The translations under genes and the position numbers were made by a program. The notes beneath the pieces are model-generated. The model ran no database searches and was not told where the DNA came from. It saw only the letters and a program-made list of their open reading frames with translations. DNA of 64,000 bases, taken from positions 17,013 to 81,012 of the forward strand of contig CACGAC010000004.1 in the NCBI GenBank assembly GCA_902571015.1, read 5' to 3'. Positions 1 through 64,000 of this stretch are shown in pieces. The stretch's first letter is position 1. Each line of letters begins with the position of its first letter. The DNA is from an uncultured Pelagibacteraceae bacterium (lineage in GTDB: Bacteria > Pseudomonadota > Alphaproteobacteria > Pelagibacterales > Pelagibacteraceae).

Positions 1-286
1 ATATAGCTAAAAATACTGATCCAAATCCAGTAGGAGTGGTAAATACATGATAACTATCTTCGAGCTTAGTTAAAATCTTTTGTAAAATATAAGTTGTTGA
101 AGTTCCTTGTCTTCCATAATCGTAATGACCACCAACTGGATTTTTTTGGGCTTTTTTTTGAGTCTTTCTTATATGCTTCATTGATTTAAATATTATCGTT
201 GAAGCTCTAACTACTGGTGGATTTACTGACTGATTATGAAAATCTTTTGCAGTATGTTTTAAAAATGTCTTAAATGATTTTACCAT
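1..286 (-). CDS. metC: Cystathionine beta-lyase / Cys-Met metabolism PLP-dependent enzyme, N-terminal part (truncated by window edge)
   Basis: Reverse frame from ATG at 286 reads MVKSFKTFLKHTAKDFHNQSVNPPVVRASTIIFKSMKHIRKTQKKAQKNPVGGHYDYGRQGTSTTYILQKILTKLEDSYHVFTTPTGFGSVFLAI, open to the edge; VNPPVVRASTI...YGRQGT matches the family N-terminus. Confidence 0.8.
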   Translation of the reverse strand, partial: MVKSFKTFLKHTAKDFHNQSVNPPVVRASTIIFKSMKHIRKTQKKAQKNPVGGHYDYGRQGTSTTYILQKILTKLEDSYHVFTTPTGFGSVFLAI

Positions 287-361
287 AAAAAAATTGATAA
301 CTTTAAAGGACAATGCTATATCCCTCACATAATTTCAATTAAATTATAACAGAAGGAAATA

Positions 362-445
362 ATGGGATATCCAAAAAAACATAGGGGCCGAAGAAAAATG
401 GGTTCTAAAAAAAGAAGAGCTAGAAAAAAGAATAAAAAAAAATAA
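362..445 (+). CDS. 27-aa Lys/Arg-rich basic small protein (MGYPKKHRGRRKMGSKKRRARKKNKKK)
   Basis: ATG preceded by SD-like AGAAGGAAAT; short ORF ending TAA; not in ORF track. Confidence 0.5.
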   Translation: MGYPKKHRGRRKMGSKKRRARKKNKKK

Positions 446-459
446 ACCATCATAATTAA

Positions 460-1536
460 ATGGAAAATAATATTCGACGACTTCGAATAATTGCGCTGCT
501 TTTGTTTATTACACCTGCATTAGCACTCGTAGGATCTTTGTTAACACATAACTACTTAATATCATTTAATTTTTCCCAGGATTATAATTATAATTTTAAA
601 GAAAATCTTCCTGGAAACTCGGTAAGTTATTTTTGTAGTAAAGAAAATAATTATTGTAGTGAAACTGTAGTAACTGAGTTTAAAGAAATAGCACCATTTA
701 ACAAGTTGGATCAATGTAATATCTATAAAATATCTACTGAATATTATCGTAAAGATGGGGACAATTTAAAATTTGTAAATTTCAAAGATATTGAGAGTTT
801 TGATAAGGAATTTTTTTTGAAATTTGAAATAACTAATAAACTAAGTGAGTCTTGTATTCTTAACTCAAAAAGCAAAACTTACTATGAATTTTTTCCAATC
901 TTTTATGAAACAATTTATAAAATAAAAACAGATAAGAAAACTCATCTTGGTACAAGTAGTGTAGTAAATCCATTTATTTATGGAGAAACATCAATTAGTA
1001 ATATTGTCAAAAGATTTCCGGTAAAATTTTTTTTCAAACCTCTTTTGTATATAAGTGTTGTATTTATGATTTCGTATTGGATTTATTACAATAAAGTATT
1101 TAAAACTTTAATTAACTCATCAAAGAATTTTTATTTTTTTAATTTTGGTATACTTTCTGCAATTTTTTTATTGCTTCATGTATTTTTTTTAGGATGGACT
1201 TTTGAAAGCGAATTTTTAACAAAGCTTAGAAGAACTTTTGTTGTATTTTTTATTTTTTTTGAAGTTTTAGCTCAAGCCTTTTTAATTAAGAAAATTTTTT
1301 TTATTAAAGATAGGATGAAAAATTATTTACGCTTTATTATAATTTACTTAAAACTTTTATTTGTTATTTCAATATGTCTGGCTACTTTTTTGATTTTAAT
1401 AATTTTAATGATGTATGATTTAAGCTCTAGAATGGATTATATCTTAGAATGGAACTATTTTTTAGTATTACTTTTTTTCTATTATCTATCTTTTTTAATG
1501 TGGAAAAAATTAAAGACTAATCCAACCACCTCCTAA
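460..1536 (+). CDS. Hypothetical multi-pass membrane protein
   Basis: ORF 358 aa, several hydrophobic segments. Confidence 0.7.
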
Positions 1537-2628
1537 AAGCTTTTCTCCATGAATGTCACTTTTGTAAAATACACATGCCTGGCCAGGAGAGATGCCATCT
1601 TCAAACTCTTCTAATTCAACTGAAGCAGTTTCATCATTTTTAAAATTTACTTTTGCCTTAAGAAGTTTGCCTGTTGATCTTACTTTCACTAAAATATCAT
1701 CTTTAAATTCTTCTTTACCGACTAATAAATTTAAACTATTAAGTTTAATAACTTTCTTTCCAAGTTTTTCTCTTGAGCCAACAATAATTTCATTTTTTTC
1801 TGCATCTATCTTTAATACATATAATGCATCTTTGTCTGAGACTTTAATTCCTTTTCTTTGACCTATAGTAAAATTAATAATACCATCATGTACCCCAATC
1901 ACTTTTCCCTCTAAATTTTTTATATTTCCTTTTTTAAGGGAGTCTGGTCTAAATTTTTGAATTACCGATGCATAGTCTCCATTAGGTACGAAACAAATAT
2001 CTTGACTATCTGGCTTATCCGCTACGTTAAGATTTAGTTTTTTTGCTATAGATCTTGTTTCATCTTTAAGCATGCCTCCTAATGGAAATCTTAAGTAATT
2101 TAATTGTTCTCTAGAAGTATTAAATAAAAAATAACTTTGGTCTCTATTTTCATCGATAGCTCGATACATATTTGTTTGATTATCAACAGTAACACTTTTT
2201 ACATAGTGACCAGTTATTAATGCATCTGCCTTAAGATCTTTCGCAACTTCAAATAAATCTTTGAATTTTACAGTTTGATTACATTGCACACAAGGAATAG
2301 GAGTTTCGCCTTTTAAATAACTATCAATAAAGTTATCAATTACTCCTTGTTTGAACTTGTTTTGATAATAGAGAATTTTGTGTTCAATATCCAATTTTTG
2401 GGCGACTCTTTTTGCATCCATTATATCCTGACCCGAGCAGCATTGTTTTGATGCAGCGACCTCTTTACCATCATCGTAGAGTTTTAAAGTTATACCAATA
2501 ACTTTATAACCATCTTTTTTCATCATTCCAGCAACTGTAGATGAGTCCACTCCACCTGACATTGCAACAACAACTGTTGTTTCTGATGGATTTTTTTTTA
2601 AACCAATAGAGTTTAAATAATTATTCAT
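1510..2628 (-). CDS. mnmA: tRNA-specific 2-thiouridylase MnmA
   Basis: [20 protein letters not shown]-loop, CxxC...C pattern, [19 protein letters not shown]. Confidence 0.96.
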
Positions 2629-2669
2629 TTGATGGTATTTATACTTATTTCTAATATAAATTAAATTAA

Positions 2670-2846
2670 ATGATTTTTGATTTTGAACCAGGCGACAAAG
2701 TTTTCAATCCAGCTAATAAAGATTGGGGAATAGGACAAGTTCAATCAATAATCAAAGGTAAAATTACTGTCAATTTTCAAAATGTTGGTAAAAAAGTGAT
2801 AAACTCAGAAAATATAGAATTAAAAAAAATAAATGACTCAAAGTGA
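2670..2846 (+). CDS. DUF3553 family small protein (58 aa)
   Basis: [65 protein letters not shown]...VNF...GK motif; overlaps the next start by 14 nt. Confidence 0.75.
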
Positions 2847-3606
2847 TATTAAAAAAATTGTTGAGGATCTAATTCAAACTTTTTTAGATGCAGGGAAAAT
2901 TTCTTTAGACCTAAGAGAAAAAGGTCTTACTAAAGAAATAAAATCTGATAATACACCCGTAAGTAATGGTGACTTAGAGGTTAACAAAATTTTAATTAAA
3001 AAAATATATAGCTTAACACCAAATATCCCAATAGTATCTGAAGAAACATCAGAAAATAAATTAAAAGATAACCTGGAAAATTTTTGGTTAATTGATCCAA
3101 TCGATGGGACTTATGATTATATTAATGATCTGGATGAGTTTACAATTAATGCAGGATTAATAATTCAAAAAAAACCTGTTGCTGGATTAATCTATGCCCC
3201 AGCAAAAAATAGAATGTTTTATTCTTATGGAGATGATTTTTCTTTTGAATTGATTGATGGAGAACCAATTAAATTAGATAACTCAAAAAATTTTGATAAA
3301 AATGAGATTAAATTTGTATCCTACTCCAATAAAATCAAACCAGAAATAAATGAAATATACAAAAAACTTAATGTTAAAAAATATGTAAGAATGAAAAGTT
3401 CTTTAAAATTTTGTGTTATTGCAGCTGGAGAGTATGATGGTTATGTTGCAGAACCGAGGGCATCAGAATGGGATATAGCTGCAGGCCATGCAATTTTAAA
3501 ACACTCTGGTGGAAGTGTAACTGATTTCAATGGACAAGAAATTTTTTATGGAAAAAAAGATTTTAAAAATCCAAGTTTAATTTTAAAAAGCAAAAATATT
3601 CAATAA
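2833..3606 (+). CDS. cysQ: 3'(2'),5'-bisphosphate nucleotidase CysQ / inositol monophosphatase family
   Basis: VSEETSE, DPIDGTYDYI, EWDIAAGHAIL motifs. Confidence 0.9.
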   Translation: MTQSDIKKIVEDLIQTFLDAGKISLDLREKGLTKEIKSDNTPVSNGDLEVNKILIKKIYSLTPNIPIVSEETSENKLKDNLENFWLIDPIDGTYDYINDLDEFTINAGLIIQKKPVAGLIYAPAKNRMFYSYGDDFSFELIDGEPIKLDNSKNFDKNEIKFVSYSNKIKPEINEIYKKLNVKKYVRMKSSLKFCVIAAGEYDGYVAEPRASEWDIAAGHAILKHSGGSVTDFNGQEIFYGKKDFKNPSLILKSKNIQ

Positions 3607-3749
3607 TGGATGAACAACTTAGAATTATTTTGATTATAATTATTTCAGTTTCAATTTTTGGTTTAGTTGTTTTTGTATTTGTAAAAAATTATATCAAAAA
3701 CAAAATTGATTTTTTAGTTAAAGAAAGTAAAAAAAATAAGTTAAAGTAG
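3606..3749 (+). CDS. 47-aa single-TM small protein
   Basis: MDEQLRIILIIIISVSIFGLVVFVFVKNYIKNKIDFLVKESKKNKLK*; start overlaps upstream stop by one nt (TAATG). Confidence 0.5.
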   Translation: MDEQLRIILIIIISVSIFGLVVFVFVKNYIKNKIDFLVKESKKNKLK

Positions 3750-4304
3750 TTTTACTATTTTTATAAAATCATCTTTTGCAATTTCCATTACTTTTTTTGA
3801 AGTTTCAAAATCAAAGCCATTTCTTGCTAATAGAGATATATCTTTTTTATAAAATAGAGATCTATTATCCTCTATCCTTGCAGGACCAATTCTTTTTTTT
3901 TTACATAATTTAATTGCAGAAAAAAAATCTTGATCTGAATTATCATCGTGAATTTTATTTACAGTTTCTTTAATATATTCACTATTAATACCTTTGCCTA
4001 TTAAGTAATTTCTAATTTTATTAATTGAATTACCTCTTTGAATCATACTTTTAGCTTTGCTCTCTGAATAAAATTTATCGTTAATAAACTTATTTTTTTC
4101 TAAGTCTGAAAGAACAATATCAATCAAATTATTAACATCTTGTTTTTTTACATTTGGCACTGAAGTTTTTAAGTATTTTTTTAGTAGGTAAGTTTTAAGC
4201 TGTTGTTTTGATGGAGCATATTTTTCCACATAAGAAAATGCAAAATTTCTCATCTCCTCGACAGTTACTTTTAGAGTTTTTTTTTTATTTCTTATAGGAA
4301 TCAT
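3741..4304 (-). CDS. recX: Regulatory protein RecX family
   Basis: Three-helix repeats, S-x-Q-L...LKKYLK, DDKFYSESKAKSMIQRGNS-like region, GIN/YIK. Confidence 0.75.
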   Translation of the reverse strand: MIPIRNKKKTLKVTVEEMRNFAFSYVEKYAPSKQQLKTYLLKKYLKTSVPNVKKQDVNNLIDIVLSDLEKNKFINDKFYSESKAKSMIQRGNSINKIRNYLIGKGINSEYIKETVNKIHDDNSDQDFFSAIKLCKKKRIGPARIEDNRSLFYKKDISLLARNGFDFETSKKVMEIAKDDFIKIVKLL

Positions 4305-4332
4305 AGAAAGATTTAATATAATATATTTTAAA

Positions 4333-4806
4333 ATGATCGAACAAATTTATACTTATTTTACAATAGATATGCTCTACTATTGGGTGAATTTAGGTGTTCT
4401 TCCATTTTGGTTGATTTTAATTTTTTTTCCAACATCCAGCCTCTGTAGGTATTTCGTAACTTCAATATTTCCATTCATTATATTAGGTGGTGCATATATT
4501 TTTTTATTGTACAAATCTTATCTAAGTTCATACGATTTTGAAGGTAACTTTAGCCTTTATTTGGGGATCGATGACACAAAAGATTTATTTTCTAACAAAA
4601 ATTTTCTTATGATGTTCTGGATACATTTTATATCCATTAATTTATTCACTGGAGGTTGGATTGTAAAAGACTCACAAAAATTTATGATAAGTAAATTCTT
4701 ATTATCGATACCGCTTATCATTTTATATTTAATTGGACCCCTCGGTTTATTAATTTATTGGGTAATAAGAATTTTTTATGCCAAAAACATAAGTTTATAT
4801 GACTAA
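4333..4806 (+). CDS. ABA4-like (DUF4281) membrane protein
   Basis: 157 aa, hydrophobic; GIDDTKDLFSNKNFLMMFWIHFISINLFTGGWIVKDSQ, GPLGLLIYW motif. Confidence 0.7.
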   Translation: MIEQIYTYFTIDMLYYWVNLGVLPFWLILIFFPTSSLCRYFVTSIFPFIILGGAYIFLLYKSYLSSYDFEGNFSLYLGIDDTKDLFSNKNFLMMFWIHFISINLFTGGWIVKDSQKFMISKFLLSIPLIILYLIGPLGLLIYWVIRIFYAKNISLYD

Positions 4807-5377
4807 AAAAATCGATTTTTATTTTGATTTCATTAGTCCTTATTCATTTTTAGCTCATAAAAAAATTATCAGTTCTAATAATAGGAATAAATTTAATTAT
4901 AAAGCAATTCTATTGGGTGGACTTCATAATTTAGGAGGGATTACTGCCCCTGCGTTTAATGAGAGAAAAATGAAAAATATGAAAAATGATTGCAATTTAA
5001 TTGCTAAGAAAAGTAAAATTGACTTTGTGTGGAATAATAAATTCCCTATTAATTCTTTGTACCTCATGAGAGGATATCTTTTTGTTAATAGTGATAAAAA
5101 AGACAAATATTTTGATCTATGTTTTGATGCTTATTGGAAAAATAATGAAGATATTTCAAAAGAAGAAAATGTAAAAAATATACTATCAAAATGTGAGATA
5201 AAGCCTAATGATTTTAAAAAAGGCATTGAAGATCAAAAAATTAAAGATGAATTAAAAAATTTGACAAATATTGCTTTCCAAAATGATGTCTTCGGTGCTC
5301 CAACTTTTGTTGTAAATAATAATCTATTTTGGGGACAAGATAGACTTGAATTTGCTTTAGATGAATTAAATAATTAA
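4799..5377 (+). CDS. 2-hydroxychromene-2-carboxylate isomerase / DsbA-family oxidoreductase
   Basis: IDFYFDFISPYSFLAHK start, GAPTFVVNNNLFWGQDRL C-terminal motif. Confidence 0.85.
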   Translation: MTKKIDFYFDFISPYSFLAHKKIISSNNRNKFNYKAILLGGLHNLGGITAPAFNERKMKNMKNDCNLIAKKSKIDFVWNNKFPINSLYLMRGYLFVNSDKKDKYFDLCFDAYWKNNEDISKEENVKNILSKCEIKPNDFKKGIEDQKIKDELKNLTNIAFQNDVFGAPTFVVNNNLFWGQDRLEFALDELNN

Positions 5378-5757
5378 GTGATTTTAAATTTACTTTGTTT
5401 TAACGCCCCAAAACCACCATCAATATGCGAGACCTTTTTAAATCCCATATCTTTTAAAGATTTTGCCGCAAGAGCTGACCTCATTCCACCAGCACAAAAT
5501 AAAACCATTTCTTTGTTTAAATCTAGTTTACCTTGTTTAAAATAAGTGCTCTCTGGATCAAGCCAAAACTCTAACATACCTCTTGGAATATGATTTGAAT
5601 TTTCGATTCTTCCCTCTCTTTCTAATTCTCTTACATCTCTAATATCAATTAGGTTACACTCGTTTTTATTAAATTTATCAAAAGCTTCTTCGGTTGATAT
5701 AGTTTTAATCTCTTTTAAGGCTTCTGTAACAAGAGTTTGGGATGATTTAATTGTCAT
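5374..5757 (-). CDS. Rhodanese-like domain protein
   Basis: LIDIRDVRELEREGRIENSNHIPRGML...LFCAGGMRSALAAKSL active-site Cys loop. Confidence 0.9.
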   Translation of the reverse strand: MTIKSSQTLVTEALKEIKTISTEEAFDKFNKNECNLIDIRDVRELEREGRIENSNHIPRGMLEFWLDPESTYFKQGKLDLNKEMVLFCAGGMRSALAAKSLKDMGFKKVSHIDGGFGALKQSKFKIT

Positions 5758-5792
5758 TATATTGTAGATATTTATATCATAAATAAAAACAT

Positions 5793-6761
5793 ATGAGAAA
5801 GTTTTTCATTAAAATTTGTAAATTTTTTGGCTTTGAAATTATAGATCAAAATGAATTTACTTCTCCTACATTAAATAAAGAATTGAATGAGGATCTTTCA
5901 ATTTTAAATAAAAAATCAATAGTATTACCATTAGGAGAAGTTAAAATTACCAGAAAAGTAAAATCAATCTTAATAATTGTTAGAGTTAATACAGAAATCG
6001 AAGTTTGGGATCAAAATAAAAGAAGATTATTCGAACAACCAAAAATCGAATATTCAATTCGATCAATAAAATCATTGATAAACTCTATCAATTATTGTCA
6101 AAGCAAATATCCAGATTTAAGGATAAAAACAATAATTTTAGATGACTCTTCAAAAATTGAAAATTTAGATAAAATCAAAGAAATAATAAAAAATGTAAAT
6201 GGAGAAATTATTTCTCTGGACACAAAAAAATTTGAAGCCAAGATTAAAAAACAAAAAACACAACAAACTTTTTCTAATTTAGCAAGTTTATTTCAGTGTT
6301 TTGAGATTGGAAAAGAGATTGGGGAAGATCTAATTTTTTTTGTTGAAGATGATTATCTTCATTTTGAAACCATGTTGGAAGAGATGATTGCTACATATGA
6401 AAGAGTTTCGTCTCAAGTAGACAAAGATATTTTCATGTGTCCTGCAGATTATCCATATCTATATATGAATAACGAAAAAACGAACATCCTAATAGGAAAC
6501 AAAAGGCACTGGAGAACAATTACTAAAACTTTATGTACCTTTTTAACAAGCAAAAAATTATTAAATCTATATTGGGAAAATTTTACAAAAAATTGTGAAG
6601 ATCGTCATGATCCTTTTGAGAAATATATAAATGAGATCTATAAAAAAGAGTTTTGTATATCTCCTTTAAAAAGTTTATCCGTCCATTTGACAAATGTTAA
6701 TTCAAGTTATGGTTTGTCACCTTTTATTAATTATAAAAATTTGTGGGATCAAAATAAATAA
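5793..6761 (+). CDS. Putative GT-A-like glycosyltransferase / uncharacterised
   Basis: 322 aa; LIFFVEDDYLH acidic motif like DxD region, IKTIILDDSS. Confidence 0.45.
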   Translation: MRKFFIKICKFFGFEIIDQNEFTSPTLNKELNEDLSILNKKSIVLPLGEVKITRKVKSILIIVRVNTEIEVWDQNKRRLFEQPKIEYSIRSIKSLINSINYCQSKYPDLRIKTIILDDSSKIENLDKIKEIIKNVNGEIISLDTKKFEAKIKKQKTQQTFSNLASLFQCFEIGKEIGEDLIFFVEDDYLHFETMLEEMIATYERVSSQVDKDIFMCPADYPYLYMNNEKTNILIGNKRHWRTITKTLCTFLTSKKLLNLYWENFTKNCEDRHDPFEKYINEIYKKEFCISPLKSLSVHLTNVNSSYGLSPFINYKNLWDQNK

Positions 6762-6784
6762 GCCCCTTGAGGGAGGGGCTTATT
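6757..6784. terminator. Strong hairpin terminator (likely bidirectional)
   Basis: AATAAGCCCCT-tgaggg-AGGGGCTTATT perfect 11-bp stem overlapping the stop of the + CDS. Confidence 0.8.
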
Positions 6785-6810
6785 ACTTAACTAACTAAGA
6801 GAAAGTTTGA

Positions 6811-6859
6811 GGATCCTTCTATGAGTATTCGCTGAGAATATACAGAGAGCGAAGGATCC
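6811..6859. other. Imperfect long stem-loop downstream of amt
   Basis: GGATCCTTC ... GAAGGATCC perfect arms with inner GAGTATTC/GAATATAC. Confidence 0.6.
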
Positions 6860-6874
6860 CCATGTTGTTAACAA

Positions 6875-8176
6875 CTAGTCACGAATTGCGTATGCAATTA
6901 CACCAGTTTCAGTGACATCAGTACCTTTGGTTTCAGCTTCTTTACTTAATCTTAAACCAATAGTTGCTTTGATGAGGCTAAATGCAATATATGCAACCAC
7001 AAAAACAAATATGTTTACTGATAATACACCAATTAACTGAGTGCTAAAATTTGCACCAGAATTTGTTGCAGGTACAATTAATGTACCCCAAATTCCAGCA
7101 AATAGGTGAGCAGGAATAGCACCAACTACATCATCAATTTTTAAAGAGAATAATAGTTTAGTACCATACACTACGATTAGTCCACCCACTGCACCAATTA
7201 AAATTGCAGCAAATGGCGATGGTAATAATGGTTCTGCAGTTACAGCAACCAAACCACCAATACATCCATTTAACATTTGAACTACGTCAGTTTTACCAAA
7301 ATGCAATCTTGTTATAACTGCTGCACCCATAACACCACCTGCACCAGCAAGGAATGTGTTAATAAATATTTTTGATACAGCTATTGCATCCGTAGCCGTT
7401 CCCAATGCTAATTGTGAACCACCGTTAAATCCAAACCAACCTAGCCATAAAATAAATACTCCAATTGTAACTAATGGTATTGATGATGCTGCAAAAGGTT
7501 TGATCGGCGCTGGGGCTCCAGACTTAGTAAATCTTCCTAGTCTTGGACCAATTATCATTGCACCAGCCAAAGCAGCTGCACCACCAGTTGAGTGTACTAA
7601 AGTCGAACCAGCGAAATCAGAAAAACCTGCTTCTGCTAACCAGCCTCCACCCCACTGCCAACCCATTACGATTGGATATATAATACCTGATAAAATTGCA
7701 GCAAATGTAAAGAATGGCCATAACTTAATTCTTTCAGCCATTGTTCCTGATACGATTGAAACGGTAGTTGCACAGAATACCATCTGGAAATACCAATCTG
7801 AACCATCTGAATAACCTGTATCTATTTTACTACCATCTGCCCATGGAATAAATTTACCAATGTACCCACCTGGATCAATACCATAAGCTAAGTTATAACC
7901 TACAAGCCAGAACATTATACCTGCAATTGAGAATAAACCTATATTTTTTGCACAGATTACGGATACACTTTTTGATGTAACCATACCTGATTCTAACATT
8001 GCGAATCCTGCAGCCATAAACATTACTAGGAATCCACAAATTAAGAATAATAGAGTGTTAAATATAAACCCTACTTCGGCAGAAACAGTTGTATCTGCCA
8101 TACCAGCACTACTCATGTTTAATAAAAAAATTAAACTAATAAGTGGCGCACTTATTACTTTTATTAATTTAGTCAT
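6875..8176 (-). CDS. amt: Ammonium transporter
   Basis: AMLESGMVTSKSVSVICAKNIGLF, GGSTLVHSTGGAAALAGA-type motifs, 433 aa. Confidence 0.97.
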   Translation of the reverse strand: MTKLIKVISAPLISLIFLLNMSSAGMADTTVSAEVGFIFNTLLFLICGFLVMFMAAGFAMLESGMVTSKSVSVICAKNIGLFSIAGIMFWLVGYNLAYGIDPGGYIGKFIPWADGSKIDTGYSDGSDWYFQMVFCATTVSIVSGTMAERIKLWPFFTFAAILSGIIYPIVMGWQWGGGWLAEAGFSDFAGSTLVHSTGGAAALAGAMIIGPRLGRFTKSGAPAPIKPFAASSIPLVTIGVFILWLGWFGFNGGSQLALGTATDAIAVSKIFINTFLAGAGGVMGAAVITRLHFGKTDVVQMLNGCIGGLVAVTAEPLLPSPFAAILIGAVGGLIVVYGTKLLFSLKIDDVVGAIPAHLFAGIWGTLIVPATNSGANFSTQLIGVLSVNIFVFVVAYIAFSLIKATIGLRLSKEAETKGTDVTETGVIAYAIRD

Positions 8177-8271
8177 ACGACCTCCCTGTTAAAGAGAGTT
8201 CTTTTATTTTATTAAATGCTAATAACTAACGCTGATTACGAAAATTGGGTATGCAGTATTTGCATATAGAA

Positions 8272-8302
8272 ACAGCCTTAACGAGAGTTTCGTTAAGGCT
8301 GT
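8272..8302 (-). terminator. Hairpin terminator after HU
   Basis: CAGCCTTAACGA-gagttt-CGTTAAGGCTG perfect stem. Confidence 0.75.
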
Positions 8303-8311
8303 AAAAAGACG

Positions 8312-8587
8312 TTATTTATTGAATACTTCTTTTAAAGCTTTTGCTGGTAAAAACTTAACTTTTTGAGACGCAGCAATTTGAATCTGTTCTCCTGTTCTTG
8401 GGTTTCTTCCAACTCTAGCTTTTCTCTTAGCTACTTTATAAGTACCAAAACCAGCAATTTTTACTGAATCGTCAGCTTTTAAAGCATCTAAAATTGTGTT
8501 GGTAATTGTATCAAAAGTTCTCTCAGCATCTGCTTTGCTTAGATTTAGTGCCCCAGAAATTTTGACTACTAGTTGTTTTTTGTTCAT
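8312..8587 (-). CDS. hupB: DNA-binding protein HU
   Basis: GFGTYKVAKRKARVGRNPRTGEQIQIAASQKVKFLPAKALKE. Confidence 0.97.
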   Translation of the reverse strand: MNKKQLVVKISGALNLSKADAERTFDTITNTILDALKADDSVKIAGFGTYKVAKRKARVGRNPRTGEQIQIAASQKVKFLPAKALKEVFNK

Positions 8588-8742
8588 TTTAGCTCCGGTT
8601 TTATTAGGTTATTTTCATTGTTGTCAAAAGTATTGATAAATCAAGACTTTTTTTAGTATATTAAGAAAAGTTATACACAATATGTTGTGTAAATTAAAAA
8701 ATTGTTGATTTTATTGAGTTTTTTAAACTTTTTAAAATATTA

Positions 8743-9855
8743 TTAATTGAACAATCCTAAGTCTTTAAGGTCGTTAAAAGTTGTGAAAAACATCAAAGAT
8801 ATTAATAAAAATATCCCGATTCGAAAAAAACCTTCTTGCGTTTTTTGAGATAACGGACGACCTAAAACTTTTTCAAATGCATAAAACATTAAATGTCCTC
8901 CATCAAGCATTGGGATTGGAAACAAATTAACTAAACCAAGACTTATTGAAATATATGCCATCATGCTGATAAATGCCAAAACACCAAATTCTGCAACCTG
9001 GCCTGAAATTTTTGCTATTCTGATAGGTCCTCCAAGCTGAGAGGTATCAGCTTTACCAAAAATCATTGCACCGATATATTTTAAGGAAGAAATTCCTACA
9101 AAATAAACTTCATGAGCAGCATGGTATATAGCTTGTGCAGGTCCTAATTTAACGTGATTAATCTCATTATTGTAAGCACCTAATTTTATACCAACTATTC
9201 TTTTGTTAAGTTTGTTTCCTAAATTATCTTCACCTGGAACAATATTAGGTTTTACTTTTAAAATTAACTCATCATATGAACGTTTCACTTTAAAATCTAT
9301 AATTTCATCAGTGGACATAGTAATGAATTTAGAAACATCCATAATACTTTCAACTTTGTTGCCATCTATTTCTAAAATTACGTCATTTTGTTTTAATCCT
9401 CCAGCCATAGCAGGGCTTTCTTTCTGAACTTCATTGATGACGGCTGGTGTAAAATCTTTACCAACAATAGTATAAATTGAGAAGAAAATTACTAGAGCTA
9501 ATAAAAAGTTTGCTAAAGGGCCACCAAAAACAATTAAACTTCTTTGATATAGAGGTTTAAGAGTAAATAATTTTTTTTGGTCCTCTTCACTATATTTTTC
9601 TAAAATTTCTTTATGATCCGCTTGAGAATATACATTTCTATCTCCAAAAAATTTTACGTATCCTCCTAGAGGTATCCAGCATATTTTCCACCTTGTCCCA
9701 GATTTATCATTCCAACCAAAAATTTCCTTACCAAATCCTATAGAAAAATCAGTGACACCCACCCCAAATTTTTTAGCAAAGTAATAATGACCATATTCAT
9801 GAATAAAGACGACAATTAAAATTAGTATAATAAAAGGTAAAATATAACTTAGCAT
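8743..9855 (-). CDS. rseP: Site-2 protease RseP (membrane zinc metalloprotease)
   Basis: HEYGHYYFAKKFGV zinc site, PDZ region, NLFPIPMLDGGHL. Confidence 0.95.
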   Translation of the reverse strand: MLSYILPFIILILIVVFIHEYGHYYFAKKFGVGVTDFSIGFGKEIFGWNDKSGTRWKICWIPLGGYVKFFGDRNVYSQADHKEILEKYSEEDQKKLFTLKPLYQRSLIVFGGPLANFLLALVIFFSIYTIVGKDFTPAVINEVQKESPAMAGGLKQNDVILEIDGNKVESIMDVSKFITMSTDEIIDFKVKRSYDELILKVKPNIVPGEDNLGNKLNKRIVGIKLGAYNNEINHVKLGPAQAIYHAAHEVYFVGISSLKYIGAMIFGKADTSQLGGPIRIAKISGQVAEFGVLAFISMMAYISISLGLVNLFPIPMLDGGHLMFYAFEKVLGRPLSQKTQEGFFRIGIFLLISLMFFTTFNDLKDLGLFN

Positions 9856-9862
9856 TTTTAAT

Positions 9863-10651
9863 TCAATTTATACTATCCATCCAATTCTTTAACTCAATCA
9901 TTCTTTGAGACTTATTTGACACAGCAATTTCTTTTTTTATAAATAATATGTGATTTTTAATTTCTTCCTCATCTCTAAATACTTTTCTTGTTTGAATTAA
10001 TCTGTCCTTCCTAAACTCAATTAAACTTATCATTTTCTCATAAGTAATTTCAGGATGATACTGTAACCCATAAATTTTCGATTTTCCAACTGTGAAATAT
10101 GAACTTTGTACTTTATTAATTTTATTTGATGCTAAACAAATTCCGTTTGTTGGTAATTTTACTACCTCGTCAAAATTAAACGCTGGAGAATTAAAATTAT
10201 TATTCTTATTCTTATAAATAGAATTATTTAATCCTTCATTATTAATTATAATCTCATTTGCTATTCCTATATGAGATTTTTCTGCTTTTTTTACCTCTCC
10301 TCCGGCAGCAGTTACTGCAACTTGCATTCCCCAACAAATCGCTAAAATATTTTTAACTTGTTTTTGGCATTCTCTCATAAATTCAATTTGTCTTTTTATC
10401 TCTGGTGTATTGTTATAAATGTTCAAACTACTTCCACCCCAAATTAACCCATCATATTTTGGAAGTTTATTTTTAACCTCATCTAAATTTTGATCCGAGG
10501 ATGGATTAATAACATCAAAATGATAATTATTATTAAATACATTAAGACTATCTTTTAAACTCTCAGTATGTGTTTGAATACCTACTTTTAAAAAATTTTG
10601 ATTTTCCTCTTTTAAATTTCCCTCAACTATTAAAATATTAAGATTTTTCAT
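9863..10651 (-). CDS. Class I glutamine amidotransferase-like protein
   Basis: GLIWGGSSLNIYN, ILAICWGMQVAVTAAGG, GLQYHPEI triad motifs. Confidence 0.85.
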   Translation of the reverse strand: MKNLNILIVEGNLKEENQNFLKVGIQTHTESLKDSLNVFNNNYHFDVINPSSDQNLDEVKNKLPKYDGLIWGGSSLNIYNNTPEIKRQIEFMRECQKQVKNILAICWGMQVAVTAAGGEVKKAEKSHIGIANEIIINNEGLNNSIYKNKNNNFNSPAFNFDEVVKLPTNGICLASNKINKVQSSYFTVGKSKIYGLQYHPEITYEKMISLIEFRKDRLIQTRKVFRDEEEIKNHILFIKKEIAVSNKSQRMIELKNWMDSIN

Positions 10652-11815
10652 TTAAAACAAATTACCAGACATGCTGTATTGATACATTATTTTCATGTCT
10701 TCAATGCTCAATTTCTTTGGATTACCATTCGTTGATGGATCCTCTAAAGCCATTTTTGATAAACGATCAATTTGTAAATCTTTTTCATTTATGACACTTG
10801 ATAATTTATGAGGTATTTCAAATTTTTCTCTTAAATCCAAAATCCATTTTAAAAAACCGTCAAAAGATTTATCTTTTAATTCAAGATATTCTGAGATCTT
10901 TGCAACTTTACTTTCAATCACATCTCTGTTGAAAGTTAAAACATACGGCATGAAAATTGCGTTTGAAAGACCATGATGAAGGTTATTTAGAGCATTTACT
11001 GGATGGCTCAAAGAATGAATTGCACCTAGGCCTTTTTGGAATGCGGTTGAACCCATACTTGCAGCAGTAAGCATGTTCATTCTGGCCTCAAGGTTAGATC
11101 CATTTTTATATGCCTCTGGTAACCATTTAAAAATTAATTTCATACCTTCTAAAGCTATTCCATCAGCCATTGGATGATAACCTGGGGCACAAAATGCCTC
11201 TAGATTATGAGCTAATGCATCCATGCCTGTTGCGGCTGTCATTTTTTTTGGTAAATCTTTTGTTAAAACTGGATCTAAAATGACTATGGACGGTAAAAAT
11301 TTTGGATGAAATATAATTTTTTTAACTCCTAGATCTTCATTTAAAATAACAGATGCTCTCCCCGTTTCAGAACCTGTTCCAGCTGTAGTGGGTACTGCTA
11401 TAATAGGAGCAACCTTATTTGAGTCAGCTTTAGTCCAATTATCACCAACATCCTCAAATTCCCACAATGATAAAGTTTGACCTATCATAAATGCAATTGC
11501 TTTTCCCACATCAAGACCACTTCCACCACCAAAAGCAATCACACCATCACAATTTTTTTCTTTATAATGTTTTACACCATCACTTACATTTTTACCTGTT
11601 GGATTACCAATCACATCATGAAATAATTCGACTGATAAATTATTACTTTTTAAATGTGACAAAGCATCTTTAACAATAGTTGATTGTCCAAGTCCTTTGT
11701 CAGTCACCAATAGAGGTTTTTTTATATTTAAATTTTTACAAGCTATACTTAAATCTTTAATTCTATTTTCACCCACCCACATTGAAGTAGGATAATTCCA
11801 ATTAAACTTTTTCAT
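10652..11815 (-). CDS. Iron-containing alcohol dehydrogenase
   Basis: GGGSGLDVGKAIA, PTTAGTGSETGRASV, DALAHNLEAF, H-LSHPVNA motifs. Confidence 0.92.
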   Translation of the reverse strand: MKKFNWNYPTSMWVGENRIKDLSIACKNLNIKKPLLVTDKGLGQSTIVKDALSHLKSNNLSVELFHDVIGNPTGKNVSDGVKHYKEKNCDGVIAFGGGSGLDVGKAIAFMIGQTLSLWEFEDVGDNWTKADSNKVAPIIAVPTTAGTGSETGRASVILNEDLGVKKIIFHPKFLPSIVILDPVLTKDLPKKMTAATGMDALAHNLEAFCAPGYHPMADGIALEGMKLIFKWLPEAYKNGSNLEARMNMLTAASMGSTAFQKGLGAIHSLSHPVNALNNLHHGLSNAIFMPYVLTFNRDVIESKVAKISEYLELKDKSFDGFLKWILDLREKFEIPHKLSSVINEKDLQIDRLSKMALEDPSTNGNPKKLSIEDMKIMYQYSMSGNLF

Positions 11816-11821
11816 AAATTT

Positions 11822-12880
11822 TTAGTTGATAATATCTGATATTTTTGAAATTTGACCAATCTTAAAAATAAGTGCATCCTCTTTATTAAATCCATATTTT
11901 TCAGCATTATCTTTAAATCTTATTGGTGGTTCCATAATTGGTTCTAAAGATAATACAAATGTTCCCCAGTGCATACCTAGTACCTTTTTACTTTTCAAAT
12001 CTCTTCCAATTTTGAGAGCCTCTTCTGGATTGGTATGATAAATAGATTTATCTTTGTAAGGCATAATTGGATAAAAATTATATGCGCCAATGTTGATTAT
12101 GGTTAAATCAATTGGTCCATATTTATTTCCTAGATCTTTATATATATTTCCATATCCTGTATCGCAGGCAAATAATATTTTTTTTCCATTATATTCAATT
12201 AAAAAACTTCCCCACAAAGTTTTGTTGGTGTCTGTTAAACTTCTTTTTGACCAATGAACAGCTGGAAGAAAAGTAACTTTTAAATTTTTATTAATATTAA
12301 TTTCATCATACCAATCCATCTCATTGATATCTCGATATCCATTCGTTTTAAAATATTTGCTAAGTTTTAATGGAACCAAAACTTTAGTATCCTTAAAAGG
12401 AAATCTCCTTATTGTCATCATATCTTGATGATCATAATGATTGTGGGTGAGTAAAAATAAATCAATGTTAGGTATCTCGCTTAATTTCAATGCTGGTTCA
12501 GTAAATCTTTTTGGTCCAAATATTAGTGGACCTGCATTCTTCGAAAAAACTGGATCAGTAATAATAGTAGTATCTCCTAATTTAATAATAAACGTAGCAT
12601 GACCAATCCAAGCAATATAATCATTATCTTTATATTTTTCTAAGTTTCTCAATACTTCATTTTTTTCTAAAACGTGACCTTCAGAAATTGTCATATCAAG
12701 TTTCTTTTTCTCTTGATTAAAAATTTTGTAAGACCATTTTACATTTGGATCTCTTTTTGGTGAGCCTTCAGGATTCCTAAAAGTACCGTCAGAAAGATGA
12801 TGAGGAGGTTTTTTTTCCATAGCAAATGTCAAATTGTTTAAACTTAAAACTAAAATTAGAAAATATAAAAAATTTATCAT
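11822..12880 (-). CDS. MBL-fold (NAPE-PLD / UlaG-like) metal-dependent hydrolase
   Basis: GHATFIIKLGDTTIITDPVFS, LTHNHYDHQD, HWGTFVLSLEP; N-terminal signal. Confidence 0.85.
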   Translation of the reverse strand: MINFLYFLILVLSLNNLTFAMEKKPPHHLSDGTFRNPEGSPKRDPNVKWSYKIFNQEKKKLDMTISEGHVLEKNEVLRNLEKYKDNDYIAWIGHATFIIKLGDTTIITDPVFSKNAGPLIFGPKRFTEPALKLSEIPNIDLFLLTHNHYDHQDMMTIRRFPFKDTKVLVPLKLSKYFKTNGYRDINEMDWYDEININKNLKVTFLPAVHWSKRSLTDTNKTLWGSFLIEYNGKKILFACDTGYGNIYKDLGNKYGPIDLTIINIGAYNFYPIMPYKDKSIYHTNPEEALKIGRDLKSKKVLGMHWGTFVLSLEPIMEPPIRFKDNAEKYGFNKEDALIFKIGQISKISDIIN

Positions 12881-12913
12881 ATATCTTTTTATTTTATATG
12901 AATTTAAAATTTT

Positions 12914-13543
12914 TTATTCTTTTATTATTTCATACTCAAAATTTTGAGTAGTTTCATTGACTTGTAAAAGTTTCGCACCATTTTTGCTATGAAATTTTGT
13001 AGCCATTTCAGTTAGAGGAGAGAGCGTGACTAATCTATTTAAATGGTTAGATTTTTTAATCTTTTTGTAAACTTCCTTAACAATCAATTTTCCACCACCT
13101 TTTTTTTTAGACCAAACTGTATAAGCAATAGCAATCTGACCAACATTTTGACCTCTATGAGTGCTTTGTAGATAAGCATCTTGGCTAAATTTATCCAGCT
13201 CCTCTACATTTATTGGTACTTTATTTGTAAAAGCAAAGCACATTACAGCGTGAATTTCTTTTTTGTATTTTACACCGTATATTTTTCTACCGTGACTTCT
13301 TCTGAAAGTCACACTTAATTCTGGTCTAACTGGATCTTCAGAAACATTACATTCTTTAAGTTCAACTAATTCAGCACCTTTAACCCAGCCAAAAAAGTCA
13401 TCAATGTTTTTATTAATTATTTGTTTATTTTTTCGAATTCTAGCTTTAATTCTTGGTTTAAATTTTTTTGAGTTTTTTAAACTATTATTATCTAGATATT
13501 TCTCTGCTAGTTTATTTCTTACGTTTTTAAAAATCTCTTTCAT
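12914..13543 (-). CDS. Uncharacterised protein, possible GNAT-fold (malonyl-CoA decarboxylase C-terminal-like)
   Basis: ARLVTLSPLTEMATKFHSKNGAKLL-type region, GQNVGQIAIAYTVWSKKKGGGK. Confidence 0.4.
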   Translation of the reverse strand: MKEIFKNVRNKLAEKYLDNNSLKNSKKFKPRIKARIRKNKQIINKNIDDFFGWVKGAELVELKECNVSEDPVRPELSVTFRRSHGRKIYGVKYKKEIHAVMCFAFTNKVPINVEELDKFSQDAYLQSTHRGQNVGQIAIAYTVWSKKKGGGKLIVKEVYKKIKKSNHLNRLVTLSPLTEMATKFHSKNGAKLLQVNETTQNFEYEIIKE

Positions 13544-13566
13544 TTTTTAATTTTTATTTATTTTAA

Positions 13567-13731
13567 CTAAAAGTATAATAAAGCAAAAATTACCCCTAAA
13601 ATTATTACTGTAATCGTAGCAACAATGTAATTTATCTTAATATTAAATTTTTTATAAATTGTTTCATTTATCTTATCCCAGAATAGAACTAACAAAAATA
13701 TAGCGATAGCAGGTATGATAAATTTAATCAT
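13567..13731 (-). CDS. 54-aa membrane small protein
   Basis: MIKFIIPAIAIFLLVLFWDKINETIYKKFNIKINYIVATITVIILGVIFALLYF*; fills gap downstream of XRE regulator; not in ORF track. Confidence 0.5.
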   Translation of the reverse strand: MIKFIIPAIAIFLLVLFWDKINETIYKKFNIKINYIVATITVIILGVIFALLYF

Positions 13732-13734
13732 CGA

Positions 13735-15168
13735 CTATGTGTTTTTGTCTCCAACATACACTGAAACACCTCTAGAGTTAATATCAACATCGAATTTTTT
13801 GTGTAATGGAGGGAAAGCTCTTTGTGAACAGTCTAATCTATCACACGTTCTACATGACACACCTATTGGTATTTCTGTAGATTTATCATTAATGTTTAAA
13901 TTTTCTGAATAAATAAATTCTTTTGCATATTTTGCTTCACATCCCAATCCAATAGACAAAATACTTTTTGATTGTCCAAATCTTCCAATCCCTTTTTCAA
14001 CTGTTCTAGCTATACATACATACTTTTCACCATTAGACATTTTGCTGACAGCAGCTTGAATAATACCAGGTCTTGTCAAAGCTGAATAAACGTTCCAACG
14101 TGGGCAAGCGCCACCGTATCTTGGAATCTCTATTCCTGATAATGAAAATCTTTTTGATATATTCCCAGCCATATCCACTCTTAAAAAATGAAATGGTATC
14201 CCTGGTAATTTTGGATCTTGTAAACACGTCACTCTATGAGCTACCTGTTCAAAAGATGTGGCAAAAGTATTTTGTAATAACTCTAAATCATACTTGAGTT
14301 TTTTACATTCTGTATGAAAAAGTTTATAAGGCATTAAAATTGCTGCACCGCAGTAATTTAATAAAGCAATTTTTGTTAATTTTTTAGACTCTTCAGATGG
14401 AAAAGTAAATTTTGACAAATATTCTTCGATTTCTTTATCAGCACCCTCTTGGGCTATTTGAGCAGCTGCATGAAGTTTTTTTGTTTCTAAAGAGCTGTAA
14501 TCGCTTAATAGTAGTTCTTTTTTATTTTTTTTATAAAGCTTTGAGAAAGGTTTATTTTCTTCAGGAATAACATCTTTTACTGTTATATCATATTCTGATT
14601 CTAAATAATCACAAAGAGCTATATATCTAGTCCTATTATTTTTTTGAACTTTTTCAAAAACATTATTTGCGAAATCTTCCAATTTTGGAAAATAGTTTTT
14701 ATTTTCTTGTAAAAAATCTGAAATAACTTCTCCAGGAAATGAATTCTTTCTATTATCAACAATTTTACCAGATATTGTTTCAATTTTGTTGATCATTTCA
14801 TGATCCTTTTTTTTTAATATATCTCCTAGTCTTACTATTGCTCTGCCAATTTTTGGATTAGTACCAACTAGATCTTTTACTTCCGGACCTAGAATATCTA
14901 GATCTTCAAACAATTTATCATCGAGTATTTCTGATAAAGTATTTTCTAAATTGATATCTGATTTTGAGGTTAATTGAGAAAGTTCAATATTCAATTTTTC
15001 ACAAATTTTTAAGAGTAAATCTCCATCTATTTTCCTTTTTCCACCCTCAATAAGATTAAGATAACTAGGAGATATATTTAAATCTTCAGCCAATTTATTA
15101 GCTTGAAGACCTAACTGTCTCCTAAAAGCCTTGATTTTTGGTCCTATTTTTAGATTAGATTGACTCAT
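13735..15168 (-). CDS. XRE-family regulator of short-chain-fatty-acid / glyoxylate type (RamB/PccR/ScfR-like, IrrE-like DUF955 + DUF2083)
   Basis: N-terminal HTH (LGLQANKLAEDLNISPSYLNLIEGGKRKIDG), DUF2083-like C-terminus with CRTCDRLDCSQRAFPPL; divergent from aceA. Confidence 0.85.
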   Translation of the reverse strand: MSQSNLKIGPKIKAFRRQLGLQANKLAEDLNISPSYLNLIEGGKRKIDGDLLLKICEKLNIELSQLTSKSDINLENTLSEILDDKLFEDLDILGPEVKDLVGTNPKIGRAIVRLGDILKKKDHEMINKIETISGKIVDNRKNSFPGEVISDFLQENKNYFPKLEDFANNVFEKVQKNNRTRYIALCDYLESEYDITVKDVIPEENKPFSKLYKKNKKELLLSDYSSLETKKLHAAAQIAQEGADKEIEEYLSKFTFPSEESKKLTKIALLNYCGAAILMPYKLFHTECKKLKYDLELLQNTFATSFEQVAHRVTCLQDPKLPGIPFHFLRVDMAGNISKRFSLSGIEIPRYGGACPRWNVYSALTRPGIIQAAVSKMSNGEKYVCIARTVEKGIGRFGQSKSILSIGLGCEAKYAKEFIYSENLNINDKSTEIPIGVSCRTCDRLDCSQRAFPPLHKKFDVDINSRGVSVYVGDKNT

Positions 15169-15185
15169 ATTTTCTATTAGTAAAT

Positions 15186-15280
15186 TTTGTAAATTTATTT
15201 TTACAATATTTTTCTTCAGTTTACAACAGTTTCATACTTTTTAATAGATTTTGTAAATTTTGTAAATTATAAAATTTACA
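15186..15280. promoter_or_regulatory. Cluster of TTTGTAAA / TTTACA boxes between regulator and aceA side
   Basis: TTTGTAAA at 15186-15193, 15250-15257 and 15259-15266, TTTACAAT at 15200-15207, TTTACA at 15275-15280. Confidence 0.65.
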
Positions 15281-15441
15281 TGGATGAAAAATTAAAAAAT
15301 AACGAAAATGAAGCTCAAATTATAAGACATGAAGACCTTGCTAGACATAATAGCAGGGGTATCTACATGAGAGATGATCATTGTGATTGGGGTTCAAGTG
15401 GAATGAAAGATCTAGTTGAGACACTTAACGACTCAAACTAA
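15280..15441 (+). CDS. 53-aa small protein upstream of aceA
   Basis: MDEKLKNNENEAQIIRHEDLARHNSRGIYMRDDHCDWGSSGMKDLVETLNDSN*; complete ORF in the regulator-aceA intergenic; not in ORF track. Confidence 0.55.
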   Translation: MDEKLKNNENEAQIIRHEDLARHNSRGIYMRDDHCDWGSSGMKDLVETLNDSN

Positions 15442-15495
15442 TTTTCAAACTCTTAACATTCATTTTCAATTACTTGAACATTACAGGGGCCAATA

Positions 15496-16770
15496 ATGAG
15501 TGCAGAAAAGATTTCTTATGATTTAAAAAGATTTGCAGGAATTAAAAGAGACTATACTCCTGAAGAAGTTGAAAGACTAAGAGGATCAATTAAAATCGAA
15601 TACTCAATTTGTAAACAACAATCAACAAAGCTTTGGAAATTATTAAACACTGAAAATTATGTTAATACTTTAGGATCCTTGTCAGGTAATCATGCAGTTC
15701 AACATGCAAAAGCTGGTTTGAAGGCAATTTATTTAAGTGGTTGGCAAGTAGCAGCTGATGCTAATAGTGCTGGAGAAATGTATCCTGACCAATCTTTGTA
15801 TCCTTATGATAGTGCTCCTAAATTAGTTGAATCAATGAATAACGCATTAATTAGAGCTGATCAGATTCAACATATGGAATTAAAAGATGGTGATATGAAA
15901 AAAGAGAAGAGAATTGATTACATGTTACCAATCATTGCTGATGGAGAAGCGGGTTTTGGTGGACCTTTAAATGTATTTGAACTTGCAAAAAAATTTATTA
16001 AAGCAGGTGCTGCTGGTGTTCATTTTGAAGATCAATTAGCAAGTGAAAAAAAATGTGGACATATGGGAGGAAAAGTTTTGGTTCCAACTGGTACCATGAT
16101 AAAAAATTTAAAAGCTGCTAGATTGGCAGCCGATATCGCAGATGTGCCTTTAATTATTCTAGCTAGAACAGACGCAAACGCTGCAAAATTAATTACAAAT
16201 GATTACGATGAAAATGATAAACCTTTCTTAACAGGTGAAAGGTCTCCAGAAGGTTTCTATTATGTAAAAGCTGGAATTGAACAAGCAATATCAAGAGGCC
16301 TTGCTTATGCACCCTACTCAGATTTAATTTGGTGTGAAACAGCTACGCCAAATCTTGAGGAAGCAAAAAAATTCGCAGATGCAATTCATGAAAAATTTCC
16401 CGGAAAACTTTTAGCATATAATTGTTCTCCATCATTTAATTGGAAAAAACATTTATCAGATGATGAGATAGCATCATTTCAACAAAAAATTAGTCAAATG
16501 GGTTATAAATTTCAATTTATTACTTTAGCAGGATTTCATACACAAAATATTGCAATTTTTGAGTTAGCTGAAAAATATAAAAAAGAAGGTATGACAGCAT
16601 ACTCAAGAATTCAACAACAAGAATTTGCTCGTGAAAAAGATGGATATACTAGTGTTAAACATCAACGTGAAGTTGGTACATCTTATTTTGATGCTGTATC
16701 CAATACAATAAGTAGTGGAAAAAGTTCTACCACGGCAATGGCAGGTTCAACAGAGTCTGAACAATTCTAA
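15496..16770 (+). CDS. aceA: Isocitrate lyase
   Basis: [49 protein letters not shown]. Confidence 0.98.
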
Positions 16771-16797
16771 TAAAACTATCCTTCTTAATTAGAGTTA

Positions 16798-16825
16798 TTA
16801 ACTGGCCCAGAAATGGGTCAGTTAA
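16798..16825. terminator. Bidirectional hairpin terminator between aceA and ABC permease
   Basis: TTAACTGGCCCA-gaaa-TGGGTCAGTTAA (one G:T/C mismatch). Confidence 0.75.
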
Positions 16826-17589
16826 GATTTGATTTTATAACCTTTTTTAAGAAGAACTGTAACTACTGTTATACAAATGGATAAAAATAAAAACATAGTT
16901 CCAATACTTATCCATATATTAAAATCAGAGACTCCATAAAAAGAAAATCTTAAACCATTTATTAAATAAACAACTGGATTAAAATAAGTCACAGTTTGCC
17001 AAAATGATGGCAGCATATCTAATGAATATAAACTCCCACCTAAAAATACCATCGGTGTCACAAACAAAGTTGGAATTATAGACATTTGCTCAAAATCTGA
17101 ACTAATTAAACCTATTAAAAAACCAAATAAAGCGAAAGTAAATGCCACTAAAATTAATAAAAATATCATAAGCAATGGATATTTGACTTGAACATCAACG
17201 AAAAATAACGAGGTGATAAATATAATTATACTTACTATAAGTGTTTTTGTTGCACCTGCTCCTACAAAAGCAAGTACGACCTCTAATGTTGAAATTGGAG
17301 CAGCTAAAATTTCATAAATTGTTCCATTAAATTTTGGAAAGAAAATTCCGAAAGAGGTATTACTAATTGATTGGGTTAATAATGTTAACATCAACAAGCC
17401 AGGCACGATGTAAGATCCGTAGCTTATTCCATCAATTTTTTCCACATACCCTCCAATTACTGAACCAAAAACTATAAAATATAGCGAAGTCGTTAATACT
17501 GGGGATAATACAGATTGAGTTAAAGTTCTTCTAAAACGATCCATTTCATGAAGATAAATTGCCCTCAACGCATAAAGATTAATTTTCAT
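16822..17589 (-). CDS. ABC-2 type transporter permease (YadH-like)
   Basis: 255 aa hydrophobic, [38 protein letters not shown]. Confidence 0.88.
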
Positions 17590-18514
17590 TTTTTTCCCTA
17601 ACTAAATTTACAAAAATTTTTTCCAAAGTACTTTGTTCAGTTTTTAAATCTTTTAATTTTAGGCCTGCATCTTTTAAATCTTGAAGTAAATTTGTAATTC
17701 CTGTCTGTTTTGCCTGAACATTATAAGTATAATTCAAACTCATCAAGTCCGGTGTAAAAGATAAGTGATATTTTTGAAGTGTTGTTGGTATTTGATTTAT
17801 TTTTTCTTGTAAATCTATTGTAAGTTTTTTATGACCCATTTTTTTTAATAGTTCCTTAGTTTCATCGACTACTACGATTTCTCCCTGATTTATAACTCCA
17901 ACTCGATCAGCTATAGCTTCTGCTTCCTCTATATAATGAGTAGTTAAAATAATTGTAACGCCTGTTTTTCTCAAATTTTCAACAACCTGCCACATTTCTT
18001 TTCTAAGCTCTACATCAACACCAGCCGTAGGTTCGTCTAAAAATAAAATTGTCGGTTCATGAGATAAGGCTTTAGCTATCAAAACTCTTCTTTTCATTCC
18101 ACCAGACAATTGTCGAAGTTTAAGATCTTTTTTATCCCATAAACTTAGTTGTTTTAGGACTTTCTCGATATGATTTGGATTTGCTTTTTTCCCATAAAGA
18201 CCCCTTGAGTAAGAGACATTGTTAAAAACTGTCTCAAATTGCTCTAAAGTTAATTCCTGGGGGACTAAACCTATTCTTGAACGAGTTTCTCTGTAATCTT
18301 TTATGATATCATAATCATCTACGCTAACATTCCCTGAGGTCGGATTAACTATTCCACAAATAATACTTATCAAAGTAGTTTTACCTGCTCCATTAGGACC
18401 AAGCATTGCGAAAATTTCACCTTTTCTAATTTTTAAATTTATATTTTTTAAGGCATTAAAGCCATTATCATAAACTTTTGATAAATTGTTTATTAAAATC
18501 TGATTATCTGACAT
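17579..18514 (-). CDS. ABC transporter ATP-binding protein (YadG-like)
   Basis: GPNGAGKTT Walker [16 protein letters not shown] signature, [12 protein letters not shown] Walker B. Confidence 0.95.
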
Positions 18515-18550
18515 GAGGCATTTATATAGTTATTAATTGATTTAATACAA

Positions 18551-20002
18551 TCAACTTATATGAAGCTTTTTAGCTTTAATAATAAGCAAAGGTAGAAAGG
18601 TCGCTACAATAAAAGACAAAAAAAGCAAAGATTGTGAAACTAAAGATGGAAATAAATCTTTTGGTATGAAAATTCCTACTAATAAACTTTTAGAGAAATC
18701 GGGTGAAGGGAACAGTAAAAATCCACCTATCAATCCAATCAAAACAGAAATATAAGCTAAATTTTCATTAATTGATTTATCATAAAAACTCAGAAAAACA
18801 GTTAATACAAAAGCACAACAAAATAAGTCTGCTAATAAAAAAAGATACAAAATATCAAATCCTTTTGATGCAATAATAAAAGAGATCAACGATAAAAATA
18901 AAATTATATATTTAGAAAAGTTTAAATAATTAGTTTTTTTACTCAAATTAAACACTGCTTTTCCATCTAAAATTACCAAACTTGAAATTGCATTAATTAA
19001 TGTGTCCACAGTTGAAATTGTTAATGCCATACCAAGTATTATTATAAACAAAGATAAAAAAATTGTTTGTTCTTTAAGTAATAATGAAAAAAAACCCAGA
19101 TCTGGTCTATTGCTAGGGTCAATTGAGAAAGCTACCATTCCTGAAAAACCCATAAAGAAAACAATAGGAATTATTATTAAAAAAGAAATGATTAAACTTT
19201 TTTTTAAAGTTTGGTAATTTTTAGCTGCATACACACGTTGCCAATTTCCTTGATGGAATAAATTAGTTGCGGCTACTGCAATAAAAAAAGTTAAGCCTGC
19301 AGTATAATTTGGAATGTAATGACTACTCAGAAGTTGAGGATTTTTTTTTAACACGAAATCAAAAGAAAATTTAGAACCTGTAAACGAAGTAATATAAATA
19401 AACGAGATAAATAACAAAACTCCTATAACAATCATTTGAATATTATCAGTAAAAATTGAAGCCTTTAATCCACCATATAACGTATAAATTAGAGTAGACG
19501 AAAGAACTACTAAAGCTGTAATCCAAAATTCAGTGCCAGATATATAATTGATCAAAACTGAAATAGCGGTTACCTCAGCGCACAAAAAAATGAACATATA
19601 AAATATGGTCATCAATAAAATTAGCTTAAATAAACTTTTACCAAATTTTCTTCTCATAAATTCTATTAAAGAAGATCCTTTGGGGAATTCATTTCTAATT
19701 TTTTTTCCTAAGTAAATTAAAAAAAATAGTGGAAAAGCTGTACCTAAAGAATAGCCAATAACTGCACCTATCCCTCCCCAAGTAGCAGCAGATGCAGGTC
19801 CAAATAAAATCCAAGCTCCTAATGCTGATGCTGTTAAACTGGTGGTTAATGAGAAGACACCAATATTCCTATTAGCAGTTAAATAATTATTTAACCCTTT
19901 GAATTTTTTAGTGTGATTAATTCCCAAAAAAGCAAATAACAAACTGATTGCAATTATTAAGATTAATGAAGTGGATTGTTCTAAAAAAAAAGAATTATTC
20001 AT
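18551..20002 (-). CDS. thiV: Sodium:solute symporter, putative thiamin-precursor (HMP) transporter ThiV-like
   Basis: SSS-family 483 aa multi-TM protein (NRNIGVFSLTTSLTASALGAWILFGPASA); directly preceded by a TPP riboswitch. Confidence 0.75.
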   Translation of the reverse strand: MNNSFFLEQSTSLILIIAISLLFAFLGINHTKKFKGLNNYLTANRNIGVFSLTTSLTASALGAWILFGPASAATWGGIGAVIGYSLGTAFPLFFLIYLGKKIRNEFPKGSSLIEFMRRKFGKSLFKLILLMTIFYMFIFLCAEVTAISVLINYISGTEFWITALVVLSSTLIYTLYGGLKASIFTDNIQMIVIGVLLFISFIYITSFTGSKFSFDFVLKKNPQLLSSHYIPNYTAGLTFFIAVAATNLFHQGNWQRVYAAKNYQTLKKSLIISFLIIIPIVFFMGFSGMVAFSIDPSNRPDLGFFSLLLKEQTIFLSLFIIILGMALTISTVDTLINAISSLVILDGKAVFNLSKKTNYLNFSKYIILFLSLISFIIASKGFDILYLFLLADLFCCAFVLTVFLSFYDKSINENLAYISVLIGLIGGFLLFPSPDFSKSLLVGIFIPKDLFPSLVSQSLLFLSFIVATFLPLLIIKAKKLHIS

Positions 20003-20006
20003 TTAT

Positions 20007-20072
20007 TTCCCTTTCTGAATTACCGGACAGGTTCTTAGGGTTTAATCTCAGTCTAAAAAGACACCCCTTTAA
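20007..20072 (-). promoter_or_regulatory. TPP (THI-box) riboswitch
   Basis: Minus-strand AAAGGGGTGTCTTTTTAGACTGAGATTAAACCCTAAGAACCTGTCCGGTAATTCAGAAAGGGAA contains GGGGTGT, CTGAGA, ACCC, GAACCTG, CCGGTAAT, AAAGGGA elements in canonical order, just upstream of ATG at 20002. Confidence 0.9.
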
Positions 20073-20129
20073 ACATAATACTTTAATATTATTAAAAAAA
20101 AAGAAGAATAATGTTTAGAAATTTAATTT

Positions 20130-20309
20130 CTATTTTCTAAAACAATTATTCACTAAAATTGCCATTAAAATCCACATCACAAATACCTCGCCATTTGTAA
20201 ATGAATAATCAGCTCCGGCAAATCCCGCTATAAAATTTATTGCATAAATTATTATAGTTGAAATAACTAAACTGGTTACAAGATTTATAAGTCCGCTTAA
20301 GTAGTTCAT
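20130..20309 (-). CDS. 59-aa membrane small protein
   Basis: MNYLSGLINLVTSLVISTIIIYAINFIAGFAGADYSFTNGEVFVMWILMAILVNNCFRK*; not in ORF track. Confidence 0.45.
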   Translation of the reverse strand: MNYLSGLINLVTSLVISTIIIYAINFIAGFAGADYSFTNGEVFVMWILMAILVNNCFRK

Positions 20310-20401
20310 GATTAATCTTAACTACAATTTAATTGAATGCAAATCAAATTTCTATTTATAGGGGAAGATTTTTTTTGATGGTGGAAGACTACAAAAGACC
20401 C

Positions 20402-20460
20402 AGGTTGTATTCAAGAAATATATTTGACTAAATTGAAAATTAATATCTTGAATACAACCT
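20402..20460. repeat. Perfect 15-bp inverted repeat / stem-loop
   Basis: AGGTTGTATTCAAGA (20402-20416) and TCTTGAATACAACCT (20446-20460), 29-nt AT-rich loop. Confidence 0.85.
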
Positions 20461-20499
20461 ATCTAAAATTTATCATTTTCATACAAGGAGGTAGTTTTA

Positions 20500-20526
20500 A
20501 TGAATCAAATGCCACCTGACACTTAG
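20500..20526 (+). other. 8-codon mini-ORF MNQMPPDT with strong Shine-Dalgarno
   Basis: CAAGGAGGTAGTTTTA-ATGAATCAAATGCCACCTGACACTTAG. Confidence 0.4.
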
Positions 20527-20570
20527 CTGGGTAGCTTTATATTTCATAAAAACATAAACGAAAAAAATAA

Positions 20571-20648
20571 AAGTCCATTAGGACTTAAATGCCAAAAAGG
20601 CGACTAAGGGGAGCTCTTTTGGTTGGAGAACGAAAGAGCGAACCCCTT
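20571..20648 (+). ncRNA. Structured 3' segment of candidate ncRNA: hairpins AAGTCC/GGACTT, GCC/GGC and two-tier AAGGGG-GCTCTTT/AAAGAGC-CCCCTT
   Basis: Self-complementary segments read directly; last one could serve as terminator. Confidence 0.4.
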
Positions 20649-20664
20649 CGTTTAATCTTAAAAT

Positions 20665-21126
20665 TTAATGTGGTGCTCTAAATTTACTATGACAAGCTTT
20701 GCAATTGCTCCACATCATTTGAGTTAAAGTAGCTCTTACATCATCAGCATCCTCAAATAATGAAGATAATTTAACCATATCGTTTGACGCTTTTTTCATT
20801 AAATCATTAAACTCTTTTTTATTTTCCCAAATTAAAGGTAGAGCTTCAGTTTTAAAACCCTCTTTTGAATTATCCGGAAAATATTCTAACAAAGTTTTAT
20901 AATTTTCACTCATTTCTATCATTAAAGATTTAGCCTTATCAAATTCTCCTTTACTAGCCAAAGCTTGTACTCTTTTTGCAGTACTATAATTTTTGCTAAA
21001 CAAGGCTTTTCTTCCTTTTATTATTTCCTCAACGGACATTTCAGAATTAGCTGGAAGCGACAATATTACGAAAATTAAAATGCAGAAAAAATATTTAAAT
21101 ACATTTATGATATGATTAATTAACAT
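20665..21126 (-). CDS. Cytochrome c' (class II cytochrome c)
   Basis: Signal peptide, C-terminal WSNCKACHSKFRAPH heme motif. Confidence 0.88.
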   Translation of the reverse strand: MLINHIINVFKYFFCILIFVILSLPANSEMSVEEIIKGRKALFSKNYSTAKRVQALASKGEFDKAKSLMIEMSENYKTLLEYFPDNSKEGFKTEALPLIWENKKEFNDLMKKASNDMVKLSSLFEDADDVRATLTQMMWSNCKACHSKFRAPH

Positions 21127-21654
21127 ATGCGATTAAAAAACACTCTAACAGAATATGGAGCTATTTCAAAAATATTTCATTGGTTAAGTGCCGCAGTATT
21201 AATAATTCAAATTCCTCTAGGTATGTATCTAGTAGACATGGATTTCAGTGAAAAAAGATTAACCATAGAAAATATTCATGTTGCAGTCGGTATAAGTATA
21301 TTTTATTTAACTATACTAAGGCTTATATATAAAACTTTTAATCCAACCCCAAACTTAAATAATAATATTTTTCCTGGGCAAAAAATAATTGCAAAATTAA
21401 ATCATGTGTTTTTATATATTTCAATTTTAATGATAACAATCTCGGGTGCTCTAAAAAAATTATATAACGGTGAAGAGCTTAATATGTTTTTTTTCAATCT
21501 TGAAATTCAAGATAATTTTGAATTAGCGGAAATATTTTATGAAATTCATATTCTGGGCAATTATACACTTATCGCATTAATATCTTTACACATTTTTGCT
21601 GTTTTAATTCATAAAATATTGTTTAAGGAAAATTTGCTTAAAAGAATTTTATAA
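21127..21654 (+). CDS. Cytochrome b561
   Basis: KIFHWLSAAVLIIQIPLGMYL, IHVAVGISIFYLTILRLIY, spaced His residues. Confidence 0.88.
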   Translation: MRLKNTLTEYGAISKIFHWLSAAVLIIQIPLGMYLVDMDFSEKRLTIENIHVAVGISIFYLTILRLIYKTFNPTPNLNNNIFPGQKIIAKLNHVFLYISILMITISGALKKLYNGEELNMFFFNLEIQDNFELAEIFYEIHILGNYTLIALISLHIFAVLIHKILFKENLLKRIL

Positions 21655-22359
21655 AATAATACAAGTTAATTTGTCTTTAAATTTTAACTTATTTTTATAA
21701 TTTAATTCGATTTCTTGAATACCTTGTATAAGTTGTTTTTTTGATAAAGGTATTAACGTAGAAATATATCTATTTTTAATCATATCAAGATATTTCTTTT
21801 TACTTATTCTTACATTAAAAATAAATTTTTTTTTAATTCTTTGAGGATATAAATCTGTAATAATCTTAAATATTTTTTTATCTTTTATAAGAGATCTATT
21901 AAGTTTTAGTTTCATTAATTTAAAAGTTGGAATTTCGTTGTTTTCTGTATCTAAAGAAAAAATTATAATTTTACCTTTTGTATTTAATATTTTTTCTAAT
22001 GATTTTAATAATTTTTTTACCTTACTTAATTTTATTAAATGAATTGTTTGTTTAATCAAAATTAAATCAAACTTTTGACTTTTTCTCAAAGATAGATTTA
22101 AAATATTTGCTTTTTTAAATTTAATTCTTTTATCTCTATCTTTGTGATTAACAATATCTATGCCTAAAGGTTTATATTTAAGTTTTAATCTTGATTTTAA
22201 AGAACCTAAAATTTTCCCTCTTCCACAACCAATATCTAAAATTTTAAAATTTGAGTTAATTTTAGTATTTTTGATTAAAAAATTATTAAAAGAATTAATA
22301 TAATTTTGTGAAGATAACCAAGTTTTATTGTCCCAATTTTTAATGACAACTGATGCCAT
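21649..22359 (-). CDS. Class I SAM-dependent methyltransferase
   Basis: FKILDIGCGRGKILGSL motif I. Confidence 0.8.
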   Translation of the reverse strand: MASVVIKNWDNKTWLSSQNYINSFNNFLIKNTKINSNFKILDIGCGRGKILGSLKSRLKLKYKPLGIDIVNHKDRDKRIKFKKANILNLSLRKSQKFDLILIKQTIHLIKLSKVKKLLKSLEKILNTKGKIIIFSLDTENNEIPTFKLMKLKLNRSLIKDKKIFKIITDLYPQRIKKKFIFNVRISKKKYLDMIKNRYISTLIPLSKKQLIQGIQEIELNYKNKLKFKDKLTCIIL

Positions 22360-22783
22360 ATTTTTTTAATCTCCAATAATTATATGGCCATGGTGTTAAA
22401 AAACCCACAATAAGCATCAAAGGTACAACCCACCAGGTTAATATTGCTCCACCAGTTAAAAAGTAATCAGTTAAATTCATTGTGGTTTCCATGCTTATCA
22501 TTGAAATAAAACTCATCCCTAATGCTGTTTTTAAAGCTTTGTTAAATTCCAAATTTTGACGGATTAAAATAATTGTTTCTAAAATTATACTTGTAATCAA
22601 CCCATTGATAATTGCTAATATCATAATGGCTAAGACCGGGAACGGTATTTTAGTTAATTGAAAAAATAAAATTGTTCCAAAATCTCCAATCGAACACCCA
22701 AGTAAACACCACGCAGTATTTTTAGCACTTTGTTTCCATGTGTGTGAACAAGACCAATCAAATGTGGTGGATTCCATTCTCAT
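22340..22783 (-). CDS. DUF4396 membrane protein
   Basis: NTAWCLLGCSIGDFGTI, MISMETTMNLTDYF. Confidence 0.75.
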   Translation of the reverse strand: MRMESTTFDWSCSHTWKQSAKNTAWCLLGCSIGDFGTILFFQLTKIPFPVLAIMILAIINGLITSIILETIILIRQNLEFNKALKTALGMSFISMISMETTMNLTDYFLTGGAILTWWVVPLMLIVGFLTPWPYNYWRLKKYGISCH

Positions 22784-22799
22784 ATGATAATGTTTAGTT

Positions 22800-23480
22800 A
22801 TGATTTTTAAACAACTATTTGATCAAAAATCTAGCACATACACATACTTAATTGCCTCATCTAAAGGAAGAGAAGCTTTGATAATCGATCCAGTTTTAGA
22901 AAACGTAAGTAATTACATAATTTTATTAAATGAGTTAGATTTAAGATTAGTAAAAGTAATTGACACACATATACACGCTGATCATGTAACAGGTGCTTCA
23001 AAATTAAAAGATATTACGAAATGCTCAACAATAATGGGCGATCATACACCAGCAGATGCTGTTGAGATTAAAGTAAAAGATGATGAATATATAAATTTAG
23101 AAAATTTAAAAATTAAAGCTATGTATACTCCAGGTCATACTTCAGATAGTTATAGTTTTTTGATGGATAATTATCTTTTTTCTGGTGACACATTGCTGAT
23201 AAATGGAACAGGTCGAACTGATTTTCAAAATGGAGATTCGAAAGATGCATATAACTCAATTTTTAATAAACTATTAAAACTTCCTGATGAAACTTTTTTA
23301 TATCCTGCTCACGATTATAAAGGAGAGAAAGTGAGCACTATTGGTAAAGAAAAAAAACAAAATCCAAGATTACAGGTTAGTAGTGTAGATGAATATGTTG
23401 AGTTAATGAACAATCTAAAACTAAACAAACCCGCTGAAATTGATTTTAATGTTGCAAAAAATATTAATTTAGGTGCTTAA
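22800..23480 (+). CDS. MBL-fold persulfide dioxygenase (ETHE1-like)
   Basis: DTHIHADHVTGA, TPGHTSDSYSF, FSGDTLLINGTGRTDFQ, PAHDYKG. Confidence 0.92.
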   Translation: MIFKQLFDQKSSTYTYLIASSKGREALIIDPVLENVSNYIILLNELDLRLVKVIDTHIHADHVTGASKLKDITKCSTIMGDHTPADAVEIKVKDDEYINLENLKIKAMYTPGHTSDSYSFLMDNYLFSGDTLLINGTGRTDFQNGDSKDAYNSIFNKLLKLPDETFLYPAHDYKGEKVSTIGKEKKQNPRLQVSSVDEYVELMNNLKLNKPAEIDFNVAKNINLGA

Positions 23481-23481
23481 T

Positions 23482-23871
23482 TTAAATTGAGGCTTTTAAT
23501 GCTTCGTAAATTAAATCTTCGGTTGTTTCACCAATACTTCTATAAACTTCTTGATTACCTTTAAAGATTATTAATGTTGTTTGATATTGTACATCAAAAA
23601 AATCAGAGATTTCCTTTTTAGTCACATCGAATGAAAAATATTCAATATTATCAAATTTAATGTCTAATAATTCACCTTTATTTTTTGCATTCTGAAGAAT
23701 TTTCATTTGACCAGCACATGATGGGCAATATTTTATCCAAGAACTGATTACTACAATTTTTCCATCTGATTGAGCTTTATCAAACAACTCTTTCTTAAAA
23801 GTTGTTTCTTTTTCCATTGCATTTGCACTTAATGAAAATAAAAAGAAAATTGATATTAATATTTTTTTCAT
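23482..23871 (-). CDS. Secreted thioredoxin-like protein
   Basis: Signal peptide; SSWIKYCPSCAGQM CxxC-like active site. Confidence 0.75.
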   Translation of the reverse strand: MKKILISIFFLFSLSANAMEKETTFKKELFDKAQSDGKIVVISSWIKYCPSCAGQMKILQNAKNKGELLDIKFDNIEYFSFDVTKKEISDFFDVQYQTTLIIFKGNQEVYRSIGETTEDLIYEALKASI

Positions 23872-23878
23872 ATTTTTT

Positions 23879-24193
23879 TTATACCATAAAAATTAAAAAC
23901 CAATAAGAAGCTAGCCCTGAGATAATTGTCGCAATAATATTTTGACTTATTATTCCAATTAACATTGCAATTATTGCTGCCATTATCTTTGGATTGTTTT
24001 CTAATTGGAAATCTCCAGAGTTATCCAAAAAAATAGCAGGAAATATAATTGCAGGAAAAATTGCTGAAGGCACAAAAGAGAGAATTTCTCTTATTCTATC
24101 ATTGAACATTTCTTTCTTTAATAATGCTATCATTGAAAACCTTGTCAAAAAAGTTATCAAACCACAGTATATAATTAATAGCCAGTTACTCAT
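23879..24193 (-). CDS. azlD: Branched-chain amino acid transport protein AzlD
   Basis: 104-aa AzlD-like membrane protein adjacent to AzlC. Confidence 0.85.
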   Translation of the reverse strand: MSNWLLIIYCGLITFLTRFSMIALLKKEMFNDRIREILSFVPSAIFPAIIFPAIFLDNSGDFQLENNPKIMAAIIAMLIGIISQNIIATIISGLASYWFLIFMV

Positions 24194-24881
24194 TTTTTTT
24201 ATTCAACTTAGTTAAAATTGCTGCTGTCAGTAAAGCAGTTACTCCAGCGACAATTACATATGCTTTATAAGGAACATAATTAAATCCAAACGTTGCCACT
24301 AATCCTGAAATAATTATCACAATCACATTTATCAATTTTCTAAAATCATTAACCAGTAATGCTAAAAAAGTTAACGGTACTGCAAAACTTAAGCCTAGTT
24401 TTTCAGGAATAAAAGCTCCCAAAACAATTCCTAAAAAAGTAGTTGTCTGCCAAATTACCCAACAAGTAATACCACCACCAAATAAATGAAAATATTTATC
24501 TTTATCGTTATTTTTTTTAAAGTATTCATTTGATCTTGCAAAAGCCTGGTCAATTAAAAAATAAGAAATTACAATTTTCCAAATAAGTTTTAAATCTGAT
24601 AAATGCTCTGAAACTACAGCTCCATACAAAAGATGTCTTGAGTTTACTGCTCCAACTGAACTGATTATGACTAAAGACGAAGCACCTCCAGAAAATAATT
24701 GAAGTAAAATAATTTGTGATGCTCCACCAAAAATTATTAGGGACATCCCCATTGTTTCTATTGGACTAAATCCAATATCAATTGAAAGAACCCCAAATAT
24801 TAAACCAAATGGGACAACTGGTATCATCAGGGGGCTAACATCAAAAACCCCTTTTAAAAAAACTCTAAATTTATTTTTCAT
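24186..24881 (-). CDS. azlC: Branched-chain amino acid export protein AzlC
   Basis: GVLSIDIGFSPIETMGMSLIIFGGASQ, NSRHLLYGA. Confidence 0.92.
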   Translation of the reverse strand: MKNKFRVFLKGVFDVSPLMIPVVPFGLIFGVLSIDIGFSPIETMGMSLIIFGGASQIILLQLFSGGASSLVIISSVGAVNSRHLLYGAVVSEHLSDLKLIWKIVISYFLIDQAFARSNEYFKKNNDKDKYFHLFGGGITCWVIWQTTTFLGIVLGAFIPEKLGLSFAVPLTFLALLVNDFRKLINVIVIIISGLVATFGFNYVPYKAYVIVAGVTALLTAAILTKLNKKNE

Positions 24882-24896
24882 TTTAGAGAGTTTTTA

Positions 24897-25958
24897 TTAG
24901 AAGCAAACAATATGATCAATATGAATTGGTCTTTTAATACCAAATTTTTCATTCTCCTCATGTTGGTGAATATGATGAGAGTGAACAAAAACCGGGATTA
25001 ATAAATTACTTGGTGTTTTGAGGGTATAAATAAAATTTGTACCCCTAAACTTTCTATCTATAACTTCAAACTTTAAATTACTTTGATCATCATGATGTAA
25101 GTCTTCTGGTTGAACCAAAAGTTTTACTTTTGATCCAATTGGAAAAGGTTTATTAAAATTACCAGTAATTGTTCCAAGATCTTTATTTTCTAAGCTCTTA
25201 GGACTCGTAACCTCTGCAGGAATAAGAATGCCTCTATTTAAAAAATTAACTACCTCTATTGAGTTGGGTAAATGATAAACATTATATGGATCGTCAAATT
25301 GTTTGAGTTCCTGATTTAAAATAATTCCACATTTTGATCCTAAATAAAATGCTTCATAAGAGTCATGAGTTACAATTATTGTTGAAATTTTTAATTTATT
25401 AAGAATTTTTTTTAGTCTAACTTGAATTTCTTCTTTAAAACTTTGATCTACATTTGATAAAGGCTCATCTAACAATAATAAATCTGGTTGAGTCATTAAA
25501 GATCTTGCTAATGAAGCTCGTTGTGCTTCGCCAGCACTTATCTCATGTGGGTATTTGTTGAGAATATGAGATATATCTAATAAATCGATAATCTCTTTTA
25601 CATCAATTTTTTTTTCAATTTTTTCTTTATTTTTCTCTGAACCTAATAAAATATTTTTTTGAACGTCATAATGTGGAAATAAACTATTATCTTGAAAAGC
25701 GAGAGATACATTTCTATTTTCAGGTTCAATATTAATTTTTTCTGATGAAAGAACTTTTCCATTTAATTCTATTAAACCTTTTTTTATTCTTTCTAAGCCA
25801 GCGATCGTTCTAAGTATGGTAGTTTTTCCAATACCAGATGGGCCCAAAAGGCAAATTACATCACCTTCATTCTCAATTGAAAAAGAAACATTTTTAACTT
25901 TAGTTTTTCCATCAATATTAAAATCAACATTTTTTATTTCAAAAAAATTTTTACTCAT
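24897..25958 (-). CDS. fbpC: Fe(III) ABC transporter ATP-binding protein
   Basis: GPSGIGKTTILRTIAGLE, SAGEAQRASLARSL, LLLDEPLSNVD; next to Fe permease. Confidence 0.88.
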   Translation of the reverse strand: MSKNFFEIKNVDFNIDGKTKVKNVSFSIENEGDVICLLGPSGIGKTTILRTIAGLERIKKGLIELNGKVLSSEKINIEPENRNVSLAFQDNSLFPHYDVQKNILLGSEKNKEKIEKKIDVKEIIDLLDISHILNKYPHEISAGEAQRASLARSLMTQPDLLLLDEPLSNVDQSFKEEIQVRLKKILNKLKISTIIVTHDSYEAFYLGSKCGIILNQELKQFDDPYNVYHLPNSIEVVNFLNRGILIPAEVTSPKSLENKDLGTITGNFNKPFPIGSKVKLLVQPEDLHHDDQSNLKFEVIDRKFRGTNFIYTLKTPSNLLIPVFVHSHHIHQHEENEKFGIKRPIHIDHIVCF

Positions 25959-27570
25959 TATTATCTCTTAATATATATTTAGATGTAATTATAATGAAAG
26001 AAGTTGCAATTAAAATTAAAAATAATGATGGGACTGCAGCAGCCTCTAATAAATCTTCGGATGCGGATATATAAGCTGTAGTTGCAAAAGTCTCAAAATT
26101 AAAAGGTCTCAAGATTAAAGTAATAGGTAATTCCCTTATAATCTCTAAAGAAATCAATATACAAACAAATAATAAAGAGTTTCTCAAGAAGGGTATATGA
26201 ATATTCATAAATGTTTTTCGTTTTGAATAACCTAGTAAATAAGAACTTTCATCGACTGATATATTAATTTTTTCATATCCAGATTTAATTCCATTAAAGG
26301 CCAAAGAATAAAATCTCACAAAATACACGAGAACTAATCCTAAAATAGAGCCAATAAATATTTTCTTGATAGAAAATAATCCTAGATTTTTAACAACACT
26401 CTCGTCGAACCAAGCTATAAAAGTTATAAATGCAACTGCTAAAATTACACCAGGTATTGCATATCCCGAAATTGATAAAGTTGATAAAATATTTAAAGTT
26501 TTATTTTTTGTAACTCTATTTCCATAGTTTGAGATTAAAGAAAACATTATCAATACAAAGCTTGATAAAATAACTAAATAAAGTGTATTACCCAAAAGAT
26601 TAATAATTTGTAGATCAAATAAATTTTCTGGAAATTTAATTGTCCAATAAAACATTTGACTTAAAGGAAATAAAAAACTTAAAAAGAAAACAAGAAAACA
26701 AAAAAGGAAAGCAGCTATTGATTTGGTTCCCTTAAGTTGTAACTTCTGTTTTTGTTTAAAACCTCCTTTTGAATTAAAGTGATATTTCGCCTTATTTCTT
26801 GATAAATTTTCTAATATAAACAAGGCAAATATGAACAATAATAAGAAGAATGATAACTGGTTTGCAAAAGCAAGGTCATCAAATGTTATCCATGAATTAT
26901 ATATTCCTGTAGTGAGTGTATTTATTGAAAAAAAATCTACTGCCCCAAATTCTGCTAGTGTTTCCATTGCGACCAAAGATAAGCCTGCAACTATTGCCGG
27001 TCGTGCTGCAGGAAGAATAATTGAATATAATGTTTTAAAATTTGTAAAACCCAAGTTTTTACCTAGGTCAATGAAGTTTTGTGATTGATATAAAAACGAA
27101 GCTCTAGCTAAAATATATACGTATGCAAATAATGAAAAAGAAAGAGATAGTATGACTCCAATCATTCCATCAAATTTTGGAATATATAAATTATAATTTT
27201 TATCTCCAAAAAAGTTTTTTAAGATAGAATATGCTGTACCGTAATTTTCAAAAAAGGCTGTTAATGAATAAGCATAAATATATGGAGGAACTGCAAATGA
27301 TAGTATCAATGCCCATTTAAAAAAATTACTTAATGGAAATTCATAAAAAGATACCAAGTATGCAGTTCCAGTTCCAATCAAAAAAGTTAATAATAGAACA
27401 CTTATCAATAAAATTATGGAGTTAGAAATATACTCAAATAAAAAAGTATCTTTTAAAATTTCATAGTAATTTGATGTGGATTCAAAAAAACTTAAAAATA
27501 CAGTTAGAATTGGAATAATAACAAAAATAGAAATTAAAAGAGAGGATATATACCAAAAATTTATTCTCAT
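25951..27570 (-). CDS. fbpB: Fe(III) ABC transporter permease (fused double permease)
   Basis: 539 aa; two EAA-like loops (LGFTNFKTLYSIILPAARPAIVAG; LGYSKRKTFMNIHIPFLRNSL). Confidence 0.9.
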   Translation of the reverse strand: MRINFWYISSLLISIFVIIPILTVFLSFFESTSNYYEILKDTFLFEYISNSIILLISVLLLTFLIGTGTAYLVSFYEFPLSNFFKWALILSFAVPPYIYAYSLTAFFENYGTAYSILKNFFGDKNYNLYIPKFDGMIGVILSLSFSLFAYVYILARASFLYQSQNFIDLGKNLGFTNFKTLYSIILPAARPAIVAGLSLVAMETLAEFGAVDFFSINTLTTGIYNSWITFDDLAFANQLSFFLLLFIFALFILENLSRNKAKYHFNSKGGFKQKQKLQLKGTKSIAAFLFCFLVFFLSFLFPLSQMFYWTIKFPENLFDLQIINLLGNTLYLVILSSFVLIMFSLISNYGNRVTKNKTLNILSTLSISGYAIPGVILAVAFITFIAWFDESVVKNLGLFSIKKIFIGSILGLVLVYFVRFYSLAFNGIKSGYEKINISVDESSYLLGYSKRKTFMNIHIPFLRNSLLFVCILISLEIIRELPITLILRPFNFETFATTAYISASEDLLEAAAVPSLFLILIATSFIIITSKYILRDNNE

Positions 27571-27606
27571 AATTTATATTCCGCCTTATAAATATGGAAA
27601 GTATTT

Positions 27607-27635
27607 GTGTCCACACTTTAAAAAAGCGTGGACAC
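27607..27635 (-). terminator. Attenuator-like hairpin between iron SBP and permease genes
   Basis: GTGTCCAC...GTGGACAC 8-bp stem with T-rich segment in the loop on the coding strand. Confidence 0.6.
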
Positions 27636-27646
27636 CCAGAAAAAAA

Positions 27647-27820
27647 TCAAAAATCAAATACTTTTAGGATATGCGGAACCTCCCTAGTTTTAATTTCTGA
27701 AATTTTTCTATCATTTATTCTTTTATCGATTTTTTTACATTCAAAATAACATGGAGTGCATCCCTTAGAGGATTTATTAAAATCAATATCCGAAATAAAT
27801 TTCTTTTTATTTTTCACCAT
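27647..27820 (-). CDS. 57-aa Cys-containing small protein (CxxCx3C) coupled to iron SBP gene
   Basis: MVKNKKKFISDIDFNKSSKGCTPCYFECKKIDKRINDRKISEIKTREVPHILKVFDF*; start 1 nt after SBP stop; not in ORF track. Confidence 0.6.
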   Translation of the reverse strand: MVKNKKKFISDIDFNKSSKGCTPCYFECKKIDKRINDRKISEIKTREVPHILKVFDF

Positions 27821-27821
27821 T

Positions 27822-28850
27822 TTATTTCCAGCCGGCAGCTGTCATTACTTCTAACGCATCTGCTTGTTTAGCTCCATAACTAGAAACTTTTGTTTTAAGA
27901 TCTTGTTTAAAATCTAAACCAATATTGTTTACCACTAATGGATTTGCTGAGACATTATCAATCATTGGAAACTCAAAGGTATTATTTACAAAATGTTCTT
28001 GAGACTCTGGTGTTAATAAAAACTCTACAAGTTTAATGGCATTAGTTTTATTAGGAGCATTTTTTACTAATGCTGCACAACTAATATTCATATGAGTTCC
28101 TCTATCACCTTGATTAGGAAAAAAAGCTTTAACTTTTTTTGCAGCTTCTTGTTGTTCGGGACCCTTTTTACCAGACAACATTAATGCAAGATAGTAAGTG
28201 TTAGCTACGGCAATGTCAGCTTCGCCAGCTGCAACTGCCATTATTTGTGCTCTATCATTTCCTTTAGGCATCCTAGCCATATTAGACACAACTCCTTTCG
28301 CCCATTCAGCTGTTGCTTTTTTTCCATTATTTTTAACTAATGAAGCTACAAGTGATTTATTATAGATATTGTTGGATGCTCTTATAACTAGTCTACCTTT
28401 CCATTTTGGATCAGCTAGACTTTCGTAAGTTAAACCAGATAGCTCAGCTCCAGAAACTCTTTCAGGTGAATAATAAACTATTCTTGCTCTTTTTGCGATT
28501 CCGGTCCAATGGCTTGTTCTAAAATTTGCTGGCACTACTGCTTTAATAGCTGCAGATGTTAAACCAGATTGAGTCATTCCCTTTGATTTAAATACTCCAC
28601 ATCTTCCTGCGTCAGCAGTAATGTAAAGGTCTGCGGAAGAGTCGACACCCTCTTCTATCATTCTTTTTTCAAGTGCGCCTGCCTTACCATTTATCAAGTT
28701 AACCTTAATTCCTGTTTTATTTGTAAACTTGTTATAAAGTTCAGCGTCAGCCTTATAATGTCTTGCGTTAAAAACATTTACTTCATTTGCCATCACAACT
28801 GATGATGTAAATAAAGATGCTATCAATGCAAAAATTGATATTTTTCTCAT
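27822..28850 (-). CDS. fbpA: Fe(III) ABC transporter substrate-binding protein
   Basis: Signal peptide MRKISIFALIASLFTSSVVMA; EVNVFNARHYKADAELYNKFTNKTGIKVNLI; start placed at MRKIS rather than the ORF-track extension. Confidence 0.92.
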   Translation of the reverse strand: MRKISIFALIASLFTSSVVMANEVNVFNARHYKADAELYNKFTNKTGIKVNLINGKAGALEKRMIEEGVDSSADLYITADAGRCGVFKSKGMTQSGLTSAAIKAVVPANFRTSHWTGIAKRARIVYYSPERVSGAELSGLTYESLADPKWKGRLVIRASNNIYNKSLVASLVKNNGKKATAEWAKGVVSNMARMPKGNDRAQIMAVAAGEADIAVANTYYLALMLSGKKGPEQQEAAKKVKAFFPNQGDRGTHMNISCAALVKNAPNKTNAIKLVEFLLTPESQEHFVNNTFEFPMIDNVSANPLVVNNIGLDFKQDLKTKVSSYGAKQADALEVMTAAGWK

Positions 28851-28878
28851 TATTTCTCCATTCTTCCGCATGATTTAA

Positions 28879-28918
28879 TTGAGAATGAGAACTATTCTCA
28901 TTGAGAATGATTATCAAT
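28879..28918. promoter_or_regulatory. Fur-box-like operator
   Basis: ATTGAGAATGAGAACTATTCTCATTGAGAATGATTATCAAT overlapping GAGAAT/ATTCTC dyads upstream of iron SBP gene. Confidence 0.8.
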
Positions 28919-28939
28919 CGCAAAGATGTCGCAGGCTAT

Positions 28940-29830
28940 CTAAGACTTCCAGTCGCCTATTTTGCTGAATAAAAAGTTCCTAAAAGCCTGAACTCTGGCT
29001 GTGTTTTTTAAAGATTGCGGATAAACAAAGTGAGCTTCCGTAATCGGTCCCTCTGATTTTGGAAGGACTTTGATTATATTTCTTGAATTACTTACAAGAT
29101 ATTCTGGTAATGCAGCTAAACCAACGCCAGCCTCTACTGCTAAAAGGAGTCCCATTACGCTATTTACCTTCATAATCGGCTTTCGCTTTTTACCATCATG
29201 CATTCCTAATTTTAACGCCCAATCTGGATTATAAACTGGTGATGGAGCCCCTTTTCCAAAAGATATAAATTTATGTTTATTTAAATCACCCAGTGTCTTT
29301 GGCATACCGTATTTCTCTAAATACTTATTAGAACCGTATATAAAGTATTTAAGATCAATTAATTTTTTTTGAATATAATTTAGTTGTTTTGGTCTTCTCA
29401 TAAAAATGCCAATATCAGCTTGTCTGGTGCTTAAATCTAGCTCTTTGTCCTCAAAAATAAGTTCTATTTCTACTTCAGGGTTTAGACGCATAAATTCTTC
29501 AATTCTTGGTGTTAACCAATGTGTACCAAAACTTCTAACTGTTGTAATTGTTAATTTGCCAGTGGGTTTATTTTTTTGATCTCCTAGTGAAGTTTCCACT
29601 TCTTTAAGTTTGCTTATAACTTCGTGTGCAGTTTTAAATACATACTCTCCATTTTCGGTTAGCGTAAGACCTCTTGCGTGTCTTTCAAATAATTGAACTT
29701 TTAAATCTTGTTCCAAAGATTGAATTTGTCTACTTATTGCTGATTGACTAAGATTTAAATTAACAGTGGCATTAGTAAAACTTCCTGCTTCTGCAACTGC
29801 ATGAAAAATTTTAAGTTTATCCCAGTCCAT
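28940..29830 (-). CDS. LysR-family transcriptional regulator
   Basis: LKIFHAVAEAGSFTNATVNLNLSQSAISRQIQSLEQDLKVQLFERH. Confidence 0.95.
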   Translation of the reverse strand: MDWDKLKIFHAVAEAGSFTNATVNLNLSQSAISRQIQSLEQDLKVQLFERHARGLTLTENGEYVFKTAHEVISKLKEVETSLGDQKNKPTGKLTITTVRSFGTHWLTPRIEEFMRLNPEVEIELIFEDKELDLSTRQADIGIFMRRPKQLNYIQKKLIDLKYFIYGSNKYLEKYGMPKTLGDLNKHKFISFGKGAPSPVYNPDWALKLGMHDGKKRKPIMKVNSVMGLLLAVEAGVGLAALPEYLVSNSRNIIKVLPKSEGPITEAHFVYPQSLKNTARVQAFRNFLFSKIGDWKS

Positions 29831-30831
29831 TATTTATTTAAATCAACTAAAACTCTTCCAGAAATTTCACCGTTTAATATTTTAGGATAAGTTTCAATTA
29901 ACTCCTCCAAGCTAACAGTTTGAATAGATTTTTCTATTAAGTTGAAATCGATTAATTTTGCAGCCTCTCCCCAAATAAATTCTCTTCTTTTGATGCTACA
30001 ATTAGCTGAGTCCATTCCCCAAAGTTTTATTCCTCGTAACATGAAAGGAATTACATTAGTATTTAATTCATTTGTACTTGCATTACCACATACTGCAACA
30101 ATCCCATTTGAATTAGTTTGAACAATTGCATTAGCTAAAATTTTACCACCGACGGTGTCGACTACCCCATCCCATAAACCTTTGTCTATAAGTTTTGGAT
30201 CTTTATCAAATTCAGCACGATTTATAACGCTTTTAGCACCTAATGATTTTAAATAATGCGCTTTAGAATCTTTTCCTGTTACTGCAGTAACGTTGTATCC
30301 CATTTTATTGAGTATCATAACTGCAATGCTTCCTACTCCACCAGTTGCACCTGTAACTAAAACATCATTTACTTTTGCACCAAGTAATATTTCTTCTCGG
30401 GCTTTTATTGCAAATGCTGCCATTAAAGATGTAAAACCCGCAGTCCCTAAAATCATTGCTTGTTTAGTTGTTAAATCAACTGGTTTTTTTACTAAGAATT
30501 CTCCGTTAACTTTTGCTATTTGAGAATATCCACCATAAAAGATTTCGCCGACTCTAAACCCAGTTAAAATTACCTCATCACCTGATTTAAATTTTGAATT
30601 ATCACTTTCTAAAACAGTTCCTGAAAAATCTATGCCTGGGATATGGGGGAACTCTTTTACTAACCTACCACCATTTTTTAAAATCATTCCATCTTTAAAA
30701 TTAAGATCTGAATAATCAACTTTGATTGTTACATTACCATGTTTTAAAAAACTTTTGTCTAATGATTTTACTTCTCTTGTAAAGTTGTCACCCTCTTGAT
30801 TTAAAACTAATGCTTTAAATTGGTCTGACAC
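29830..30831 (-). CDS. acuI: MDR-family oxidoreductase, acrylyl-CoA reductase (AcuI/YhdH-like)
   Basis: DYSDLNFKDGM, IPGIDFSGTV, VTGATGGVGSIAVMIL; YhdH/AcuI-like C-terminus. Confidence 0.8.
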   Translation of the reverse strand: MSDQFKALVLNQEGDNFTREVKSLDKSFLKHGNVTIKVDYSDLNFKDGMILKNGGRLVKEFPHIPGIDFSGTVLESDNSKFKSGDEVILTGFRVGEIFYGGYSQIAKVNGEFLVKKPVDLTTKQAMILGTAGFTSLMAAFAIKAREEILLGAKVNDVLVTGATGGVGSIAVMILNKMGYNVTAVTGKDSKAHYLKSLGAKSVINRAEFDKDPKLIDKGLWDGVVDTVGGKILANAIVQTNSNGIVAVCGNASTNELNTNVIPFMLRGIKLWGMDSANCSIKRREFIWGEAAKLIDFNLIEKSIQTVSLEELIETYPKILNGEISGRVLVDLNK

Positions 30832-30833
30832 TT

Positions 30834-31448
30834 TTAATCTTTTGAATTACTTATTAACCTTAAATATCTATTTTGATAACTTAAATCTTCTTTGAATTGA
30901 CCTAAATAATAATTTGTGACTGTTGTAGCTTGTTCCTTTTTAATCCCTCTCATAGTCATACATTGATGAGTTGAGTCTATTGTAACAGCTACACCTTTTG
31001 CATCTAAAGATTGCATTAGTGTATTCGCAATCTGCATAGTTAATCTTTCCTGGGTTTGTAATCTTTTAGAAAAAACCTCAACAACTCTTGCTAATTTACT
31101 TAATCCAACAACTCTTTCGTTAGGTATGTAAGCTACATGAGCTTTACCAATTATTGGTGCCATATGATGTTCGCAATGACTTTGAACTGAGATATTTTTT
31201 TGAATAACCATGTCATCATACCCATCCACATCACCAAAGGTTTTATCTAAAACTTGAATAGGATCTTCCTTATAACCTTTAAAATACTCCTTAAATGCTT
31301 TAACAACTCTTTTTGGAGTTTCTAATAATCCCTCTCGATTAGGATCTTCACCCATCCAAGACAAAATAGTTTTAAAAGCCTCTTCTGCTTCTTTGTCAGA
31401 GATCTTCTTAGAATTTTGATTATTATCAATGTTTTTAACTAACTTCAT
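30834..31448 (-). CDS. folE: GTP cyclohydrolase I
   Basis: SVQSHCEHHMAPIIGKAHVAYIPN, VVGLSKLAR, THQCMTMRGI. Confidence 0.97.
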   Translation of the reverse strand: MKLVKNIDNNQNSKKISDKEAEEAFKTILSWMGEDPNREGLLETPKRVVKAFKEYFKGYKEDPIQVLDKTFGDVDGYDDMVIQKNISVQSHCEHHMAPIIGKAHVAYIPNERVVGLSKLARVVEVFSKRLQTQERLTMQIANTLMQSLDAKGVAVTIDSTHQCMTMRGIKKEQATTVTNYYLGQFKEDLSYQNRYLRLISNSKD

Positions 31449-31524
31449 GGGGGGGTTTATACATATAAATGCGCATTTTTAAAATATTTAATATATCTTT
31501 ATATGTGCTACATAATCACCGAAT

Positions 31525-31992
31525 ATGTTCAAAAAAAGAGAAAATGTGGTTGAAATTGAAGAAGGAAATCTTCTTTCACCTAAATTTGATAATGATGGTT
31601 TAATACCTGTCATTACAATGTGCTCTCAAACAAAAGAAATTTTAATGCATGGTTATATGAACGTTGAGGCATTAAAAAAAACAATTGAAACAAAAGAAGC
31701 TCACTATTATAGCAGATCAAGAAAAGCTATCTGGCACAAAGGCAAAACTAGTGGTTTCATTCAAAAAGTAACTGAAATCAAAATTGATGATGATCAAGAC
31801 TCGGTTTGGCTTTCTGTTGATATTGGAGACGGAGCTAGTTGTCACGTCGGTTATAGATCTTGTTTTTATAGATCTATACCACTTGGACCAATTGAAAATG
31901 GTAGAGAAGTTCAGATGAAATTCACTGAAAAAGAAAAAAAATTTGACCCAGAAAAAGTTTATAAAGGTCAGCCCAATCCAACTAAAATTTAA
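31525..31992 (+). CDS. hisI: Phosphoribosyl-AMP cyclohydrolase
   Basis: YYSRSRKAIWHKGKTSG, GDGASCHVGYRSCFYR. Confidence 0.95.
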   Translation: MFKKRENVVEIEEGNLLSPKFDNDGLIPVITMCSQTKEILMHGYMNVEALKKTIETKEAHYYSRSRKAIWHKGKTSGFIQKVTEIKIDDDQDSVWLSVDIGDGASCHVGYRSCFYRSIPLGPIENGREVQMKFTEKEKKFDPEKVYKGQPNPTKI

Positions 31993-31999
31993 TATTATT

Positions 32000-32608
32000 A
32001 TGAGAGTCTTAAAACCTTTTGGCCCAAGAATTGCTGTAACTAAAATTCCTTTAAAAATTATAAATTTAGTTAATAAAGAAGTTGATCTCATTGTAAATAA
32101 CAGATCAAGATTGAAAAGAAGTGACTACTCAAAAAAGCTTGTAGGTCAAGTTAAACAAGAAATAAGATTATCAAACTCATTTGTAAACAAATATCTTTTT
32201 AAATTTATAAAAATGAATGTAAAAAAATATATAAAAAAAAGTACCAATAAAAATTTAAAAAAAATAAACTTAAAAAGTTTTTGGATAGTCAGACAATATA
32301 AAAATGAGTATAATCCAGTTCATTTTCATAGCGGTAACATTTCAGGTGTTGGTTATTTAAAAATTCCCAAAAATATTACCAAAGGTACAAAAAGACTTAA
32401 AACGAATGGAACAATAGATTTTATACATGGATCAAAATCTTTCTTAAGTAATAGTTTGTATAACCATAATCCAAAAGTTGGGGATATGATTATATTTCCG
32501 AATTACTTAATGCATACTGCTTACCCTTTTAAAAGAGATGGAGAAAGAAGATCTTTTTCATTTAATTTAGATATTGATAAAAAAACATTTGACGTTTTCA
32601 ATGGATAA
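32000..32608 (+). CDS. 2OG-Fe(II) oxygenase-like protein
   Basis: NPVHFHSGNISGVGYLKIPKN..., GDMIIFPNYLMHTAYPF; ATG at 32000 preferred over 31943 extension. Confidence 0.7.
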   Translation: MRVLKPFGPRIAVTKIPLKIINLVNKEVDLIVNNRSRLKRSDYSKKLVGQVKQEIRLSNSFVNKYLFKFIKMNVKKYIKKSTNKNLKKINLKSFWIVRQYKNEYNPVHFHSGNISGVGYLKIPKNITKGTKRLKTNGTIDFIHGSKSFLSNSLYNHNPKVGDMIIFPNYLMHTAYPFKRDGERRSFSFNLDIDKKTFDVFNG

Positions 32609-32975
32609 AATTCAAAAAAATGTACTTGGAGAAAAATTAGAGGAATGTTCTTTAGATCCTTTAACTGGTTGGTATAGAGATGGTTGTTGTAATACTGACG
32701 AAAATGATCATGGATTACATACTGTTTGTGCTAGAGTTACAACAGAATTTCTAGAGTGGTGCAAAGAGGCAGGAAATGATTTGATTACACCGCACCCAGA
32801 ATTTGGATTTCCTGGCTTAAAAGATGGAGATGGTTGGTGTGTTTGTGCAACTTGGTATGCAAAAGCAGTAGAGGCTGGAAAAGGTTGCCCAATTTATTTA
32901 AAAAAAACACATGAAAAAACTTTAGATTTGATTCCAATTGATATTTTAAAAAAATATGCAATAGATTTGTCTTAA
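32601..32975 (+). CDS. DUF2237 family protein
   Basis: NVLGEKLEECSLDPLTGWYRDGCCNT, HTVCARVTTEFLEW; Met at 32601 preferred. Confidence 0.85.
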   Translation: MDKIQKNVLGEKLEECSLDPLTGWYRDGCCNTDENDHGLHTVCARVTTEFLEWCKEAGNDLITPHPEFGFPGLKDGDGWCVCATWYAKAVEAGKGCPIYLKKTHEKTLDLIPIDILKKYAIDLS

Positions 32976-33751
32976 TGAATAGTTTTAATTTTAAATCATT
33001 AGCAAGTCATCATAAAAAAAATTTAACTGTCAAAAATGCTCCTTATGGTCATTGTTCAACAAATAATTTTTTTCCAGATAATATAATAAATAACATTGCA
33101 TCGTCTTTTAAATTTCCAGAAACTGTCAGTTCAACTTCTGATCCTTTGTTTCAAAAAACAAAACGTTCACTTAGTAATTATAACTTATTTCCAATTGAAA
33201 TTAAAAAAACAATTGATTATCTCAATTCTCAAAGTTTTATTAATATTCTTGAGGAAAAATTTGATATTAAAAATCTCGTTCCTGACTCCTCTCTATTTGG
33301 TGGTGGTATGCACGAAAGCAGAAATGGAGGATATTTAAAGATACACTCAGATTTCGTTTATATTAGAAATAGAAAACTTAAAAGAATGTTGAATTTATTA
33401 GTTTATTTGAATGATGGCTGGAATGAGAATTGGGGTGGAGCAATCGAATTATGGGACCAAAAGATGAAAAATAATTTTTTAAAGATTTATCCAAAAATAA
33501 ATCATGCTCTTATTTTTAGAACAGATACTGAGTCTAATCATGGGTTTCCAGATCCGATTAATTGTCCTAGAGACAAAAGCAGAAAATCGTTAGCTTTATA
33601 CTATTATATTCATGATAATTCTTTATTTAAAAGAACAAAATATTATTACGCGAGATGGAAAAGAAGGCCAGGAATTGAAGAGCCAAAATTTGGCGATAAC
33701 AGAAATTTTATCGAAAGATTTAAAAATAATTTTTTATTTAGATTTAAATAA
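32975..33751 (+). CDS. 2OG-Fe(II) oxygenase (prolyl 4-hydroxylase-like)
   Basis: LKIHSDFVYIRNRKLKRMLNLLVYLNDGWNENWGGAIELW, HGFPDPI, RKSLALYYY. Confidence 0.85.
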   Translation: MNSFNFKSLASHHKKNLTVKNAPYGHCSTNNFFPDNIINNIASSFKFPETVSSTSDPLFQKTKRSLSNYNLFPIEIKKTIDYLNSQSFINILEEKFDIKNLVPDSSLFGGGMHESRNGGYLKIHSDFVYIRNRKLKRMLNLLVYLNDGWNENWGGAIELWDQKMKNNFLKIYPKINHALIFRTDTESNHGFPDPINCPRDKSRKSLALYYYIHDNSLFKRTKYYYARWKRRPGIEEPKFGDNRNFIERFKNNFLFRFK

Positions 33752-33796
33752 ATTAAATATTCCATATTAAGATCTTTAGTAAAATGAATTTGACTT

Positions 33797-33961
33797 ATGG
33801 GTGAAGATATTTTATCAGTTATATATCTTTTATTAGTAATTGCGCTTGTCTTTCCAGGTTTTTATTATGCAAATAAAAATAAAAAAATTTTTTTAAAAAA
33901 TCTTATTATTTGGCTAGGTATTATTGGAATAGTAATAATTTTTGCTAATTTTCTAAAATAG
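33797..33961 (+). CDS. 54-aa two-TM small protein
   Basis: MGEDILSVIYLLLVIALVFPGFYYANKNKKIFLKNLIIWLGIIGIVIIFANFLK*; not in ORF track. Confidence 0.5.
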   Translation: MGEDILSVIYLLLVIALVFPGFYYANKNKKIFLKNLIIWLGIIGIVIIFANFLK

Positions 33962-33965
33962 CTAA

Positions 33966-35585
33966 TTACATATTTCCATACTTTGGTCCACCACCTCCTT
34001 CAGGGGTAACCCAAATTATATTTTGAGAAGGTTCTTTAATATCGCAAGTTTTACAATGAATACAGTTTTGAGCGTTAATAACAAATTTGTTTATATCATT
34101 CTCTTTTTGAACCTCGTAAACTCCTGCTGGGCAATATCTTTGTGCTGGTTCATCATATTTCTCAAGAGTATATTTTATTGGTAAATCTTTATCTTTTAGT
34201 TTTAAGTGCACTGGCTGATTATCCTCGTGGTTAGTTCCGGTCAAATAAACTGAGCTTGTTTTATCAAAAGTAATAACATTGTCTGGTTTAGGATAATCAA
34301 TTTTTGGCATTTTATCTGCAGGTTTTAAGGTTTCATGGTCAGAATGCTTATGCCTTAATGTGAATGGAAGTTTTCCTCTAAATAAAATTTGATCAATTCC
34401 TGTAAAAATTATTCCTAAAATTAATCCCCAGCTAAAACTTGGTTTTACATTTCTTGCTTGATACAGTTCTTTATATAACCAGCTTTTTTTAAACATTTCC
34501 TCGAATAATGATAAATCTTTTTTAGACTGGATGTGTTCGTTAATAGCCTCTGCTGCTATAATTCCGCTTTTCATAGCAGTATGAGAACCTTTTATTTTTG
34601 GCATGTTTAATGTTCCCGCATCACATCCAATAAGTAATGCACCTGGCATAAACATTTTAGGTAAACTTTGAATACCACCTTCAATTAAAGCTCTAGCCCC
34701 GTATGAAATTCTTTTTCCGCCCTCTATTATCTTTTTTATTGACGGATGTGTTTTAAATCTTTGAAACTCATCAAAAGGAGAAAGATGAGGATTTTGATAG
34801 TCTAAACCTATGACATATCCTAAAAAAACTTGTTTATTTTCAGCATGATAAATAAAACTCCCACCATAAGTTTTATTATCTAAAGGCCATCCAGCTGTAT
34901 GCATTACTAATCCCTCTTCATGATTTTTTTCATTAATTTCCCAAATTTCTTTAAATCCGATACCGTATTGTTGAGGATCTTTATCTTTATTAAGATTAAA
35001 TTTTTTAATCAATTGTTTTCCTAAATGACCCCGACAACCCTCAGCAAAAACTGTAACCTTACCTATTAGCTCAATACCTGGTTCAAAACTATCTTTTTTG
35101 TTTCCTTGTTTATCTATTCCCATGTCCTGAGTGGCTACACCTTTAACAGAACCATCGTCATTGAATAAAATCTCACTTGCAGGAAATCCTGGAAATATCT
35201 CTACTCCAAGTGCTTCTGCTTGCTCAGCTAGCCATCTACATAAATTTGCAAGGCTTATAATATAATTTTTATGATTTTTTTGAACAGCAGGTAACAACCA
35301 AGTAGGCCAATTTAAAGATTTTGTTTTTCCTAAGAATAAAAATTTTTCCTTAGAAACTTTTGTTTTTATTGGTGGATTTAAATCCTTCCAATTTGGAATT
35401 AACTCGTCTAGTGCTCTAGTTTCAAAAACATTTCCACTTAAAATATGCGCACCGATCTCTGATGCTTTCTCCAAAACGCAAATATTTAAATTTGAATTTA
35501 ATTGTTTTAGTTTAATAGCAGTTGTTAATCCTGATGGTCCTCCACCAACAATTACAACATCATATTCCATTGACTCTCTGGACAT
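33966..35585 (-). CDS. etfD: Electron transfer flavoprotein-ubiquinone oxidoreductase
   Basis: VVIVGGGPSGLTTAIKL, C-terminal CIHCKTCDIKEPSQNIIWVTPEGGGGPKYGNM. Confidence 0.97.
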   Translation of the reverse strand: MSRESMEYDVVIVGGGPSGLTTAIKLKQLNSNLNICVLEKASEIGAHILSGNVFETRALDELIPNWKDLNPPIKTKVSKEKFLFLGKTKSLNWPTWLLPAVQKNHKNYIISLANLCRWLAEQAEALGVEIFPGFPASEILFNDDGSVKGVATQDMGIDKQGNKKDSFEPGIELIGKVTVFAEGCRGHLGKQLIKKFNLNKDKDPQQYGIGFKEIWEINEKNHEEGLVMHTAGWPLDNKTYGGSFIYHAENKQVFLGYVIGLDYQNPHLSPFDEFQRFKTHPSIKKIIEGGKRISYGARALIEGGIQSLPKMFMPGALLIGCDAGTLNMPKIKGSHTAMKSGIIAAEAINEHIQSKKDLSLFEEMFKKSWLYKELYQARNVKPSFSWGLILGIIFTGIDQILFRGKLPFTLRHKHSDHETLKPADKMPKIDYPKPDNVITFDKTSSVYLTGTNHEDNQPVHLKLKDKDLPIKYTLEKYDEPAQRYCPAGVYEVQKENDINKFVINAQNCIHCKTCDIKEPSQNIIWVTPEGGGGPKYGNM

Positions 35586-35606
35586 ATTAATTTCTTACAG
35601 ATTATA

Positions 35607-36560
35607 TTATTTTTGTATAGTGTTTAATTTGTTCAGTTCCTCAATAAATTGAGGTACCGCTTCAAAAAGATCAGCCTCTAGACCATAGTCTGCAACACTA
35701 AAAATTGGAGCCTCACCATCTTTATTGATTGCGACAATCACCTTGCTTTCTTTCATTCCAGCTAAATGTTGTATTGCACCAGAAATCCCAATGGCAATAT
35801 ATAAATCTGGGACTACAACTTTTCCAGTTTGACCCACTTGATGATCATTACTTATATATCCAGCATCAACAGCTGCTCTTGATGCTCCAATAGCAGCATT
35901 TAATTTATCAGCAACAGAAGTAATTAATTTAAAATTATCTCCACTCTGCATTCCTCTTCCTCCAGAAACAACTACCCTTGCAGTTCCAAGTTCTGGTCTA
36001 TCTGACTTAATTTCCTCTCTTTTTACAAATTTTGTATTATTAAATTCTTCACTTGGTTCAACTTTTTCAATCTGCGCAGATCCACCTGAACTCTCACATG
36101 GATCAAATGAGGTTGGTCTAATAGTAATGCATTTTTTTGGATCTTTGCTTTTTACAGTTGCAAACGCATTCCCAGCATAAATAGGTCTTAAAAACGTATC
36201 TGCAGAAATAACTTTAATAATATCACTGACTTGAGAAGTATCTAAAGAAGCTGCGATTCTTGGCATCAAATTTTTACCAAAAGTATTCGCTGAACAGACA
36301 ACATGAGAGTAACTTTCTGCCAATTTCACAATTACTGGAGCAAAATTTTCTGCTACAAAGTTTTCGTAATGAGCAGCCTCTACTTGAATCACTTTTTTGA
36401 CTAATGGTAACTCTGATAATTTTTTTGCTGCATCTCCACAATTACTACCAATAATTACAGCATGAAGATCTGTATCCATTTGAGAAGCTGCTGTTACAGC
36501 ATTAAGTGTAAATGGTTTTAGTTCTTTGTTATTATGTTCTGCAATTAATAAAACTGACAT
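35607..36560 (-). CDS. etfA: Electron transfer flavoprotein alpha subunit
   Basis: VSGGRGM, GASRAAVDAGYISNDHQVGQTGKVVVPDLYIAIGISGAIQHLAGM. Confidence 0.97.
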   Translation of the reverse strand: MSVLLIAEHNNKELKPFTLNAVTAASQMDTDLHAVIIGSNCGDAAKKLSELPLVKKVIQVEAAHYENFVAENFAPVIVKLAESYSHVVCSANTFGKNLMPRIAASLDTSQVSDIIKVISADTFLRPIYAGNAFATVKSKDPKKCITIRPTSFDPCESSGGSAQIEKVEPSEEFNNTKFVKREEIKSDRPELGTARVVVSGGRGMQSGDNFKLITSVADKLNAAIGASRAAVDAGYISNDHQVGQTGKVVVPDLYIAIGISGAIQHLAGMKESKVIVAINKDGEAPIFSVADYGLEADLFEAVPQFIEELNKLNTIQK

Positions 36561-37309
36561 TATATTACTTTAGCCTCATTTTTTAATTTTTGCACTAGCT
36601 CAGCCACACTTTTTACTTTTATTCCTGCTTTTCTTTTTGGTGGCTCTTCAACCTTAATTTGCTCGATTCTTGGTGATGTATCTACTCCTAAATCTGACGC
36701 ATTTATCTGCTCAATAGGTTTTTTTTTAGCTTTCATAATGTTTGGTAAAGATGCATATCTAGGTTCATTAAGTCTTAAATCACAAGTTACAATTGCAGGA
36801 ATATTGATCTCTATTGTCTCTAATCCTTCGTCAATCTCTCTCGTAACTTCAAGTTTTTTATCTTTAATCTCAATCTTGGAGGCAAATGTTGCTTGAGGCC
36901 AATTTAATAAAGCACTTAACATTTGACCTGTTTGATTACAATCATCATCAATTGCTTGTTTTCCCATAAAAACTAAATCTGGTTTTTCCTTTTCAACAAT
37001 TTTTTGTAATAATTTGGAAACGGCTAAAGGTTCTAAAATTCCATCAGCTTTAATAAGAATGCCTCTATCAGCTCCAACCGCTAATGCTTTACGAACAGTT
37101 TCTTGAGCTTTCTCTTCTCCAACACTTACTGCAACTACCTCGGTCGCTTTTCCTGACTCTTTAATTTTTACCGCCTCCTCAATCGCATTATCATCTGGTG
37201 GATTGGTAGACATCTTAACATTTTCAGTTACTACACCAGTGTTATCCTCTTTAACTCTGACTTGAACATTGTAATCAATTACTCTTTTTACTGCGACCAA
37301 AATTTTCAT
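36560..37309 (-). CDS. etfB: Electron transfer flavoprotein beta subunit
   Basis: [59 protein letters not shown]. Confidence 0.97.
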
Positions 37310-39741
37310 TAGGCTCTCAATAGTTTGTTTTCAGCATCGTATGGACTTTCTTCTACTATTGTAGCCTCATACATTTTTCCAAGAATATCAACTTTAAGTT
37401 TTTCTCCAATATTTGCTAAATCAGGTTTCACCATGGCTAAGGCAATAGATTTATCTAATCTAAATCCATATTCCCCTCCTGTTGCTCGCCCAACGACTTT
37501 GTCATCTTTATAAATTGGATTGTTACCTAAAACATCTGAGTCTGTTGTGTCATGAACCTCTAGTGTTACTAATTTATTATCAAAACCCTTTTCTCTCCAT
37601 TTGTTTAGTGCATCAAGTCCTATGAAATTACCCTTATTTGGATGAATAAATCTGTCTAGGCCAGACTCATAAGGTGAATACTCAATTGATAGTTCAGTTC
37701 CCACAAGTTTATAAGATTTTTCTACTCTTAAACTATTCATCGCTCTGATGCCAAAAGGTTTAAGACCGAGATCCTTACCTGCTTCCATTAATTTATCAAA
37801 AATATGGTTTTGATATTCAATTGGGTGATGTAATTCCCAACCAAGTTCACCAACAAAATTTACCCTCATAGCATTTACTGGAGCATATCCAACATTAACA
37901 TTTTTTGCAGTTAACCATTTAAAGTTTTCATTTGAAAAATCATCAGTAGAAACTTTTTGCATAAGTTCTCTTGCTTTTGGACCTGCCACAACAAGTACAC
38001 CTGTACTATTTGTTAAGTCCTCAAATATAACTGAACCATCAGTTGGCATCCATTTTTGAATCCAATCATGGTCTAATCTCAAATTTGCTCCAGCTGAAAC
38101 TAAATAATAACTATTTTCAGCTTCTTTCATAATTGTAAACTCAGAGTGAACACCACCTTTAGTATTAAGCGCATGACACAAATTAATTCTTCCGATTTTT
38201 TTTGGAAGTTTGTTAGCAACTAAGTAGTCTAAAAATTCTTCAGCCTTTGGACCTTTTATTCTACATTTTGCAAAGGCTGTCATATCTAAAAGTCCAACAT
38301 TCTTTTTAACGTTTTCACATTCTTTCTTAATTGCATCAAACCATTTTGATCTTCTAAATGACCAATGATCTTTTTGTTCCATGCCATCTGTTGCAAAAAA
38401 GTTTGGTCTTTCCCATCCAAATTTTTGTCCAAAGACAGCACCAAGATTTTTCATTCTTTCATAACAAGGAGATGTTCTTAAAGGTCTAGCAGCTGGTCTT
38501 TCTTCATCAGGATAATGAACAATAAAAACATGACTATAAGCCTCCTCATTTTTTGCTTTGAGATAAGATTTTGTTGCATAATTTCCGTAACGTCTTGGTT
38601 CAACACCAAGCATATCAATCGTCGGTTCACCATCAATAATCCATTCTGCTAATTGCCAGCCCGCTCCACCTGCTGCAGTTATTCCAAAACTATGTCCCTC
38701 ATTAATCCAAAAATTTTTAAGTCCCCATGCTGGACCAACTATAGGATTACCATCTGGTGTGTAACATATTGCACCATTATAAACTTTTTTCACTCCAACT
38801 TCTCCAAATGCTGGAACTCTATGTATTGCTCCTTCGATATGCGGAGCAAGTCTATCTAAATCCTCTTGAAACAATTCATATTCAGAGTCTTTTGAAGGAC
38901 CTTCGACATAACATGCTGGTGCACCATCTTCATATGGTCCTAATATTAATCCACCAGCCTCCTCCCTCATATACCATCTACTATCACTATCTCTTAATAC
39001 TCCCATCTCTGGTAGACCCTCTTTTTTTCTTTTTTGTATTTCTGGATGCGGTTCAGTTACAATATATTGATGTTCAACAGGTATGACTGGAATATCTAAT
39101 CCAACCATTTCGCCAGTTTGTCTTGCAAAATTTCCTGAACATGAAATGACATGTTCACATTCAATTGATCCTTTGTCTGTTTCAACAATCCATCCCTCTT
39201 TAGTTTGTCTCATTGATAACACTGTTGTGTTTCTATAAATCTCAGCTCCTCTGTTCCTAGCACCTGTGGCAAGTGCCTGAGTTAAGTCTGCAGGTTGGAT
39301 GTATCCATCTTCTGGGTGTTGAATCGCTCCAACTAAATCATCAGTATGACAAAGCGGCCAAATTTCTTTTACTTGTTGAGGTGTCAAAAATTTTACATCA
39401 ACACCAATTGTTTTAGCTACACCAGCATATTGATGGTACTCATCCATTCTATCTTTGGTACTAGCTAAACGGATATTTGAAACCACACTGAAACCAACAT
39501 TCTTGCCAGTCTCTTCTTCTAATTTTTTGTAAAGATTTACTGCATATTTGTGAAGTTGACCAACAGAATAACTCATATTAAAAAGAGGTAGCAAGCCTGC
39601 TGCGTGCCAAGTTGAACCTGAGGTTAATTCTTTTCTTTCAACTAAAACAACATCTGACCAACCTTTTTTTGCTAAATGATAAAGAGCGCTTACTCCAACA
39701 ACTCCTCCACCGACTACGACGACTTTTGCTTTAGATTTCAT
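37309..39741 (-). CDS. Dimethylglycine/sarcosine dehydrogenase (FAD domain + GcvT C-terminal domain)
   Basis: [43 protein letters not shown]; GcvT-type [15 protein letters not shown]-terminal; adjacent to ETF genes. Confidence 0.9.
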
Positions 39742-39797
39742 TAAATGATTCCTACTAAATTTTTATTCATAACGAAACAAAATTGTATTATGGATAA

Positions 39798-40271
39798 TCA
39801 AATTGAACTTCCTAGTGCTATTGGGTTAGAAACCATTGTGGTCAACCAACAATCCTTAAGGGGTCCTTCAGCAGTATATTTTTCCACTTGCCAGTTGAAC
39901 TTATGATAAGTCTTATCTTTATCTAAAATTATCACCTCAAATTGTGCCCATTTGTCACCACCTCCAACCTGTGTAATTGTATGGCTTAAGTGATTTAATA
40001 GCATTTGATATGAGTTGCCTTTAATCATCATTTTGAAATTTGGTAAAGGGCCAGTATTTTTTTTGTTGCTGGGATGCGCAAAATTCCAGGTTTGCTCAAT
40101 ACCACTATCTTTATAATTTAAGTCGTTTTTCTGGAGACCACTTAATTGAATTTCGACAACTTTGGAAGGTTTTATATCACTATTAGGTTTCAGCAATTCA
40201 GCTTTAGTTATTGAAATTGAAAAGAGAAGAATAATAAAGACTCTAAATATTATCTCGAATTTTTTTAACAT
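39798..40271 (-). CDS. DUF4864-like secreted hypothetical protein
   Basis: Signal peptide; VEIQLSGLQKND... DUF4864-like layout. Confidence 0.55.
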   Translation of the reverse strand: MLKKFEIIFRVFIILLFSISITKAELLKPNSDIKPSKVVEIQLSGLQKNDLNYKDSGIEQTWNFAHPSNKKNTGPLPNFKMMIKGNSYQMLLNHLSHTITQVGGGDKWAQFEVIILDKDKTYHKFNWQVEKYTAEGPLKDCWLTTMVSNPIALGSSI

Positions 40272-40286
40272 CTTTTTTTTTAAAAT

Positions 40287-40688
40287 TTAATTAAAGTATT
40301 TCTCGTGCTCTATCTTCGTACATTTATTATCAATGTAAATGATGTCATTTGTCTCAACAATTTTTTTTGCTTCCTCGTTGCTAATGTCTAATTGTAACCA
40401 TAATACTCTTGCATTTATTTTGACAGTTTCTTCTGCAATTGTGACAACTTCATTCGATGGCCTAAACACATCTACTATTTCTACTGGATTATCAATCTCT
40501 GAAATATTTCCAAAAACTTTTTCTCCTAATATTTTTTCTCCTTTCATGGATGGGTTGACAGGATAAACATTAAAACCATTGTCTTGAAGATATTTCATGA
40601 CAATAGATGATGTTTTTGTTAAATCTTTACTTGCGCCTACTAAAGCAATATTTTTATATCTTTTTAAAATTTCTTTTATATTTTCCAT
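40287..40688 (-). CDS. CoA-binding domain protein
   Basis: IALVGASKDLTKTSSIVMKYLQDNGFNVYPVNP, VDVFRPSNEV. Confidence 0.9.
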   Translation of the reverse strand: MENIKEILKRYKNIALVGASKDLTKTSSIVMKYLQDNGFNVYPVNPSMKGEKILGEKVFGNISEIDNPVEIVDVFRPSNEVVTIAEETVKINARVLWLQLDISNEEAKKIVETNDIIYIDNKCTKIEHEKYFN

Positions 40689-40693
40689 TCTAT

Positions 40694-40882
40694 TTACTTT
40701 TTACCCATTATCTTTTCTTCACAAAACTTCTTAGCTTCTTCAATAGTCATTGGTTGATCCAACTTTTGACTACCTGCAATACAAGCATCGATAGATCTTT
40801 TAAAATTATGGTCTCTAAAGGTAAAAATAAAATATATACCAATGATGATTAAGATAATTGTTAGAATATTTTTTACTTTCAC
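40694..40882 (-). CDS. 62-aa hypothetical membrane-anchored protein
   Basis: Single TM then DACIAGSQ...EEAKKFCEEKI. Confidence 0.6.
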   Translation of the reverse strand: MKVKNILTIILIIIGIYFIFTFRDHNFKRSIDACIAGSQKLDQPMTIEEAKKFCEEKIMGKK

Positions 40883-41652
40883 TTATTTCTCCACTTTGGT
40901 TTTCTTTTTTCTAAAAAAGCTGAGATACCTTCTTTTGCATCCATCGCCATCATATTGTATGTCATCATTTGACTGGTATACGAGTATGCTTTTCTCAGTG
41001 GCATTTCTAACTGCTTATAAAAAGCTTGTTTTCCAATTTTGATTGTTAAATTTGATTTTGATGCAATTTTTTTTGCAATTTTCATCGTCTCACTATTTAA
41101 TTTTGATTTTGAAAAATAATCATTAATTAAACCAATTTCCTTCGCGTAATTTGCTTTGATTGGCTCGCCGGTAAGAAGCATTTTCATCATAGGTTTTCTA
41201 TTAATCTTTCTGCTAACTGCAACCATAGGAGTACTACAAAATAATCCAATATTTACTCCTGGTGTTGCAAAAAGTGCATCTTTGGTACTGTAAGCTAAAT
41301 CACAACTAGCAACTAATTGACATCCTGCTGCATAAGCTGCGCCATGAACTTTTGCAATAACAGGTTTTTTACCCTCAACTATTTGAAGCATTAGCTTTGA
41401 ACAAAGATTAAATAATTTTTTATATCTTTCTTTTTTCTTTAAGTCTTTTACTTCTTTTAAATTATGACCTGCGCTAAAACCTTTTCCAGCACCCTCAAGG
41501 ATAATAACTTTTACCTTTTTATCTTTGTCTAATTTTTTTAAAACATTAATTAAATCTTTCAAATTTTTGTAAGATAAAGAGTTATATGTTTTTGGCTCAT
41601 TAATAATAACTCTCGCTATATCTTTATTCTGATTAATGATTTTGATATTCAT
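40879..41652 (-). CDS. Enoyl-CoA hydratase/isomerase family protein
   Basis: GKGFSAGHNLKEV, VHGAAYAAGCQLVASCDLAYS oxyanion-hole region. Confidence 0.92.
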   Translation of the reverse strand: MNIKIINQNKDIARVIINEPKTYNSLSYKNLKDLINVLKKLDKDKKVKVIILEGAGKGFSAGHNLKEVKDLKKKERYKKLFNLCSKLMLQIVEGKKPVIAKVHGAAYAAGCQLVASCDLAYSTKDALFATPGVNIGLFCSTPMVAVSRKINRKPMMKMLLTGEPIKANYAKEIGLINDYFSKSKLNSETMKIAKKIASKSNLTIKIGKQAFYKQLEMPLRKAYSYTSQMMTYNMMAMDAKEGISAFLEKRKPKWRNK

Positions 41653-41658
41653 TAAAAA

Positions 41659-42033
41659 CTATTTAAGTTTACCGTCTTCTCTCATCTTTGCTCTTATCTT
41701 GGTGGCTGAAATTTTTTGTATTTCCTCAGGTAAAACAATTTCTTCTATTTTATAACCAACACCTCTTCCGTAACAAATGTTTGTAATATTGGGTACTAAC
41801 ATAATTTTAAAACGTCCCTCGAATTCTGGATTAAGTTTATCTTCAATATTTTTTTTTACTGTTTCAAAGTCAAATGGATTATCATCAACACCTTGTACAT
41901 CTCTAATTTGTATGCAAACTTGTTCAGTTTTTTTAATTATTTCTTTAAATAATGTATAGTGACCATCATGAAAGGGCTGCCATCTTCCTAACATCTGTGC
42001 AGTTGGTTTTTTATTGTCCCATTTATAAGACAT
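41659..42033 (-). CDS. Cytidylyl/adenylyltransferase-like nucleotidyltransferase
   Basis: MLGRWQPFHDGHYTLF (HxGH-like), ISATKIRAKMRED; Met at 42033 overlaps upstream stop (TAATG). Confidence 0.8.
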   Translation of the reverse strand: MSYKWDNKKPTAQMLGRWQPFHDGHYTLFKEIIKKTEQVCIQIRDVQGVDDNPFDFETVKKNIEDKLNPEFEGRFKIMLVPNITNICYGRGVGYKIEEIVLPEEIQKISATKIRAKMREDGKLK

Positions 42034-42440
42034 TATACTATTTCCTTTAATATTTTTGGTGCCCAATTTTTAGCATCTTGAGTGGTAACATGATAGTTAT
42101 ACTTCTCTGGTTTTACGAACATTTTATTAGTATCATCAAACCTACCTTCTTTAATAGTATCGACCCATATAATAAAATCTGCTGGAAACAGCGCTCTTGC
42201 AGCAGGGGTTGGACAAACAAAATCTGCAACAACATGATTACCTTGATCTCTAAACTCTTTTGCTTTTGCCCACATTCTTTTCGCCTGCCTAGTTCTTCCC
42301 TCTGCTGAAAAATCCCAATCATTTGCTTCTTTTCTCACTTCATCAGCATTGAGCCACTTTGCTTTTAATAATGGAACTAATTCAGAGGCTAAAGTCGTTT
42401 TACCTGAGCCTGGCAAACCCATAATTAATATAATCTTCAT
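42033..42440 (-). CDS. APS kinase-like (CysC-like) P-loop kinase
   Basis: MKIILIMGLPGSGKTTLASELVPLL, WLNADEVRKEANDWDFS, DFVCPTPAARALF. Confidence 0.8.
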   Translation of the reverse strand: MKIILIMGLPGSGKTTLASELVPLLKAKWLNADEVRKEANDWDFSAEGRTRQAKRMWAKAKEFRDQGNHVVADFVCPTPAARALFPADFIIWVDTIKEGRFDDTNKMFVKPEKYNYHVTTQDAKNWAPKILKEIV

Positions 42441-42545
42441 GACTTAAGATAGTTAACAATCCACTCAATTTTAAGCAACAAATATCATTGCGTCATTTGA
42501 TAAAATTCTTTGACAGCTTTTTCAAAAAAGATAATGATCTATAAA

Positions 42546-43274
42546 ATGAATTTTTCTCTAGAAATAAGCCCAACAACAGATCTCGACACTGTTCCACCTG
42601 TAAATGATATTTACATAACAATGTTACCTGGAGGGGATTATCGAGAAACAGCACAACAAGCAGTTGAGTTAGTTAAAAAAGGTTTCAATCCAGTACCTCA
42701 CTTTCCAGCAAGATCAATGCAAGATGAAAAGCAACTAAAAGATTATATTTCTAGGTGTAAAGACGGTGGAGTTAAACAAGTTTTAGTAATTGGTGGCGGA
42801 AGAGAACCGATGGGAAAATTTGATAGCTCGTTTCAACTTTTAGAGACTGGTTATTTTGAGAAGATGACAATAGGAATTGCTGGACACCCAGAGGGGAGTC
42901 CTGATATATCCGACTCAGATTTAGAAAAAGCTATGATAGATAAAAAGCCTTATGCTGATTATATAGTAACACAGTGGTTATTAGATCCCCAGCCTATTAT
43001 AGATTTTGTTTCTAAACAAAGCGTACCAGTGCATGTTGGAATTACTGGGCCACTAAAAATATCAAGCTTAATTAAATTTGCTAATATTGTTGGAGCAAAA
43101 AATTCCTTAAATTTTCTTAAATCTAATTTTACTAAGGCGTTAGATTTATTAAAACCTAAAGACCCTAATGATCTAATTGGGAAAGTTAAATCGCATACTG
43201 ATTTCTTCCACATTTATACATTCGGCGGCTTGAAGGAAACAAACAAGTGGTTGAAGGAGAATGGTTATGTCTAA
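42546..43274 (+). CDS. metF: Methylenetetrahydrofolate reductase-like protein
   Basis: MNFSLEISPTTDLDTVPPVNDIYITMLPGGDYRETAQQAVELVKKGFNPVPHFPARS; ATG at 42546 preferred over TTG extension. Confidence 0.8.
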   Translation: MNFSLEISPTTDLDTVPPVNDIYITMLPGGDYRETAQQAVELVKKGFNPVPHFPARSMQDEKQLKDYISRCKDGGVKQVLVIGGGREPMGKFDSSFQLLETGYFEKMTIGIAGHPEGSPDISDSDLEKAMIDKKPYADYIVTQWLLDPQPIIDFVSKQSVPVHVGITGPLKISSLIKFANIVGAKNSLNFLKSNFTKALDLLKPKDPNDLIGKVKSHTDFFHIYTFGGLKETNKWLKENGYV

Positions 43275-44625
43275 AGAATTTGACTATACTAAACTAAAGC
43301 ATGTTACTTCTGTTGATCAATCAGATCGAAAAGTACCATACAATTTAAGACAAAGTGGGCCTACAAAAGTTGAAATGTTAATTTCAACAAGGGTAAGAAA
43401 GTCACCATATTGGCATCTATCAATGCAGGCAGGTTGTTGGAGAGCAACTGTTTATAACAGAATTTATCATCCAAGGGGATATGTGAAACCTGAGGATGGT
43501 GGTGCAATGGTTGAGTATGATGCAATTGTAAATCATGTAACTATGTGGAATGTTGCTGTTGAAAGACAGATCCAAGTAAAGGGTCCTGATGCAGAAAAGT
43601 TTGTTGATTACGTGATAACTCGAGATGCAACAAAAATCTCTCCGATGCGAGCAAGATATGTAATTTTATGTAACGCTTACGGAGGAGTTTTAAATGATCC
43701 AATACTTTTAAGAATTGCAAAAGATGAATTTTGGTTTTCTTTGTCAGACTCGGACATTGGAATGTATTTACAAGGTGTTAATGCAGACGGTAAATTTAAT
43801 TGCACTATTGAAGAAATTGATGCATGTCCTGTTCAAATTCAAGGGCCAAAATCAAAAGCACTTATGAAGGATTTATTAGGTGATCAAGTTGATTTAGAAA
43901 ATATGCCTTTCTATGGTTTAGCTGAAGTTAAGGTTGCCGGAAGAAGTTGTGTTATCTCTCAATCAGGTTTTTCAGGTGAAGCTGGATATGAAATATATTT
44001 AAGGAATGCAACTTTATATGCCGATGAGATGTGGAATGCTGTTCTTGAAGCTGGAAAAAAACATCAACTAATGGTAATTGCTCCCGCTCATCACAGAAGG
44101 ATTCAAGCTGGGATTCTTTCTTGGGGTCAAGACATGGATCAACAACATAACCCTTTTCAGTGTAATTTAGGTTATCAAGTTTCTTTATCAGGTAAAGGTG
44201 AATGGAAAAAAACTTCTGATTACGTAGGAAAAAAAGCTCTTGAAAAAATGGGTGCTGAAATCAAAGCTGGAAAAAAACCATATAAGTTACAGTTAGTTGG
44301 TCTTGAGTTAGGAGGAAAACCAATTGATGATTATGCACCAGATTTTTGGTTGATATCTAATGCAGATGGTGGTGATCCAGTTGGTTTTGTAACATCACCG
44401 TGGTGGCATCCTGAAAAGAAAACTAATATTGCTATGGGCTATGTTCCATTTGATGGAACTTTAAATGCAAATGGCTTTCCTAAAGGTAAAGTTGGAACTA
44501 AATTTAAAGTTCATTTACCAGAGAAATATTCAAATAAACCAGGAACACCTGTTGATGCTGTCATAGTTGATATTCCATTTAAGGAATCATATAACGCTAA
44601 CACTAGAGAAGTGGTATCAGGTTAA
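43261..44625 (+). CDS. GcvT/DmdA-family THF-dependent methyltransferase (demethylase) of unknown substrate
   Basis: STRVRKSPYWHLSMQAGCWRATVYN, WNVAVERQIQVKGPDAEKFVDYVITRD, LNDPILLRIAKDEFWFSLSDSD, VQIQGPKSK. Confidence 0.85.
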   Translation: MVMSKEFDYTKLKHVTSVDQSDRKVPYNLRQSGPTKVEMLISTRVRKSPYWHLSMQAGCWRATVYNRIYHPRGYVKPEDGGAMVEYDAIVNHVTMWNVAVERQIQVKGPDAEKFVDYVITRDATKISPMRARYVILCNAYGGVLNDPILLRIAKDEFWFSLSDSDIGMYLQGVNADGKFNCTIEEIDACPVQIQGPKSKALMKDLLGDQVDLENMPFYGLAEVKVAGRSCVISQSGFSGEAGYEIYLRNATLYADEMWNAVLEAGKKHQLMVIAPAHHRRIQAGILSWGQDMDQQHNPFQCNLGYQVSLSGKGEWKKTSDYVGKKALEKMGAEIKAGKKPYKLQLVGLELGGKPIDDYAPDFWLISNADGGDPVGFVTSPWWHPEKKTNIAMGYVPFDGTLNANGFPKGKVGTKFKVHLPEKYSNKPGTPVDAVIVDIPFKESYNANTREVVSG

Positions 44626-44634
44626 TTATTTTTT

Positions 44635-44654
44635 AGGGGAGTTTGCGCTCCCCT
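44635..44654 (+). terminator. Hairpin terminator after gcvT-like gene
   Basis: AGGGGAG-tttgcg-CTCCCCT followed by TT. Confidence 0.8.
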
Positions 44655-44665
44655 TTAAATCATAA

Positions 44666-44770
44666 ATGACAAAAAGTTTCATTATTGCAGTTTGCATTAT
44701 CATCGCTATTGCATTATTACTATTTCCATTGATCATATCTTACAAGGAACAAAAAAATAAAAAAAAATAA
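44666..44770 (+). CDS. 34-aa single-TM small protein
   Basis: MTKSFIIAVCIIIAIALLLFPLIISYKEQKNKKK*; TAA immediately abuts next ATG. Confidence 0.45.
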   Translation: MTKSFIIAVCIIIAIALLLFPLIISYKEQKNKKK

Positions 44771-45313
44771 ATGTTTGCGGAATTTTTAAATATAGTTTTT
44801 AAATCTATAAAATTAGATAAAACTCTTTACAGTGACAACAAAAATTTTGGTGAAGCTGCAATATATTTTGCAGGTTTGATAATGATATTAGACGGTGTAG
44901 CTGGAGCAGTGGCTGCAAATACTGTTGTAAAAACAGCTATAGGAATGTCTGGTCTAACAGCAATTTTAACTTGGTTCGTATGGGCAATTTTTATTTATGT
45001 GATTGGTGTAAAATTATTTCCAGATAAGCAAACAAAAGTACCTTTTAAAAAAGTTTTGGTAGCAGTTGGTTTTGCTCATGCGCCAGGTTTACTAAGATTT
45101 TTTGCATTAACCCCCGAATTAATGATACCAATCATTTTTCTTACTCAATTCTGGATTTTTGCAAGTTTAATTATTTCAATAAAGCAAATTTTAAATTTAA
45201 AATCTAATTTTAAAGCATTTGGAATAATATTTTTATCTTTTTTAATCATTGCTTTTTTGTCAATATCCTTTGTAATGAGTAGAATGAATGCCTTACCGAT
45301 AAATAGTATCTAA
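44771..45313 (+). CDS. Yip1-family membrane protein
   Basis: 180 aa, multiple TM, FKKVLVAVGFAHAPGLL. Confidence 0.65.
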   Translation: MFAEFLNIVFKSIKLDKTLYSDNKNFGEAAIYFAGLIMILDGVAGAVAANTVVKTAIGMSGLTAILTWFVWAIFIYVIGVKLFPDKQTKVPFKKVLVAVGFAHAPGLLRFFALTPELMIPIIFLTQFWIFASLIISIKQILNLKSNFKAFGIIFLSFLIIAFLSISFVMSRMNALPINSI

Positions 45314-45480
45314 ATTGGAAAAATTGTTTTCGATAACCTGCATGATTTACAAATTTTAAATCCAGTCAAAATTAAATTTTGGGTAACACTTTCATCAGTT
45401 TTTTTACATTCATCACAGATATCATTTAACTCATCAGCGTTCGTGTTATGCTGATCTTTAATATAATCATCTTCAATCAT
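45310..45480 (-). CDS. 56-aa zinc-ribbon-like small protein
   Basis: MIEDDYIKDQHNTNADELNDICDECKKTDESVTQNLILTGFKICKSCRLSKTIFPI*; CxxC...CxxC; not in ORF track. Confidence 0.6.
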   Translation of the reverse strand: MIEDDYIKDQHNTNADELNDICDECKKTDESVTQNLILTGFKICKSCRLSKTIFPI

Positions 45481-46084
45481 TATCGGTCAAACCCGCTCCT
45501 GCTGCACCCTCTTTTAAACTATCTGTTTCCTCTACAAATGTATTCTCTGCAAGTTTGTAGAGATTTTTCCAATCTTGATCGGAAAAATTATCCTCATTGT
45601 TTAAAAAACTGATTTCTACTTTTTTTGTTAACATTGGCATTTCTTTATCCCAAATATTAGACGAGATATTTACATTAAAGTTCAATAAAAATTTACAATC
45701 ATCAAATGAAATTAATAATTTTTTTCCAATAATTTCTGAAGCTCTGCTTAAAAAAGGTAAAAGCAACAATGGGTAAGCAAGATTTTCAATTGAGCACTTT
45801 TTAAAAGTCTCAGTATTTTTTACTTGGTCAATAAAATTCACACCTAACATTATTGGACAAAAAGATGATCTATCTGATTTGTTAATCTTATTGATTAATT
45901 TTATCTCTTCAAAATTTTCTTTTTTTTTATTTCGGTAATATTGATTAAGATGTTTGATCCCTGGAAAACCAAATAATTCGGATAATCTTATAGATTTCCC
46001 AACTTCCTCTGCTATACCCCATGAATAACCAGCAGCTCGACTTGCCCTCTTAGCTATAGTTTCTATCTCACTCAAAGACTTCAT
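45473..46084 (-). CDS. DUF3726 family protein
   Basis: SLSEIETIAKRASRAAGYSWGIAEEVGKSIRLSELFGFPG. Confidence 0.75.
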   Translation of the reverse strand: MKSLSEIETIAKRASRAAGYSWGIAEEVGKSIRLSELFGFPGIKHLNQYYRNKKKENFEEIKLINKINKSDRSSFCPIMLGVNFIDQVKNTETFKKCSIENLAYPLLLLPFLSRASEIIGKKLLISFDDCKFLLNFNVNISSNIWDKEMPMLTKKVEISFLNNEDNFSDQDWKNLYKLAENTFVEETDSLKEGAAGAGLTDND

Positions 46085-46087
46085 AGT

Positions 46088-47749
46088 TTAAGAATGAGTT
46101 TTATAAACCCATTGCTCATCATAATCTTTTAATTCGTTAGGGAGTGGCGCACCTTGAAACATACATATTCTCAACCACTTATCAGATCTTGGGTCAAATT
46201 TTAAAGCTCCAAAAAAAGATAATTTTAATCTCAGCATATCAATTGGAACTAAATTTTCTCCGATAGTATTATCTTGTATTTCTGAATATGGAAATTTTTC
46301 AATAATAAAGGCTCTTCTAACAACATGTCTTAAATCAGAATTATCAATTAAAAATTGATTAATTTTTAAATTATTTTTTAAAGGTAACAGTCTCTGATAC
46401 AATTTTTTAATATCTCTAGCTATTGCCAAAGGTTGCTCTAAATCTGCACCACTCTCCTCAAAACGATTAGCTAATCTTGGCTCTTCTTTATTTTTTGAAA
46501 TAAACCAAAATTTCTGATTACTCTCCTCTATATTAAAATTAATTTTTAAAATATCCGAATATTTATTTTCTAAAATCCTTTTCAAATCTCCGACATTACG
46601 TTCAGTTGGAATATTAAAGTATTTTTCTTCCTCAGAGGTCATTTGTCCAACCAATGGCTGAACTATATTGCCAAATGGCTCCATCATTAATGAGACAACG
46701 TATTCTATACACTCCTCACAAGTCTCTTTCTCTAGCCAAAAATAAATTTCATTGAAAGGGTAATCTTTTTGAAAATCAAATTTGTTCTCTAAAAAACTTA
46801 TGAATTTTTTGATATCTTTTAGTAAAAGTTTAATTTTTTTGAGTTGATATTCACTCTCTGTATTCCAGCTAATAATATTTTTAAGAGAACTTTTCACACA
46901 ATCTATAAATAAATCTCTATCTTTTTTTTTAACAATTTTAATTTCTCTTATTTTTTTAAGTGCAATTTCTCTACTAAGTATCCAATTATTTAATAAAGTT
47001 GGATGATTAACAATAAATGGTGCCATTCCTAATCCGGTAGAATTTCCTATGCCCAAATTTCTACAAATTTTAGGATCTAATCTAACAGCTGAATTAGGAT
47101 TTTTATTTTTTGCAACATGATTAACTTGATCAAATGTAAATTGTCTAACTAGATAAACTAACATCATCTCTAATCTGAAAGGTCCGTTAATTTCTTCTCT
47201 ATTTTTAATTCTAAATCGATCTGCTAAACCAAACTTTCCTGATCCATAAACTGCAGTCGTTCTATATAAATATCCAACTTTTTCAAGTAACTCTAAATCA
47301 GGTTGGTTTCCATTACTTAAACTTTCAACAACATGATCAAATACCCTAACAGATTTATTTGCTCTAGATAATGTTAACTCTTTGTAAGACAACCTACCAA
47401 CTTCCTGTTTTGGAACTTCATTTCTTAATCTGTCAATGTCTTCTTTTAAAGGTACTCCATCATGTAATGTAAAAGCTGCATCCCACTTAGTTGCTATTAC
47501 CCTATCTGATCTTTCATCATCACTAATTTTGTTTGCATAACAAATTAAAGAATAAACCCTGTCTTTTTTTTTAAATGAGTATACTGCTGTACCATAACCT
47601 CCTTTGTCTAAATCAAACAAGTCTCTATTATATTGCCAATCTTTAAATTCACTTAAAAAACTTCGCAAAAAAGATAACCTTGATTGATGAAAGGAACCAA
47701 GTCTTGATAACTTCATTATAATATTTGGATCTCTTAGTTCTATATTCAT
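46088..47749 (-). CDS. Uncharacterised 553-aa protein in DUF3726 / dipeptidase operon
   Basis: Long ORF, no recognised catalytic motif; 3 nt from neighbours. Confidence 0.8.
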   Translation of the reverse strand: MNIELRDPNIIMKLSRLGSFHQSRLSFLRSFLSEFKDWQYNRDLFDLDKGGYGTAVYSFKKKDRVYSLICYANKISDDERSDRVIATKWDAAFTLHDGVPLKEDIDRLRNEVPKQEVGRLSYKELTLSRANKSVRVFDHVVESLSNGNQPDLELLEKVGYLYRTTAVYGSGKFGLADRFRIKNREEINGPFRLEMMLVYLVRQFTFDQVNHVAKNKNPNSAVRLDPKICRNLGIGNSTGLGMAPFIVNHPTLLNNWILSREIALKKIREIKIVKKKDRDLFIDCVKSSLKNIISWNTESEYQLKKIKLLLKDIKKFISFLENKFDFQKDYPFNEIYFWLEKETCEECIEYVVSLMMEPFGNIVQPLVGQMTSEEEKYFNIPTERNVGDLKRILENKYSDILKINFNIEESNQKFWFISKNKEEPRLANRFEESGADLEQPLAIARDIKKLYQRLLPLKNNLKINQFLIDNSDLRHVVRRAFIIEKFPYSEIQDNTIGENLVPIDMLRLKLSFFGALKFDPRSDKWLRICMFQGAPLPNELKDYDEQWVYKTHS

Positions 47750-47751
47750 AT

Positions 47752-48717
47752 CTAGATAGTCTTATAAAAGTTATACCAATTGTTACCTAGTATTCCATTG
47801 GTCTCAGTCTCTGAAAAACCAACCTTTTTTAAACCTGTTTCCAAGTTTTTAAAACCTCTTGCATCCTCAAACCAATTAGGTTGTTTAGGAAATCCTGGTT
47901 TATTTTTAGAGCCTTCTCCATAATTTTTATTTTTAGACCAGGTTCCATTTCTCATCCATTCAACAACCTCATCTGGTTGATTCAAACAAAGATCTGATCC
48001 TATACCAATATTATTGATATCCATTATTTCTGCTGTTTTAGCCACCATTTCACAAAAGCTTTCTAGAGAACAATTTGTATTGTCCTTAAGATGATGCGGA
48101 TATAAAGATAAACCTAATATTCCTCCGCTTTCACTTAAAGTTTTTAATAACTGAGAAGACTTATTTCTTTTTGCTGCGTGCCAAAAAGAGGGGTTTGCAT
48201 GAGTGATTGCAATTGGTTTTTCACTAAACTCAATTGCATCAAAAGTACTTTTTTCTGCTGAATGAGACATATCCACTACAATACCCACTCTATTCATTTC
48301 TCGGATAACTTCCCGTCCAAAATTAGTTACTCCACTATCATTTTTTTCATAACAACCTGTCGCTAACAATGATTGATTGTTGTAAGTGAGTTGCATAAAT
48401 CTACATCCAAGACTATGAACTTTTTCAACTAAATTAATATCATCTTCTATTGGAGAACAATTTTGAAAACCAAAAAAAATTGCAGTTTTATTCTCTTTAT
48501 TTGCTTTTTCAATATCAGTGAAACTTTGACCTAAAAAAATTAAATCTGAATTTTCTTTTAATAAAGTTTGCCATTTTTTTATTTCGTTTTGAAGTTCATC
48601 AAAGTCTTCATGATAAACTATTGTAACATGAACTGCATCTAGGCCAGCCTCACGATTAATCTCAAAAACTTTTCGTGACCATTTACAATATTGAAGGTTA
48701 TCGATTTTAAATTTCAT
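47752..48717 (-). CDS. Membrane dipeptidase (peptidase M19)
   Basis: GIVVDMSHSAEKSTFDAIEFSEKPIAITHANPS, IGIGSDLCLN, LGNNWYNFY. Confidence 0.9.
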   Translation of the reverse strand: MKFKIDNLQYCKWSRKVFEINREAGLDAVHVTIVYHEDFDELQNEIKKWQTLLKENSDLIFLGQSFTDIEKANKENKTAIFFGFQNCSPIEDDINLVEKVHSLGCRFMQLTYNNQSLLATGCYEKNDSGVTNFGREVIREMNRVGIVVDMSHSAEKSTFDAIEFSEKPIAITHANPSFWHAAKRNKSSQLLKTLSESGGILGLSLYPHHLKDNTNCSLESFCEMVAKTAEIMDINNIGIGSDLCLNQPDEVVEWMRNGTWSKNKNYGEGSKNKPGFPKQPNWFEDARGFKNLETGLKKVGFSETETNGILGNNWYNFYKTI

Positions 48718-48720
48718 TTT

Positions 48721-48738
48721 GGTTAATTTTAGTTAACC
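48721..48738. promoter_or_regulatory. Small dyad upstream of dipeptidase operon
   Basis: GGTTAA-ttttag-TTAACC, perfect 6-bp arms just upstream of the ATG. Confidence 0.4.
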
Positions 48739-48818
48739 ATACCAAGTTGTTTTTTAAATACTATTTATTTTATTGAAATTTTAATCTAATTTTGAAATAA
48801 ATATTCTGCGAATAAATC

Positions 48819-49310
48819 ATGAAAAAGAATAAAAATCTCAAAGTTGCAATCGTCATGGGAAGCCAATCAGACTTCAAAACTATGAAATTATCCGCAAATA
48901 TACTAAAAAAAATGGGTGTTAAATTTGAAACTAAAATTATATCTGCTCACCGAACTCCAAAAAGAATGTATGAATTTGCAGAGAGTGCATCAAGAAATAA
49001 TATTGGAGTGATAATTGCTGGTGCCGGTGGATCAGCACATTTACCTGGTATGATTTCAGCTATAACGTCAATTCCAGTCTTAGGTGTTCCGGTTGAAAGT
49101 AAAAAGCTTAAAGGACTTGATAGTTTATTATCAATAGCACAAATGCCAAAAGGAATACCCGTTGGAACTCTTGCAATAGGAGAGGATGGTGCCATAAATG
49201 CTGCTTTATTGGCTACAGCTATAATTGCAAACAGCAATCCTGCTATAAAAAAGAAATTAAATAATTGGCGGTCATTACAAACTAGATCAGTAAAAAAAAA
49301 TCCAAAATAA
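48819..49310 (+). CDS. purE: 5-(carboxyamino)imidazole ribonucleotide mutase
   Basis: VAIVMGSQSDFKTMK, SAHRTPKRM, GAGGSAHLPGM. Confidence 0.97.
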   Translation: MKKNKNLKVAIVMGSQSDFKTMKLSANILKKMGVKFETKIISAHRTPKRMYEFAESASRNNIGVIIAGAGGSAHLPGMISAITSIPVLGVPVESKKLKGLDSLLSIAQMPKGIPVGTLAIGEDGAINAALLATAIIANSNPAIKKKLNNWRSLQTRSVKKNPK

Positions 49311-49313
49311 AAG

Positions 49314-50360
49314 ATGGTAGTGAAAAATTTGGGTATAATTGGTGGTGGTCAATTAGGAAGCTTACTAGCTGTTGCGGCTAAGAAGATGAATATCAATACA
49401 ACAATCTATTGTGATGATGTAGATGCTCCAGCACAAAATTTTTGCAACAAGTTTATTTACGGCAAATACGATGACAAAGCAAAAATACAAAAGTTCATAA
49501 AAGAAATTGATGTAATTACTTATGAGTTTGAAAATATACCTTATGAAACTCTAAATGAAATGAATAAAGTAAAACCAGTTTTACCAAAGCCATCTGTGAA
49601 TAGATTAATTCAACACCGAATTGCAGAAAAAGATTTTGTAAACAAACTCAATATTAGAACTACTAGATACGCATCAATAAAAAGTAAATCGGATATAGAG
49701 CCATTAGGAGATTTTTTACCTGGGATTTTAAAAACTACTACAATGGGTTATGATGGTAAGGGCCAATACCCAATTAAAAAAATTGAAGAAATCAATAACC
49801 TGAATATTAATTTTTCAAAAGAATACATACTGGAAAAATTAGTAAAACTTAAAAAGGAGATATCTGTCATTATTACAAGGTTTGGGAACAATAGTTATGA
49901 AATATACGAGCCGATAGAAAATACTCATGAAGATCAAATATTGAAGCATTCAGTCATACCAGCTAAAATCAGTAAAAAAATATTTGATGAATCTAAAGAT
50001 TGGTCAATCCGGATTGCAGAGGAATTAAAATATATAGGAACGCTTTGTGTTGAATTTTTTATTGATGAAAATGAAAATCTATATGTCAATGAAATAGCTC
50101 CTCGAGTTCATAACTCTGGTCATCTTACAATCAATGCTTTTAATATTAGCCAATTTGAAAATCATGTGAGAGCAGTCTGTTCGTTAGAAAAAATTCCACT
50201 CAAAAAAATATCAAATGCAAAAATGTTGAACCTGATAGGAAATCAAATCAAACCTTATAGAGAAAACTTTAAATTAAATGAAAATGAATTTTTTTTTGAT
50301 TATCAAAAAAAAGAGATAAAAGATAAAAGAAAAATGGGCCACATAACAACTTTAATATAA
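49314..50360 (+). CDS. purK: 5-(carboxyamino)imidazole ribonucleotide synthase
   Basis: LGIIGGGQLGSLLA, VNEIAPRVHNSGHLTINA. Confidence 0.97.
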   Translation: MVVKNLGIIGGGQLGSLLAVAAKKMNINTTIYCDDVDAPAQNFCNKFIYGKYDDKAKIQKFIKEIDVITYEFENIPYETLNEMNKVKPVLPKPSVNRLIQHRIAEKDFVNKLNIRTTRYASIKSKSDIEPLGDFLPGILKTTTMGYDGKGQYPIKKIEEINNLNINFSKEYILEKLVKLKKEISVIITRFGNNSYEIYEPIENTHEDQILKHSVIPAKISKKIFDESKDWSIRIAEELKYIGTLCVEFFIDENENLYVNEIAPRVHNSGHLTINAFNISQFENHVRAVCSLEKIPLKKISNAKMLNLIGNQIKPYRENFKLNENEFFFDYQKKEIKDKRKMGHITTLI

Positions 50361-50828
50361 ATGCTGAAATCTATTGAGGGAAATTTTGATAACCCAGAAG
50401 TCAATAAACTCCTTACAAAGCATTTTATTGAACTTAGAGCAGCATCTCCAGAAGGTAGTGCTCATGTTCTAGATATTCCGGGTTTAAAAGTTTCATCAAT
50501 TAAATTCTGGAGCCTTTGGGAAAATGATAAAATATTCGGTTGTGGAGCATTAAAGTTCTTGGACAAAGACCATGGTGAATTTAAATCAATTAGAATACAT
50601 GATGATTTTAGAAATAAAGGTAATGGTATTAAAGTCATCAAACATTTAATTGATGAAGCTAAGAAATTAAAAATTAAAAGAATAAGCTTAGAGACTGGTG
50701 CTGGAAAATTTTTTGATCCAGCGAGAAAATTATTTAAAAAATGTGATTTTATGCCTTGCAAACCCTTTGCCCATTATAAAGAAGACGTCAATTCTATCTA
50801 TTTAACTAAGCTAATTGACCAAGAATGA
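50361..50828 (+). CDS. GNAT N-acetyltransferase
   Basis: KSIRIHDDFRNKGNGIKVIKHLIDEAKKLKIKRISLETG. Confidence 0.9.
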   Translation: MLKSIEGNFDNPEVNKLLTKHFIELRAASPEGSAHVLDIPGLKVSSIKFWSLWENDKIFGCGALKFLDKDHGEFKSIRIHDDFRNKGNGIKVIKHLIDEAKKLKIKRISLETGAGKFFDPARKLFKKCDFMPCKPFAHYKEDVNSIYLTKLIDQE

Positions 50829-50947
50829 TAAAAAAAAAGTCTTATTGCACACTAAATTTGTTGACAAAACCCTATTATTTATAAACAAAGCTATAGTTAC
50901 TTAATTATAAGTAATAAATTAACATAATAATAAGTAAGAAGAAAAAT

Positions 50948-51154
50948 ATGAGTCTACAAGGTAAAGTAAAATGGTTCAATCCAACTAAAGGTTTTGGTTT
51001 TATTGAACGTGACGACAAAGAAAAAGATGTGTTTGTACATGTTTCAGCTGTGAGAGATGCTGGTATGAACGGTTTAGATGAGGGTCAAGCTTTGACTTTC
51101 GATGTTGAAGATGGTCCTAAAGGTCCTTCAGCAGTTAACTTAAAAACTGCATAA
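50948..51154 (+). CDS. cspA: Cold shock protein
   Basis: [31 protein letters not shown]. Confidence 0.97.
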
Positions 51155-51171
51155 TTTTCATTATATAGATT

Positions 51172-51221
51172 ATTGGCTATAAGATTTACAATTTAATTAT
51201 ATTTGTATATTTGTAGCCAAT
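51172..51221 (+). terminator. Long hairpin downstream of cold shock gene
   Basis: ATTGGCTA ... TAGCCAAT arms with internal TTTACAA/TTGTA pairing. Confidence 0.5.
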
Positions 51222-51253
51222 AAGAATATTTTAAATCAATTAAATAAAATAGA

Positions 51254-52000
51254 ATGATTGGAATTTTAGGTGGTATGGGCACACAAGCTGGCCTGGACTT
51301 TTGTAATAAACTTGCAATTCTTTATCGAGGAAAAATTGATCAAGAATATCCTTTATTTCTCCTTTTCAACAAATCAAATATTCCTGGAAGACCAGAGTCA
51401 ATAGGTGTTCAAACTAAGAATTTATACAATCGGAAAAAAAATAAAAAATTTGAAAAAAAATACTCATTGGTATTAAAAAGTTTATTAAACGGATGTAAAA
51501 TACTGAAAAAAAGTAAATGTAACTTTATTGTTATTCCATGCAATACAGCACACTATTGGTATGATGATTTAAGAAAAAGAATAAAATTACCAATTATAAA
51601 CATGCCAAAAGAGGTATTTATTCATACTAAAAAAACATGTAAAAAAAATTCATCAATTGGACTATTAGCAACTGAGGGTACTTTAAACACTGGTGTTTAC
51701 AATAAATTTTTTGATAAAAATTATAATCTTGTTTTTCCAAATATTTCTTTACAAAAAAATTCTGTAAATAAAGCAATAAAATTTGTCAAAATGGGAAATG
51801 TAAAAGCTGCCAGCAAAGTTATTAAGCCAGCCATAAATTATTTGATTAAAAAAAAATGTAAAAAGATAATTTTAGGGTGTACAGAATTACCGATAGCCAT
51901 ATTCGCATTTAAATCTTTTACAAAAGTAAAAACCTCAAAAATCTTTTTGGATCCAAATTTGATATTAGCTAATGCAGCAATGAAAAAATATCGTAAATAA
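51254..52000 (+). CDS. Aspartate/glutamate racemase family protein
   Basis: MIGILGGMGTQAGLDF, IPCNTAHYWYDDL, ILGCTELP. Confidence 0.92.
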   Translation: MIGILGGMGTQAGLDFCNKLAILYRGKIDQEYPLFLLFNKSNIPGRPESIGVQTKNLYNRKKNKKFEKKYSLVLKSLLNGCKILKKSKCNFIVIPCNTAHYWYDDLRKRIKLPIINMPKEVFIHTKKTCKKNSSIGLLATEGTLNTGVYNKFFDKNYNLVFPNISLQKNSVNKAIKFVKMGNVKAASKVIKPAINYLIKKKCKKIILGCTELPIAIFAFKSFTKVKTSKIFLDPNLILANAAMKKYRK

Positions 52001-52416
52001 TGAAATCGAAAGATAAACCATATATTTTATATGTAGCAGAAAAAATATATTTAGAGGTTTCTGAAATTAAAAAAAAAAATAATGGTTTTTCTAATATAGA
52101 TGCCATAGATGGTTTTATTGGATCTGAAACTTATAAAGAAGTAAGTAGCGGAAAATTTCATGACAATTGGTTCGAAGAATTAAAGAAAAAAAATAAAAAA
52201 ATTCCAGAGGAGACAATGAGATTACTAAAGATACAGAGAGAAATGATGATTAAACAATTAATCCAATACCCGGAACTTTATTACACTAAAAGTCATTTTC
52301 CTCTAGAAATTTCTCAACGTGCGTTTGATCACTTATGGAGAATGTGTGAAAGTTACGAATTATGGTGTAAAGAAACTAACCAAAAAAAATTGATTGTTTT
52401 AAATCTTACTGATTAA
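52000..52416 (+). CDS. Hypothetical protein
   Basis: 138-aa ORF, start overlaps racemase stop. Confidence 0.6.
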   Translation: MKSKDKPYILYVAEKIYLEVSEIKKKNNGFSNIDAIDGFIGSETYKEVSSGKFHDNWFEELKKKNKKIPEETMRLLKIQREMMIKQLIQYPELYYTKSHFPLEISQRAFDHLWRMCESYELWCKETNQKKLIVLNLTD

Positions 52417-52807
52417 TTTTTTGTTGTATTAACTTATTGTGAGTCAATTTTACTCTTTTTTCAACTAATAGTTTAAAATCTTTTATTACTTTTGTCTCGT
52501 TATTTTGATCAACTAATTTTTGGTGAACTATTTTTACTCTTTTTTCTATTAAGTCTCTTAAATCTTTATTGAAGCGATTTTCTTTATTATTTTTAGATAC
52601 TTCCTCAGTTATATAGTTAAGAGAACTTTTGCCTGTTTTTTTTTTTAATTCATTATCAAACACTAATTGAGCAGTTGCTTTAACCAAATTTCCTGAAGTC
52701 GCTACTGTTATTGCAGGACCCAGCACTGCTGGTAGAGGGACGAAACCCGTCAAAAATAAAAACGAAGTAAGAAAAAAACAAAGTTTAAAAAATCTTAAAT
52801 TCATCAA
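52406..52807 (-). CDS. Hypothetical protein with signal/lipoprotein-like N-terminus
   Basis: 133-aa ORF MMNLRFFKLCFFLTSFLFLTGFVPLPAVLGPAITVATSGNLVKA. Confidence 0.6.
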   Translation of the reverse strand: MMNLRFFKLCFFLTSFLFLTGFVPLPAVLGPAITVATSGNLVKATAQLVFDNELKKKTGKSSLNYITEEVSKNNKENRFNKDLRDLIEKRVKIVHQKLVDQNNETKVIKDFKLLVEKRVKLTHNKLIQQKINQ

Positions 52808-52917
52808 ATAAATTTATTCGATTTAATCAGAGGCTACAATTAATAGTTTGTCCAAAATAAGCTTTAATATAGATAAAATATTGTGGTAATTCATCATGTT
52901 TTACGTCATTTTTTAAT

Positions 52918-53766
52918 ATGATAAAAATTTTCCCTTTTGTTTTTATTATCCTTTGGTCATCTGCATTTATTACTACTAAACCGATCATCGATAATAGTGA
53001 TCCATTTGCTGCCTTGGCTTTTCGTTTTTTTTTCGTAGCAGTTGGGTTCTTATTGTTCTCACTTTATTCTAAATATTCAATTATTATAAAAAGAAAAAAC
53101 TTAATTGAGTCAGTCCTTAGTGGTATTCTATTCCACGGTCTGTATCTAGGGGGAGTTTTTTATTCAATTTCTATTGGCATGCCCACAAGTATTGCAGCAT
53201 TAATTGTAACTCTTCAACCAATTTTGACAAATATCCTTAGTGGGCCAATCTTAAATGAAAAGGTGACTTTAAAACAATGGATTGGTGTTTTGCTTGGATT
53301 TCTTGGAGCAACACTAGTTTTGGGTTTAGATTTAGGATCGAAGATCCCATTGCTGGGATTAGTTGCCACCTTAATAGCGCTAATTTCAATAACAGTATCA
53401 ACAATCTGGCAAAAAAAATTAAGTAATAATTTACCTCTGTCAGTTAGTAATTTTTATCAGGCTATAGGAGGATGTTTTTTTCATATTCTTGTTGTCATAT
53501 TTTTTGCAAAACCATATATAGCCTTCACAAAAACATTTCTACTTTCAATGGGTCATCAAATATTTCTTGTGTCTTTTGGTGCTTTTACAATTTTAATGTT
53601 TTTAATTAAAAAAAATTCTGCAAGTAAGACTGTTTCAATTTTTTTTCTTATTCCCGCAACATCTGCTTTAATGGCTTGGTTCTTTTTAAAAGAAACTTTA
53701 ACAGCAATTGATCTTTTAGGTTTTTTGATAACATCAATAGGGGTTTATATAGCTACTAGAGATTAA
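52918..53766 (+). CDS. EamA/DMT-superfamily transporter
   Basis: WSSAFITTKPIIDNSDPFAALAFRF, internal repeat, 282 aa hydrophobic. Confidence 0.92.
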   Translation: MIKIFPFVFIILWSSAFITTKPIIDNSDPFAALAFRFFFVAVGFLLFSLYSKYSIIIKRKNLIESVLSGILFHGLYLGGVFYSISIGMPTSIAALIVTLQPILTNILSGPILNEKVTLKQWIGVLLGFLGATLVLGLDLGSKIPLLGLVATLIALISITVSTIWQKKLSNNLPLSVSNFYQAIGGCFFHILVVIFFAKPYIAFTKTFLLSMGHQIFLVSFGAFTILMFLIKKNSASKTVSIFFLIPATSALMAWFFLKETLTAIDLLGFLITSIGVYIATRD

Positions 53767-53771
53767 TATAG

Positions 53772-54359
53772 CTATTTATTTTCGTAACCAAACTCTAATG
53801 CTGCATCAGTAATAGAATGGTATAACGACTCTCCAAAACTTCTTAACGTGAATAACCTTACTTTAAATGGTTTGTCATTTAGTAAGTCTACTGTTAACGC
53901 AATATTATTATAAAGAGAATTTATTGAATTATTTTTCTTTAATTCATCAAAATTAAATGGTGATCCTTTCTTTAAAACTTCTATTACATAATTGCCCTCT
54001 ATATCAATTACAGCTCTTGAGTGGGATAAATCAGTAATTGCAAAATCTATTTCTTTACATGTTGAAGAAATATCATTGATTAAATCTTTTTTGGAAGAGA
54101 CCAATAACCAATTTTTCGGACCATTCCATAAAATTCTTGTGTCATCATTAAAACTCATATTTAAAGGAGTATCTTTCAGTTTTAAACCGTCAATATCTAT
54201 ACTTTCAATCGGAATATTAGAATTTTTGAATTGTACAATTTGCACAATTAACAAATTTTTTTTCTCTGAGATTTTTAAAAGGTCATCCCCTTTTTTGTCC
54301 TCAAAGTCTCCAAATAGTCCTCGATGGTGAACATTAGCTAGTGCAGAAATTAAACTCAT
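53772..54359 (-). CDS. soxG: Sarcosine oxidase gamma subunit
   Basis: Position after soxA; ILWNGPKNWLLV, DLSHSRAVIDIEG. Confidence 0.85.
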   Translation of the reverse strand: MSLISALANVHHRGLFGDFEDKKGDDLLKISEKKNLLIVQIVQFKNSNIPIESIDIDGLKLKDTPLNMSFNDDTRILWNGPKNWLLVSSKKDLINDISSTCKEIDFAITDLSHSRAVIDIEGNYVIEVLKKGSPFNFDELKKNNSINSLYNNIALTVDLLNDKPFKVRLFTLRSFGESLYHSITDAALEFGYENK

Positions 54360-57352
54360 GATCTAACTCGCTCACCTTTTGGGTCAACATAATGTGAAGA
54401 CACTATCTCGACTGGGATTACTTTATTTTTTAGAGGAGACATAACAAATAACTTTTCACCTATCATATTCTTACCATCCTTTAAAATTGCTAAAGAAAAT
54501 GGATTATCATGTTCAACACTCCAGCATGAAGCTGAAATATAACCTAATTTTGGGTTTGGAAGTGGTGCGTTTGAATCTTTAACTAAATGAGATCCCTCTG
54601 GGATGCTTGTTTTTTTATCTAATGGGACAACACCAACAATTTTTTGTCTATCTTCAGCTGCAAAAGCTTTTCTTGATAAAGATCTTTTTCCAATAAAATC
54701 TTTCTTTTTGCTCAATAGTCCCTCAAGTGAATTGTCATAAGGAATAGTTCTACCATCAAGCTCTGAACCTGCAACATGCCCCATCTCAATTCTTAAGGTT
54801 GATAGTGCCTCTGTTCCATATGGTTGAATTCCAAACTCTTCTCCAGCTTCTATTATTTTTTCCCACATAAAATATCCATTGTCTGACTCAACATTTACTT
54901 CGTATGCAAGTTCACCAGAAAATGAAATTCTATAAATTTTGGCTTTTACTCCAAATAAATCAGCTTCCATGTAACCCATAAAAGGAAGACCCTCATTCGA
55001 AACATCAGACTTTGGAAAAAGTTTTTTTAATACTTCTCTTGATTTTGGTCCAGCAATCGCTGCTCCCGCCCACTGTTCTGTCGTTGAAACTACATTTACA
55101 TTTAATTCTGGCCAAACAAGTTGTAGATAATATTCTAGATGCGATAGAACATTAGCAGCTTGAGCAGTTGTTGTGGTCATATGATAATGATTTTCTGATA
55201 TTCTTGTTGTTGTTCCATCATCCATAACAATTCCATCTTCTCTCAACATCACACCATATCTTGCTTTGCCAACTGGTAATTTTAACCATGCATTTGTGTA
55301 AACTCTATTTAGAAGTTCTGCTGCATCTGGTCCTTTAATATCAATTTTACCTAAAGTGGTTACATCACAAACACCAACATTAGTTCTAACATTTCTAGCC
55401 TCTCTCTTTGACGCCTCAAATAAATTCTCCTCACCACGTTTGTAATACCTTGGTCTTAACCATACACCCGCATCAACAAAGACTGCATTATTTTTTTTAT
55501 GCCATGAATGCATTGGAGATTTTCTTGTTGGTTTTGAATGTTTTCCTACTTCCCTTCCAACAATTGCTCCAATAGAAACTGGTGAGTAAGGTGGTCTAAA
55601 GGTTGTGTGCCCAACTGCTGGTACAACTTTATTTTCAATTTTCGATACTAGTTGTAAACCATTAAGATTACTTGTCTTACCTTGGTCTGTAGCCATACCA
55701 AGTGTAGTGTATCTTTTCACATGTTCAATAGACCTATACCCTTCTTTAAGAGCTATCTCTATATCAGAAACTGCAACATCATTTTGGAAATCTAAAAATC
55801 TTTTGTAGTTTTTTCCCTTTGGTAAGGGTACGCACCAAAATTTATCATGTACTGTAGATTTCTTTTCAACAACATTAGGAAAAGAAATCTTGTTCTCATT
55901 ATTTGTTATTTTTTTTGATAATAGGTTTCCTTTTTCAAATGAGTCTTTTAATGTCTCCTCTAAAGTGTAAATTCCGTTTGCAGCCCCTAAGGTTTTTTCA
56001 TTTTGTTTAGATATGCCGGGAACAAATGCATCAATATCTTCATTGAATTTTGTTTTATTTCCAGATTGTGATGCCAAATGAATTGTGGGTGTCCAAAACC
56101 CAGAAACACAAATACAATCACACGCAATATTTTCAATTGATCCGAGTTCTTCTTTATTATCTGAAATTTTAGCTACGTCAGCTGATTTTACTTTTTTATA
56201 TCCTTGAGCAGCTACAACTACATATGAATTTTTAATATTGATATTCATATTTTTTGCTTCTTCGATAATCTCTGATTGAGGCTCTTTTCTTGTATCTAAA
56301 ATTATTGGATCGATACCATTCTTTTTAAATTCAATTGCTGTTTCATAACCACTGTCATTATTTGTAAAAACAAGCGGTTTTTTTCCAACTAATACTCCGT
56401 ACACTTTCATGTATTCCTTAGCAGCTGAAGACAACATTACGCCAGGAGTGTCATTATTACCAAATACAATAGGTCTCTCTATGGATCCAGATGAGATTAA
56501 TACTTCTTTTGCTCTAATATACCAAAGTCTCTGCTTTGGATGAAATTTTTTTGTTTTCGGTAAATGGTCACTTATTCTTTCAGACATCACTAGCATGTTA
56601 TGATCATAATAACCAAAAACTTGAGATCTGTTTTTTACAGTAACATTAGGCATTTCTTTAAGCTCAGAAATGATACTATCTGCCCACTCTTTTCCTGATT
56701 GATTACCAATATTTACTTCACTAGTTAATAAAGTTCCTCCAAATCGGGATTTGTCCTCAGCCAAAATAACTTTTGCACCATTTTTTGCAGCTGAATAAGC
56801 GCTTGCTAATCCCGAAGGACCTGATCCTGTTATTAGCACATCACAATATTCATATTTATGCTCATATCTCTCTTTGTCATGTTTTATAGATGCTGTACCC
56901 AAACCAGCAGCTCTTCTTATAAATGGCTCATAAATTTTATACCAAAAACTTTTTGGCCACATAAAAGTCTTGTAATAAAAACCAGCTGGAAGAAATATCT
57001 TTAAAAAATTATTTATAGCTCCCACATCAAAATTCACACTCGGCCAACAATTTACACTTTTCGCTTCTAAACCCTCAAAAAGTTCCTGTTCAGTAGCTTT
57101 TATATTTGGTTCTGTTTCACCATTTCTGTATAATTGAACTATCGCATACGGCTCATCAACTCCGGCACCAAAGAAACCTCTGGGTCTATGATATTTAAAG
57201 CTTCTTCCTATAAGATGAACTCCATTAGCAATTAATGCAGAAGCAAGGGTATCTCCCTCATAACCATAATAATTTTTACCGTTGAATTTAAAAGAAATTT
57301 TTTTATCTCTATTTATGAATCCGCCACTTTCTAATCTAAAACTTTGTGTCAT
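54356..57352 (-). CDS. soxA: Sarcosine oxidase alpha subunit
   Basis: FKFNGKNYYGYEGDTLASALIANGVHLIGRSFKYHRPRG; 998 aa with C-terminal GcvT domain. Confidence 0.96.
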   Translation of the reverse strand: MTQSFRLESGGFINRDKKISFKFNGKNYYGYEGDTLASALIANGVHLIGRSFKYHRPRGFFGAGVDEPYAIVQLYRNGETEPNIKATEQELFEGLEAKSVNCWPSVNFDVGAINNFLKIFLPAGFYYKTFMWPKSFWYKIYEPFIRRAAGLGTASIKHDKERYEHKYEYCDVLITGSGPSGLASAYSAAKNGAKVILAEDKSRFGGTLLTSEVNIGNQSGKEWADSIISELKEMPNVTVKNRSQVFGYYDHNMLVMSERISDHLPKTKKFHPKQRLWYIRAKEVLISSGSIERPIVFGNNDTPGVMLSSAAKEYMKVYGVLVGKKPLVFTNNDSGYETAIEFKKNGIDPIILDTRKEPQSEIIEEAKNMNINIKNSYVVVAAQGYKKVKSADVAKISDNKEELGSIENIACDCICVSGFWTPTIHLASQSGNKTKFNEDIDAFVPGISKQNEKTLGAANGIYTLEETLKDSFEKGNLLSKKITNNENKISFPNVVEKKSTVHDKFWCVPLPKGKNYKRFLDFQNDVAVSDIEIALKEGYRSIEHVKRYTTLGMATDQGKTSNLNGLQLVSKIENKVVPAVGHTTFRPPYSPVSIGAIVGREVGKHSKPTRKSPMHSWHKKNNAVFVDAGVWLRPRYYKRGEENLFEASKREARNVRTNVGVCDVTTLGKIDIKGPDAAELLNRVYTNAWLKLPVGKARYGVMLREDGIVMDDGTTTRISENHYHMTTTTAQAANVLSHLEYYLQLVWPELNVNVVSTTEQWAGAAIAGPKSREVLKKLFPKSDVSNEGLPFMGYMEADLFGVKAKIYRISFSGELAYEVNVESDNGYFMWEKIIEAGEEFGIQPYGTEALSTLRIEMGHVAGSELDGRTIPYDNSLEGLLSKKKDFIGKRSLSRKAFAAEDRQKIVGVVPLDKKTSIPEGSHLVKDSNAPLPNPKLGYISASCWSVEHDNPFSLAILKDGKNMIGEKLFVMSPLKNKVIPVEIVSSHYVDPKGERVRS

Positions 57353-57621
57353 TATGAAATTTCTTCGTTTGCTTTAAGAGTTTTAAAAATTTCATGAGTA
57401 GCTGTATCTCTCTGAACTTTTATCCATTGTCTGCAACCTGATAAATGTTGCCATAACTCCCAATGTTTTCCCCTTAAGCTTTTCCTATTATAAACAAAAT
57501 TATCCCAATCTTGATCGGATATTTCTTTTCCTAATTCTGGCCGTTTGACAGTTGCATCGCCACCATATGAAAATTCATTCTGTGATCTGATTCCACAATG
57601 TGGACATTTTATATGGAGCAT
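57352..57621 (-). CDS. soxD: Sarcosine oxidase delta subunit
   Basis: MLHIKCPHCGIRSQNEFSYGGDA, GKHWELWQHLSGCRQW. Confidence 0.95.
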   Translation of the reverse strand: MLHIKCPHCGIRSQNEFSYGGDATVKRPELGKEISDQDWDNFVYNRKSLRGKHWELWQHLSGCRQWIKVQRDTATHEIFKTLKANEEIS

Positions 57622-58878
57622 TTACGAAATCCAGGTTTTGGTACCAAGTCCCTTTTCGTCAAGTAAGTGACCAGTATTAAATCTATTTAAACTATAGCCA
57701 GCATTTAATTCATGAACTCTATCTTGCGCGATAGTATGTGCAAATGTCCAACCAGATGCAGGTGTTGCTTTAAATCCACCATAACACCAACCACAATTTA
57801 AATACAAACCTTCAATATGGGTTTTGTCTATTATTGGCGAGCCATCCATAGACATATCCATTATCCCACCCCAAGTTCTAAGCATTTTTAATTTACTTAG
57901 GAAAGGCATCATTGCAATCCCTTCAGTTAGAACATGTTGAAGAGTTGGAAGATTACCTCTTTGTGCATAACTATTGTAGCCATCAAGATCACCACCCATA
58001 ACCATTTCACCTTTGTCAGACTGGCTTATATAAAAATGTCCAGCACCAAAAGTAACTACTTTATCTAAAACTGGTTTTACTGGCTCAGATACACATGCTT
58101 GTAGTAGATGAGTCTCAATTGGCAATGTCATATTTAATTTTTCAGCTAAAATATTTGTACTACCCGCAACACATAATCCAATTTTTTTTGCTTTAATGTC
58201 TCCACGAGAAGTTCTCACTCCATTAATTTTCCCTGCAGACACATCAAATCCAATTACTTCACAATTTTGAATTATGTCTACACCCATATCGTCTGCTTGA
58301 CGTGCATAACCCCAAGCTACAGCATCATGTCTAGCTGTTCCCGCACTAGGCTGCATTAATCCACCAAAGATTGGAAATCGTACATTCTCAGAAAAATCAG
58401 CCATAGGAATAATTTCTCTCACTTCTTCCCTATTTAAGAGAACTGCATCGATACCGTTTAATCTCATTGAATTTCCTCTTCGAGCATAAGTATTCATTTG
58501 TGCGTCCGAGTGAGCAAGATTTATTATTCCTCTTGGAGAAAACATAACATTGTAATTCAAATCTTGACTCATTCTTCTCCAAAGATCCATTCCAAATTCG
58601 CTGAATAATGCATTGTCATCATGCATATAATTTGATCTAATTATTGTAGTGTTTCGACCAACATTACCTCCACCAATCCAACCTTTTTCGATTATAGCAA
58701 CATTGGTGATATTGTGTTCTTTAGCTAGATAATATGCTGTTGCTAAACCATGTCCACCGCCACCAATAATAACAACATCATACTCTTTCTTAGGAGTTGG
58801 ATCTTTCCAAGCTAAGTCCCAATTTTCGTGATTTGAAAGGGCATTTTTAACAAGACTAAAAACTGAATATTTTTGCAT
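57622..58878 (-). CDS. soxB: Sarcosine oxidase beta subunit
   Basis: YDVVIIGGGGHGLATAYYLAKEHNITNVAIIEKGWIGGGNVGRNTTIIRSNY. Confidence 0.96.
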   Translation of the reverse strand: MQKYSVFSLVKNALSNHENWDLAWKDPTPKKEYDVVIIGGGGHGLATAYYLAKEHNITNVAIIEKGWIGGGNVGRNTTIIRSNYMHDDNALFSEFGMDLWRRMSQDLNYNVMFSPRGIINLAHSDAQMNTYARRGNSMRLNGIDAVLLNREEVREIIPMADFSENVRFPIFGGLMQPSAGTARHDAVAWGYARQADDMGVDIIQNCEVIGFDVSAGKINGVRTSRGDIKAKKIGLCVAGSTNILAEKLNMTLPIETHLLQACVSEPVKPVLDKVVTFGAGHFYISQSDKGEMVMGGDLDGYNSYAQRGNLPTLQHVLTEGIAMMPFLSKLKMLRTWGGIMDMSMDGSPIIDKTHIEGLYLNCGWCYGGFKATPASGWTFAHTIAQDRVHELNAGYSLNRFNTGHLLDEKGLGTKTWIS

Positions 58879-59004
58879 GGATAAATTTTATAATAATGAA
58901 TATAAATAGTTCATATTTTTTTTATATATAATTTTTAGATATTTCCAAAGGCTTTAAAAAGAGATACTAATCGACCAGTTTTTTATTATTTTTTATAAAA
59001 TTCA

Positions 59005-60690
59005 ATGAGCGACATAAAATCAGATATTCAAATTGCTCGTGAAGCAAAAATGCTTCCAATAAAGGAAATCTTAGCGAAAGTAAATGTTCCAGACGAAAGT
59101 TCAGCTTTTAGCCCGATGGGCAGACATATTGCAAAAATAAACTTGGAATACTTAGATACATTAAAAGATAAGCCAGACGGTAAATTAATTTTAGTTACGG
59201 CAATAACTCCAACTCCTGCTGGAGAAGGTAAAACAACCACTTCTGTTGGGTTAAACGATGGACTAAATAAAATTGGAAAAAAATCTATTGTATGCTTAAG
59301 GGAACCAAGTCTAGGTCCATCCTTTGGTATGAAAGGTGGTGCTGCAGGAGGAGGGTATGCTCAAGTAGTTCCAATGGAACAAATTAATCTTCACTTTACT
59401 GGAGATTTTCACGCAATAACATCAGCACATAATCTTTTATCTGCTTTAATTGATAATCATATCTACTGGGGAAATAAATTAAACATAGATGTCAGAAGAA
59501 TTGTTTGGAAAAGGGTTATGGATATGAACGACAGAGCTTTAAGATCAATTAATATTAATCTTGGCGGTGTTGCTAATGGTTTTCCAAGAGAAGATGGTTT
59601 TGATATCACAGTTGCTTCTGAGATAATGGCTATCTTTTGTCTTGCTAATAATCTTGAAGATTTAGAAAAAAGGATTGGAAATATTACAGTAGCATACACT
59701 CGAGAAAAAAAACCAATTTACGCTAAAGATTTAAATGCTCATGGACCAATGACTGTTTTACTTAAAGAGGCAATCAGACCTAATATTACACAAACACTGG
59801 AAAATAATCCTGCGATAATTCATGGTGGACCATTTGCAAACATTGCGCATGGATGTAATTCTGTAATTGCAACTAAAGCTGGATTAAAACTTGCTGATTA
59901 TGTTGTAACTGAAGCAGGTTTTGGTGCAGATTTAGGAGCTGAAAAATTTTTAGATATCAAGTGTAGGAAATCAAATTTAAAACCAAGTTGCGTTGTTATT
60001 GTTGCAACTGTTAGAGCCTTGAAGATGCATGGTGGTGTTGCAAAAGACGATTTAAAGAATGAGAATGTAGATGCATTAAAAAAAGGATTAATAAATCTTG
60101 AAAGACATATTGAAAATGTAAAAAAGTTTGGTTTACCTGTAGCAGTAGCCGTAAATCATTTTATAAAAGACACTGATAAAGAGGTAAATTCTTTAGTAGA
60201 ATTTTGTAAAAAGCTAGGTGTTAAAGCTAGTATTTGTAAGCATTGGGCTCATGGTGGTGAAGGAACAAAGGATTTAGCTAAACATGTAACAGATTTATGT
60301 GAAAAGAACGAAGATAAATTTAAATTTTTATATGAAAGTAAAACTCCTCTTTTCAAAAAAATAGAAACCATAGCAAGAGAGATTTATAGAGCTGATGAAG
60401 TTATTGCAGATACTAAAATCAGAGATCAACTAAAAAACTTTGAAGAAGCTGGTTATAGTGAATTACCTATATGTGTTGCAAAAACCCAATATAGTTTCTC
60501 AACAGATCCAAATCTAAAAGGTGCTCCGACTGGTCATTCGCTACCAATTAGAGAGATTAGGTTATCTTCTGGCGCAGAGTTCATTGTTGTTGTTTGTGGA
60601 GCAATTATGACAATGCCTGGACTTCCTAGAGTGCCAGCAGCTGACTCTATTAAGCTAAATAAAAAAGGTGATATAGAAGGTCTATTTTAA
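59005..60690 (+). CDS. fhs: Formate-tetrahydrofolate ligase
   Basis: [41 protein letters not shown]. Confidence 0.98.
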
Positions 60691-61649
60691 ACTTTTATCT
60701 TAAGTTTTTTATTTTCTTTAATTGTCTTAAGTAAATTAATCATTAGTGGAATTTTGTTCTTATCAATTTTTTTTAAAATAAATGGTGTGATCTCTCTTGC
60801 GAGTTCTTCACCTTCAACAGTTTCTTTAGGCATAAATCTTTTTTTTGCAGTTTTAAATGTAAATCCTTTACCTAAATAACTACCCATTTTACTATTTCTT
60901 CCACCAGCAGCACTAACGTAAAGGTCACCCACTCCAGCGAGCCCAAGGATTGTTTCATCTTTACCTTTAAAATATCTATTTAAATATCTCATTTCAAGAA
61001 CTGCTTTTTGAAATAAATTAGATGAAGAGTTAAGACTTTGACCAGCTCCAATGATCATTGAATATATATTTTTAATTGCTGAACAGACCTCAACTCCTAC
61101 TACATCCCGGGAGTATTCTGTTAAATAATATTTAGTAGAAATTTTTCTCCCTATAGATTTTGCAATGTTAATATTTTTATTTGCTATAATCACACTAGTT
61201 TGATTTTTTCTGGCTAATTCTTTTGCCAAACAAGGTCCTTTAAGTACTGAAATATTTTTTAGATTGTAGTTTTTCTGAAGCAGTTCTGAAATTGTTAATA
61301 TCTTATTCTTTTTTTTTTCAAATTTTAACCCTTTAGTAAGAACCAAAATTGGTGATTTAACTCTTAAATCTTTTATTTCTTTGCCAATAAAATCAATACC
61401 TGGAAGACTTAAGGCTATTACTATTAGATCAAAATTTTCCTTTAATAAATTTTTAGAAAATTTTCTAAATTTTAATTGTTTTGGTAATTTTATCTTAAGA
61501 GCAGAATGAAATTTTTTTTTTGAAGATAAATCTTTAATAAATCTTTTGCTATAGGGCTCAGTAATTGTAACATTATTTTTATTTTCTAAACTTGGGATTG
61601 TAAATGCAGAGCCCATTGCACCTCCACCAATAACTAAGATATTTTTCAT
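60687..61649 (-). CDS. gpsA: NAD(P)H-dependent glycerol-3-phosphate dehydrogenase
   Basis: [52 protein letters not shown]. Confidence 0.95.
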
Positions 61650-61726
61650 AACAAATAATTATTTTATTGTAATTGTCATCATTTTGTTAGTAAAATACAG
61701 AATTAATTATTTAATTTAGTAGATTA

Positions 61727-63058
61727 ATGAAAAAAGTAGCAATTATTGGTGCAGGACCTTGTGGACTATCAATGTTAAGGTCTTTTGAACTAGCGGAAAA
61801 AAATGGTGAAAAAATCCCTGAAGTTGTTTGTTTTGAAAAGCAAGAAGATTGGGGTGGCTTATGGAATTATAGTTGGCGAACAGGATCTGATCAATACGGG
61901 GACCCTGTACCTAACAGTATGTATAGATATCTTTGGTCAAATGGACCAAAAGAATGTTTAGAATTTGCTGATTATTCTTTTGATGAACATTTTGGAAAGC
62001 CAATACCATCCTTTCCACCTAGAGAAGTTTTATATAACTATATTGTTGGAAGAGTAAGTAAAGGAAATTTAAAAAAAAAGATTAAGTTTAATACGAGAGT
62101 TATAAATACTATTTTTAAAAACGACAAATTTGAACTTAGTTATCAAGATAAAGTTAACAATAAAGTATTAAAAGATAATTTTGATTTTGTTGTTGTTTCA
62201 ACTGGTCATTTTTCTGTTCCATTTATTCCAGAATACAAAGGAATGGATACTTTTCCTGGAAGAATAATGCATTCTCATGATTTTAGAGATGCAGAAGAGT
62301 TTAGAAATAAAAATGTAATAGTACTAGGTAGTAGTTATTCAGCAGAAGATATCGCACTTCAGTGTAATAAATATGGAGCTAAAAGTGTTACCATTGGTTA
62401 TAGACATAACCCAATGGGATTCAAATGGCCTAATGGAATGAAAGAGGTTCATTATCTTGACAAATTAGTAGGAAAAAAAGCAATCTTTAAAGATGGCACT
62501 GAACAAGAGGCTGATGTTATAATTCTTTGCACTGGTTATCTTCATCATTTTCCATTTCTAGAGGAAAATTTACAATTAAAAACTAGAAACAGACTTTATC
62601 CACCAAAATTATATAAAGGGGTGGTTTGGCAAGATAATCACAAACTTTTATATCTTGGCATGCAAGATCAATTCCATACATTTAATATGTTTGATTGCCA
62701 AGCTTGGTACGCAAGAGATGTGATTATGAATAAAATCAAAATACCATGTAATGATGATGTTGAAAAAGATATTAATAAATGGGTTGCAATGGAAGAAAAA
62801 CTAGAAAACCCAGATCAAATGATTGATTTTCAAACTGAGTATACAAAAGAGCTTCATGAAATGTCTGATTATCCAAAAATTGATTTTGAGTTAATAAGAA
62901 AACACTTTAAAGAATGGGAACATCATAAAGTAGAAGATATTTCAACATATAGAAATAAATCTTTTTCATCTCCTGTAACTGGCTCAATTGCTCCTATTCA
63001 TCATACGCCATGGGCAACTGCTATGGACGACTCTTCAAAAACTTTTTTAGACAAATAA
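61727..63058 (+). CDS. tmm: Trimethylamine monooxygenase (bacterial FMO)
   Basis: VAIIGAGPCGLSMLRSF, EKQEDWGGLWNYSWRTG, FSVPFIPEYKGMDTFPGRIMHSHDFRDAEEF, VIVLGSSYSAEDIA. Confidence 0.9.
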   Translation: MKKVAIIGAGPCGLSMLRSFELAEKNGEKIPEVVCFEKQEDWGGLWNYSWRTGSDQYGDPVPNSMYRYLWSNGPKECLEFADYSFDEHFGKPIPSFPPREVLYNYIVGRVSKGNLKKKIKFNTRVINTIFKNDKFELSYQDKVNNKVLKDNFDFVVVSTGHFSVPFIPEYKGMDTFPGRIMHSHDFRDAEEFRNKNVIVLGSSYSAEDIALQCNKYGAKSVTIGYRHNPMGFKWPNGMKEVHYLDKLVGKKAIFKDGTEQEADVIILCTGYLHHFPFLEENLQLKTRNRLYPPKLYKGVVWQDNHKLLYLGMQDQFHTFNMFDCQAWYARDVIMNKIKIPCNDDVEKDINKWVAMEEKLENPDQMIDFQTEYTKELHEMSDYPKIDFELIRKHFKEWEHHKVEDISTYRNKSFSSPVTGSIAPIHHTPWATAMDDSSKTFLDK

Positions 63059-63065
63059 TATAAGA

Positions 63066-64000
63066 TTAATCAATACCTAAATGTTTTTTTCTTTTTTGGA
63101 CATAGGCTCTAATCAAATTATCAAATATTAAAGCTATGAAAGCTACACAGATACCAAGTGTTAATCCAATTCCAGCACCTTTTTTATCTGATAATGCTTT
63201 TAATATATATTGACCTAAATCTTCTGTTCCAATAAATGCCCCGATAATTACCATGAATAAAGCAAAAACAATTGTTTGATTTATACCAAGCATCATATGT
63301 GGGAACGCCAAAGGAAATTCAATTTTAGTCAATCTTTGAAATTTATTTACACCCGACATCGTTGCAGCATCATGTAGACCAGCTGGAACACTTCTTAAAC
63401 CTTCGATTGTATATCTTGTAGCAGGTATCGTTGCATAAACTATAACTGCGATAAGTACTGAAGTATCTGTTATACCAAATAACATCATTACTGGAATTAA
63501 ATATACAAAAGATGGGAATGTTTGAAAAATATCACAAACGCCCAGCATAAAGTTTGCTGAATGTTTGTTTTGGAAACACAAAGTTCCTACTGTAAATCCA
63601 ATGATACAAGAAACAACAACTCCAAAAGTTGCCATATATGCTGTAACTAAAGCTCTATCCCACCAAGGGCTGAATGCAATAAAAAGTGTCAAAGCACAAA
63701 CTACCAATGCTGAACGTAAGCCACCAATTAAATATCCTGCACCAACAACTAAAACTATCGTAGCGATTGCAGGCATTCTTAAATACAATGCTCTCATTGG
63801 CTGAAGTACATCTTGTATCAACCACGTATTGAACGCTTTAATATAAACAAAGAAAGTCTCAAAAATCCAGTCTACTCCTTTGTTCCAAAAATCAGCAGTT
63901 GATATTCCTTTGTTATGTGGAATTTCAAATAAATAATTGAAAGTATCTTTGAATAAAAAAGTTCCAATGTAAGCTAATGTTATTCCAACAACAAATATAA
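63066..64000 (-). CDS. tmoW: Betaine/proline/TMAO ABC transporter permease, truncated at window edge
   Basis: DVCDIFQTFPSFVYLIPVMMLFG, ATIPATRYTIEGLRSVPAGLHDAATMSG (ProW-like); frame stays open upstream of 63821 (...STADFWNKGVDWIFETFFVYIKAFNTWLIQDVLQPM...) to the edge; next to tmm. Confidence 0.82.
   Translation of the reverse strand, partial: IFVVGITLAYIGTFLFKDTFNYLFEIPHNKGISTADFWNKGVDWIFETFFVYIKAFNTWLIQDVLQPMRALYLRMPAIATIVLVVGAGYLIGGLRSALVVCALTLFIAFSPWWDRALVTAYMATFGVVVSCIIGFTVGTLCFQNKHSANFMLGVCDIFQTFPSFVYLIPVMMLFGITDTSVLIAVIVYATIPATRYTIEGLRSVPAGLHDAATMSGVNKFQRLTKIEFPLAFPHMMLGINQTIVFALFMVIIGAFIGTEDLGQYILKALSDKKGAGIGLTLGICVAFIALIFDNLIRAYVQKRKKHLGID

Follow-up and report, generated by a model that had tools for sequence, protein, structure and literature searches.

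Known Systems Closest to the Locus

A pair of adjoining SAR11 genes, SAR11_1264 (metF) and SAR11_1265, was reported by Sun et al. (2011). The product of SAR11_1265 was described as an aminomethyltransferase (AMT) without assigned function and as close kin of dmdA, and the guess was that it acts in the second demethylation of the DMSP pathway, with MMPA as substrate (PMC3160333). DmdA moves an onium methyl group to tetrahydrofolate (THF), as AMT would in the reaction proposed below. LigM and DesA are THF-dependent demethylases of the same GcvT family, comparable to AMT in length and accompanied by a MetF that oxidises methyl-THF. A GcvT domain is also common to GcvT itself, dimethylglycine dehydrogenase (DMGDH), SoxA and Tdm, but these enzymes yield methylene-THF or use other amines.

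In the sea, glycine betaine ranks with the most abundant osmolytes and SAR11 bacteria are the most abundant heterotrophs. Oxidation of betaine to CO2 by SAR11 has been reported (PMC3160333, as cited in PMC12478193). MtgBCD, GbcAB and BHMT catalyse the step from betaine to dimethylglycine, the same first step as is proposed here for AMT; however, they are unrelated to AMT and use cobalamin, O2 or homocysteine as acceptor. Cobalamin-dependent MtgBCD was found in other marine bacteria and not in Pelagibacteraceae, and BHMT was proposed, without experimental validation, as the SAR11 betaine demethylase (Mausz et al., 2025; PMC12478193). A search of the open-access literature found no report of a folate-linked betaine demethylase.

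The Gene Pair and its Surroundings

The window analysed here is a stretch of 64,000 nucleotides from an uncultured Pelagibacteraceae bacterium of the SAR11 group. It carries two open, overlapping genes for a MetF-like protein and a GcvT-family protein, at the place where the earlier note had put them (Table 1). The pair is equated with SAR11_1264/SAR11_1265 by gene order, annotation and kinship. Since that pair was reported in 2011 (PMC3160333), the genes as such are not new; the function proposed for them is. Either ATG 43261 or ATG 43267 may start AMT, which makes the overlap 14 or 8 nt; AAGGAG stands 8 nt before ATG 43267, and this is the more likely start. The overlap is kept across the SAR11 loci fetched (67 as in the window, 13 with a shorter match). 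All five DmdA-like signatures that had been read in the 454-aa protein are present in AMT: RVRKSP (residues 44-49), VYN (64-66), WNVAVERQ (96-103), LNDPILL (144-150) and FWFSLSDSD (157-165). The homology of both proteins is not due to chance, because Pfam GCV_T matches AMT at 139.8 bits (E 1.2e-40) and Pfam MTHFR the MetF-like protein at 28.2 bits, and among solved structures AMT matches DmdA (3tfh) at E 1.1e-42 and the MetF-like protein matches 7xg9 at E 7.6e-34.

Table 1. Features of the window connected with betaine and one-carbon metabolism
Product	Coordinates	Strand	Remarks
ETF-ubiquinone oxidoreductase (ETF-QO)	33966..35585	-	Pfam Fer4_ETF_QO, ETFQO_UQ-bd
Electron transfer flavoprotein alpha subunit (EtfA)	35607..36560	-	
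Electron transfer flavoprotein beta subunit (EtfB)	36560..37309	-	
Dimethylglycine dehydrogenase (DMGDH)	37309..39741	-	810 aa, FAD and GcvT domains; best PDB match DMGDH, E 5.6e-197, vs dimethylglycine oxidase, 1.2e-112
MetF-like protein (SAR11_1264 type)	42546..43274	+	242 aa; ATG 42546, TAA 43274; proposed oxidation of methyl-THF to methylene-THF
GcvT-family aminomethyltransferase (AMT)	43267..44625	+	452 aa (454 if ATG 43261); TAA 44625; proposed glycine betaine:THF methyltransferase
Sarcosine oxidase gamma subunit-like (SoxG)	53772..54359	-	TIGR01375 53 bits, below cut-off 144
Sarcosine oxidase alpha subunit-like (SoxA; alternatively N-methylglutamate dehydrogenase)	54356..57352	-	TIGR01372 1312 bits, cut-off 1164
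Sarcosine oxidase beta subunit-like (SoxB; alternatively N-methylglutamate dehydrogenase)	57622..58878	-	TIGR01373 671.8 bits, cut-off 529
Formate-THF ligase (Fhs)	59005..60690	+	NF010030 919.8 bits, cut-off 652; end of THF-linked C1 oxidation

In the window, DMGDH is followed by EtfB, EtfA and ETF-QO. The soxBAG cluster, together with Fhs, is located 9-16 kb downstream of the pair.

Two other observations were made in the window. A trimethylamine monooxygenase is encoded near Fhs and the sox genes (61727-63058, + strand; 731 bits, cut-off 675), which adds a methylamine gene to those of the window. Overlapping genes for a small nucleotidyltransferase-like protein and a P-loop (APS-kinase-like) protein occupy 41659-42440 on the - strand; their position close to the pair is conserved in 48-52 of 61 SAR11 loci.

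A Separate Clade of the GcvT Family

Among solved structures DmdA is closest to AMT, followed by GcvT, and LigM is remote (E 9e-9). None of the NCBIfam models is reached: AMT scores 233.3 bits with the DmdA model NF009133 (cut-off 410), 131-151 bits with GcvT models (cut-offs 236-300), 46.7 bits with DesA (cut-off 800) and 41.2 bits with LigM (cut-off 580). In a tree of 75 rows, AMT was grouped with proteins of SAR11, other alphaproteobacteria and haloarchaea within a DmdA-like superclade; GcvT, DMGDH, SoxA and Tdm fell apart from this group, and LigM/DesA formed the outgroup. A more careful tree separated the AMT clade (support 98/93) from the DmdA clade (100/99). Members of the AMT clade come from marine SAR11, from a scatter of other alphaproteobacteria and from plasmids of haloarchaea. 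Judged from sequence, AMT is neither DmdA, GcvT nor LigM and belongs to a clade of its own. An identity as aromatic O-demethylase was rejected, LigM/DesA being only remote kin, and no aromatic genes lie near AMT.

AMT and DmdA share the GcvT fold family, the RVRxxP and YN signatures of the N-terminal part and the folate-site Y, N-D, E and R. They are about 30-31% identical and differ in gene context. Many residues are invariant in the AMT clade only, including the N-terminal block VDQSDR..P.NLRQ.G (residues 18-33) and YHPR (69-72), and the C-terminal region of AMT is longer. The folate-site residues common to DmdA and GcvT are kept as Y133, N145, D146, E244 and R280; the roles of Y133, D146, E244 and R280 are presumed to be those usual in the family. 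With both a GCV_T domain and these residues, AMT is probably a THF-binding member of the family. A model built on a shallow alignment of SAR11 sequences alone reached a pLDDT of only 41.5. The earlier note would have given up its proposal had AMT fallen inside the true DmdA or GcvT clade or lacked the THF-binding residues; it lies outside both clades and keeps the residues.

The MetF-like Partner

The MetF-like protein (P0002) matches MTHFR 7xg9/7xlf, which we take to be the enzyme of SYK-6, at E 7.6e-34, as against E 1e-3 for classical MTHFR. This closest solved relative is only distantly related, and P0002 is about 46 aa shorter. The MetF proteins of locus L135 and of Haloarcula give the same pattern. 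According to a 2026 review, an MTHFR subfamily exemplified by that of Sphingobium SYK-6, which co-evolved with a LigM-type demethylase, favours oxidation of methyl-THF (PMC13001107). The analogy with LigM/DesA and their MetF, drawn when the pair was first noticed, is not supported for AMT itself, which is too remote from LigM/DesA, although its partner would be akin to the kind of MTHFR that accompanies LigM if 7xg9 is indeed the SYK-6 enzyme.

P0002 is the sole MTHFR homologue found in the window genome. MetF of this type is present in 19 of 23 genomes with AMT and in 1 of 16 without it; it follows AMT, not DmdA. SAR11 genomes lacking AMT have either a canonical MetF (G198, G475, G489, G510) or no MTHFR detected. 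In four marine SAR11 genomes (G508, G521, G545, G554) DmdA and DMGDH are present, and neither AMT nor any MTHFR homologue was detected.

Distribution and Gene Linkage in Bacteria

Of 117 genomes of the order, 94 carry AMT; in several other genera of the family, most of the members sampled lack it. Among 385 genomes sampled of the class, 16 non-SAR11 genomes carry it (52-81% identity), and a search of a viral collection matched one SAR11-like fragment. When twenty longer loci were taken and their genes clustered, the genes recurring with AMT were those for a DMGDH-type FAD enzyme, MetF, SoxA/B/D and Fhs. In three genomes (L135, L136, L138) soxB-D-A-G-DMGDH-MetF-AMT stand consecutively on one strand; in L143-L146 AMT and DMGDH are head to head, and L147 adds Fhs. 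Counting one genome per family, a DMGDH-type gene lies within 5 kb of AMT in 6 of 14 bacterial families, where random placement would give 0.2 (P about 2e-8; rows of one lineage are not independent). MetF and DMGDH are both kept beside AMT in all 61 SAR11 loci with a full upstream flank. The other 8 families have AMT without DMGDH within 5 kb, and in the unlinked loci examined no competing pathway recurs among the neighbours.

A DMGDH-type gene is present in 23/23 genomes with AMT and in 6/15 SAR11 genomes without it (Fisher P 3e-5, uncorrected for kinship); four marine SAR11 that lack AMT retain DMGDH. AMT is linked to, or found together with, dimethylglycine- and sarcosine-oxidising enzymes of a betaine catabolic gene set. 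As for known betaine demethylases, no MtgB-family gene was found in 20 of the 23 genomes with AMT, and one genome (G401) has AMT plus three such genes. In the 19 genomes examined for Rieske proteins, none seems to attain the GbcA cut-off of 670, the best of 29 from genomes with AMT (E 4.6e-89) being judged below it. SAR11 also carry a BHMT-like gene, and BHMT has been proposed as their betaine demethylase (PMC12478193). In four genomes with AMT (G175, G386, G220, G547), neither MtgB nor a GbcA above cut-off nor a homocysteine methyltransferase of BHMT size was found. In G175 and G386, AMT adjoins DMGDH and Sox genes.

One SAR11 locus (L153, genome G012) carries a strain-specific island beside MetF-AMT, at 1542-8564, with a Rieske oxygenase, a cis-3-hydroxyproline dehydratase-like enzyme, an FrhB-like protein and a class II aldolase. 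It perhaps serves breakdown of a hydroxyproline-type betaine. The Rieske oxygenases here and in Haloarcula were considered as GbcA and rejected (125-132 bits, cut-off 670).

Haloarchaeal Orthologues

Haloarchaeal orthologues of AMT, known here from plasmid records, are 50-57% identical to it. Their neighbours are MetF, dimethylglycine-oxidase-like enzymes (E 2e-174), SHMT, IlvA, Fhs and FolD, joined at some of the loci by BCCT transporters or ETF. Within the stretch shown of each of nine loci examined, the dimethylglycine-oxidase-like FAD enzyme is present in 7 and MetF in 8. L099 has MetF, FolD, Fhs and BCCT without that FAD enzyme in the stretch shown, and the divergent L305 has neither it nor MetF there. 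Creatininase occurs in several of the clusters and a Rieske oxygenase in one. In the tree, the haloarchaeal rows are nested among the alphaproteobacterial ones, which suggests inter-domain transfer of AMT; at least the AMT of these modules looks acquired from bacteria.

Haloarchaeal megaplasmids (loci L099-L102, L302-L304, L308) hold a nearly complete module for betaine and folate C1 metabolism in varying sets, drawn from AMT, MetF, the dimethylglycine-oxidase-like enzyme, SHMT, IlvA, Fhs, FolD, FolP, PabAB and DHFR.

Proposed Function of AMT

On gene context and phylogeny, it is predicted, with a probability of roughly 60%, that AMT is a THF-dependent glycine betaine demethylase and that MetF oxidises the methyl-THF formed. 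We infer the reaction, its direction and the substrate alike. A methyl group of betaine, a quaternary ammonium compound, would be transferred directly to N5 of THF, without cobalamin or oxygen, to give dimethylglycine and 5-methyl-THF, in parallel to the action of DmdA on the sulfonium DMSP. The overlapping MetF-like protein would then convert 5-methyl-THF into 5,10-methylene-THF, and FolD and Fhs would carry this to formate with gain of ATP. Dimethylglycine would be taken to glycine by the neighbouring DMGDH with ETF/ETF-QO and then by sarcosine oxidase. Such a set would suffice to convert betaine into glycine and its methyl groups into formate, with AMT as the candidate for the first step. 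In chemical terms, betaine resembles DMSP, on which DmdA, the nearest characterised relative of AMT, acts: both are small onium carboxylates.

The earlier note had suggested for the pair a demethylase, by analogy with THF-dependent systems, that feeds in methyl-THF from a methylated compound. The position of AMT outside DmdA and GcvT and its kept folate-site residues favour this reading, and the substrate, which had been left open, can be narrowed to glycine betaine because the gene context in both bacteria and haloarchaea points to it. However, association cannot fix the substrate, because other N-methyl compounds feed the same enzymes, a BHMT-like gene is kept and linkage is absent in several families.

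Some enzymes of the DMGDH-type and Sox-type families act on other N-methyl compounds. AMT might demethylate a different onium or N-methyl osmolyte (proline betaine, carnitine, choline, homarine, trigonelline or a creatine-type compound), with DMGDH and Sox acting on the products. The creatininase genes of haloarchaea, the Rieske and hydroxyproline dehydratase-like genes adjoining the pair in G012, and the existence of related clades with unassigned substrates are consistent with this. It is nevertheless unlikely: the recurring partner is of the dimethylglycine-oxidising type, which one would look for in a pathway from betaine and not from the other compounds, and the island of G012 is not common to other loci.

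The linkage to DMGDH and Sox would also suit an accessory GcvT-like aminomethyltransferase that hands on to THF the methylene or methyl groups released when dimethylglycine or sarcosine is oxidised, as the GcvT domains of DMGDH and Sox enzymes do with C1 groups. But DMGDH and SoxA have such a domain of their own, and methylene-THF as product needs no MetF, yet MetF is the closest partner of AMT, so this role is quite improbable. That AMT is a second DMSP demethylase, isofunctional with DmdA, agrees with DmdA being its closest solved relative in the same superclade; it is highly improbable in view of the separate clade, the score far short of the DmdA cut-off, the many residues invariant in AMT only, the dimethylglycine/sarcosine rather than DMSP context, and the true DmdA already in the window genome (575 bits, cut-off 410).

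Hardly credible is demethylation of MMPA, since a thioether is a poor methyl donor and six genomes with AMT (G466, G412, G464, G175, G386, G347) have no DmdA above cut-off. Kinship to DmdA, the adjoining metF and an abundance similar to that of dmdA spoke for it (Sun et al., 2011; PMC3160333), but four SAR11 with DmdA lack AMT and its MetF, the haloarchaeal clusters have no dmd genes, and the known DMSP route takes MMPA via DmdB/C/D to methanethiol (PMC5395565).

Betaine demethylation by AMT would have wider meaning. BHMT would couple each betaine demethylation to methionine synthesis, and a THF-linked enzyme would free betaine oxidation in SAR11 from this. If true, the B12-independent route changes the marker gene to be counted for betaine turnover in ocean surveys. 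There is also a broader idea, which we hold at even odds: direct transfer from betaine to THF by a GcvT-family protein, needing neither cobalamin nor oxygen nor homocysteine, would be the chief way in which betaine enters metabolism in marine SAR11, and haloarchaea would have received this protein and its MetF as a module.

A third DmdA-like clade, of proteins of 380-390 aa, was seen in SAR11, f31 and Phaeobacter (L306 5971-10049; L311; L312; L316). In Phaeobacter its gene is followed by genes for OsmC, an enoyl-CoA hydratase and an acyl-CoA synthetase.
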